Source: Bacteroidales bacterium
GTDB taxonomy: Bacteria; Bacteroidota; Bacteroidia; Bacteroidales; JAFGHD01
DNA length: 40,850 bases
Reading direction: 5' to 3'
Assembly: GCA_016939365.1 (NCBI GenBank)
Contig: JAFGHD010000039.1
Location: 1-40,850 of the forward strand
Shown here: piece after piece, positions 1 to 40,850 of the stretch
Layout: the number at the start of each line of letters is the position of its first letter
Numbering within the stretch: the stretch's first letter is position 1
The notes under the pieces: model-generated
Database searches by the model: none
What the model saw: the letters and a program-made list of their open reading frames with translations, nothing else
What the model was told of the DNA's origin: nothing
Program-made: the position numbers and the translations under genes

Positions 1-65
1 ATAAAGTAGAAAGATCGTTATGGAAAAGGGGTATTGGATAGAACGGGCTTGTCACTTTATACTAT

Positions 66-250
66 TTAACTTTCAACTGCCACGCTTTGGCCTTCAGCCT
101 TGGACACAGAATAGTTCAATGACTACCAAACCAGTAAGTTTTCTATCTTTGTCTTTACACATCAATCCCATTTTAGTGAATTATATGGCAGTCATCAGCA
201 TGTTTTACGGTTTGATCATTTCAATGTATTATTTGAACAATAAGAAGCAT
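66..250 (+). repeat. Direct repeat, copy 1 (leader and 5' end of the DUF4160 gene)
   Basis: This stretch is repeated with about 80-85% identity (estimated by eye) at 850-1030. It covers the upstream leader, a TAnnTTTG box, the start codon and roughly the first 22 codons of the DUF4160 gene. Here the gene continues intact; in the other copy it breaks off after the NNKKH motif. Confidence 0.85.
144..151 (+). promoter_or_regulatory. Candidate -7 box for the DUF4160/DUF2442 pair
   Basis: TATCTTTG matches the Bacteroidota -7 consensus TAnnTTTG and lies 33 bases before the chosen ATG. The box is conserved in the duplicated copy at 927-934. I see no clear -33 TTG at the usual spacing. Confidence 0.5.
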
Positions 251-454
251 CATTTACCTCACATTCATGTCAGATACCAGGAAAACGAAGCAGTAATATC
301 TATTCCGGAGGGTGATGTCCTTGAAGGTAACATACCGGCGAACAAATTAAAACTGGTTCTGGCATGGGTTGAAATTCATCGTGATGAGCTGATGGCAGAC
401 TGGGATTTGGCATCAAGAGGGGAAGCAATCTTCAGGATTGATCCGCTGAAATAG
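185..454 (+). CDS. DUF4160 domain protein
   Basis: An 89-residue protein covering a whole DUF4160 domain. It begins MAVISMFYGLIISMYYLN, the usual opening of the family (hydrophobic start, then an H-x-P-H-x-H segment, here HHLPHIHVRY). It ends with the WxxxHRDELMADWDLA helix typical of the family. The frame is open back to position 20, but the extra 55 residues are not family-like and would start upstream of the -7 box at 144, so the ATG at 185 is preferred. The DUF2442 gene follows 9 bases later. DUF4160/DUF2442 pairs are widespread and have been suggested to act as toxin-antitoxin-like modules; the molecular function is unknown and nothing in this sequence settles it. Confidence 0.85.
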   Translation: MAVISMFYGLIISMYYLNNKKHHLPHIHVRYQENEAVISIPEGDVLEGNIPANKLKLVLAWVEIHRDELMADWDLASRGEAIFRIDPLK

Positions 455-463
455 CGTTGTATA

Positions 464-703
464 ATGAGCCCGAGAGTAGTTAACGTAACGCCACTAAAGA
501 ATTTTAAGCTCCTATTGACATTTTCAAACGGAGAGGAGAGGATCTTTGATATGTCACCTTATCTGGAAACCGGAATGTTCAAGGAATTGACCAATATTTC
601 GGTATTTAATTCCGTCAGTCCGTTTCTGGGGAGTATCAGGTGGAATAATGGATTGGATCTTTGTCCGGATACCCTATACCTCGAAAGTAAAGATCATGAA
701 TAG
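464..703 (+). CDS. DUF2442 domain protein
   Basis: A 79-residue protein with the DUF2442 pattern: an N-terminal strand (PRVVNVTPL) and the LLTFSNGEERIFDMSPYL core. The C-terminal half has FxSVxPFxGSIRWNNGLDLCPDTLYLES, including the conserved W-x-N/D-G-x-D-x-x-P/D-x-x-L-Y. It lies 9 bases after the DUF4160 gene on the same strand, so the two are very likely co-transcribed. The family has no established function. The recurrent pairing suggests that the two small proteins interact, which is inference. Confidence 0.85.
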   Translation: MSPRVVNVTPLKNFKLLLTFSNGEERIFDMSPYLETGMFKELTNISVFNSVSPFLGSIRWNNGLDLCPDTLYLESKDHE

Positions 704-849
704 TCAGAGGCGGATAGTGTGTGCGACTATGCTTTTCACTTTTTAATACACCTTCCGTCCCTGTATCTCCCTGAGATCGTGATTTTTATAACTTCCGTTC
801 AGGCAGTCACTCAGTCATTCTGAAACAACACGTTTTTCCTATTGTTTTA

Positions 850-1030
850 TTAACTTTCAACTGCCACGCTTTGGCCTGCAGCCAGGGACACAACATAGTC
901 AATGACTACAAAACCAGTACGCTTTGTATCTTTGTTTTTACACATCGATTCCTTTTTGGTGTATAATATGGCCATCAGCATGTTTTATGGCTTGATCATC
1001 TCAATGTACTGTTTAAACAATAAGAAGCAT
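850..1030 (+). pseudogene. Truncated second copy of the DUF4160 leader and 5' end
   Basis: The copy matches 66-250 from the TTAACTTTCAACTGCC leader through the -7 box (TATCTTTG at 927-934), the ATG at 968 and the codons for AISMFYGLIISMY.LNNKKH. After position 1030 the similarity stops and the frame runs into unrelated residues, so the metal-like HxH segment and the C-terminal helix are missing. The copy cannot encode a full DUF4160 domain. It has no DUF2442 partner downstream. Confidence 0.8.
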
Positions 1031-1410
1031 TATCAACGCAATGTTCGCAAAGAATTCGCCAGTAACCAGCTGAAGAAACCAATAATAGAATTGCTGTCCG
1101 GACTACCTTCAATACAACGAAGCACTCCCATGGCGATCTCTGCGAATACTTGCCGTCCTCTGCGGTTTCGGTATTCATTACCCGTAAACCCGAGGGAATT
1201 ACGATACAAAAATTTCAGTTGATAATCGACAAAGTCATTCGAAAAGTGATAAAACCAAAAACATTTGAAAGGTTAAACAATTTCTTAGTATCCCCCTTTG
1301 TTCCCCGCATATATTGGTCAATGAACCTTGGCTCGCCTGGATTGTTACACTATCCGGAATCCGGTTGGTTGGCGCCACCGTGTTTCGTGAATCCCCCAAA
1401 ACACAGATTC
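1031..1410. other. Non-coding stretch, no recognisable gene
   Basis: Short frames on both strands cross this AT-rich stretch, but none resembles a known family. The forward frame upstream of the NmrA-like gene is open back to 1150, but its residues look random. I see no promoter box of the TAnnTTTG type. Confidence 0.5.
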
Positions 1411-2274
1411 ATGGAAGATAAGATATTAGTCACCGGCGGCACCGGCACTATCGGGTCGATGCTCGTGAACATGCTTCAGGAGGCCGGTGTGCCGTTTCGT
1501 GTCATGGTCAGGGATGCAAAGAAAGCCACTGCCTTGAATGGCCGGGGTATTGAAACCGTCGTGGGTGATTTTACGGATCTTTCCACCCTTCCTGCTGCGT
1601 TGGAGGGATGCCGCAAGCTCTTCCTGCTTTCCGTCTCCTCGCCGGAGCAGGGGATTTGGCAGTCGGGTATGATCCGGATCGCCAAAGACCGGGGCATCCG
1701 GCACATCGTGAAGCTCTCCGCCATGGGCGCCGGGATTGATGCCCCCACGACACTTGGCCGGCAGCACGGCATTGCCGAGGATGCGCTGAAAAGCAGCGGT
1801 ATGGGCTGGACCATCCTCCAGCCCCATTCCTTCATGCAGAACCTCTTCGGCGATGCCGCCACCATCCGGGCGCAGGGACTGATCTATTCCCCGCTGGGAA
1901 CAGGGCGGATCGGCATGGTCGACGCCCGCGACATTGCGGCCGTGACCTTCCATGCCCTGACTGAACCCGGACACACGGGCAAGACATATATACTCACCGG
2001 GCCGGAGGCCATCTCCATGGAAGACGTGGCAAGGGCCATATCGCAGGCCACGGGTAAGAATGTAAAATACCATCCCATATCGCATGACCAGTCCCGTCAG
2101 GGCATGACCGATGCCGGACTGCCGGGCTGGCTGGTGGATGACCTCACCCTCCTGAACCGGCTTTTCAGCGAAAACAAAGGTTCAACCCTCAGTCCCGATG
2201 TGGAACGGGTCACCGGCCGTAAGCCCGGCTCCATCGAACGTTTTGCTGCCGATCATGCAGATAGGTTCATTTGA
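1411..2274 (+). CDS. NmrA-like NAD(P)-binding protein (atypical short-chain dehydrogenase)
   Basis: A 287-residue Rossmann-fold protein of the NmrA / NAD(P)H:quinone oxidoreductase 2-like group. Residues 5-14 carry the dinucleotide-binding motif VTGGTGTIGS, followed by VMVRDAKKA, whose arginine usually favours NADPH. GDFTD at about 51-55 is the conserved acidic turn after the third strand. The C-terminal half has the substrate-side motifs WTILQPHSFMQN and the GKTYILTGPEAIS segment common in this family. It lacks the Tyr-x-x-x-Lys pair of classical short-chain dehydrogenases. It is probably a cytoplasmic redox sensor or quinone/small-molecule reductase; the substrate cannot be told. The ATG at 1411 is chosen because the Rossmann motif begins five codons later; upstream in-frame residues from 1150 are not conserved. 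Confidence 0.88.
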   Translation: MEDKILVTGGTGTIGSMLVNMLQEAGVPFRVMVRDAKKATALNGRGIETVVGDFTDLSTLPAALEGCRKLFLLSVSSPEQGIWQSGMIRIAKDRGIRHIVKLSAMGAGIDAPTTLGRQHGIAEDALKSSGMGWTILQPHSFMQNLFGDAATIRAQGLIYSPLGTGRIGMVDARDIAAVTFHALTEPGHTGKTYILTGPEAISMEDVARAISQATGKNVKYHPISHDQSRQGMTDAGLPGWLVDDLTLLNRLFSENKGSTLSPDVERVTGRKPGSIERFAADHADRFI

Positions 2275-2399
2275 TGATCAGGCTCTGCTAAATGAAACAG
2301 TGCACACCTGTGTCATCTGCGTTCCCACTTATACTGTAAATCTGATTTCCGTCAGTATACCTGAATCCGTGGACTTAAACAGTTCCGATAAGCCTGAAT

Positions 2400-2549
2400 A
2401 TGAACGAGATGAAATATCAGCTTCCGGGCAACAGTGGACTGTGTGTCTAGGAGCTGTGCCTGGGCACGATGACCTTCGGCACCGAATGGGGATGGGGGGG
2501 CGATCATGACATCAGCCGCAGAATATTCGATGAGTTTGTCAGGAACGGA
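2400..2549 (+). pseudogene. Aldo/keto reductase, N-terminal remnant with in-frame stop
   Basis: Reading from the ATG at 2400 gives MNEMKYQLPGNSGLCV, then a TAG stop, then ELCLGTMTFGTEWGWGGD and a SRRIFDEFVRNG helix. This is the N-terminal strand-helix of the aldo/keto reductase barrel, in which V-S-E-L-C-L-G-T-M-T-F-G is standard, so the TAG replaces the serine codon (TCG to TAG). Similarity ends at about 2549, before the conserved N-F-I-D-T-A active-site aspartate region. At most 50 of about 320 residues remain, so it is a dead fragment. Confidence 0.8.
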
Positions 2550-2727
2550 ATCCAACCTTCTGATCCCATCGGGATGACATGTATATGGAAATCGTTGCCT
2601 TTAGCGAATGGACGACACCGGAGGGGTCGCAAATTTCCATTTACTATGCGCCATAATGACATAGAAATGTCGTGGCCCGGTTATGGATGTGATGGTTTCA
2701 AAACTTTTTAATATGTACACTTTTGTT

Positions 2728-3726
2728 ATGGCCGGTGATGGCGAGATCCGGGAAGGGATCACCGGCCCGGATGAAGAGCAGATTCTTGATGCGTATTCCA
2801 ATACAGTATCGGGTGTGGCCCGGCGGGTCAGCCCGGCGGTGGTGCATATCCGCGTGACGAGGAAGGCCGGCGCCCGGGGCCAGGGCAACAGGCAGCAGCC
2901 GGATGCCGGAACAGGCTCGGGATTTGTCATCTCAACCGACGGTTATATCGTTACCAACCATCATGTGATCAATAATGCCGTGGGAATACTGGTCAATATG
3001 ACCGATGGAAGGGAGTTCCGGGCGGAGCTTGTGGGCGCGGACGCTCCCACCGACCTGGCGGTGATCAAGGTATATGCCGACCACCTGAAGGTGGCTTCCT
3101 TCGGCGATTCCGGCAGGCTACAGCCGGGCCAGATCGCCGTGGCCATCGGCAATCCCTTCGGGTTTCAGTGTTCCGTCACTGCCGGGGTGATCAGCGCTAC
3201 CGGCCGGACGCTCCGGTCGGAGTCGGGACGGCTGATCGACGACGTGATCCAGACCGACGCCGCGCTGAATCCCGGCAGCTCGGGCGGACCGCTGGTTGAC
3301 TCCTCGGGGAGGGTGATCGGGGTGAACACCGCCGTAATCCGCCCGGCCCAGGGTATGTGCTTTGCCGTTTCGTCGAACCTGGCCCGCCTCATCACCGGTA
3401 AGCTCATCATGGAGGGCCGGGTGCGCCGGGCAGTGATCGGCATCGCCGGCCAGCCGGTGCGGCTGACACCCAGGATGGTCTCCGCCCATCGGCTGGATAA
3501 TGGCAGCGGCATATACATCACTGAGGTCAATGGCGGCATGGGCGTCGATAACCATTCCCTGCTCACCGGAGACATCATCGTCGCATTCAACGGAACGGGC
3601 GTCGGCACCATCGACGACCTCCACCGCCTGCTCGACGAGTCGGTCATCGGCCGGCCGGTCGTGCTGACCATCCTCAGAAAGGGCGGCAGGGCGGAGGTGA
3701 CCGTTGTCCCTGCCGAGCTTCGTTAA
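2728..3726 (+). CDS. HtrA/DegP-like S1C serine protease with PDZ domain, no signal peptide
   Basis: A 332-residue trypsin-fold protease followed by one PDZ domain. The catalytic triad is visible: His79 in VTNHHV, Asp109 in PTDLAVIKV and Ser185 in NPGSSGGPL. The PDZ domain covers roughly residues 235-330, with GDIIVAFNG as its recognisable core. There is no signal peptide or transmembrane segment, unlike periplasmic DegP/DegQ, so the protein should stay in the cytoplasm. It belongs to a known group of short HtrA homologues that begin with an acidic helix (here EEQILDAYSNTVSGVARRVSPAVV). In-frame ATGs at 2683, 2692 and 2713 are also possible; 2728 gives the family-like N-terminus. Its TAA overlaps the stop codon of the convergent TetR gene by three bases. 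Confidence 0.85.
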   Translation: MAGDGEIREGITGPDEEQILDAYSNTVSGVARRVSPAVVHIRVTRKAGARGQGNRQQPDAGTGSGFVISTDGYIVTNHHVINNAVGILVNMTDGREFRAELVGADAPTDLAVIKVYADHLKVASFGDSGRLQPGQIAVAIGNPFGFQCSVTAGVISATGRTLRSESGRLIDDVIQTDAALNPGSSGGPLVDSSGRVIGVNTAVIRPAQGMCFAVSSNLARLITGKLIMEGRVRRAVIGIAGQPVRLTPRMVSAHRLDNGSGIYITEVNGGMGVDNHSLLTGDIIVAFNGTGVGTIDDLHRLLDESVIGRPVVLTILRKGGRAEVTVVPAELR

Positions 3727-4283
3727 TACCAGGATCCTTCAGCCCCCACGAGCCTCCGGACCGACTCCATGACTTCATCCTCCACCGGCGACTCCGTATC
3801 GGACTGCAGCACCTTCATCGCCTCGGAGAAAATGCCCTGGATGAACTGCAGGGTCAGCTCAGGACGGGACACCCTGAACACGCCCTCTTCGATGCCTTCG
3901 TTCAGCAACCGTTCGAAAAGTCCGCTGTAGGCATCCCTGAAGGCCAGAGATGCGATCTCATACTTGTATTTGAACTCGAAGGCGTCGTTGCCTTCACGCA
4001 CCCACCTCCGGCTCTCGCGGAAGATGAGCCGGATCAGTTCCTCAAGTTTGCCCCGGGCCCCGCTGATCTCCCGGATATCCCGTTCCATCTTCCTGCTATA
4101 ACCCTGCGCCGCCTGGCTGATGATGAAAAAGAATATCTTTTCCTTGGTGCTGAAGAACTGGTAGATGGTCTTCTTGCTCATCTTCAGTTCTTTTGCCACT
4201 TCATCCACCGAGGTCTTTCTGAACCCGAAATGGGTGAAATGCCGCTTGAACGCATCCGCAATCCTTTGCCGAGGATCTGTCAT
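3723..4283 (-). CDS. TetR/AcrR family transcriptional regulator
   Basis: A 186-residue regulator. Residues about 5-50 form the TetR DNA-binding helix-turn-helix (RQRIADAFKRHFTHFGFRKTSVDEVAKELKMS, then KKTIYQFFSTKEKIF), with the typical T-I-Y-x-x-F-x-x-K-E at its end. The rest is a variable all-helical ligand-binding and dimerisation region. The frame extends to 4334, but the ATG at 4283 leaves a normal N-terminus and a 38-base gap to the methyltransferase gene upstream on the same strand, so the two are probably one operon. It may control the methyltransferase; no operator could be identified. It converges on the HtrA-like gene, with overlapping stop codons. Confidence 0.88.
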   Translation of the reverse strand: MTDPRQRIADAFKRHFTHFGFRKTSVDEVAKELKMSKKTIYQFFSTKEKIFFFIISQAAQGYSRKMERDIREISGARGKLEELIRLIFRESRRWVREGNDAFEFKYKYEIASLAFRDAYSGLFERLLNEGIEEGVFRVSRPELTLQFIQGIFSEAMKVLQSDTESPVEDEVMESVRRLVGAEGSWY

Positions 4284-4321
4284 ACCTGAAATTTTGTTCA
4301 AAGATAATAAACAGAAAGCGT

Positions 4322-4864
4322 TTACTGTTTCCATACCTCGAAAAAATACCGGAAACCGTCCCGGACCAGTCTTTGAAAATCAGGGATGAACATGGGGACA
4401 TCGCTCCGGTACCGTGCATATTCGGTTCCGAACCGCCTCAGCAGCCAGGATTCTTCCCTTTTGCACTGCACCAGGCAGATCGCCAGCCAGACCAGTCCTG
4501 ATGCGGTAGTTGCTGCCGAATTGATTATCAGTCCCAGCCCGAACAGGGTGAAGCTGACCCCTGCGTACATAGGATTGCGGACATAACGGAAGATGCCGCT
4601 GCTGACCAGCACCGGCGAACGGCCCACTGCGCCCTGCGGCCGGAGCTTAAGGAATCCGGCGATGAAGATGGGTAAAAAGGTCAATACATTGGCCCAGCCC
4701 ACCCACAGGATGACGAAGCGGGGAAAGAACTTTAGGGTGCCGTGCAGGTCTCCTGCGCCGGCCATCCGCACCAGCAGACCCGACAGGGTGAATACTGCAA
4801 AAACTCCGGCAGCCACCATAACAGGCGCCAGAAAGACGGGGAAACGGAATGATTTTGTACTCAT
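4322..4864 (-). CDS. Isoprenylcysteine/phospholipid N-methyltransferase-like membrane protein
   Basis: A 180-residue integral membrane protein with about four hydrophobic segments, of the ICMT/PEMT family. The C-terminal half has the family signature: SGIFRYVRNPMYAG, then a hydrophobic helix, then the CKREESWLLRRFGTEYARY motif whose E-E and R-F-G-x-x-Y residues form the S-adenosylmethionine pocket. It probably methylates a lipid or lipid-linked group at the inner membrane; the substrate is not evident. The ATG at 4864 is preferred over the one at 4927 because the upstream 21 residues are not family-like. It is the first gene of a likely two-gene unit with the TetR regulator. Confidence 0.8.
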   Translation of the reverse strand: MSTKSFRFPVFLAPVMVAAGVFAVFTLSGLLVRMAGAGDLHGTLKFFPRFVILWVGWANVLTFLPIFIAGFLKLRPQGAVGRSPVLVSSGIFRYVRNPMYAGVSFTLFGLGLIINSAATTASGLVWLAICLVQCKREESWLLRRFGTEYARYRSDVPMFIPDFQRLVRDGFRYFFEVWKQ

Positions 4865-4985
4865 GATTTGTGTGTTTTGACAAGAATGATACAAAGAAAC
4901 AAAAAACGTTTTTAGTATCCAAATCAATTTTTAAAAACATCCAAAGCCGCTCTGCATTGGTAAGGAAAAACCTGGGGATTTCAAT

Positions 4986-5133
4986 CAGCCAGGGGGCAGG
5001 GAGTAAAGGCGCTTCCGGGGGCTTAGCCCCAGACCTGCGGCGGCAGGATCGGATGGGTGGTGCAAAGATGATGGGTTAAAGCCCGTTTTTTTTTATGCAG
5101 ATGAACCCCGGTCCATTCGGCTTCGCGCAGGGC
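4986..5133 (+). repeat. Interspersed palindromic element, copy A
   Basis: The element shares a nearly identical core of about 50 bases (CGGCAGGATCGGATGGGTGG through GGGTTAAAGCCCGT and a T-run) with copy B at 8739-8899. Copy C at 19072-19160 shares its 5' half. The 5' part carries GGGGGCTTAGCCCC, a short hairpin. Copy A ends with a GATGAACCCCGG segment also present in copy B. No open reading frame is conserved, so this is a non-coding repeat. Confidence 0.8.
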
Positions 5134-5235
5134 AATTTCCTGCAGGAAGCTCCGTGCAGGGACGGGAAAATTGAAAACAGAATGTTCTGAACCGGGGAAA
5201 AAGAGGCAGCCGGTTGAGACAGCCTCAAAGGAAGG

Positions 5236-5358
5236 TCATTTTTGTACGCTCATCTTTTTGTGCAATACGGTTCTGTCTTCCATCACAACGCGCAGGATAT
5301 AAATCCCCGGTTCCGGATCACCCAGATCGATCTGCTGATCCCGGAAATTCCTGTATTG
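5236..5358 (-). pseudogene. Orphan type IX secretion C-terminal sorting tail (remnant)
   Basis: The reverse strand encodes a 40-residue tail ending in a TGA at 5238-5236. It reads QYRNFRDQQIDLGDPEPGIY, then ILRVVMEDRTVLHKKMSVQK. The pattern I-D-L, P-x-G-I-Y-I-L-R-V, then K-K-x-x-V-Q-K is that of the type A Por-secretion C-terminal domain. Upstream (5359-5455) the frame does not continue into a recognisable passenger and meets the stop of the iminopeptidase gene. The body of the secreted protein is therefore missing. CAAAGATA at 5370-5377 is a -7-like box on the same strand, which would fit an internal deletion. Confidence 0.55.
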
Positions 5359-5455
5359 TGCCACAAATACAAAGATAATTCGGAAACAGGCAGGTATGAA
5401 TCATCTCAGAGATTTTCAGGGTGGTTACAGCCAGTTCCTGCTGGATTTGGATTAT

Positions 5456-6472
5456 TTAAGGTTCCAGTGAACGGATGGCTTCTGTCTCGGCCCGGATGAC
5501 CGGCCAGCCACCGTGGCCGCCGTTCTCGACGATGACGATCCGGGAGCGGGGCAGTTCCTGATGAAGCCGGTAGGCGGTACGGACGGGACAGGGCATATCG
5601 AACCGGCCGTTGATGATCACTGTCGGAATATGCCGGATCCGTTCCAGGTGATCCCAGAGCTGGCCTTCCTGCAGGAAACAGCCGTTGGCCATGTATTGGT
5701 TCTCGATCATACCGAAGGCAAATGAGTCGTTATGTCGGATCCATTCGTTGACCTCAGCAGTATCGACGTCGATGTCGGAAATGCGCCATTCATAACGCAT
5801 CCAGGCACCGGCGATCCTTCTGACGAGCGTGGTGTCGGCCGATGAAAGCAGGTTGACGAGGTACGGCGGTAATGGCCTGGCGGTGGGGTCGGGTAGGGAG
5901 CGGAGGAATTCATCATACACATCCGGGAACACCGTTGCAGCACCGCCGTGGTAGAACCAGTCCACCTCCTCCCGGGTGGCGGTCCAGATGCCGCGGAGCA
6001 CCATCTCTGTCACCCGTTCCGGGTAGGTTTCGGCATAGGCCAGGGCCAGTGTGGAGCCCCAGGAGCCGCCCGCCAGCATCATCTGTTCTACACCCAGGTG
6101 TTTCCGCAAACGTTCGATATCTTCCACCAGTTCGAGGGTCGTATTATCCAGGATTTCCCCGTAAGGTTTTGAACGTCCTGCCCCCCGCTGGTCGTGGAGG
6201 ACGATGAAATACTTTTCCGGGTTGAACATCCGCCGCATGGCCGGTGAGCAGCTTCCGCCCGGCCCGCCGTGCAGCATGAAGGCCGGCTTGCCTTCAGCAT
6301 TGCCGCACAGTTCATAGAAAATCTCGTGCACATCCGAAACCTTCAGATAACCGGTTTCATAGGGTTCAATCTCCGGCCAGAGGATCTGGTCGGCAGTGCC
6401 GGCAGATTTGTCCTTTTGCGCGATGCAGGAGAAAAGTAAGGGTATCAGGAAAAAAGCAAATATTGATTTCAT
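5456..6472 (-). CDS. Proline iminopeptidase-like alpha/beta hydrolase, lipoprotein
   Basis: A 338-residue S33-family alpha/beta hydrolase that would release N-terminal proline from peptides. The N-terminus is a lipoprotein signal (FFLIPLLFSC, Cys16 lipidated), so it acts in the periplasm or at the outer membrane. HGGPGGS at 69-74 is the oxyanion-hole motif diagnostic of proline iminopeptidases, and DQRGAGRS at 94-101 is the next conserved block. GGSWGS carries the nucleophile Ser137. Asp292 (NGRFDMPCP) and His320 (GGHGG) complete the triad. The length matches the family. It is transcribed alone, with an orphan type IX tail downstream on the same strand. Other S33 esterases are the alternative, but the HGGPGGS/GGSWGS pair argues for the peptidase. 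Confidence 0.88.
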   Translation of the reverse strand: MKSIFAFFLIPLLFSCIAQKDKSAGTADQILWPEIEPYETGYLKVSDVHEIFYELCGNAEGKPAFMLHGGPGGSCSPAMRRMFNPEKYFIVLHDQRGAGRSKPYGEILDNTTLELVEDIERLRKHLGVEQMMLAGGSWGSTLALAYAETYPERVTEMVLRGIWTATREEVDWFYHGGAATVFPDVYDEFLRSLPDPTARPLPPYLVNLLSSADTTLVRRIAGAWMRYEWRISDIDVDTAEVNEWIRHNDSFAFGMIENQYMANGCFLQEGQLWDHLERIRHIPTVIINGRFDMPCPVRTAYRLHQELPRSRIVIVENGGHGGWPVIRAETEAIRSLEP

Positions 6473-6840
6473 GTATTTGAATATATGAAGTTTAAAATAC
6501 TGCGATAGAGTGCCTGTTATCTATGTTTGATCAGAGTCTTGTGTGTCTGCCGGCCCAGAGGAACTGGCTGTTGTCCGACAGGGCAGTGATCATGCTGTCG
6601 TTACGGAAACAGGATTTCCATTCCGTTTTTCTGTCCTGTTGGCTGTATCGAACTCATAAACAGGCTGAAAATAAAGGTATAAAGGTCCTCATGTGGCTTT
6701 CCTTCAATTGATTTATCAAATTTAAATAATATATGACGCTTTGAAATGAGATTCTAAAGTTCAGAAATTTTTGTATATTTAAATTCTTTTGAAAACATAA
6801 AGATTTGTATATGAGATAATAAACCAAAAGATGAGCTATT
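6473..6840. other. AT-rich divergent intergenic region
   Basis: This lies between the iminopeptidase gene (leftward) and the MscS gene (rightward) and must hold both promoters. TATGTTTG at 6522-6529 fits TAnnTTTG on the plus strand but sits more than 300 bases before the MscS start. Short frames here on both strands are low-complexity and unlike any protein family. Confidence 0.4.
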
Positions 6841-7659
6841 ATGAAAGATTTTGAATTCAATCTGTCGGGTTTGTATGAACTGGTGATCAGCTACGGATTA
6901 AAGTTGTTGCTGGCCATTGTCACGCTGGTGATCGGCCTGTGGATCATCCGGTTTATGGTGAGAGCGATCGTTCGTGGTATGGAGCGCCAGGAGATTGATC
7001 CGACATTGGTAAAATTCCTGAAGTCGCTTTTGTCGATGTTGCTGAAGATCATGCTGGTCATCAGCGTTATCAGCATGGTCGGGGTAGAGATGACCTCTTT
7101 TGTAGCCATTTTGGCAGCAGCCGGACTGGCAGTGGGCATGGCCTTGTCGGGGACATTGCAGAATTTCGCCGGAGGGGTCATGTTGGTATTGTTCAAGCCA
7201 TTCAAGGTAGGTGATTATATCGAGGCGCAGGGATTTGCCGGAGTGGTGAAAGAGATTCAGATATTCAACACCATCCTCACCACAGTGGACAACAAAACGA
7301 TCATCATACCCAATGGGGGACTATCTACTGGCCCGATGACCAATTACTCCACAGAGCCTTTGCGGCGTGTGGATTTTACCTTCGGTATCGGTTACCATGA
7401 TGACATCGATAAGACCAGAGGGGTCATTGAAGGTTTGATCTCTGCGGACAAGCGAATCCTAAAAGAGCCTGCACCATTTATTGCCGTATCGGGCCTTAAG
7501 GCAAGCTCGGTGGAGTTTGCCGTCCGTGTTTGGGTCGGGGCAGGCGACTACTGGGATATCTACTTCGACCTGACCGAGAAGGTGAAGAAGACATTTGACA
7601 GGGAGGGTATCTCCATTCCCTTCCCGCAAACTGACGTGCATGTTTATCAGGAAAAGTAG
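6841..7659 (+). CDS. mscS: MscS-type small-conductance mechanosensitive channel
   Basis: A 272-residue inner-membrane channel close in length to Escherichia coli MscS (286). Hydrophobic helices lie at about 12-38, 62-84 and 88-121. The third is the pore-lining helix (AAAGLAVGMALSGTLQNFAGG), with the Gly/Ala spacing that packs the heptameric pore. It runs into VMLVLFKPFKVGDYIEAQGFAGVV, the start of the beta domain, and the C-terminal alpha/beta domain ends near FPQTDVHV. It opens on membrane stretch to release solutes during hypo-osmotic shock. It is transcribed alone and ends at a hairpin shared with the convergent AraC gene. Confidence 0.93.
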   Translation: MKDFEFNLSGLYELVISYGLKLLLAIVTLVIGLWIIRFMVRAIVRGMERQEIDPTLVKFLKSLLSMLLKIMLVISVISMVGVEMTSFVAILAAAGLAVGMALSGTLQNFAGGVMLVLFKPFKVGDYIEAQGFAGVVKEIQIFNTILTTVDNKTIIIPNGGLSTGPMTNYSTEPLRRVDFTFGIGYHDDIDKTRGVIEGLISADKRILKEPAPFIAVSGLKASSVEFAVRVWVGAGDYWDIYFDLTEKVKKTFDREGISIPFPQTDVHVYQEK

Positions 7660-7670
7660 AGACAACAGCA

Positions 7671-7702
7671 GCGGCCCCTGCCCGGTTCAGGCAGAAGGCC
7701 GC
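7671..7702. terminator. Hairpin between convergent genes
   Basis: GCGGCC and, inside it, CTGCC pair with GGCAG and GGCCGC further on, giving a strong GC-rich stem with a small bulge around a CGGTTCA loop. It sits 11 bases after the MscS stop and 22 before the end of the convergent AraC gene. No clear T-run follows on either side, so a bidirectional terminator is plausible but not certain. Confidence 0.5.
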
Positions 7703-7724
7703 CCTTGTGAAAATTCGGGATAGA

Positions 7725-8678
7725 TCAGGCCGGAATGACGGGGATACAGATGTCGAGGATGAACTTCTTTTCCGGATGTGTTTTGGGATCGTTGTGATAC
7801 AGCTCATAATGGGGGCGGTCATCGCACTGGTATCCGCTGTCGGGCAGCCAGTCGCGCATGACACTGTTCCAGGCTTCGCCGAACTGGGTCTCGTCGATCT
7901 CGAAGCGGGCGACGGCATAGGTTCCGCCCTCGATCTTCATTTTGCCGATCTCCCCGCTGACCTTGGTATCTTCAGGGACGGTGATGCAGGCGCTGGATTG
8001 CAGCTTTTTCTCATCGGTCACATCCGGGTCGTCGTGATAGACCCCGAGCATCCGTGTTTCGGGAAAGCGGATGAGTCCGCGCGGTCCGGCCCAGACCATG
8101 AGCTTGTTGAAGGCCTGCTCGATCCCGTGGTAGGCACCGGTATGCCTGCAATATGCCACATGCATCTCCGGCATCTGCTTGATCTGAACATCGAATTTCA
8201 TATTTTCTGTTTTTAGGTGTGATATGTGATCACGAAAGTATGCCGCCCCTTCCGGATCTGTTTGACCGATCTTGCGATCCGTTTTGCGCTCCTTGCTCAG
8301 TTGCGGAACCCCTTTGCGGCAATACTCCGTCGGGCTCATCCCGAAATGTTCGCGGAACGCTCTTGAGAAAACGGCCTGGTCAGAGAAGCCGCAGCGGAAG
8401 GCAATATCACGGACCGGGTCGTTTTGGTTGTCCTTCAGAAAGGAAGCTGCCTTTTCAAGCCTCTTCCGGCGTATATATCCGTAGAGTGGCTCACCGTTAT
8501 AAGCGGTGAAGATGCGGTGAAAATGGAACCGGGAGAAGTGGGCCACTTCTGCCAGCTCATGGAGGGTCAGGGGCTGGTCAAGGTGTGCCTGGATATAATC
8601 CATCACACGGTTGATGCGGGCGATATAGTCCTGTTGTACCGGGGATGGCTTTCCGGTGGGATTGTGTGGGGCGGTCAT
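7725..8678 (-). CDS. AraC-family regulator with GyrI-like effector domain
   Basis: A 317-residue one-component regulator. Residues about 18-120 hold two AraC helix-turn-helix motifs (LTLHELAEVAHFSRFHFHRIF and RDIAFRCGFSDQAVFSRAFREHFGMSPTEY). Residues about 160-317 form a GyrI-like (SOUL/GyrI) small-molecule-binding domain (VQIKQMPEMHVAYCRHTGAY near its start). This order, DNA-binding first and effector domain second, is that of the Rob/SbmC-like regulators, which usually sense hydrophobic toxic compounds. No adjacent transporter is present, so the target is unknown. It converges on the MscS gene. Confidence 0.92.
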   Translation of the reverse strand: MTAPHNPTGKPSPVQQDYIARINRVMDYIQAHLDQPLTLHELAEVAHFSRFHFHRIFTAYNGEPLYGYIRRKRLEKAASFLKDNQNDPVRDIAFRCGFSDQAVFSRAFREHFGMSPTEYCRKGVPQLSKERKTDRKIGQTDPEGAAYFRDHISHLKTENMKFDVQIKQMPEMHVAYCRHTGAYHGIEQAFNKLMVWAGPRGLIRFPETRMLGVYHDDPDVTDEKKLQSSACITVPEDTKVSGEIGKMKIEGGTYAVARFEIDETQFGEAWNSVMRDWLPDSGYQCDDRPHYELYHNDPKTHPEKKFILDICIPVIPA

Positions 8679-8704
8679 CTGATGCGGAATGGGTGGTTGA
8701 GCGG

Positions 8705-8712
8705 CGAAGGTA
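8705..8712 (-). promoter_or_regulatory. Weak candidate -7 box for the AraC-GyrI gene
   Basis: Read on the minus strand, TACCTTCG differs from TAnnTTTG by one base. It lies 26 bases before the start codon, a normal distance. No -33 TTG is evident. Confidence 0.3.
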
Positions 8713-8738
8713 GGGAATTAGCGTTAACAGTCACTGAA

Positions 8739-8899
8739 TTACCCCGGGCTTCAGCCCGGGGGTCAGGTAGCAGAAGAGCCTCCGGGGGTTCAGCCCCAAA
8801 ACCCGGCGGCAGGATCGGATGGGTGGTGCAAAGATGATGGGTTAAAGCCCGTTTTTTTTATGCAGATGAACCCCGGCCTGTTCGGCATCACGCAGGGGT
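8739..8899 (+). repeat. Interspersed palindromic element, copy B
   Basis: The best preserved of three copies. It opens with a perfect hairpin, CCCCGGGCT paired with AGCCCGGGG (8742-8761, two-base loop). A second hairpin, GGGG paired with CCCC around GTTCAG, follows. Then come the core shared with copy A, a GGGTTAAAGCCC segment and a T-run. It ends three bases before the stop of the S41 peptidase gene, so it may also serve as that gene's 3' end signal. Confidence 0.8.
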
Positions 8900-8902
8900 T
8901 GA

Positions 8903-10279
8903 TTATTTCTCCCGTTCGTTCCGGTCGGTCCGGCCATCGGCATACCTGCCCTGCACTGCGGTGATGCGGCCGTTCTCCTCAATGAACTCCAGGAGGAAGT
9001 AATCCAGTTCGCTGAAGATAAACATCTTATCCCCGGCAGGGATCATCCTCATGCGGGGACGGTCTTCGCGTTGGTACCAGAGTGTGCCGTTGTCGAGGCT
9101 GACCTTGCGGGGGCCATAGTTGCCTGCGAGGCTTTTCAACGTTTTTTCATCAACGACAGAAGGCTCGGCAAGTGCCTTTTGCCTAAGAGCGGCGAATGTC
9201 AGGAAGCCCCGTGTCTCTTCGTCCGGCGCCTTGGAGGCGAGGCTGTCCAGTGCCAGAGCCAGTGCCTTGCCCAATGCCATGTCGGCAGGCACTTCATAGT
9301 GGGGCGTGATACCGGTGCCTTCCCAGTTGGTCTGCGTGACGGGATTGATGGCTTTACCCATCGGAACCTGTATGGCAAAACGGTCGTTGATGATCACCCG
9401 ATCCACAGGATGTGCCCCGCCACCGGTCACCTCCCCCACGATCACCGCCCGCTCCATGTTCTTCAGGTTGTAGGTGAATTCCTCTGCCCCTGAAAAGGTG
9501 CGGCCACTGGTCAGGATATACACATCCACATCGGGTCTGCGGATGCCCGGAACATGAGGCAGGGTCCAGAACTGGTTGGTTTCGTTGGTAGGCCTCCAGT
9601 AGAAGGTGTTCAGATGCCGGATATCCGTATCATCGAACAGATAGGTGGTCAGTAGCTGGATCATATGGGGATTACCGCCTCCGTTTCCCCTCAGGTCGAA
9701 TATGATGGCATTTGTGTGGGCCAGGAACTGCATCACAGCAGCGGCCGTCTCCGCCGCACCATAACGGGTGTCTGCAAACCGGCTAAACTTCAGGTAACCT
9801 ATGTTTCCCGGGAGGATCTTCAACTCTTCAAATCCGAAATTCGACTGATGCAGCTCTTTAATGATCCGTTTTTCGTATTCATCATTTTCGGGATTTTCCT
9901 GTGACGCTCTCATAAGGGCGATGGTACTGGGTGCAAACACTACTCCGATATGTTTGTCGTTGCTGACCGACCTTAAGTCTGCGGTTAATTGTTCTGCGAA
10001 TTCCGACGGCCCGGTAATGGGATCATATTCCTCACCGGACTGCTTATCCGTTATGAGCCTGTTCATCTTCTCTGCTACTTCAGGGTAAACATAACTCCGG
10101 GTCATGATGGCAGCTATGCTGTCAACAACGAGTTTTTGTTCTTCCCTGCTGACCGGCTGCGGTTCGTCCTGGGCGAACATCAGGTGGGCGATCATCAGCA
10201 TGATAACGGTGAAAATCACGGTCATGGCCCATATCCTGATGGCCTGATTTCCGGATTTGGATGGGATAACGGTTTTCAT
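8903..10279 (-). CDS. S41 family peptidase (IRBP/tail-specific protease-like), exported
   Basis: A 458-residue exported protein. A hydrophobic segment at about 18-36 ends AHLMFA-Q, a likely signal peptidase I site or N-terminal anchor. Residues about 48-125 match the helical S41 N-terminal domain (LVVDSIAAIMTRSYVYPEVAEKM). The peptidase core spans about 155-345 and includes LPGNIGYLKFSRF, FDLRGNGGG and the active-site block YILTSGRTFSGAEEF, where Ser263 is the candidate nucleophile. No PDZ domain is seen. The C-terminal 100 residues form a beta-rich extension common in the IRBP-like subgroup. The gene starts one base after the MarR-GNAT stop, so translation is probably coupled. Substrates are unknown; proteolysis in the periplasm is inferred. 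Confidence 0.87.
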   Translation of the reverse strand: MKTVIPSKSGNQAIRIWAMTVIFTVIMLMIAHLMFAQDEPQPVSREEQKLVVDSIAAIMTRSYVYPEVAEKMNRLITDKQSGEEYDPITGPSEFAEQLTADLRSVSNDKHIGVVFAPSTIALMRASQENPENDEYEKRIIKELHQSNFGFEELKILPGNIGYLKFSRFADTRYGAAETAAAVMQFLAHTNAIIFDLRGNGGGNPHMIQLLTTYLFDDTDIRHLNTFYWRPTNETNQFWTLPHVPGIRRPDVDVYILTSGRTFSGAEEFTYNLKNMERAVIVGEVTGGGAHPVDRVIINDRFAIQVPMGKAINPVTQTNWEGTGITPHYEVPADMALGKALALALDSLASKAPDEETRGFLTFAALRQKALAEPSVVDEKTLKSLAGNYGPRKVSLDNGTLWYQREDRPRMRMIPAGDKMFIFSELDYFLLEFIEENGRITAVQGRYADGRTDRNEREK

Positions 10280-10280
10280 T

Positions 10281-11243
10281 TTATCTCAGTTTTAATGTGT
10301 ATTCCATAATATGGGAATCCCTTCCGGTGGGATCCTTCATCAAAGGATGGGACTTGACCTGCCTGAAACCTATTCCTGCATAGAACAGGAGCGCCTCCCG
10401 GAGGTTGATATGGGTGAACAGCAGTATTTTGCGGCAACCCCTGCCCACGGCTATATCCATTGCCTGACCGGCCATGATGCTGCCGATACCCAGCCTGCGG
10501 TATGGTTTTTTTACGGCAAACTTCGACATCTCACAATGCCCTCCACCCAGAGGCATGAGCAAAAAAGTGCCAAGCAATTCCTCATCCAGAATGGCGAAAT
10601 AGATCATTCCTCCCTTATCCAGTACCTCTCTCCGGGGATTGGCCAGCACTTTTTCATCATGATCCGAGATACCGATGCACTCCTGCAGCCAGTCACGGCT
10701 GATATCCACGAAATCCTCAAGGTACTTGTCGTCAAAGGGTATGATCCTCATCTCACCCAGCCTTCTCCTGACCCTTTCCCTCCATATCCTTGTGAGAAGA
10801 TCATACTGCTTCAACCCCCCCTCCAGTCTGTTCATATCATCCAGGAACCGGGGGGCATGCTCGGCCAGCAGATGGTCGACTGCCGACCGAAGATCCTTCC
10901 AGAAAGGCTCGAGTTTTTTTATGAGTTCATTACCTTCGGTTGTCAGGGAGACAATGGATACCCTGCGGTCGTCGCTATCCTGCGTACGCCTGACAAATCC
11001 TTTTTCTGACATGGCATTGATGACCTGGACCACGGCCGGATGACTGAGACCAAGAGATGATGATACATCCGTCAACCTGGAGGGGCCTTTCTGATTCAGA
11101 TATTGAGTGACCGTAAACCAGCGGGGTTCAAAGTCTGTACCCATCTCATGGTACATTTGCAATACCCCGGGCAACAAAAGGTCTGAAAAGCTCCTCAGCC
11201 GGCTCCACAGGGCCAGCGTCCCCAATTCCCTGATGAATTCCAT
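10281..11243 (-). CDS. MarR-family regulator fused to a GNAT acetyltransferase
   Basis: A 320-residue two-domain protein. Residues about 1-150 form a MarR winged helix (LTDVSSSLGLSHPAVVQVINAMSEKGFVRR, then DSDDRRVSIVSLTTEG, the basic wing). Residues about 165-320 form a GNAT N-acetyltransferase with the acetyl-CoA pyrophosphate motif KKPYRRLGIGSIM and the late FYAGIGFRQV strand. Such fusions are known in several phyla. They combine DNA binding with acetylation of an unknown substrate. A perfect 26-bp palindrome lies 8 bases before the start codon and is the likely autoregulatory operator. The S41 peptidase gene follows after one base, forming a two-gene operon. Confidence 0.9.
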   Translation of the reverse strand: MEFIRELGTLALWSRLRSFSDLLLPGVLQMYHEMGTDFEPRWFTVTQYLNQKGPSRLTDVSSSLGLSHPAVVQVINAMSEKGFVRRTQDSDDRRVSIVSLTTEGNELIKKLEPFWKDLRSAVDHLLAEHAPRFLDDMNRLEGGLKQYDLLTRIWRERVRRRLGEMRIIPFDDKYLEDFVDISRDWLQECIGISDHDEKVLANPRREVLDKGGMIYFAILDEELLGTFLLMPLGGGHCEMSKFAVKKPYRRLGIGSIMAGQAMDIAVGRGCRKILLFTHINLREALLFYAGIGFRQVKSHPLMKDPTGRDSHIMEYTLKLR

Positions 11244-11251
11244 ATCAGAAA

Positions 11252-11277
11252 TATTTATGTAAGCGCTTACATAAATA
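11252..11277. promoter_or_regulatory. 26-bp perfect palindrome, probable MarR operator
   Basis: The site is perfectly self-complementary, centred between 11264 and 11265, with core GTAAGCGCTTAC flanked by AT-rich arms. It sits 8 bases upstream of the leftward MarR-GNAT start codon, where a bound dimer would block transcription or initiation. MarR proteins bind palindromes of about this size. The GCGC centre also resembles LacI-type sites, but no LacI gene is nearby. Confidence 0.7.
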
Positions 11278-11403
11278 ATGCCAAAATGGAAAAATAAGCT
11301 AAAGAGCCTATAATCAATATAATAGGCTGGTTCTGGAATTTTGAGCGTCAGGGGCCTGTATCCTGGCGGACAGATAGCGTCCGGAAGCGTTCACATATAA
11401 TGC

Positions 11404-11411
11404 TAACTTTG
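11404..11411 (+). promoter_or_regulatory. Candidate -7 box for the LiaF-like/nitroreductase operon
   Basis: TAACTTTG is a full match to TAnnTTTG and lies 25 bases before the ATG at 11437, giving a short leader. A convincing -33 TTG is not visible. Confidence 0.5.
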
Positions 11412-11436
11412 TAGTGCAACCAAATTCCATTCAGTC

Positions 11437-12141
11437 ATGAACCAGAATTCACAAACCAGGATGGCAGGTTTTGCCATCGTGATCATCATTGCAGGTTTAC
11501 TGCTCTTTCTCGGTAAGGTGGGTCTGCTGGCCGGCAGGGCGGGCGATATCCTGATCTCGTGGCAGATGCTGGTGATCGGTATCGGAGTTGTCAGTCTGAT
11601 ATTCAACCGGAGCAAAGGTTTCGGGATCATACTCGTCTGTGTGGGCGTCTTCTTCCTTCTGCCTGAGTTTTTTGAGTTTCAATTCAGGTTCGGACGAATT
11701 TTTCTTCCCGTGCTGTTGATCCTTCTGGGGGTTCTGATCCTGTTCCGTACCAGTTTCAGGCGAAGAGACGATGAGGAACAGATCATAAAGGAGCAGCAGG
11801 AGGGAACCATTGATGAGGTAGTGGTGTTCAGCGGATCGCAGAAGAAGATCGTAACGGCCCACTTCCGGGGAGGTCGGGTCTATTCTGTGTTCGGCGGCAG
11901 CGAGATCGACCTGAGGGGCAGCCGGCTGGCGGAAGGAGCCAACATTCTGGATGTCTTCTGTATCTTCGGTGGTTTTTCGATGTATGTGCCGGAGGATTGG
12001 GTGATCGATAATCAGGTGACGGCCATACTGGGCGGTTTCAGCGACAAGCAGACCGGAACTCCCGGACCGGAGGCTCCGGCAAAGAAGTTGGTGATCAAGG
12101 GCCTGGTGATCTTTGGTGGGGGAGAGATCAAAACACTTTAA
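11437..12141 (+). CDS. LiaF-like membrane protein (LiaF transmembrane plus C-terminal domain)
   Basis: A 234-residue inner-membrane protein. Four hydrophobic helices occupy about residues 10-105 (GFAIVIIIAGLLLFLGKVGLL, then LVIGIGVVSLIF, GFGIILVCVGVFFLLPEFF and IFLPVLLILLGVLILF). They end in a basic RRRDDEE stop-transfer. Residues about 120-234 form the beta-solenoid domain seen at the C-terminus of LiaF/VraT and related envelope-stress proteins (VVVFSGSQKKIVTAHFRGG, VFGGSEIDLRGS, repeated FGG turns). In Firmicutes this domain damps a cell-envelope stress kinase. In Bacteroidota such proteins are common but their role is not established, and no kinase is present here. The nitroreductase gene starts two bases after its stop. 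Confidence 0.82.
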   Translation: MNQNSQTRMAGFAIVIIIAGLLLFLGKVGLLAGRAGDILISWQMLVIGIGVVSLIFNRSKGFGIILVCVGVFFLLPEFFEFQFRFGRIFLPVLLILLGVLILFRTSFRRRDDEEQIIKEQQEGTIDEVVVFSGSQKKIVTAHFRGGRVYSVFGGSEIDLRGSRLAEGANILDVFCIFGGFSMYVPEDWVIDNQVTAILGGFSDKQTGTPGPEAPAKKLVIKGLVIFGGGEIKTL

Positions 12142-12143
12142 CG

Positions 12144-13061
12144 ATGGGCATCATTACTTCGCGCACAAGAGAGAACGGGCAACTCCGAATCGATGAGGAA
12201 CGTTGCACCGGTTGCGGTTTATGTGTGGGGGTCTGTAAGGATTTCTCCCTCGAGCTGAGAAACGGTAAGGCAGTTTTAAGCAGTAAATCTGTCTTCGGTT
12301 GTATCGGATGCGGGCAGTGTGCCGCGGTTTGTCCTGAGGATGCCATTACGGTATCGGGGAGGGAGTTCTCGATGGATGACCTGCTCCCGTTGGATTTTCT
12401 TAAGGAAAAGGCGGATTATGGATCGTGGATGTCGCTCATCACCCGCAGGAGGAGTGTCCGGGATTTCAGGGATCGCGAAGTGGACCGGGATACCGTTGAC
12501 CGGATCCTTAAAGCCGTGCAGCTTGCACCTGTGGGTATCCCGCCTTCGGATGTTGGCGTACTCGTACTTCACGGCACAGCACGGGTCAGGGAGTTTTCGT
12601 GGGACATCATCAATCAGATGAAACGGTCTCGATTCTTTTTCTCCGGATGGATGCTCTTCCTGATAAGGCCTTTCCTCGGCAAGGAGGCCGTTGAACTGTT
12701 CAGTTCCTTCGGCGCACCTTTGCTGGATAAGTTGATCCGGGCACGCGACAGGGATGAAAACCTGTTATTGTACGATGCCCCCCTGGCCATGTATTTCTAT
12801 TCCACCTCATACAGCGATCCGGCTGATCCCATCATTACTGCCACATATGCCATGCTGGCAGCCGAGAGCCTTGGACTGGGCACCTGTTTTATCGGCACAC
12901 CGCACTACTTTCTTAGATACGGATCGAAAAAGCTGAAAGCCAAATACGGCCTGGAAGGGAAACATCCGAACGGCATCATGCTCATCATGGGATATCCCAG
13001 ATATAAATTCAGGAAGGGGATACGGAGGAGCCTGGCGGGGATAACCTACATGGACCACTGA
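12144..13061 (+). CDS. Ferredoxin-nitroreductase fusion (two 4Fe-4S clusters plus FMN domain)
   Basis: A 305-residue flavo-iron-sulphur protein. The N-terminal 70 residues are a 2[4Fe-4S] ferredoxin with both C-x2-C-x2-C-x3-C motifs intact (Cys21/24/27/31 and Cys53/56/59/63). Residues about 95-300 are a nitroreductase fold. It starts at the FMN-binding ITRRRSVRDFRDREVD, followed by the LAPVGIPPSD segment and the late AAESLGLGTCFIG motif. The ferredoxin probably passes electrons to FMN for two-electron reduction of a small substrate. The gene follows the LiaF-like gene by two bases, so they are co-transcribed. The natural substrate is unknown; family members in anaerobes are usually assigned to nitro-compound or quinone reduction. 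Confidence 0.9.
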   Translation: MGIITSRTRENGQLRIDEERCTGCGLCVGVCKDFSLELRNGKAVLSSKSVFGCIGCGQCAAVCPEDAITVSGREFSMDDLLPLDFLKEKADYGSWMSLITRRRSVRDFRDREVDRDTVDRILKAVQLAPVGIPPSDVGVLVLHGTARVREFSWDIINQMKRSRFFFSGWMLFLIRPFLGKEAVELFSSFGAPLLDKLIRARDRDENLLLYDAPLAMYFYSTSYSDPADPIITATYAMLAAESLGLGTCFIGTPHYFLRYGSKKLKAKYGLEGKHPNGIMLIMGYPRYKFRKGIRRSLAGITYMDH

Positions 13062-13254
13062 TCCCGGAGCTGGTTGTCAGGCATGGTCATGATGTATGAA
13101 GTATGATGTATGAAGGATGATGTGATTGTATTTGATGTGTGTATGAATGTGAATGCTTATTCCTGAGAAGGGGTTCTTATTGAACTTATATTTCCTTTAC
13201 AAACTTTATCACTTTCCCCTTTTTACTCTATATGCCATTCCGGATGGATGAGGT

Positions 13255-13262
13255 TATATTTG
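13255..13262 (+). promoter_or_regulatory. Candidate -7 box for the ECF sigma operon
   Basis: TATATTTG fully matches TAnnTTTG. It lies just inside the longest possible frame (ATG at 13248) and 9 bases before the ATG at 13272, so it argues for a later start, at 13272 or at the tandem ATGs at 13290 and 13293. Confidence 0.45.
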
Positions 13263-13271
13263 CACATTGTT

Positions 13272-13838
13272 ATGACCGGTTCAGGCCAGATGATGGATCA
13301 GGGACGCTCCGGGGCGGACCTCAGGATGTTCTTCAGGCATCTGTATGAAGAACATTACAAGGCGCTGTGCTGGTATGCCGTACGGTACACACGCGACATG
13401 CCGGCGGCCGAGGACATCGTCCATGAAGTGTTTGTCGCCTTCTGGGAGAAAAGGAGCACCATCGACCGGGAAGGTGCGGTAAAGGCCTACCTTTACCGGT
13501 CTGTAGCCAACCGGTCACTGAACTGGTTGCGCGACCGGAAACAGACAATAAATCCTGAATTTGCCGAACTGGCTTCAGGTGTGACGGAAGATGATTTTTA
13601 TACGGATCAGGCAGAGCTGGAGGCACGGGTCCACGAGGCCATCGCCAAGCTGCCGCCTCGTTGCGGGGAGGTGTTCCGCCTCAGCCGGTTTGAGGATCTG
13701 AAATACAGGGAGATCGCCGAACGGCTGAATATCTCCGTCAGGACGGTGGAGGTGCAGATGTCGAAAGCATTGCAGATATTGCGGGAGGAGCTGAAGGAAT
13801 GGCTGGTGCTGTTCCTGATATTATTGAGGATATGGTAA
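13272..13838 (+). CDS. ECF-type RNA polymerase sigma factor (FecI-like)
   Basis: A 188-residue extracytoplasmic-function sigma factor of the Bacteroidota FecI-like family. Region 2 is seen in FFRHLYEEHYKALCWYAVRYTRDMPAAEDIVHEVFVAFWEKR, followed by the AYLYRSVANRSLNWLRDRK helix. Region 4 is seen in IAKLPPRCGEVFRLSRFEDLKYREIAERLNISVRTVEVQMSKAL. The C-terminal WLVLFLILLRIW is hydrophobic and unusual for a soluble sigma factor, although short hydrophobic tails occur in this family. A FecR anti-sigma gene follows 33 bases later. The start is uncertain: the frame opens at 13248, but a -7 box at 13255 favours 13272 or 13290. Confidence 0.9.
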   Translation: MTGSGQMMDQGRSGADLRMFFRHLYEEHYKALCWYAVRYTRDMPAAEDIVHEVFVAFWEKRSTIDREGAVKAYLYRSVANRSLNWLRDRKQTINPEFAELASGVTEDDFYTDQAELEARVHEAIAKLPPRCGEVFRLSRFEDLKYREIAERLNISVRTVEVQMSKALQILREELKEWLVLFLILLRIW

Positions 13839-13871
13839 GGGATTTACAGGGTTGAAGTGTATTGAGTAAAG

Positions 13872-14861
13872 ATGACCGGATCGAATACATACAAGGATAT
13901 TCATGAACGGCTGGTGCGCTACCTGGCCGGGGAGGACAGCGCTGAGGAACGAAGTGAGACCGAACGGCTGATCCGAACCCATGAAACCGTCAGAGGGTAT
14001 TTCGAGGATATCCGAAGGATCTGGCATTCCGCCGCCATCGCCGGCAGACATCCGCAACCCGACATGGAGGCCGCCTGGAGGAAGTTTGAAAAGGCCACCG
14101 CCTCCGGAATGATCTCCATTCCTCTTTGGTCCCGGATGTGGGTGCGGGTGGCAGCGGTGATGCTCATCCTGATCATGTCGGCCGCAGGAGTTTGGTATTT
14201 CCGTTCAGTGCAGCACCGTGAAGTAATAGTATCCACAGCCCCGGAGGAAAGGCAGACTGTCAGCATGCCGGACGGATCGCTGGTGACCCTGAACGGCCGG
14301 ACTACCCTGAATTATCCGAAAAGATTTACCAGGGAAGTGAGGCATGTTCAGCTGGAGGGAGAAGGCTTTTTTGAAGTGACAGCCGATGAAGAGCGTCCTT
14401 TTATCATCAATGCAGGTGATCTGAAGATCACCGTGCTGGGAACCCGTTTGAATGTGAAGGCTTATTCTGCAGAAAAGGAGACCGAGGTGACAGTGGCTTC
14501 AGGCAGGGTTTCCGTAACGGCAGGTCAAAAGGAGGTGATCCTTAACGCGGACGAGAAGGCGGTATTTGACAGGACACTTGGCAGCCTGACCAGTACGGTC
14601 AACCGGGATGCCAATTACCTCGCCTGGAAAACACGGAAGCTGGTGTTCCGGGATACCTCCCTGGGAGAGATCGTGACTCAGCTGAACCGGATCTACCCGG
14701 GACAGGAGGTCATGATCAGTGATTCAGTGGCACGGTGCAGGATGACGGCCACCTTTGACGACCTTCCCCTGGAACAGATCATCGAGGTGATCCGGATGAC
14801 CTTCGATCTCGAGGTGACCCGGGAAGCAGACCGGATCACCATCACCGGCAAAGGCTGTTGA
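13872..14861 (+). CDS. fecR: FecR-type anti-sigma regulator with DUF4974 domain
   Basis: A 329-residue inner-membrane regulator. The N-terminal 80 residues are a cytoplasmic sigma-binding region (LVRYLAGEDSAEERSETERLIR). A transmembrane helix spans about 91-110 (VRVAAVMLILIMSAAGVWYF). The periplasmic FecR domain (about 117-215) has the hallmark VSMPDGSLVTLNGRTTLNYP and RHVQLEGEGFFEVTADEERPFII. Residues about 255-325 are the DUF4974 secretin/STN-like domain (VFRDTSLGEIVTQLNRIYPG). It should relay a signal from the TonB receptor's STN domain to the ECF sigma factor. Its stop overlaps the receptor start by four bases (ATGA). Confidence 0.93.
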   Translation: MTGSNTYKDIHERLVRYLAGEDSAEERSETERLIRTHETVRGYFEDIRRIWHSAAIAGRHPQPDMEAAWRKFEKATASGMISIPLWSRMWVRVAAVMLILIMSAAGVWYFRSVQHREVIVSTAPEERQTVSMPDGSLVTLNGRTTLNYPKRFTREVRHVQLEGEGFFEVTADEERPFIINAGDLKITVLGTRLNVKAYSAEKETEVTVASGRVSVTAGQKEVILNADEKAVFDRTLGSLTSTVNRDANYLAWKTRKLVFRDTSLGEIVTQLNRIYPGQEVMISDSVARCRMTATFDDLPLEQIIEVIRMTFDLEVTREADRITITGKGC

Positions 14862-17527
14862 ACAGATCAGTGGAGACGGCGCGACAGATGGCATCAATGG
14901 GAATAATGAGGCGATTCTGCGTCTTTATTTATGCTTTGATAGCCGGGGCATCCCTCTATGGCCAGGATCTGCCGGAGCGGATCATCACCCTCCGTCTGGA
15001 CAGGGTGCAGGCGGAACAGGCGCTGGATACGCTCACCAGGATGACCGGCCTCGAATTTGCCTACGAGTCCAGTCTGCTCGCAAGCAAAAAGATCAGTCTG
15101 GAACTGGACCGGGCTTCAGTCAGGGAGACGCTGGACCAGTTATCGGAGCGCCTGGACATGACCTGGAAGGTAATTGGCAATCAGGTGATATTCCGGCGCC
15201 GGGAACCGGATCGGAAGCCCGGTAAAAACCACAAGGTGAGTGGCATTATCCGTGACGGTGCGTCCGGCGAGACCCTCATCGGGGCACATGTGTATGTGGC
15301 ATCCCAGGCCACCGGTACGGTCTCCAACGAATACGGGTTCTATTCGCTTTCACTTCCTTCGGGCAACTATGGCCTGGAATATTCCTACACCGGATTTATC
15401 CGGCACCTGCAGCGCATAGACCTCGAATCCGATCTGGATATCGTGGTCTCCCTGATGCCGGACGAATCGTTGCTGGCGGAGGTGGTCGTGGTGCCGGAAG
15501 AGAACCCTGTAGGGATCACACGGCCGGGAATTCAGGCCGCACGGCTCCGACCCCAGGAGATCAAGGGAATACCGGCACTGATGGGTGAGCCCGATGTGGT
15601 GAAGACCCTCCAGATGTTGCCGGGCATCACCATGCTCTACGAGGGTGCCTCTACTTTCTATGTCCGCGGCGGCGACCGCGACCAGAACCTGATCCTGCTC
15701 GACGATGCGCCGGTGTATAATCCCTCGCATCTGTTCGGGTTGTTCTCCGCCTTCGACCAGCAGGCTGTCAAGGAGGCCACCATCATGAAAGCCGACATAC
15801 CCGCATGGTATGGCGGTCGGCTCTCATCCGTGCTGGACATCCGGATGAATGACGGGAACATGAAGCAAACAGTTGTATCTGGCTCCATGGGCCTTATCTC
15901 CGGCCGGCTCTCCCTGGAAGGTCCGGTCGCCAGGGATAGAAGCAGTTTTATGATCTCGGCCAGGAGATCCCTGTTCGACCTGTACCTCAGGAGATTAAGC
16001 GGGGAAAGCATTGATGAAATCTGTTTCTACGACCTCTCGGGCAAGATCAACCTCAGGATCAACCGGAACAACCGGCTGTTTCTCTCCGTTTACACGGGCA
16101 ATGATGTGTATACCCACAGCAGCAGGCAGGAGGACTTCAACGGCATCAACTGGTTCAACAACCTCACCTCGCTCCGCTGGAACCATATCTTCGGGCCGGT
16201 GCTGTTCAGCAACACCACCCTATGCTACAGCACATATCAGTATTACCTGGGGCAGCCAGCCGGAAGGAACCTGGTCTGGCATTCCAGTATCTCAGCCATT
16301 ACCTTGAAAAGCGACCTGTCATGGTTTCCTGATACACGCAATACAGTGCGGTTTGGCTATGGTCTGACCGCCCATGAGATCAATCCGGGCGTCCTGGAGC
16401 GGAACCGGGTGATGCTCGAAAGCTTGCCGCATGTTCAGACCAGGAGGGCCCTGGAGCATGCGTTCTATTTCAGCAACGGCAGGCAGATGAGTGAGAAACT
16501 GAAAATGGAGGTCGGAGTCCGCATACCTGTGTTCCAGAATCTGGGAGCGGAGGATGTGTATGTCTTTGATGCATCCTATGCGGTAGTGGATACCCTGTCC
16601 TATGCCCGTGGCGGGGTGTATCATACGGAAGCAGGTTTAGAGCCGAGACTGGGTATCAGCTATAGTCCCGGAAAGCAGGAGCGTCTCTACGCTGCTTACG
16701 AACACCATCACCAGTTCCTGCAGCTGGTTTCGGGCGTGTCGGGATCACTCACCTCCGTGGAGGTATGGCTGCCCTCGGGACTGAACCTTGAATCTCAGTC
16801 GGTACGGCAGTTTTCAGCAGGATACCAGCGTCAGCTCGGCAAGGGCTGGCAACTATCGATGGAGACCTACCATAAGTGGTTCCGGAACCTGCTGGAGTAC
16901 AGCGATCATGCGCAGATATTCCTGAACTCCGCCATCGAGGGAGAGCTGCGCTCAGGAAAGGGATGCGGATACGGGGTGGAGATCGCCCTGAGCCGGGAGA
17001 CGGGGCGTGTCACCGGGATGGCCTCCTATACCTTTTCGCGCACTGAACGGCTGATCAGCGACATCAACAACGGCAAACCCTATCCTTCCCTTTACGACCG
17101 GCCACATGTTTTTCACCTCCTGTTTTCCTGGACCGTGTCGCGCCGGTCGCTGTTGTCGCTGAACTGGACCGCCACAACGGGCAGCCCCTTCACTTCACCC
17201 GAAGGGTTCTATTATTATCAGAACAAGTATGTTCCCATCTACGGCAGCCGGAACAACGACCGGTTCCCAGCCTACAGAAGGATGGATGTCTCCTACACCC
17301 TCCGGACCGATCCGTCGCGAGACCGGAGGTTCCGGAACGAGTTCACCGTCGGAGTGTTCAACCTGTCTGCCCGTAAGAACCCGGTGTCGGTCAGCTTCAG
17401 CAAGATCGAAGATACGGATGGGGGCTTCGTGATGACCAACGACCTGGCCCGCACCGACGACCGCCTGGTGACCTATACCTACCTGTTTTCGTTCATTCCC
17501 TACATAACCTATAGCTTCCGTTTCTGA
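14858..17527 (+). CDS. TonB-dependent outer-membrane receptor with STN signalling domain
   Basis: An 889-residue outer-membrane transporter. The signal peptide is MRRFCVFIYALIAGASLYGQ, preceded by 16 in-frame residues; an internal start at 14888-14906 may be the true one. Residues about 38-113 form an STN domain (LDRVQAEQALDTLTRMTGLEFAYESSLLASK), which contacts FecR. About 125-205 form a carboxypeptidase-regulatory-like beta domain (GIIRDGASGETLIGAHVYV), and about 235-335 the plug (TLQMLPGITMLYEGASTFYVRGGDRDQNLILLDDAPVYNPSHLFG). The rest is the 22-strand barrel ending in SFRF with terminal Phe. It has the genetic setting of a substrate-induced receptor. The adjacent DUF4249 lipoprotein, rather than SusD, suggests a non-glycan ligand, possibly a chelate or peptide; this is inference. 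Confidence 0.93.
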   Translation: MNRSVETARQMASMGIMRRFCVFIYALIAGASLYGQDLPERIITLRLDRVQAEQALDTLTRMTGLEFAYESSLLASKKISLELDRASVRETLDQLSERLDMTWKVIGNQVIFRRREPDRKPGKNHKVSGIIRDGASGETLIGAHVYVASQATGTVSNEYGFYSLSLPSGNYGLEYSYTGFIRHLQRIDLESDLDIVVSLMPDESLLAEVVVVPEENPVGITRPGIQAARLRPQEIKGIPALMGEPDVVKTLQMLPGITMLYEGASTFYVRGGDRDQNLILLDDAPVYNPSHLFGLFSAFDQQAVKEATIMKADIPAWYGGRLSSVLDIRMNDGNMKQTVVSGSMGLISGRLSLEGPVARDRSSFMISARRSLFDLYLRRLSGESIDEICFYDLSGKINLRINRNNRLFLSVYTGNDVYTHSSRQEDFNGINWFNNLTSLRWNHIFGPVLFSNTTLCYSTYQYYLGQPAGRNLVWHSSISAITLKSDLSWFPDTRNTVRFGYGLTAHEINPGVLERNRVMLESLPHVQTRRALEHAFYFSNGRQMSEKLKMEVGVRIPVFQNLGAEDVYVFDASYAVVDTLSYARGGVYHTEAGLEPRLGISYSPGKQERLYAAYEHHHQFLQLVSGVSGSLTSVEVWLPSGLNLESQSVRQFSAGYQRQLGKGWQLSMETYHKWFRNLLEYSDHAQIFLNSAIEGELRSGKGCGYGVEIALSRETGRVTGMASYTFSRTERLISDINNGKPYPSLYDRPHVFHLLFSWTVSRRSLLSLNWTATTGSPFTSPEGFYYYQNKYVPIYGSRNNDRFPAYRRMDVSYTLRTDPSRDRRFRNEFTVGVFNLSARKNPVSVSFSKIEDTDGGFVMTNDLARTDDRLVTYTYLFSFIPYITYSFRF

Positions 17528-18354
17528 TGAGAAACCTGATCTGGATACTGGTGTTCGTGATGGCAGCCTGCGAGGAGCAGGCGGACTGGGATTTTGATGG
17601 ACAGACGCCTCTGGTGCTGGTGGTGGACGGGCTGCTGACCGATGAGGTAACGCGGCATGAGGTGCGACTCACTTTTCCCGTCAGGGCGCTGAATGAAACT
17701 CCACCGCCAGCCTCCGGGGCGGAAGTCTACATCCTCTTCGGCCTGGATGGGGATACCCTGGTGGAGGCGCTGGCCGAAGATCCGCTTTTGCCCGGGACAT
17801 ACAGAACCGGGCCGGATTACCGGGGCTATCCCGGCAGGTACTACCACCTGCTGATCCGTTACGCCGGAATGGAATTCCGGGCCGTGGACTTCATGCGGAC
17901 AGTGTGGCCGTTTGCGCCCTTCGGGTACAAACCTTCCCCCGATAACGCAGGAATGTATGAACTGGTGTTCCCCGAGAATCAGTTTGCCAATCCCGATCCG
18001 GCCATATGGTGCTTTCATCTCAATTGGTCGCATGTGCCGGGGAGTGATCCGGGACCCAACGGGACCAGGCAGGCGAAGCTGGTCTATTACACACTTCCCT
18101 CGATCGATGTGAACGGCCTGTTCCTGGAAGATTACCAGACGGTGCCTTTTCCGGCAGGCACCCGGATCGCACTGGAGAAATATGCCATATCAGAGCAGTA
18201 CGCCGAGTACCTGCGCACTGTCCTGGCAGAGACCGACTGGCGCGGCGGTGTGTTTGACATACACCCTGCCAACGCGGGCACCAACCTGAGTGCGGGCGCC
18301 ATCGGGTACTTCGCCGCCTGCACCGTGTACAGGGATACTGTGTTTGTAGAGTGA
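17527..18354 (+). CDS. DUF4249 family outer-membrane lipoprotein
   Basis: A 275-residue lipoprotein with a short signal ending FVMAAC (Cys15 lipidated). The N-terminal part has the family's LVVDGLLTDEVTRHEVRLT motif, followed by paired beta-sandwich repeats. It shares one base with the receptor stop (TGATG overlap), so the two are translationally coupled. DUF4249 proteins regularly accompany TonB receptors of this class in Bacteroidota and probably sit on the cell surface as the lid or ligand-capture partner, the role SusD has in glycan systems. The function has not been shown, and the protein is somewhat short for the family. Confidence 0.85.
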   Translation: MRNLIWILVFVMAACEEQADWDFDGQTPLVLVVDGLLTDEVTRHEVRLTFPVRALNETPPPASGAEVYILFGLDGDTLVEALAEDPLLPGTYRTGPDYRGYPGRYYHLLIRYAGMEFRAVDFMRTVWPFAPFGYKPSPDNAGMYELVFPENQFANPDPAIWCFHLNWSHVPGSDPGPNGTRQAKLVYYTLPSIDVNGLFLEDYQTVPFPAGTRIALEKYAISEQYAEYLRTVLAETDWRGGVFDIHPANAGTNLSAGAIGYFAACTVYRDTVFVE

Positions 18355-18525
18355 GTATAAAGTGAAAAGTTTATAAAGTTGAAAGTGTTTTTCCGGACAT
18401 GGGTTTCGGAGGGAACTGGCTTTTATACTTTATACTTTATCTTCTTTTTCTATTGCGCAGGGAACTTTTCTCCACGATGTATGATTCCGGTTACCAATAA
18501 TACTGCTTATCCAGGGCCAAGATAT

Positions 18526-18750
18526 GAAGTGGTTCAATAAGAATTGCCATAGGTGCAACCTGTGGGCAGATGCGGAATAAAGCGCCGGAACCACGAAGTG
18601 GTTCAATATGAATAGCCACAGGTGAAACCTGCGGGCAGATGCGGAATAAAGAGCCGGAACCATGAAGTGGTTCAATAAGAATAGCCATGGGTGAAACCTG
18701 CGGGCAGGTATGCAATATAACGCCCCGGAACCCCGGAGGGGTTCAACGAA
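18526..18750 (+). repeat. Tandem 69-bp hairpin repeat array, three units plus a partial
   Basis: Units begin GAAGTGGTTCAAT at 18526, 18595 and 18664 (exact 69-base spacing). A fourth, divergent and partial one begins near 18736. Each boundary forms a hairpin with 7-base arms and a three-base loop: GAACCAC-GAA-GTGGTTC at 18588-18604, then GAACCAT-GAA-GTGGTTC, then GAACCCC-GGA-GGGGTTC at 18728-18744. Inside each unit a second hairpin is formed around AGGTGAAACCT or AGGTGCAACCT. No spacer diversity is present, so this is not a CRISPR array. No protein frame is conserved. Confidence 0.85.
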
Positions 18751-18870
18751 TCATAACCCATATCCTTCTTGAAATCGCTCCCGAGCGTATAAAGCAATCC
18801 AACATATTCATAACTGAAACTCACGGAAAAGGAACTTATATATACATATGCATTGGCCGGTTTGTTTATT

Positions 18871-18893
18871 GAACCCTTTCAGGGTTCTTTTTT
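18871..18893 (+). terminator. Hairpin with three-base loop followed by a T-run
   Basis: GAACCCT-TTC-AGGGTTC is a perfect hairpin with 7-base arms, followed directly by six T residues, the form of an intrinsic terminator. It belongs by design to the same hairpin family as the 69-bp array. It is over 500 bases after the DUF4249 stop, so whether it ends that operon is unclear. Confidence 0.4.
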
Positions 18894-18911
18894 GCTTTCA
18901 TTATATTACCC

Positions 18912-18953
18912 CGCACTCCGTGCGTAGCTAATGTTGTTCGACCCTCCGGGTCG
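18912..18953. repeat. Two perfect hairpins with TCC loops
   Basis: CGCAC-TCC-GTGCG at 18912-18924 and CGACCC-TCC-GGGTCG at 18939-18953 lie side by side. Their three-base loops link them to the hairpins of the 69-bp array. They look like degraded members of short palindromic repeat families rather than operators. Confidence 0.6.
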
Positions 18954-19071
18954 GACTTCCCGGGTATTATAAGGCCGAATCCCGTCAGGCTTGCAATCCG
19001 CACGTCAGACAGGGGCGCTATATTAGTAAAAGCCTTATTTCCTGCAGAGGAGGCGAAGCCCTGCCACATCA

Positions 19072-19160
19072 ATTACCCCTGGCTTCAGCCCGGAGGTCAG
19101 GGAGCAGATGCGCATCCGGGGGTTCAGCCCCGGGCCTGCGGCGGCAGGATCGGGTGGGGG
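19072..19160 (+). repeat. Interspersed palindromic element, copy C (5' part)
   Basis: The element shares the ATTACCCCxGGCTTCAGCCC opening, the CCGGGGGTTCAGCCCCGGG hairpin and the GGCGGCAGGATCGG core with copies A and B. It lacks the downstream GGGTTAAAGCCC/T-run segment. It is thus a 3'-truncated copy. Confidence 0.75.
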
Positions 19161-19460
19161 AAAAACAGTGCCTTCAGCCTCCGCTGTGTGAGGAACTTGC
19201 AGATCGCCAGGGAATTCAGAGATATAATGAAATAGGTAAAAGTAGAAAGTTATAAAGTACAAAGGATTTTTTCGGATTGGGGCTGTAGAATGGAGCAGAT
19301 ACTTTACTATAAAAAATCTCCGGCAAATAAACAACTCAACAGATAAACAGATAAACGAATATCTTCGTATCTTTATTCCCTGAATATTTCCCCGTGTCCA
19401 TCTCTCTTCCTGCCTCCCCCGGAACAGGCTTCAGAATGGATGAGGGTGATAATGCAAAGC
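19161..19460. other. Intergenic stretch with no recognisable gene
   Basis: Apart from AT-rich runs and a short ATAAACAGATAAACGAATA tract I see nothing functional. The promoter of the interrupted PD-(D/E)XK-like gene may lie here, but no TAnnTTTG box stands out. Confidence 0.4.
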
Positions 19461-20036
19461 ATGACCAAACGGAAGAAATATAGCGCCGCCGAAGAACCAC
19501 TCCCTCAATACGAAAAGCCAGAGGATTTTGAGCAGGTATGGAAGATGTTTCAGGAGACTGACCGGATTTTAACAGAGAAATTCCAGGAAACCGACAAAAA
19601 GCTGAACAAGCTGGAGCAGTTGTTCACCAGCCCGTGGGGCAAACTGGTCGAATCGCTGGTTGAAGGGGATTAAATAAAGTTGCTTGCCGAAAGAGGAATC
19701 CCGGTGGAAAGCGTTATCCAGCGCAGAAAAGGCAGAAAGGAGGGGCAGAACTTTGAGTTTGACCTGATTGCCGTAAACAGCACAGAGATCGTGATCGCAG
19801 AGGTAAAAACGACCTTGCGAAACAAAGATGTTTCCGATTTTCAAAAGAAGTTAAAGAAAGCCAGGTTTTATATGTCCGAATACAAGCACATGACGATCTA
19901 TGGAGCAGTAGCTTTCATTTCTTCAGAGGCGGCCAGCGACCAGATGGCCGAAAACCGGGGTTTTTTTGTGATCCGGGCTCCCGGTAGCAGTTCTGCCATC
20001 ATTAACAAGGAGGATTTCAGGCCCAAAGCGTTCTGA
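19461..20036 (+). pseudogene. DUF3782/PD-(D/E)XK nuclease-fold protein interrupted by an in-frame stop
   Basis: The frame from 19461 encodes a short coiled coil (VWKMFQETDRILTEKFQETDKKLNKL), then FTSPWGKLVESLVEGD, and stops at TAA 19671-19673. The same frame resumes at once with IKLLAERGIPVESVIQRRKGRK. It continues through the nuclease-fold core FEFDLIAVNS...IVIAEVKTTL (Asp, then Glu-x-Lys, the PD-(D/E)XK residues) to FFVIRAPGSSSAIINKEDFRPKAF, the normal family end. Intact relatives read E-G-D-L-(V/I)-K-L-L across this point, so one TTA to TAA change explains the break. Restart at the TTG at 19680 could yield the nuclease-fold part alone. It could also be a sequencing error. Confidence 0.8.
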
Positions 20037-20080
20037 TGAGTCAAAATTAAAAAGTTCATAAAGAATTATTTCGGGACAAG

Positions 20081-20102
20081 CTTCCGTAGGGGAAGGGTTT
20101 TT
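20081..20102 (+). terminator. Weak terminator candidate
   Basis: CTTCC and GGAAG can pair around a GTAGG loop, and a run of five T follows. It lies 45 bases after the end of the interrupted PD-(D/E)XK frame. The stem is short, so this is tentative. Confidence 0.3.
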
Positions 20103-20158
20103 CACTGATTCTTTGTTTTCGGAGCAGGCTCAATATTTATTTTCTTATCAGGCCGATC

Positions 20159-22363
20159 ATGGTATTGAGTATTAAACAAACAGGCTGGAAGTATTTTGTC
20201 TTTGCCAGTATACTGCTTTGCCTTTTCATCATGCAGAGCTGTGCAGGAAGGAAAGATTCAAAGACGGTTGATCTGCTTCCTTTTCAGGATCCCGGTCTGC
20301 CTGTGGAGGATCGGGTTGCCGATCTGACAGGCCGGCTCACGTTGGAGGAGAAGGCGGGTCTGATGCTGTATGACAGCCGGCCGGTAGATCGGTTGGGCAT
20401 CCCGGCCTACAACTGGTGGAACGAGTGCCTGCACGGGGTAGCGCGGGCCGGCAGGGCGACGGTGTTCCCGCAGGCCATCGGACTTGCAGCCACCTTCGAT
20501 GAGGGCTTGATCCGGAGGATCGCTGCTGCCATCGGCGATGAGGCGCGGGCCAAACACCATGATGCGGTGCGGAAGGGCTACCGGGGCCAGTATGGAGGGC
20601 TGTCGTTCTGGACGCCCAATATCAACATCTATCGTGACCCGCGGTGGGGCCGTGGACAGGAGACTTACGGCGAGGATCCCTTTCTGACGTCGGTGATGGG
20701 TGCCGCCTTTGTCCGCGGCCTCCAGGGGGATCACCCGTTCTACCTGAAGGCTGCGGCGTGTGCAAAGCATTATGTCGTTCACAGCGGACCGGAGCCGCTG
20801 CGCCATCAGTTCAACGCGGTGCCTCCGGAGCAGGATTTCCGCGAGACCTACCTGCCTGCCTTCCGGTCCCTGGTGAATGCCGGTGTAGAGGCTGTCATGT
20901 GTGCCTACAACCGGACCTACGGCGATCCTTGCTGCGGCAGCCCTTCCCTTTTGGGAGATATCCTCAGGAAGGAGTGGGGTTTCAAAGGCCATGTCGTGTC
21001 CGACTGCTGGGCTCTGGACGACATATGGGCGAGACACAAAGTGGTGGAAACGCGGGAGGAGGCGGCCGCCATGGCCGTGAAGGCCGGGGTCAACCTGAAC
21101 TGCGGCTATATCTACCGACATATCCCGGAGGCAGTAACCCAGGGACTGATCACCGAACGGGAGGTGGATGAAGCACTGGCGCCCCTGATGCGCACCCGGT
21201 TCCGGCTGGGATTGCTTGGCCCGGAAGACAAGGTGCCCTATGCAGCCATATCTCCTGAAAAAGTCAACTGCGAGGCGCACCGCAACCTGGCTTACGAGGC
21301 AGCCTGCAAATCAATCGTTCTGCTGAAGAATGAAAATGACATCCTGCCTTTGGACGCCGGGAAGATCCGGAGCCTGATGGTGGCCGGACCCTTGGCGATG
21401 GACCTGGCGGCACTGTGGGGCAACTACAACGGCTTTTCAGGCCGGACGATCACGCTGCTGGAAGGGATCATCGGCAGGGTGAATGCCGGCACCGTGGTGG
21501 AATACAATCCCGGTTTCATGCTGCACTGTGACAGCCTGTTCCAGGGATTCTGGCAGGCTAGGAGGGCAGAGGCCGTCATTGTCTGCATCGGCCTGAACTC
21601 CCTTTTTGAGGGTGAGGAGGGCGAGGCCATGCTCAACAACAGCGGCGGCGACAGGGCCGATATCCAACTGCCCCGCAACCAGGTGGAATATGTCCGGCGG
21701 ATACGGGAGCAGATTGGTGATGTACCGCTCATCCTGGTGATCACCGGAGGCGGGGCTATTGCACTCGGTGATGTGGCAGAGCTGGCGGATGCCGTGCTAT
21801 TTGTCTGGTACCCCGGAGAACAGGGGGGCAATGCACTGGCTGATATCCTCTTCGGAACAGTGAATCCCTCCGGCCGCCTGCCGGTCACATTCTACCGCTC
21901 CGTTGACGATCTTCCCCCCTTTGATGACTACAGCATGCAGGGCAGGACTTACCGGTTTTTCTCCGGGGAACCGCTGTATCCTTTCGGATACGGACTGAGC
22001 TATTCCCGGTTCAACTATCTGCAACTGGAAACAGATCAGGATGAAGTATCGGCGGGTGATACCCTGACGGTGCGCATCACGGTTGAAAATAAGGGTGAAC
22101 GGGATGGCGAGGAGGTAGTGCAGCTTTACATTGCGGATGCCGACGATGGTTCCGGCGGACCCATCAGGTCCCTCGAAGCATTCGGAAGGATCAGGATACA
22201 GGCGGGTGAATCCGGTGAGCTGGTGTTCGGATTGCCGACTGACCGCCTGTCCGCCTGGGATGCCGGTCAGGGCCGTTACCGGGTCAATCCAGGGAAATAT
22301 ATCCTGCAGGCAGGAAGCTCGTCGTCAGACATCCGGCTGATCCGGGAGTTTTCTGTCCGGTGA
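20159..22363 (+). CDS. GH3 family glycoside hydrolase, lipoprotein (beta-xylosidase/beta-glucosidase type)
   Basis: A 734-residue lipoprotein (signal ending LCLFIMQSC, Cys28) with the full GH3 architecture. The (beta/alpha)8 N-domain covers about 45-355, the alpha/beta sandwich about 385-600 and a fibronectin-III-like C-domain about 640-725. The catalytic nucleophile is Asp282 in GHVVSDCWALDD. NWWNECLHGVARAG, PRWGRGQETYGEDP and AKHYVVHSGPE are the substrate-site blocks. NWWxExLHG and CAYNRTYGDPCCGS are typical of the beta-xylosidase branch, so xylosides are the best guess. The enzyme acts in the periplasm or at the outer membrane. A GH29 gene follows in the same direction with a small possible frame between, suggesting joint work on a mixed oligosaccharide. 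Confidence 0.93.
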   Translation: MVLSIKQTGWKYFVFASILLCLFIMQSCAGRKDSKTVDLLPFQDPGLPVEDRVADLTGRLTLEEKAGLMLYDSRPVDRLGIPAYNWWNECLHGVARAGRATVFPQAIGLAATFDEGLIRRIAAAIGDEARAKHHDAVRKGYRGQYGGLSFWTPNINIYRDPRWGRGQETYGEDPFLTSVMGAAFVRGLQGDHPFYLKAAACAKHYVVHSGPEPLRHQFNAVPPEQDFRETYLPAFRSLVNAGVEAVMCAYNRTYGDPCCGSPSLLGDILRKEWGFKGHVVSDCWALDDIWARHKVVETREEAAAMAVKAGVNLNCGYIYRHIPEAVTQGLITEREVDEALAPLMRTRFRLGLLGPEDKVPYAAISPEKVNCEAHRNLAYEAACKSIVLLKNENDILPLDAGKIRSLMVAGPLAMDLAALWGNYNGFSGRTITLLEGIIGRVNAGTVVEYNPGFMLHCDSLFQGFWQARRAEAVIVCIGLNSLFEGEEGEAMLNNSGGDRADIQLPRNQVEYVRRIREQIGDVPLILVITGGGAIALGDVAELADAVLFVWYPGEQGGNALADILFGTVNPSGRLPVTFYRSVDDLPPFDDYSMQGRTYRFFSGEPLYPFGYGLSYSRFNYLQLETDQDEVSAGDTLTVRITVENKGERDGEEVVQLYIADADDGSGGPIRSLEAFGRIRIQAGESGELVFGLPTDRLSAWDAGQGRYRVNPGKYILQAGSSSSDIRLIREFSVR

Positions 22364-22497
22364 ATTTTCTCGATTTATCGGTTGTCACAATAGGTGAGTA
22401 ATCAGGTTAATGATGGACGATCGGGACCACAGGCCAAGGAATAAAACAGCCATGGGCACAGCCGGCGGCTTCCTGCTGGCGAATAGCCGGGATCATT

Positions 22498-22611
22498 ATG
22501 GGGAGGATCATCCGGCATGACCTGTCATTATGGCTTTCCGTCGGGATCGGCTCCGGCATTGCAGCGGGTGCCGTGATCGGCGGCATGATTAAATACCGTA
22601 AAAGGAAATAA
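22498..22611 (+). CDS. Possible 37-residue single-pass membrane protein
   Basis: A short frame encodes MGRIIRHDLSLWLSVGIGSG, then IAAGAVIGGMIKYRKRK and a TAA. It has one hydrophobic glycine-rich helix (small-xxx-small spacing, a possible helix-packing motif) and a basic tail that would face the cytoplasm. The stop lies one base before the GH29 start codon, a typical coupling distance. I do not recognise a family, and no ribosome-binding site is evident. A second short frame (MDDRDHRPRN..., 22413) overlaps upstream in another frame, so this may be the tail of a frameshifted gene rather than a real small protein. Confidence 0.35.
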   Translation: MGRIIRHDLSLWLSVGIGSGIAAGAVIGGMIKYRKRK

Positions 22612-22612
22612 C

Positions 22613-24097
22613 ATGAAGAGATTCTTTCAGATCATTCTGGCCCTGTTTTTTTTGGTGTTGGGACATTCAACGGCTGAAGCCCAGCACGAAGAAGGTATTT
22701 ATGTGCCTGATCCTGATCCACTGGTCAGGGAAAAGCTGGAGCGATGGCAGGATCTCAAGTTCGGACTGCTGATGCACTGGGGCCCTTATTGTCAGTGGGG
22801 GGTAGTGGAATCGTGGTCCATATGCCCTGAGGATTACGGGTGGTGTGAGCGGAAAAAGGGATCAAACCCTGAGGATTATTTCAAATACAGGGTGGAATAC
22901 GAGAACCTGAAAAACACTTTCAATCCTGTTGGATTCGATCCGCAGCGCTGGGCGCGGGCAGCGAGGGAGGCGGGTATGCGGTATGTGGTCTTCACCACGA
23001 AGCATCACGACGGATTCTGCATGTTCGATACACGGGAAACGGGGTACAAGGTTACCGACCCCGGATGTCCGTTTCATGCTCATGAAAAGGCCAATATTGC
23101 GCTGGAGATATTCAATGCCTTCAGGAAAGAAGGATTATGGAGCGGGGCCTACTTCTCCAAACCCGACTGGCACAGCGAATTTTACTGGTGGCCCTATTTC
23201 CCGCCACTGGACCGTAATGTGAACTACGATCCCGATCTTTATCCGGACCGGTGGGAGCAGTTTGTCGGATTCACCCACCGCCAGGTGATGGAGCTGATGA
23301 CGGATTATGGTCAAATGGACATTCTCTGGCTGGACGGGGGATGGGTGGCACGGCAGCCGGAAGAGGAGCTGGGCAGGAGGTATATGCAAAACGCACTCGA
23401 TCCCGGATCAGGTTTCATCAAGAACCGGATCGTCAGCCAGGACATCCGGATGGATGAGCTCGTAGAGAAGGCCCGCAAGCTGCAGCCGGGACTGATCGTC
23501 GTCGACCGGGCCGTACCGGGGAAAAACCAAAACTACCTCACTCCCGAAAACCGTGTGCCGGATAAGATGCTGCCCTATCCATGGGAATCCTGTATCATCG
23601 CCGGAGGCGGCTGGTCCTGGACATCCGGGGCGCAGTATATGGCGGCCCGGGAGCTGGTGCACCTGCTTGTGGATATTGTATCCAAAGGGGGTAATCTCCT
23701 GCTGAACATTGCCCCTGGTCCCGAAGGCCAATGGCACCCTGAAGCCTATGATCTGCTGGAGGAGATGGGCGACTGGATGGAGGTCAACGGCGAGGCGATC
23801 TATGGTACGCGCCCCATCGCCCCCTTTACGGAAGAAAAATTCCGCCTCACAGGGAAAGCAGATGGCACCCTTTACCTTATCTGTCTCGCGGATGAGAACG
23901 AAGAGAGGATTCCCGGCCGTTTGGGGCTCAACAGTTTTTCACCGGCGGATGGATCTGTCATCCGGTTGCTGGGCGCGGAACACCGGCTCAAATGGAAGCG
24001 CACCGGGGAGGGGTTCATGGTGGAGATACCGGAGCAACTACAGAATATGCCTCCCTGCCGGTATGCATGGGTATTGAAAGTGTCGCCTCCAGGTTGA
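22613..24097 (+). CDS. GH29 alpha-L-fucosidase
   Basis: A 494-residue exported glycosidase with a cleavable signal peptide (ending STAEA-Q at about 23). The catalytic (beta/alpha)8 barrel covers about 35-385 and a small C-terminal beta domain follows. The GH29 blocks are clear: KFGLLMHWGPYCQWG near 49-63, YVVFTTKHHDGFCMFDT at 124-140, and MDILWLDGGW with the nucleophile Asp241. GGNLLLNIAPGPEGQW comes near the end of the barrel. It retains configuration and removes alpha-L-fucose from glycan ends. The acid/base residue varies in the family and cannot be assigned by eye. It follows the GH3 gene by 249 bases, in the same direction. Confidence 0.94.
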   Translation: MKRFFQIILALFFLVLGHSTAEAQHEEGIYVPDPDPLVREKLERWQDLKFGLLMHWGPYCQWGVVESWSICPEDYGWCERKKGSNPEDYFKYRVEYENLKNTFNPVGFDPQRWARAAREAGMRYVVFTTKHHDGFCMFDTRETGYKVTDPGCPFHAHEKANIALEIFNAFRKEGLWSGAYFSKPDWHSEFYWWPYFPPLDRNVNYDPDLYPDRWEQFVGFTHRQVMELMTDYGQMDILWLDGGWVARQPEEELGRRYMQNALDPGSGFIKNRIVSQDIRMDELVEKARKLQPGLIVVDRAVPGKNQNYLTPENRVPDKMLPYPWESCIIAGGGWSWTSGAQYMAARELVHLLVDIVSKGGNLLLNIAPGPEGQWHPEAYDLLEEMGDWMEVNGEAIYGTRPIAPFTEEKFRLTGKADGTLYLICLADENEERIPGRLGLNSFSPADGSVIRLLGAEHRLKWKRTGEGFMVEIPEQLQNMPPCRYAWVLKVSPPG

Positions 24098-24318
24098 TAT
24101 ACAGGTGCTTGATCAGGAAACCGCTCCAAATCGCACAAGATCCTGCTGTCAACGCCTATCGGGAAACCGGTTTCAAGGTTACCGGGGAGAGGGACTGTTT
24201 CAGCCCGGAAAAGATTCCAGATGATCTGCTCCTGATACATCCTCAGTTTATTATGGTCTTTTCGTAAACAATTGAGGATGCTTCTTGTTGCTTTGTTGAC
24301 GTGTAAAGTTTGTTTTGC

Positions 24319-25194
24319 ATGAAAATGAGGTCTTCCAGGTTGTTTGTTCTTGTATCTGCCACACTCGGGCTGGCCTTCATTTCCTGCCGGCATGAGCCGG
24401 AGGAGCTGATTGTCGGTCAGCCGGTTCCGGCGGTATGCGACAGCTCCCGTGTGACTTATCCGGTTACGGTATTTCCCATACTCCAGGAGCGTTGCATCTC
24501 CTGCCACAGCGGGACGGCTCCCTCGGGAGGACTTGATTTCAGCGATTACAACAATGTCGCTATGGTTGCGGATAACGGCAGCCTGATGGGATCCATACGC
24601 CATGATGAGGGATTCAGCCCGATGCCTCAGGGAGGAGCAAAGCTGACCGATTGCGAGATCGCCCTGATCGCCAAATGGGTCAACGATACGACCTTTGAAC
24701 CGGGTGGCGGTGGTTTGCCTTGCAACCCGGATACTGTATACTTTCAGAACACCGTCTTGCCTTTGTTACAATCGAGCTGCGGGGTGACCGGATGCCACGA
24801 CCCGGCAACGGCTTCGGATGGAGTGATCCTGACGAGTTACCTGTATGTCATTCAGACTGCGGGGATAGATCCTTTCCAGCCGGAGGAGAGCGAGATTTGG
24901 GAGGTGATCACGGAAGATGATCCGGACAAGAGGATGCCTCCTCCTCCGGGACCTTCCCTCACCGACGATCAGAAAAATATTATTTACGATTGGATCGCCC
25001 AGGGAGCGCTGAACAACTATTGCGACCAGGAGCCCTGCGATTCGCTGAATGTGTCGTTCTCACAAACCGTTTGGCCGGTCATACAGAATAAATGCCTGGG
25101 TTGTCACAGTAGTGGAAGTCCGTCAGGGAATGTCGGCCTGACCGGTCACACTGAAGTGGCCTCTGCCGGCGCCATCCCTCACGGGCTTTTATGA
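24319..25194 (+). pseudogene. Multi-unit c-type cytochrome-like lipoprotein, 3' end lost
   Basis: A 291-residue lipoprotein (LGLAFISC, Cys23) built of three similar units of about 85-100 residues. Each starts V-x-F/Y-x-x-T-V-x-P-(I/L)-(L/I)-Q and carries a heme-type motif: CISCH, CGVTGCH and CLGCH. The first unit is complete, with its GSxRHDEGFSPMPQGGAKLTDCEIALIAKWV tail supplying the distal methionine, and so is the second (RMPPPPGPSLTDDQKNIIYDWI). The third unit stops 20-25 residues after its heme motif, where the frame runs into sequence belonging to a DUF5777 gene and ends at a TGA. It probably acts in extracytoplasmic electron transfer. Relatives in Bacteroidota are followed by a YceI-like and a DUF5777 gene. 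The ATG at 24319 is chosen over the upstream TTG. Confidence 0.8.
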
Positions 25195-25870
25195 GCTGTT
25201 CGGCCTCGATCAGGCCACCATCCGACTTGGCCTGGAGTATGGGGTGACCGACCGGTTGAGTATCGGTGCGGGAAGAAGCTCCTTTCAGAAGACCTATGAC
25301 GGCTTCGTGAAGTACAGGATACTCCGGCAGAGCTCGGGTGCACGAACCATGCCCGTTACCCTTGCCGCCTTTGCCTCCGCCTCGCTGAATTCCATGAAGT
25401 GGACCGATCAGGGCATTGACGACCGGAAGAACTATTTCAGTTCCCGTTTGAGCTATACCTGGATGCTGCTGGTCGCCCGCAAGTTCAGCAGCCGATTTTC
25501 CCTGCAACTTACGCCCGCTCTGGTGCACCGGAATCTGGTGCCCACAGCTGAAGACCGGAACGATCTATTTACCGTCGGCGCCGGCGGACGGTTCAAGATC
25601 ACCAGCCGGATGTCGGTGAATGCCGAATACTTCTATATCCCTGACGGCCAGATCGTCTCATCCGAATATGACGCTCCCTTCTCCTTGGGCTTCGACATCG
25701 AGACCGGCGGTCATGTCTTTCAGCTTCATTTCTCCAATGCCGGTGCTTTCTTTGATCCCGGCTACCTTACCGGAACCCGGGGACAATGGACCAACGGGGA
25801 TATTTATTTCGGATTCAATATCTCGCGGGTTTTTACCCTGAAGAAGCCAGAGGCTTTCAGGGAACAATGA
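25184..25870 (+). pseudogene. DUF5777 beta-barrel protein, 5' end lost
   Basis: Reading from GFYELFGLDQATIRLGLEYG at 25184 gives the body of a DUF5777-type outer-membrane barrel. It continues with VTDRLSIGAGRSSFQKTYDGFVKYRILRQ and regular amphipathic strands, and ends in FGFNISRVFTLKKPEAF. Family members normally begin about 60-80 residues earlier with a signal peptide and a ...HRFGxLNxG segment; these are absent. The frame is open upstream but reads the cytochrome gene in another phase. The only internal start is a GTG at 25244, which would not give export. This is therefore the 3' remnant of a gene whose 5' half is missing. Confidence 0.75.
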
Positions 25871-25892
25871 CTGATTGACTCTTCCTCATACG

Positions 25893-25917
25893 AAACCGGG
25901 GAAAGCCTGCCCGGTTT
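25893..25917 (+). terminator. Hairpin terminator candidate after the DUF5777 remnant
   Basis: AAACCGGG pairs with CCCGGTTT across a nine-base loop, followed by a short T-rich stretch. It lies 22 bases after the DUF5777 stop codon. Confidence 0.45.
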
Positions 25918-26352
25918 TGTCCCTGTTATCCGACTCAAACCCGCCATCAGGAGGAGCATTTTTTCCCAATCTGACCATTTGATTGACACTTTTCAATGAC
26001 GGATTGGGATGGAATCTCACGACGGCCCCCCGACCTGCCCGGAACCGGTCATCCGCCCGGAATCGGTCGGTTCTCCATGGGTCACTTAAGGCATTGATAA
26101 TCAGCATGATACATTAATCCCAGATTCATATGCCCACAAGGGGTCATTCCTTCGGAGGATGTACATGCACGAAAAGCGCGGTAATTCAGATGTTTGGCGC
26201 TTGGCACAGACTTTGACTCTGTTTTCGCCCAGGTCTTTCGGGATTCTGGAAGTGCATTATTTATACTGGCAGGTTATAAAAACAGGGATACACGTCTTCT
26301 TCAAACCTAAATGTAAAGAACAGAACAGCACAATACTCAAAAGCACTTCACT
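25918..26352. other. Upstream region of the giant surface-protein gene
   Basis: No coding frame here resembles a protein. Near 26040-26080 there is an imperfect inverted pair (CGGAACCGGT/CGGTCGGTTC). The stretch becomes AT-rich toward the giant gene, as expected for its promoter, but I found no TAnnTTTG box and cannot place the start of transcription. Confidence 0.4.
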
Positions 26353-29300
26353 ATGAAAACGATTACTTTTCTTGTAGCTTTAGCAGTATTCATCTCACTC
26401 AATTTATCCGGGCAGGAAAGTATTTATCCTGTTCCATCATGGGATGGATCGAAGAACATTGACCTCTGCAGTGGTGGATCGTTCACCGTTAGCATTGACA
26501 ACTCAACCAGTGGTCACAACTACAATCTGACGCAAGCCGATACCAAGGCACTTTTGCAAACCATCATTGGGACAGGGGGAACCATAACCTTTAATCCGGT
26601 AGCCCCTGCATCCGGTGTCACTTCCTTTTCAGTGTTTGATGCAACGGACTTTTCGCCCTTCATCAATTTCACGGCAACAGTGGTTGCCGATCCTGTGGCT
26701 CCTGTACTTGACATGAATCCTTCATCGCCTGTATGTGAGGGTACCTCAGTATCCGCCACTCTGAACACAGGAGGAAGCGGTGGGGTTTCCTGCTCTGACC
26801 GCTATGAATACAGCACGGATGGAGGTAACACCTGGGCCGATTATAACCTGGGCACCAGTATTGCAACCACGGGATTGACATCTGTCAAGGTCATGGCCAT
26901 CCGCGACCAGGGTGCAGGTGTTGACCGAGGTTGTTACGCTGAGAATGAATATACATGGGTAGTGAATCCGTTGCCTGTTCCGGGGCTTTCAGGAAATACC
27001 AATCCTTGCTTTGGAGATACAGAAACGTATACTACCGAAGCGGGTATGACTGGTTATACCTGGGTGGTGACCAACGGTACCACGGCGGGATCCTCAACGA
27101 ATACCATCAATGTTATCTGGGATCAAGCTACCGGTGCAGGGAGCGTCAGTATCACTTATACCGACGGTAACGGCTGCACATCTGTTTCCCCGACACTCCT
27201 TCCGGTCACCATCACCGCCCCGCCTGTGGTTTCTTCGGTGAGCCTCCAGTATGCTCTAAGCCTGGCTGGTCCATGGACCGCCGTAAGCGGTGATCTTACA
27301 GGAGGATATTCAATGTGCATCCATCCCGACTGGGATTTCTTCTATCTGGATGTGGATCAATTGGTATCCACACCCGATATTACTGCTGAATATCTGAATC
27401 CTTTCTATGTGAACCAGACCAGCCTTCCCACGGGATGGACTGCCTACTGGACGGCAAAGGGCGTCGTCAGCGGTGCTCCGGGCTGGCAGGGAGTGATGTA
27501 CGAGATCACGATAGGGAATCAACCTATTTTCTATGTTTATAAGACATCCGGAGGGGATTACCAACTCATTGACGGACTGATGTATCAGATCGGACAGGGA
27601 TTGAGTCCCTTAAGGATCTCTGGCGATTATCCAGACGGAAATTATACTTATGATGGATCATTGCGCAGCGGGGTGGGATGCGATGCCCCTCTGAGTGTCG
27701 GTATGGCTTTCCAGAGCGGTGTGCTGAATGTTACTCAAAGTCTGGTATATTGTACCATTCAGGATGCCATTGACGGTGCTGCGCCGGGCGATCTGATCAA
27801 ACTGGGCGCCGACTTCACCGAAGGTAAGGTGACGGTTGGTAAGAGCATCACCCTGGATGGCGGCGGATTCACACTGACCTCGACATCGACCGATTATGGA
27901 ATCGCCGTTACCAGCCCCGGTGTCACGATCCAGGACATCACCGTGACCGGAGCGGGTACCTTTGGCATTCATCAGGACATCAGCTGTGGCAACCTGGCGA
28001 TTACGGATGCCACTGTGGACAACTGCGGAGGCACTGGCTTTGCCATGAACTGCTCCGACGGGATCGTCCTGACCAATATCACTTCCACGAACAACGGCGG
28101 CAACGGGCTGTCGATCCAGGATTGCCACAATGTGACCATCAACGGGATCACGACCAGCGGCAACACCTTCGGCACCTTTGGTGCAGGGATCGGGATCTTC
28201 TCTACAGGAACCTATTGTACAGCAGGATGCTCGAACATTGTCATCAATGAGCCGGTCAGCATTGCAGAGGTCCCGGCCATCTACCAGGAAGCCCCGGCGG
28301 GAGCCATCACGGGACTGGTGCTGCCGTCCGCCTATACCCATTATGTCGGATTGCTGGCACCCTATAACACCAGATACTACTTCACCAGCCTGGTGGACGC
28401 TCTGGCAGCTGCCGAATTACTTCTCTCCACAGCTCCGGTAATGCAGCTTCTTACCTATGTGAAGGAGGTCGGCGGAATGAACCTGTATGTCAGGAGTTGC
28501 ACACCGCCAACGGTCAATATGTCCATACAGGCAGCCGTCGACGCTTCCGATCCGGGAGACGTAACCCATGTCTATGCCGGTATTTATGTGGAGCAGCTGG
28601 TCATTCAAAAGGAGGGGCTTTCCATCACCGGTGCGGGTGCAGCCAGCACCTTTGTGCAGTCCCCGGCCACCCTTACCTGGTCGTTCATGACCGGCACCAA
28701 CTACAATTACCCTGTGATCGGCGTGGACGGTGTGAGTACATTCACCTTGTCAGAACTGACGGTTGACGGAGCCGGACAGGGCAACAGCAATTTCAGGTTC
28801 ACCGGTATCGGACTCTGGAATTCCGGTGCCACGATTACCAATGTTGATGTCACCGGAGTCAGGGAGACTCCTCTGGACGGGAGCCAGCATGGTATCGGCG
28901 TTTATTCCTATAATAACGGAACGGGCAGTCCATACCTGATCACCATCAACGGGATGAATGTGGATGATTTTCAGAAGAATGCCTTTGCACTCCTAGGGAA
29001 TGACCTGACAGTGGATATGGACAACGTCACCATCACGGGATCGGGGCCGCTGGGTTCGGGGCTTCCCGCCCAGAATGGCATCCAGATCGGTTATGGTGCA
29101 GGCGGAACCGTTGACAATTGCGTGATCACCGATATCGATTACACCGGAGGAACATATGCTGCTTCGGGATATATCCTGACGACGGCCGGCAGCGTTGCGG
29201 CAAACAATGTGGATATCAGCAACTGCCAGACCAGTGTGTACATCATCGATTCCGACGGCTCCTTCAACGGAAGTGATATCACTAATCCCACGGGTGACGG

Positions 29301-32300
29301 AGTTTATATCTACTCTACAGGATCGAAGTCCGGAGGCAAGATTCTTAAGGACCTCCCGATGGCCTCGGTGATCGAGGAAAACTTTGCAGGGGGAAATCCG
29401 GAATCTACCAACGTTACCTTTTCACTGGATGGCTGTGTGATCACCGGTACCGGTGCGGCATCCTCCATGGGGGTTGTACCGTTTGGCTATGATGCCATCA
29501 CGGCCCAGATAGATGACTGTGAGATCACGAACTGGGAATATGGCGTAGTGGCTCTGGATTACAGCGGTGCGGTAATCAACAGCACTACCTATCACTGTGA
29601 TCTTTCAAACAATATCCTTGGATTTTACAGTAACACGATAAATATCCAGGATGCGGAGGAGAACTGGTGGGGTTCGGACACCGGACCGTACAACAATCCA
29701 TACAATACCTGCGGACTGGGGAGCGAGGCATACGGAACCGTTGATTTCATCCCCTGGTGTGTGGATGCAGTCTGCAGCGGAACGACCACCGGGCTTGCAC
29801 TGGTTGTTCATAATGTCACCAAGGATACCTACTACTGCAAGATTCAGGATGCCATTGATGATGCGAATGACGGAGATGTTATCACAGCTCTGGCAGGCAC
29901 ATATAATGAATCGTTGCTGATCAACAAGGGGCTGACCCTCACCGGGGCCGGAGCACTGACCACAGCCATCACGGGAGGCGTGGTATTTGGTGACGGCACC
30001 TTTACAGGGGTGACCATTGACGGATTCACCATCACGGGTGACTCGCCGGCAGGAAGCAATGATGCCGTTTTCGACATGATCGTGGGTGGCGTAGTAACCA
30101 ATATCACCATCCAAAACTGTGTCCTGGACGGCGAAGGCACCAACAGGGAGTGCTTCTATGGAAGGACCGGCAGGGTTGCCGGAACATGGACCTGGCACAA
30201 CAACACCATCAGGGATTTCAGGGAGTGGTATGTCATCGACAATACCGGAAGCACTAACTATCCTGTCGTTCCTCTGACCTCCGTTGTATTTACAGATAAC
30301 ATTGTCACGGGTCTGGGCGGGACGATCGTCTTCCGCGGCAAGCTGGATGAGCCGATGACCCATGCGGTAATCAGCGGCAATACCATGACCGGCTGGGTGG
30401 ACAACTCATCAGGAGGAGGATGGATCTGGGCCGGTATCGAGATCAACAATGTGACTGATCTGGATGTGTTCAACAATACGATCACGGGAGTCCCGATGCA
30501 GGGCGACGAAGGCCAGGCGTTCCAGGCCTGGAGCGTGACGGCATGGGATGTGGATATCCATAACAATGTATTTGACAACAATTACCAGGGTATTTATATT
30601 CCCACCTATGTAGGCACGGATGTGAACATGGCATGTTATGTTCCCACGGGTGCTATATACAGCAACTCCATCAGCGGCAACACCGACTTTAATCTGGAGT
30701 TGAGCGATTCACCCCCGGGTTCCGGGATCAGCAGCGGCATCGGCGGACCGCTTGATGCCACCTGTAACTGGTGGGGATCGGCGGATCCATTCGTGATCGC
30801 CGGCGGCATCTGGGGAGATGTTCAGTTCATGCCTTTCTGGACCTCCAACATAGGCCCGTGTAATGGAAACGGCCCGGTGGTCAACATGACGCAGAACAAA
30901 CATTATCTGCAGATCCAACCTGCCATCAATGAAGCCAATGCGGGCGATGAGATCCATGTTGCAGCAGGGACCTACGTCGAAAACCTGCTGGTCTCCAAAG
31001 CCATCACCTTAATAGGGGCGGGAAGGGATGTGACCTTTGTGGATGCAGCTTCGGCTAATTATACCCTTGATATCGACGGTAATGTCGCTGGAATGACAGG
31101 CACTGTCACCATTCAGGGGTTTTCTTTCAGAGATCCGTCGCGGATTCACTGGATGATCGTCAAGTCCGATCATATCCCCAACACTGCTCAGCTGATTTTC
31201 CAGAATAACAGGATTGGAGATGGGGATGGTTACGGATGGTGGGATTACCATTCCCATGGTGCACTGACATGTACCAATAATATTTTTTCAGACGTTTCCT
31301 ATGCATTTCAGCTGGAAGGATGGGACGATCAGCCCGTGACCATTCAGGGCAATGAATTTACCAACCTGCATGTCTGGCTTGAAAACGGCGTCCCGTTGCC
31401 GGATTATCCTCCTGTTGCCTTAAATCCTTTCACATATAACGGGCTGGATTGTAACAATGCCTATCTGATTGACGGTAATACCTTTCATAATTACACCGAG
31501 AGCGGATATGGTATTGTGATCAATGGAGGATATCCCAACCAGACCCCTGCAAAATATACCAATGTCACCATTTCAGGTAATGTATTCGATAATGTGGGTC
31601 TGGTTGCTCTGAGATTGACGAACCGTACGCCATCAGGTGAAGATCCGCTGGGTGGAGTGCATAACGCCAGTGTCACAGGCAATACTTTCAATGGTTGCAC
31701 CAAAGGATTATTTGTATCCGGGTTGAATCCCGGAACGGAAGCACATACCAATCAGTTCCTGACATGGACAGATTATGCATTGGAAAACACCGGATCCGCC
31801 ATGGTGAATGCAACCTGTAACTGGTGGAACACTGCGGATCCATATGGTGTAGCCAATTCAATATCAGGGCTTGTACAGTTTCTTCCGTACCTGACCAGTC
31901 CAACAGGCACATGCAACGGTCTGGGCCCGGTTGTCAATGTGACCCAGAACAAGAGCTACATGGAGATCCAGCCTGCGATCAACGAGGCGAATCCTATGGA
32001 CCGGATTGACGTGGCCGCAGGGGTATTCCACGAGCGGCTGACCGTAAGCAAATCACTCGACCTGCGCGGCGCCCAGTATGGCGTGGATCCCACCCTCCCG
32101 GGTTCCCGTATCAATCCGGCCAATGAAACCGTCATCGACCTGGTGGGACTTCCCGTCACCAATCCCAACGTGATGATCGAGATCCCGGCGGGTGTGACGG
32201 ATGTCTCCTTCGACGGGTTCACACTCAACGGCAGCCAGACCACGCACTATGCCGACGAGGCGGTGGTCAGGTCCTGGGATGATGACATCACCATCAACAA

Positions 32301-35300
32301 CAATATCATCGACGGGTATTACAACCTTCTGTACAAGGGAGGTTCCGGCCTGATTGCCAACTACAACCGGATGGTCACCAACAAGGTGGGTATCACCATA
32401 CAGCCCTATCCTGCTGCCAGTGTTACCCTCTCAGGAAATACAATTGTTCCGGGTCTGGCCCTTGCATCAGATCCATATGGGATATACCTGACCGGAGGCA
32501 ATAATGTGGTGATTTCAGGTAACAGCATTTCGGGATTCGCCGGAGGATGCAGTATTGGAGGTAGCAATAACAACAATATCGACATCCTCGGCAATACCTT
32601 GTCCGGTAATAAAAAGGGTGTCAACATCTGGGGCAATAGCACCTTCATTGAGATATCCGGTAACGAGATCTACAACTCCATCGAGCGGGGTATCGACATC
32701 AAGGGAGCCGACCTGACGATTACCGGCAACAACATCTACAGCAACGGTACCGAGGGTGTCCGGATCGCCTATCATGTCATACCTACAGTCAATGTGGCGG
32801 TAAATGAGAACATCCTCACGGGTAACGGCACATACGGACTGCTGGTGGATCCGGCGGTGACACAGACGGTGAATGCCACCTGTAACTGGTGGGGTTCGGC
32901 CGATCCGGCGGTAGTGGCTGCATCATTTTCAGGGAATGCCAATGTGGTACCCTTCTGGGTCGGAACTTCAGGTCCTTGCACCGGAAGCGGCCTGGTTGCC
33001 AACCTGACCCAGGGCACCAGCTACATGACCATTGCAGAGGCGATCAATGCCGCTATTCCGAATGATGTCCTTCAGTTGTCCGAACACATCTTCAACGAAC
33101 GGGTGGTGATCGACAAACCACTCACCCTGCAGGGTGTATCGGAAGCCAACTGTATCATCGACGGATCATCGTTCGGAACGGACGGACGCGGTATTTACAT
33201 CGATTATAATGTCGAAAATGTGACGATCAAATACCTGACCGTCCGTAATTTCCAAGGTTCAAATGGTAATCTGCATGGAGGCATTTATGCCATCGGCGGT
33301 AACAACAACCTGACGGTGGAGCATGTCACCATCCATGACAATGTGGGTGGAAGCGGCTTCTATGCCAACGGGCCGATTGACAATGTACTGCTGGATTATG
33401 TAACATCATTCGGACACACGGTCGGGGCACGCGGCATTGTGATCTGGAACGGCTACAAGAGCCACATCACGATCACCAACTGCCATGTTTACGGCAACAA
33501 CTGCTGCGGCATCGAGCTGCAGGACGGTACAGCCTCAGGCGTGACGATGAACAACAACAACGTTCATGACAACGGCGACAGCGGTATGAGCGCTGTAGGC
33601 CTTACCGCGGGCGCTGGACCGAACACCATCAGCAACAACATCCTGGCCGACAACGGCCGGTACGGCATCGAGGTCAAGTGTCCGGACGGCACAGGTCTGG
33701 CCACCGGCGACGGCAGCATCGTGCTGGACAACAATGTGGTGACCTTTACCGCTTCTACCTTGATGAACAACCGCGACCATGCCGGTATTGCGGTGTTCAG
33801 ACGGGGCTATCTGACCGGATCGGGTTACAACGACATACCGACCGGGGTGATAGTGACCAACAATACAGTAAGCGGCTACACGCAGATGAATCCCACGGCG
33901 ACCACCAGCGAAGGTTTCGGCATTGTGGTGGAAGGGGTGGATCATACGGTGACAGGTAACATCCTCGACGGCAACGACGTAGGTTTGCAGCTTCAGGGCG
34001 GAGGGCACCCGGTCCCGAATTACAATTTCGAGGCTGCAGGCGACGGCGAGCAGGCCGACGGGGCTTCACCGTTTTATTTCGGACGCGGCAATGCGCCCTA
34101 CATGTGTAACATTACGGCAGGTGGCAACAGCTTCGGAACCACAACACCCAACGGAACCGACACCCGTGTGGTTGTTGAACCTCTGACACCGCTGGTGGAT
34201 CCTCTGGCGATAGCCAATCAGGTGGAAAAGAAGGTTCAGAACACCGATACCCAGATCACCTACTGTTCATTCCAGGGAGCCATCAATGCAGTGTATACCG
34301 ATAACGGAGATGTGATTGTGGCAAGTCCGGCTACCTATTACGAATCAAATATTCTGGTCAACAAGCAACTTACGATCCAGGGAACCAGCAGACCGGATGT
34401 GATCCTTGGTCCGGCCGCAGTGGACGATCACAACAACAGCGGTGGTTTTTCCGGAGTTTACCAGCACGGGTTCATTGTTGAGAGCGATTATGTGACCATT
34501 ATGAACCTGACCATTGACGGAGAGGCCAACACGACCCTGGTGCCCAACGACCACAACTTCCGCATGGGGATCACCACCCAGGATGGAATGGGATTCGATA
34601 ATCTGCACATCGACAACGTCTCCATCGACAACATATACCGCCGTGGCGTATACATCGGCGGAAGTACAACCAGCGGACATTTGGTGGAGAATTGCTCGGT
34701 GACGGATGTCGTTCGCCATGACGGGATCATTTCAATTGGTTCTGCTGAATTCCTGAACAATACTGTTTCTGATGTCAACGGAGATGGGGCTACCGCAAGT
34801 GCTGCGGCAATAAGGGGCTATTCTGCCGCTCTTTTCGTGGGAAACAATATCAGCAATTGCCTCTGGGGCATTGTAGCGGACACTGATGCCGAGATTCTCG
34901 ACAATGTGATCGACGACATCTCCGTCGGTATCGTGATGAACAACCTGTTCTATGGCGTCCATGCCTCGGATGCGGTCATTCAGGGGAACACGATCACCAA
35001 TGTCCGTGAGACCGGCTATGTGATGTACGGAGTGGGCATGAGCCTGGTCAACCTGGCTTCCGGGAGCACCATCGGAGGTTCCGATCCTACCGAGAGGAAT
35101 GTCATCGATATCACATCCGGCACCGATGTGCTTGGCATGAATGTCTGGTGGAACCCGGGTCCGATCGTCATCCAGAACAACGAGATCAGGATTGCAGGTG
35201 ATAATTATGGCATATACCTGCAGTACACGGTAGATGAAACCACCTCTGTACTGTTGCAGGATAACGAGATATACAGCACCGTCGCCGGACAGGGGACAGG

Positions 35301-38300
35301 TGTTCTGATGAACGAAGGTGTGGATAACGGCGATGTGTTTGCATCCTTCACAGGGAATGAGTTCACAGGTCTTGAGGCCGGACTGTACATGGCGCTCAGC
35401 GGTGGAAACAAGCGCATTGAAGCTACCATTGGCGGTTCCGCGGGCGATGAGAATACCTTCACCGGGAACACCACGGCCATCAGGGTAGAGGAATATGATG
35501 GAGCTACCAACGGCATCACCACCAAGGCGGAGGTCCTGGGGAATGTGTTCAGCGGTAACACCGGTACGGCTATCGAGATCGCCGGGGGTATGGTCATCCA
35601 GGTATACAGGAACCAGATGTCCAACAACGGTTATGGCTTGAAGGTACAGGGCACGGGTGAGATGACCTCCTGCACGGAGAATTTCATCGACTTCAGCACC
35701 TCTGACGGTGTGATGATCGCTGCCGATGCCGGCGTCGTCGGCCCCATCAACGACAACCATTTCGAAGGGAATCTGGGTTATGGGATCAACAACCTGCTGG
35801 CCAGCCCCACCCTGGATGCCACATGTAACTACTATGATCCTTCGGGCAATGCCGTGGCCGGCAATACAACCTATCTGCCCTACCTGATCACGGGTGTGGA
35901 CAACGATCCACTGACCCCTGGCTTCCAGCCTGTACCCGGTTCCTGTACCTCGCCCGGGGAGTTCTTCGTGAACGATGACTCGTTGCTGGGCGATGTGTAT
36001 ACGACGGCAGTGGGCAACAATGCCAACCTGGGCACCTCCGATGCCCCGTTCAGGGATATCCAGTATGCCATAGGTATTGCTCCGGCAGGAAGCACGATCA
36101 AGGCAGACGTGGGCGCATATGTCGAGGATATCGTTGTGGACAAGGAGCTGACCCTGCTCGGCCCCAATGCCGGTATCTGCGGCAATGGTGCACGTGTTGG
36201 TGAAGCGATTGTATATCCGGCCACTGCAGATATTGAGTATGGCATCATCATGGAAGTGACAGCCAGCAACGTGACCATTGACGGGTTCCTGCTCGACGGG
36301 GACAATCCGGCCCTCGTTTCGGGATTTGTCTGCACCAATGGCGCCGACCAGGATGCCAGCGACGGTATCGCGGTCTATTCCGATAATGTCAGCAACCTGA
36401 CTGCACAGAACAACATCATCAGGAACCTGTCATTTGCCGGCGTGTCTCTCTACGGCGCCTCCTTCAGCGCTCCGGCCACATCGGGACACCTGGTATCCTG
36501 CAACCTGATAGAACACCTCGGTACATACGACCCGGCATCGAATGTGGATTACTGGGGCATCGGCGTGCTGATCTACAATGACCAGTATGCCCGGATCGTA
36601 AACAATGAGATGGTGAACGTCCGGGGGGGTGTCCAGACCGGCAACTTCAGCGATCCCAACCCGGGTGACCCGTTGTACCAGGTGATCGACAACAATACGA
36701 TCCAGACACGCCGCAGGGGTATCTTCCACAACCTGCATTATGGCGGCGCTTCTGCCCTGACATTGTCGAACAATACGATCACAGCCATTCCCGAACCGAA
36801 TGAAACGGTCTGGGACGGCATTTTCCTCGGTTCATTATCGAATGCGGTCAGCCCATGTGTGGACAATCACATTGACGGCAGCGCGGTATCAGTCCCGTCG
36901 GAAGGATATGAAGTTTGGAATGTCAAGAATACTGCACCTGTTGGTATTTCAGGAGGTTCCGTTGCGGGTGTGACCACAGGTCTGTTCATGAACAACTATG
37001 AGGGTAATAACAGCAATGCCGGGGACGGTGCCCACGCCACCCTGAGCGGTCTGGCCATCACTCCTGCTGCCGGCGGTACCGGTATCCGTATCCTGGACAG
37101 CCCGAGCAGCACCCATGCCAATGTGCAGCTGACCCTTGGAGCAGGTGTCACGGTGACCGGAGGTGCGGAAGGTGTGACGGTGGAGGGCCAGAATGCAACG
37201 CTTCTCGGCACAGGTGATCTGGCACTGAACGGCCAGACTTCCAACTACTTCAGACTCTTCGATAACGCTGTGGATATTGATGCCACCGGCGTAGTGTTTG
37301 ACGGTTCATTGGGATCCGCCATGACGCTGCCGGAGCTGTTCACCACCGAGGACATGATCGTCCATGCCATCGATGATGCCGGCTTAGGCTTCATCCTGGT
37401 GAATGACCTGAACACCTACGTCACCCTGAACAGCTTTGTTCCCCCGGCCACCACCGAACCTTCCATCCAGCGCGCCATTGATGAGGCTTCTGCCGGATGG
37501 ACGGTGAACGTCAATGATGGCACCTACAACGGAAACCTAAATTTAGGTAAGGAACTGGGCCTTGTATCAGCCAACGGTTACACGGCGACTACCATTGCCG
37601 GAGCCGGTGGCGCTGCCGTCACAGTAGCTTCCGACGGTGTTGAGCTGAACGGTTTCACCGTTACCAATCCGGATGGATCGAATGCAGTTTACTCCTCGGG
37701 ATTCGGCAACCTCGAAATCAGGAACAACAACTTCGAATCTATCGGCAACAATCTGACCAGCGGCAACACCCATGCCGTGGCGGTTTCTTCGAACAGTAAC
37801 GCTGTTGACAATGTGCTCATTGAGGACAATATCTTCACGGATATCCACGGTGGCGAGAGCGATCCGCCCATATCCAACGGAAGTGCGGCTGCCATCGGTA
37901 TCGGCTGGTCAGATGCGAATTATGACATCACCAACCTGGTGATCCAGAGGAATGTGATCAGCAACGTGAATGCCTGCATCCTGCCCTGGGCTTCGCAGAA
38001 CAAGGGCGGAAAGGGAGCCTATGGCATTATCGTGAACACCGGCGGAAAAGCCACTGCCACCGGTCAGGCTGTGCATCCATTGATCGTCAATAATGAGATT
38101 TCTGATCTGGAGGGCCTCTGGGCGCACGGTATCGGACTGGAGGGTGATATCCCGGCTGCCCAGGTCGAGAACACCCTGATCACCGACCTGACCGACCACA
38201 AGGTGGAGAACGATGCCTCTGCCATCATGATCGAGGACAATGAATCGGCATCCTCGTCCATCATCAACAACAACAGTTTCACATTGGTAGAATCGGCCAT

Positions 38301-40850
38301 CCGCAATGTGACGGTCAATCAGGTGGATGTGACCTGTAACTGGTTCGGAACCACAGACCCGGCAGCCATTGCACTTCTGCTGGAAGGACCGGTCAATGTA
38401 CTTTCGTTCCTTGACAACGGCACGGACAATGAACCGGGTACAGTCGGATTCCAGCCTGTTCCGGGAAGTTGCGGAGGCCTGTTACCGGTGCATAATGTGA
38501 CCCAGAACCTGTTTTACGGTACTATCAAGTCTGCCGTACTGGATGCCAACAGCGGTGATGTGATCGATGTGGCAGCCGGCACAATCGTGGAGAACGGTCA
38601 GATCGTCATCGACAAGAACCTGACCATCGGCGGAGCCGGAATGGGCGCGACGATCGTCAGGACCGACCAGAACACCGGCAGCGGCGGTGACGCCCGCGGC
38701 TGGTGGCTGGTAAATACCGGTATTACTTTCCATTTGAGCGACATGACCCTCGACGGTACCGGTTACCTGGTATACCAGGGGATCAGGCACATGGGAACAG
38801 GAACCATTGATCAGGTGGAATTCACCCATATCAAGTACAATGAAAGCGGGCCGACTTATGGAGGTGTAGCCGTGGCAGCCTTCGGTTCGGGAATTGCCGA
38901 TGTGGACATCACCAACTGCGACTTCTCAGAAATAGGCAGGGTAGGCGTACTGTACTTCGGTACTGGGATCACCGGCTCTGACTTTATCGGTAACACTTAC
39001 GCGGGCAAGGGCCCCGGCAACTGGCTGGACTATGCACTGGATATCAGCGCCGGTGCGGTGGTCAACGTGCAGAACAACATCATCAGCGGCAACCGGGGTG
39101 TGGCGGCTTCCGACGGAAGCACATCGGGGGCAGTAATGGTGACCACCCTTTATGGTGCAGGCACCACCTCCACGATCCTGAACAATGAGATCACGGACAA
39201 CAGCACGGCCATTCTTGTCGGATACGACGGCACCGATGTGAGCACGGTCACAGCCCATATGAACAGAATCTTCGGCAATGACTGGGGTGTTTATTCCACA
39301 ACCCAGACAGTGGATGCCACCGACAACTGGTGGGGTGATCCCACAGGGCCGTACAATGATCCGCACAATACCTGCGGGCTGGGAGACACCATCTCAGGTA
39401 ATGTCACCTTCTTTGAATGGTGGGCGGATGCAGCGATGACGACGCGGTATGCTTATCCCGCGCCTGTCATCACCTCATGCCCGGCGGATGTGACCCTGGC
39501 GCAGTATGAAGACAGGGATCCCTATGCCACCGGCTGGGCCCTGGCTGATCCGCTGTCGAACTGTTACAATCCGGTGGTGGTTACCTACGATGACGACCGC
39601 AGCGGGCTGACGGGATGCAATGTCACCGGAACCATCCTGCGTACCTTCACCGCCACCGACTACCTCGGGCAGGTTACGACATGTACACAGACCATAACCA
39701 TTACAGATGTCTCCGATCCGGTGGTCGTCTGTCCGGCTGATATCACTCAGGATAATGATCCCGGAGTGTGCGGCGCCGTGGTCACCTTCGAACCGACAGC
39801 ATCAGATTTTGGTTTCTTCCAGGGATTTGAGCATGCCGACTGGGTACCCGGCCATTACTACAGTGTTGCATTGGGCTTCGGCCCCTCCACCGACTGGAAC
39901 GAATACAACAGCCCGATGAATCGGGTACCTTCCGGAACGGGAGGAATCGTTTCGAAGACCGGCAGTGCACATGCGGTGTTCTACTCTGCAGGCATCCCGC
40001 CCGCACCGGATGATTATACCGGTATCTTCAGCAGGCTGGGTGGTTACGGCAATGTATTCGGCGACGGATTTGTCGTGACACAGGATGTCTACTTCGACCT
40101 GTCCGACCCATGGGTGGCGACGAGCACATACGGCTGGGATGCTTCCTGTGCTGCAAACACCCAGACGGGTGGTCACCTCCGGGACTTCATCTTCCATACG
40201 GCGGGCGAGCCCGGCAAGATACTGGTGGCTGCCTCGAACAACACCAACTTCACACGGCGGAATGACCTGGCTACCCTGAATCATTTCGAAGTGGTAACCA
40301 CCGGCTGGTACACGTTGCAGTGGGTCTTCAGGGATGCCGGTGACGGCACATTGGCAGTCGACTGCAACCTGCTCGATGCGTTGGGTAACCTGCTGTGGAC
40401 CGAAACCAGGAACAACACCGGCGATGTGATCGCTACGGTGGTGGGTGGCAACCGCTACCTGTGGTTCACCTTCCTCGAAGCCGACCAGCTGGCCATTGAC
40501 GACACCCGTCTGATGCGGAATCTGGTGGTCACCTCGACACCGCCCAGCGGATCATACTTCATCGTCGGCACCACTCCCGTTAGCGCGGAAGCCACGGATG
40601 CCTGCGGCAACGGCCCGGCATCCTGTACATTCAATGTGACGGTCGAAGACAATGAACCGCCGGTGGCTGTATGCCAGAACATCACCGTGTATCTCAACAG
40701 CATCGGAGAAGTGGACATTGTGGCCACCGATGTGGATGGCGGCAGTACCGATAATTGCGGCATCGCCTCCTATGATGTTGACAAGGATCATTTCACATGT
40801 GCTGACCTGGGTGCAAATACGGTAATACTGACCGTAACCGATGTTCATTC
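26353..40850 (+). CDS. Giant modular right-handed beta-helix surface protein, cut by the window end
   Basis: The frame is open from the ATG at 26353 to the last base, at least 4832 codons. It begins with a signal peptide (MKTITFLVALAVFISLNLSG-QE). Residues about 20-455 are Ig/PKD-like (PVCEGTSVSATL, NPCFGDTETYTTEAGMTGYTW) plus a region of unknown type. Residues about 457-4370 hold ten beta-helix modules starting near 457, 718, 1150, 1507, 1857, 2212, 2631, 3203, 3684 and 4044. Each opens with an IQxAI...GDxIxVxxGTY cap and is full of short N-N-x-I/V-T/S-G-N turns. Many end with CNWWG. HYR domains follow from about 4371. It is probably exported and held at the cell surface, where such helices act as adhesins or polysaccharide binders/lyases. 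No catalytic residues can be assigned. A type IX sorting tail would be expected beyond the window. Reverse-strand frames here are shadows. Confidence 0.92.
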   Translation, partial: MKTITFLVALAVFISLNLSGQESIYPVPSWDGSKNIDLCSGGSFTVSIDNSTSGHNYNLTQADTKALLQTIIGTGGTITFNPVAPASGVTSFSVFDATDFSPFINFTATVVADPVAPVLDMNPSSPVCEGTSVSATLNTGGSGGVSCSDRYEYSTDGGNTWADYNLGTSIATTGLTSVKVMAIRDQGAGVDRGCYAENEYTWVVNPLPVPGLSGNTNPCFGDTETYTTEAGMTGYTWVVTNGTTAGSSTNTINVIWDQATGAGSVSITYTDGNGCTSVSPTLLPVTITAPPVVSSVSLQYALSLAGPWTAVSGDLTGGYSMCIHPDWDFFYLDVDQLVSTPDITAEYLNPFYVNQTSLPTGWTAYWTAKGVVSGAPGWQGVMYEITIGNQPIFYVYKTSGGDYQLIDGLMYQIGQGLSPLRISGDYPDGNYTYDGSLRSGVGCDAPLSVGMAFQSGVLNVTQSLVYCTIQDAIDGAAPGDLIKLGADFTEGKVTVGKSITLDGGGFTLTSTSTDYGIAVTSPGVTIQDITVTGAGTFGIHQDISCGNLAITDATVDNCGGTGFAMNCSDGIVLTNITSTNNGGNGLSIQDCHNVTINGITTSGNTFGTFGAGIGIFSTGTYCTAGCSNIVINEPVSIAEVPAIYQEAPAGAITGLVLPSAYTHYVGLLAPYNTRYYFTSLVDALAAAELLLSTAPVMQLLTYVKEVGGMNLYVRSCTPPTVNMSIQAAVDASDPGDVTHVYAGIYVEQLVIQKEGLSITGAGAASTFVQSPATLTWSFMTGTNYNYPVIGVDGVSTFTLSELTVDGAGQGNSNFRFTGIGLWNSGATITNVDVTGVRETPLDGSQHGIGVYSYNNGTGSPYLITINGMNVDDFQKNAFALLGNDLTVDMDNVTITGSGPLGSGLPAQNGIQIGYGAGGTVDNCVITDIDYTGGTYAASGYILTTAGSVAANNVDISNCQTSVYIIDSDGSFNGSDITNPTGDGVYIYSTGSKSGGKILKDLPMASVIEENFAGGNPESTNVTFSLDGCVITGTGAASSMGVVPFGYDAITAQIDDCEITNWEYGVVALDYSGAVINSTTYHCDLSNNILGFYSNTINIQDAEENWWGSDTGPYNNPYNTCGLGSEAYGTVDFIPWCVDAVCSGTTTGLALVVHNVTKDTYYCKIQDAIDDANDGDVITALAGTYNESLLINKGLTLTGAGALTTAITGGVVFGDGTFTGVTIDGFTITGDSPAGSNDAVFDMIVGGVVTNITIQNCVLDGEGTNRECFYGRTGRVAGTWTWHNNTIRDFREWYVIDNTGSTNYPVVPLTSVVFTDNIVTGLGGTIVFRGKLDEPMTHAVISGNTMTGWVDNSSGGGWIWAGIEINNVTDLDVFNNTITGVPMQGDEGQAFQAWSVTAWDVDIHNNVFDNNYQGIYIPTYVGTDVNMACYVPTGAIYSNSISGNTDFNLELSDSPPGSGISSGIGGPLDATCNWWGSADPFVIAGGIWGDVQFMPFWTSNIGPCNGNGPVVNMTQNKHYLQIQPAINEANAGDEIHVAAGTYVENLLVSKAITLIGAGRDVTFVDAASANYTLDIDGNVAGMTGTVTIQGFSFRDPSRIHWMIVKSDHIPNTAQLIFQNNRIGDGDGYGWWDYHSHGALTCTNNIFSDVSYAFQLEGWDDQPVTIQGNEFTNLHVWLENGVPLPDYPPVALNPFTYNGLDCNNAYLIDGNTFHNYTESGYGIVINGGYPNQTPAKYTNVTISGNVFDNVGLVALRLTNRTPSGEDPLGGVHNASVTGNTFNGCTKGLFVSGLNPGTEAHTNQFLTWTDYALENTGSAMVNATCNWWNTADPYGVANSISGLVQFLPYLTSPTGTCNGLGPVVNVTQNKSYMEIQPAINEANPMDRIDVAAGVFHERLTVSKSLDLRGAQYGVDPTLPGSRINPANETVIDLVGLPVTNPNVMIEIPAGVTDVSFDGFTLNGSQTTHYADEAVVRSWDDDITINNNIIDGYYNLLYKGGSGLIANYNRMVTNKVGITIQPYPAASVTLSGNTIVPGLALASDPYGIYLTGGNNVVISGNSISGFAGGCSIGGSNNNNIDILGNTLSGNKKGVNIWGNSTFIEISGNEIYNSIERGIDIKGADLTITGNNIYSNGTEGVRIAYHVIPTVNVAVNENILTGNGTYGLLVDPAVTQTVNATCNWWGSADPAVVAASFSGNANVVPFWVGTSGPCTGSGLVANLTQGTSYMTIAEAINAAIPNDVLQLSEHIFNERVVIDKPLTLQGVSEANCIIDGSSFGTDGRGIYIDYNVENVTIKYLTVRNFQGSNGNLHGGIYAIGGNNNLTVEHVTIHDNVGGSGFYANGPIDNVLLDYVTSFGHTVGARGIVIWNGYKSHITITNCHVYGNNCCGIELQDGTASGVTMNNNNVHDNGDSGMSAVGLTAGAGPNTISNNILADNGRYGIEVKCPDGTGLATGDGSIVLDNNVVTFTASTLMNNRDHAGIAVFRRGYLTGSGYNDIPTGVIVTNNTVSGYTQMNPTATTSEGFGIVVEGVDHTVTGNILDGNDVGLQLQGGGHPVPNYNFEAAGDGEQADGASPFYFGRGNAPYMCNITAGGNSFGTTTPNGTDTRVVVEPLTPLVDPLAIANQVEKKVQNTDTQITYCSFQGAINAVYTDNGDVIVASPATYYESNILVNKQLTIQGTSRPDVILGPAAVDDHNNSGGFSGVYQHGFIVESDYVTIMNLTIDGEANTTLVPNDHNFRMGITTQDGMGFDNLHIDNVSIDNIYRRGVYIGGSTTSGHLVENCSVTDVVRHDGIISIGSAEFLNNTVSDVNGDGATASAAAIRGYSAALFVGNNISNCLWGIVADTDAEILDNVIDDISVGIVMNNLFYGVHASDAVIQGNTITNVRETGYVMYGVGMSLVNLASGSTIGGSDPTERNVIDITSGTDVLGMNVWWNPGPIVIQNNEIRIAGDNYGIYLQYTVDETTSVLLQDNEIYSTVAGQGTGVLMNEGVDNGDVFASFTGNEFTGLEAGLYMALSGGNKRIEATIGGSAGDENTFTGNTTAIRVEEYDGATNGITTKAEVLGNVFSGNTGTAIEIAGGMVIQVYRNQMSNNGYGLKVQGTGEMTSCTENFIDFSTSDGVMIAADAGVVGPINDNHFEGNLGYGINNLLASPTLDATCNYYDPSGNAVAGNTTYLPYLITGVDNDPLTPGFQPVPGSCTSPGEFFVNDDSLLGDVYTTAVGNNANLGTSDAPFRDIQYAIGIAPAGSTIKADVGAYVEDIVVDKELTLLGPNAGICGNGARVGEAIVYPATADIEYGIIMEVTASNVTIDGFLLDGDNPALVSGFVCTNGADQDASDGIAVYSDNVSNLTAQNNIIRNLSFAGVSLYGASFSAPATSGHLVSCNLIEHLGTYDPASNVDYWGIGVLIYNDQYARIVNNEMVNVRGGVQTGNFSDPNPGDPLYQVIDNNTIQTRRRGIFHNLHYGGASALTLSNNTITAIPEPNETVWDGIFLGSLSNAVSPCVDNHIDGSAVSVPSEGYEVWNVKNTAPVGISGGSVAGVTTGLFMNNYEGNNSNAGDGAHATLSGLAITPAAGGTGIRILDSPSSTHANVQLTLGAGVTVTGGAEGVTVEGQNATLLGTGDLALNGQTSNYFRLFDNAVDIDATGVVFDGSLGSAMTLPELFTTEDMIVHAIDDAGLGFILVNDLNTYVTLNSFVPPATTEPSIQRAIDEASAGWTVNVNDGTYNGNLNLGKELGLVSANGYTATTIAGAGGAAVTVASDGVELNGFTVTNPDGSNAVYSSGFGNLEIRNNNFESIGNNLTSGNTHAVAVSSNSNAVDNVLIEDNIFTDIHGGESDPPISNGSAAAIGIGWSDANYDITNLVIQRNVISNVNACILPWASQNKGGKGAYGIIVNTGGKATATGQAVHPLIVNNEISDLEGLWAHGIGLEGDIPAAQVENTLITDLTDHKVENDASAIMIEDNESASSSIINNNSFTLVESAIRNVTVNQVDVTCNWFGTTDPAAIALLLEGPVNVLSFLDNGTDNEPGTVGFQPVPGSCGGLLPVHNVTQNLFYGTIKSAVLDANSGDVIDVAAGTIVENGQIVIDKNLTIGGAGMGATIVRTDQNTGSGGDARGWWLVNTGITFHLSDMTLDGTGYLVYQGIRHMGTGTIDQVEFTHIKYNESGPTYGGVAVAAFGSGIADVDITNCDFSEIGRVGVLYFGTGITGSDFIGNTYAGKGPGNWLDYALDISAGAVVNVQNNIISGNRGVAASDGSTSGAVMVTTLYGAGTTSTILNNEITDNSTAILVGYDGTDVSTVTAHMNRIFGNDWGVYSTTQTVDATDNWWGDPTGPYNDPHNTCGLGDTISGNVTFFEWWADAAMTTRYAYPAPVITSCPADVTLAQYEDRDPYATGWALADPLSNCYNPVVVTYDDDRSGLTGCNVTGTILRTFTATDYLGQVTTCTQTITITDVSDPVVVCPADITQDNDPGVCGAVVTFEPTASDFGFFQGFEHADWVPGHYYSVALGFGPSTDWNEYNSPMNRVPSGTGGIVSKTGSAHAVFYSAGIPPAPDDYTGIFSRLGGYGNVFGDGFVVTQDVYFDLSDPWVATSTYGWDASCAANTQTGGHLRDFIFHTAGEPGKILVAASNNTNFTRRNDLATLNHFEVVTTGWYTLQWVFRDAGDGTLAVDCNLLDALGNLLWTETRNNTGDVIATVVGGNRYLWFTFLEADQLAIDDTRLMRNLVVTSTPPSGSYFIVGTTPVSAEATDACGNGPASCTFNVTVEDNEPPVAVCQNITVYLNSIGEVDIVATDVDGGSTDNCGIASYDVDKDHFTCADLGANTVILTVTDVH
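27721..39400 (+). repeat. Ten tandem beta-helix modules within the giant protein
   Basis: Module starts are near 27721, 28504, 29800, 30871, 31921, 32986, 34243, 35959, 37402 and 38482, giving lengths of roughly 260-570 residues. The entry motif is NxTQxxxYxxIQxAIxxAxxGD followed by GTYxExLxVxKxxTLxGAG. The exit motif is CNWWG or a variant: NWWG at 29662, 30766, 32884 and 39325, NWWN at 31819, NYYD at 35827, NWFG at 38338. Modules starting at 27721, 32986 and 35959 lack the exit motif. Modules 4 and 5 are most alike at their entry. The divergence shows old duplication, not a recent tandem expansion. Confidence 0.8.
39463..40850 (+). other. HYR domain region, second HYR interrupted by an inserted domain
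   Basis: A first HYR domain (about 39463-39711) reads VITSCPADVTLAQ ... RTFTATDYLGQVTTCTQTITITD. A second starts VVVCPADITQDNDPGVCGAVVTFEPTASD and is broken at about 39808. Its second half, TPPSGSYFIVGTTPVSAEATDACGNGPASCTFNVTVED, returns at about 40525. The roughly 239-residue insert is rich in aromatic residues and strands (FEHADW, GGYGNVFGDGFVVTQDVYFDLSD, WYTLQWVFRDAGDGTLAVDCNLLDA) and looks like a jelly-roll lectin or laminin-G-type fold. A further HYR-associated segment (AVCQNITVYLN ... DVDGGSTDNCG) runs to the window end. Confidence 0.7.

What the first reader, a model, noticed from the sequence alone, without database searches (positions are those of the whole stretch)
26353..40850. Open frame of at least 4832 codons encoding an exported multi-helix giant protein
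One uninterrupted frame fills the last 14.5 kb. It combines a signal peptide, Ig/PKD-like domains, about ten separately capped beta-helix modules and HYR domains. Giant adhesins exist in Bacteroidota, but ten complete capped helices in one chain, each restarting with its own N-cap, is an uncommon architecture. It implies a fibre of linked solenoids rather than one long solenoid.
Basis: partly seen in the sequence, partly recalled or inferred. Interest (0 to 1): 0.7.

Follow-up and report, generated by a model that had tools for sequence, protein, structure and literature searches.

The report
Giant surface protein of ten beta-helices
A Bacteroidota-type bacterium encodes an exported protein of more than 4,800 amino acids built from ten separate, individually capped beta-helix domains of mixed ancestry, an extreme member of a rare but recurring class of surface fibres that probably bind glycans.

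Summary
One frame runs from 26353 to the contig end without a stop; coding statistics favour it throughout and no 24-mer is repeated inside it. It holds a signal peptide, Ig/PKD domains, ten beta-helix N-caps, seven NWWG-type C-caps and HYR domains. Two AlphaFold models show the helix restarting at N-caps, with M5, M8 and M9 each matching complete single-domain beta-helix proteins: linked solenoids, not one solenoid.

The window is a whole contig, so the C-terminus is missing. The best candidate is the start of contig C99: the only other HYR in the genome, then PKD-like, dockerin-like and cohesin-like domains, a T9SS type A sorting tail, and next a multi-cohesin gene. The join is inferred; a complete 3,909-aa relative with nine N-caps ends in the same block and is also followed by a cohesin gene.

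Ten is the most seen in 198 order and 395 phylum genomes, but 5 to 9 recur in unrelated families. M2, M6, M9 and M10 have 39-55% identical full-length relatives in other families' giants, closer than any module within this protein: whole modules seem to be exchanged. Most likely a T9SS-exported glycan-binding surface fibre; new variant of a known kind.

The parts
26353..26415 (+). signal peptide, aa 1-21 (cleavage before Gln assumed)
   Evidence: by inspection of the translation
26416..26982 (+). two Ig-like domains, aa 22-210 (Ig_7/CHU_C-associated-like; CHB_HEX_C-like)
   Evidence: weak sub-cut-off Pfam matches; aa 1-227 is 39% identical to the N-terminus of another giant, L073
26986..27189 (+). 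PKD-like domain, aa 212-279
   Evidence: PF19408 E 5e-5, just under cut-off
27205..27732 (+). domain without Pfam match, aa 285-460
   Evidence: 36% identical (aa 261-455) to a domain in the protein encoded next to the nine-cap relative (L069); no meaningful Pfam match
27694..28461 (+). beta-helix module M1 (aa 448-703, N-cap 468, short, no C-cap seen)
28462..29778 (+). beta-helix module M2 (aa 704-1142, N-cap 724, C-cap 1104); closest relatives L076 module 3 (39%) and L085 module 5 (36%)
29779..30849 (+). beta-helix module M3 (aa 1143-1499, N-cap 1163, C-cap 1472)
   Evidence: full-length similarity to M4 and M5
30850..31902 (+). beta-helix module M4 (aa 1500-1850, N-cap 1520, C-cap 1823)
   Evidence: AlphaFold model
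31903..32967 (+). beta-helix module M5 (aa 1851-2205, N-cap 1871, C-cap 2178)
   Evidence: alone matches single-domain beta-helix enzymes, Z 23-27
32968..34206 (+). beta-helix module M6 (aa 2206-2618, N-cap 2226); 51% identical over full length to L084 module 7
34207..35994 (+). beta-helix module M7 (aa 2619-3214, N-cap 2639, C-cap 3159)
35995..37401 (+). beta-helix module M8 (aa 3215-3683, N-cap 3235, DUF1565 match)
   Evidence: model matches AlgE6 A-module, Z 34.1
37402..38460 (+). beta-helix module M9 (aa 3684-4036, N-cap 3704, C-cap 3996); 43% identical to L084 module 5
38461..39462 (+). beta-helix module M10 (aa 4037-4370, N-cap 4057, C-cap 4325); 47-55% identical to L084 modules 4 and 6
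39463..39732 (+). HYR-like domain, aa 4371-4460
   Evidence: by inspection; no separate Pfam match
39733..39846 (+). first half of a split HYR domain, aa 4461-4498
   Evidence: by inspection; Pfam HYR covers only profile positions 40-81 of this domain
39847..40488 (+). about 215-residue domain inserted in the HYR domain, aa 4499-4712; candidate ligand-binding head
   Evidence: no Pfam or significant PDB match; 52% identical to a stand-alone lipoprotein domain in one of 395 phylum genomes
40489..40650 (+). second half of the split HYR domain, aa 4713-4766
   Evidence: PF02494 E 2e-7
40657..40848 (+). last HYR-like domain, cut by the contig end, aa 4769-4832
   Evidence: sequence; contig ends at 40850

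Best explanation
A giant cell-surface fibre exported by the type IX secretion system. A Sec signal peptide takes the chain to the periplasm; the T9SS (SprA pore) recognises a type A C-terminal domain, here inferred to lie on contig C99, moves the chain through the outer membrane, and the chain is anchored at the surface. Outside, ten right-handed beta-helices, each with its own N-cap and most with a C-cap, fold as separate rods joined by linkers. The rods are of different sub-families, so the chain offers several different long polysaccharide-binding faces; a domain budding from a split HYR near the C-terminal side is a further candidate ligand-binding head. The dockerin-like and cohesin-like modules before the tail, with the cohesin-repeat protein encoded next door, suggest that the fibre is tethered to a partner protein. 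Shown: frame, caps, module folds predicted for M4-M5 and M8-M9, T9SS in the genome, conservation of end block and neighbour. Inferred: C38-C99 join, anchoring, glycan binding, docking.
For: Frame integrity; caps; models and folds; SprA 2599 bits; type A tails genome-wide. C99 begins in an open frame with HYR, the only other HYR in the genome, and ends with TIGR04183 above cut-off and PF18962 above cut-off. A complete nine-N-cap relative (L069, 3909 aa) has a signal peptide and ends with the same block (C99 aa 185-603 vs 3479-3908, E 2e-28). Cohesin-like domain: hhalign 98% to cohesin repeats, PDB cohesin 2xdh E 8e-8. A cohesin gene directly follows 13 of 19 genes with this block. Whole-module relatives in other giants. 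Most top structural matches are polysaccharide-active or polysaccharide-binding beta-helices, or adhesins such as PfbA.
Against: The contig ends inside the gene, so the sorting tail is not in the window and the C38-C99 join is circumstantial. A shared beta-helix fold does not show glycan binding. One of the complete relatives with seven N-caps (L084) shows no T9SS tail at its end. The Dockerin_1 match on C99 is below cut-off. Three modules show no C-cap motif. The second model has a pTM of only 0.49.
Confidence: 0.62

Rival explanations
1. A multi-enzyme strand: several of the ten helices are catalytic (lyases, epimerases or glycosidases), and the protein degrades a complex polysaccharide at the cell surface, like a cellulosome made in one chain.
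For: Best structural matches are alginate epimerases/lyases, polygalacturonases, rhamnogalacturonan lyase and inulin lyases; glycoside hydrolase genes GH3 and alpha-L-fucosidase lie upstream and a GH38 alpha-mannosidase lies on C99; sub-families such as M6 and M10 keep long conserved motifs between families.
Against: No module matches a specific enzyme family above cut-off in Pfam; the AlgE-type motif YGxDPH, recalled from memory, is absent; beta-helix folds are common in non-enzymes.
Confidence: 0.2
2. A gliding-motility adhesin of the SprB kind.
For: Giant T9SS-type surface protein with HYR/PKD domains; SprB is the major T9SS-dependent motility adhesin (PMC10202324).
Against: SprB carries a type B tail (PMC10202324); the candidate tail here is type A; no SprB repeat was reported for this protein by Pfam. 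Gliding genes were not searched for, apart from SprA.
Confidence: 0.07
3. The window's giant and the C99 frame are different genes; the real C-terminus is elsewhere or missing from the assembly.
For: No overlap or read evidence links the contigs; the end of C38 does not match the start of C99.
Against: HYR occurs at only two places in the 97% complete genome, the 3' end of C38 and the 5' start of C99, both open at the contig edge and in the right orientation; relatives carry HYR or beta-helix arrays in front of the same block in one frame.
Confidence: 0.15
4. Assembly artefact: several beta-helix genes fused by misassembly or sequencing frameshift.
For: Fragmented assembly in 197 contigs.
Against: Uniform coding signal in one frame, no repeated 24-mers, and a complete nine-cap homologue in another family.
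Confidence: 0.03

Closest known systems
Tandem beta-helix giants of related genomes (unnamed here; L069, L084, L085, L070-L072)
   Same: Signal peptide, 5-9 N-capped beta-helix modules in one chain, in two complete cases (L069, L085) a T9SS tail; module sub-families shared
   Different: Fewer modules; different order and combination; L084 lacks an evident T9SS tail
SprB and RemA, T9SS surface adhesins of Flavobacterium johnsoniae (PMC10202324)
   Same: T9SS-dependent surface adhesins; SprB is very large (own knowledge)
   Different: SprB has a type B tail; no tandem capped beta-helices known to me; RemA has a type A tail but a different architecture (own knowledge)
NosD / AlgE A-module / PL6 single-domain beta-helices
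   Same: Fold of each module; M8 matches AlgE6 A-module with Z 34.1, M5 matches alginate epimerase/lyase 8jaz with Z 26.6
   Different: Sequence identity only 10-19%; TIGR04247 NosD score 172 against a cut-off of 300; ten in one chain
RTX adhesins with split domains (e.g. AhLap, PMC12077191)
   Same: Chain of extender domains with a ligand-binding domain budding from a split Ig-like domain
   Different: Type I secretion, Ig-like extenders instead of beta-helices, no T9SS tail
Cellulosomal cohesin-dockerin systems
   Same: Dockerin-like and cohesin-like modules, adjacent multi-cohesin gene
   Different: Gram-negative T9SS context; dockerin match weak; no dockerin-bearing enzyme set shown

Membership tests
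T9SS type A cargo | Sec signal peptide | tested here: met
   aa 1-21 by inspection
T9SS type A cargo | Type A C-terminal domain (TIGR04183/PF18962) | tested here: inconclusive
   Absent from the window because the contig ends; present above cut-off on the candidate continuation C99, link not proven
T9SS type A cargo | T9SS machinery in the genome | tested here: met
   SprA 2599 bits, full length; 135 TIGR04183 matches
T9SS type A cargo | Cleavage and attachment at the surface | not testable with these tools
   needs protein work
Right-handed parallel beta-helix (pectin-lyase-like) domains | N-cap followed by rungs, per module | tested here: met
   ten N-caps; models with Z 23-34 for M5 and M8, up to 28 for M9; the other modules by sequence only (M9 and M10 have no Pfam match)
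NosD copper-maturation family | score above NCBIfam cut-off | tested here: not met
   172 bits against 300
AlgE mannuronan epimerase | A-module fold | tested here: met
   M8 to 5lw3 Z 34.1, rmsd 2.9, 335 aligned
AlgE mannuronan epimerase | catalytic motif YGxDPH (recalled from memory) | tested here: not met
   motif absent from the whole chain
SprB gliding adhesin | SprB repeats (PF13573) | tested here: not met
   not among Pfam matches up to E 0.1
SprB gliding adhesin | type B C-terminal domain | tested here: inconclusive
   candidate continuation has type A; true C-terminus not proven
Cohesin-dockerin systems | cohesin domain | tested here: met
   on C99, not in the window: hhalign 98%, cohesin 2xdh E 8e-8; the next gene matches PF00963
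Cohesin-dockerin systems | dockerin F-hand pair that binds a cohesin | tested here: inconclusive
   C99 Dockerin_1 below cut-off; binding not testable

The most novel reading that the evidence does not exclude
Bacteroidota-type bacteria build surface fibres combinatorially from complete, capped beta-helix domains that are exchanged between unrelated giants as whole units, and tether them through a dockerin-cohesin pair to a cohesin-repeat protein encoded in the next gene: a T9SS-exported, modular glycan-binding (or glycan-processing) system, of which this ten-module chain is the longest seen here.
Probability: 0.3. Interest if true: 0.75.

Novelty: new variant of a known kind. Interest (0 to 1): 0.52.

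Why it matters
Solenoid fibres are usually thought of as one long helix (filamentous haemagglutinin kind) or as one helix on a stalk. A chain of ten independently capped helices of different ancestry is a different way to build a long surface rod: modules can be swapped whole without disturbing neighbours, so binding specificities could be shuffled. The conserved pairing of a dockerin-like/cohesin-like/T9SS end block with a following cohesin-repeat gene makes a testable prediction of a two-part surface assembly outside classical cellulosomes.

Tried and rejected
Overlap of the last 251 bases with other contigs gave only the query itself and weak or chance matches. A first 28-row alignment was useless because overlapping window rows aligned to themselves. 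The inserted domain has no Pfam or significant PDB match. Domain order is not collinear with any relative examined, so the idea of a conserved orthologous giant was dropped in favour of module shuffling. A regular-expression attempt to measure the expected gap between C38 and C99 from relatives' HYR repeats gave nothing useful. Paper searches found no description of tandem capped beta-helix giants, but the library lacks most subscription journals.

Full report
CHECK OF THE OBSERVATION. The frame from 26353 to the last full codon (40848) is open for 4832 codons and starts with ATG followed by a typical signal peptide. An open run of that length has log10 P of about -62 under the observed stop-triplet rate; codon statistics trained on ten neighbouring genes favour this frame in all 23 sub-windows, and no 24-mer is repeated within the ORF. 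The window equals the whole contig C38 (40850 bases) of a 3.67-Mb, 197-contig, 97% complete assembly, so the protein continues beyond the data. The visible part is 506 kDa with pI 4.1.

ANATOMY. Signal peptide; two weak Ig-like domains; a PKD_6-like domain; a domain of about 175 residues without a Pfam match; ten beta-helix modules; HYR-like domains. The N-cap motif (consensus NVTQxxxYxxIQxAIxxAxxGDVIxVxAGTYxExLxVxKxLTLxGAG) occurs ten times. Seven C-caps of the NWWG kind follow modules M2, M3, M4, M5, M7, M9 and M10. The HYR domain at aa 4461-4766 is split by an insert of about 215 residues (by inspection; Pfam HYR covers only the second half). The insert has no Pfam match and occurs 52% identical as a stand-alone lipoprotein domain in 1 of 395 phylum genomes. 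In RTX adhesins, domains budding out of split domains are the ligand-binding heads (PMC12077191); by analogy this is a candidate head.

MODULE BREAKS. AlphaFold with a 14-row alignment of module pairs from this protein and relatives gave pLDDT 76 and pTM 0.65 for M4-M5-start of M6, with N-cap helices at model residues 22-28, 373-379 and 728-734 and C-cap helices at 331-335 and 686-690. In the structural comparison, M5 alone (model 359 to about 714) aligns with complete single-domain beta-helix proteins: alginate epimerase/lyase 8jaz Z 26.6, PfbA adhesin 4mr0 Z 26.0, NosD 7osf Z 23.7. For M8-M9, where M8 has no C-cap motif, the model is weaker (pLDDT 69, pTM 0.49) but has a low-confidence linker at 406-487 between two helices; M8 alone matches the AlgE6 A-module (Z 34.1, 335 of 381 residues) and M9 alone matches other single-domain beta-helices (5mqp Z 28.1; 1ru4 Z 27.1). 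This favours linked solenoids over one continuous solenoid. Only four of the ten modules were modelled.

THE MISSING END. HYR (PF02494) occurs at only two places in the genome: the 3' end of C38 and the first bases of contig C99, both in frames that run off the contig edge, in matching orientation. C99 then encodes a PKD-like, a carboxypeptidase-regulatory-like, a dockerin-like and a cohesin-like domain and a T9SS type A tail above cut-off, then a stop. The join is inferred, since no overlap exists. Support comes from relatives: L069 (another family of the order) is a complete 3909-aa protein with signal peptide and nine N-caps that ends with the same block (E 2e-28); L079 has HYR-type repeats followed by the same block in one frame; in the own genome, C85 has a beta-helix protein with the same block.

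THE END BLOCK AND ITS NEIGHBOUR. The cohesin-like assignment rests on profile comparison with the cohesin repeats of the next gene on C99 (98%; those repeats match PF00963) and on cohesin structures in PDB (2xdh E 8e-8). In 13 of 19 loci with the end block, the next gene on the same strand starts with cohesin repeats (L023, L025, L026, L027, L029, L031, L032, L035, L036, L037, L038, L069, L081; not seen in L028, L030, L033, L034, L080, L083). In the own genome, cohesin matches fall on only three contigs, C77, C85 and C99, each also with a dockerin match. A dockerin-cohesin tether between the giant and its neighbour is a reasonable inference, untested.

HOW UNUSUAL. Scanning with the N-cap profile, 85 of 198 order genomes (E up to 1e-3) and 142 of 395 phylum genomes (E up to 1e-6) have at least one match, mostly one or two per ORF. 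Ten per ORF is the maximum (this window). Others: nine (L069, complete), seven (L070, cut by contig end; L084, complete 3645 aa), five (L071 and L072, cut; L085, complete with T9SS tail). The profile was built from this window, match lists were truncated and many relatives are cut at contig ends, so counts for the others are lower bounds and the comparison leans in favour of this window.

MOSAIC ORIGIN. M3, M4 and M5 are most similar to each other (27-30% over full length). M2, M6, M9 and M10 have full-length relatives in giants of other families (39% L076, 51% L084, 43% L084, 47-55% L084) with bit scores several times their best match inside this protein (248 vs 64, 293 vs 45, 201 vs 42, 267 vs 64). 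The order is not collinear between giants, except that M9-M10 resembles L084 modules 5-6. The unit that moves is the whole capped module, which is independent evolutionary support for the module boundaries. Ancient duplication with differential loss is not excluded without trees.

MECHANISM. Best reading: T9SS-exported surface fibre of separate rods that bind different glycans, perhaps tethered by a dockerin-cohesin pair. The genome has SprA and many type A cargo. Published work describes type A cargo as being cleaved by PorU and attached to A-LPS (PMC10202324). Glycan binding is inferred from fold neighbours, from GH3 and fucosidase genes upstream and from GH38 on C99. Enzyme activity of some modules remains possible; no module matches a specific enzyme family above cut-off and the AlgE motif recalled from memory is absent.

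VERDICT. The architecture is rare but recurrent, so it is an extreme member and new variant of T9SS-type giant surface proteins, with two added points: apparent module exchange between giants and the conserved cohesin neighbour.

Noticed in passing
window 24310-25194 and 25244-25870: A three-haem cytochrome-type gene breaks off soon after its third CxxCH, and the adjacent DUF5777 barrel gene matches its profile only from position 55: two genes that seem truncated into each other by deletion, frameshift or assembly error.
   Followed up: partly
window 18526-18746: Tandem array of 3.2 copies of a 69-base unit, 85% matches, between the DUF4249 gene and the GH3 gene.
   Followed up: no
window 13248-18354: ECF sigma factor, FecR, TonB-dependent receptor with STN/CarbopepD domains and DUF4249: a classical sigma/anti-sigma-regulated outer-membrane uptake set.
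   Followed up: no
L023 (contig C99) 9737-12379: 880-aa protein with two Fib_succ_major stretches on the candidate C-terminal contig, near a GH38 gene and a sugar-transporter-like gene.
   Followed up: no
G053 (21 matches; L025, L035, L081-L083): One genome of the order carries 21 matches of the dockerin-like/cohesin-like/T9SS end block, apparently a large expansion of such surface proteins.
   Followed up: partly
L069 3-3980 (- strand): The gene after the nine-cap giant starts with a cohesin domain and itself ends with the same dockerin-like/cohesin-like block, so such proteins could chain.
   Followed up: no
L084 656-11590 (- strand): Complete 3645-aa protein with seven N-caps but no evident T9SS tail at its end.
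   Followed up: no
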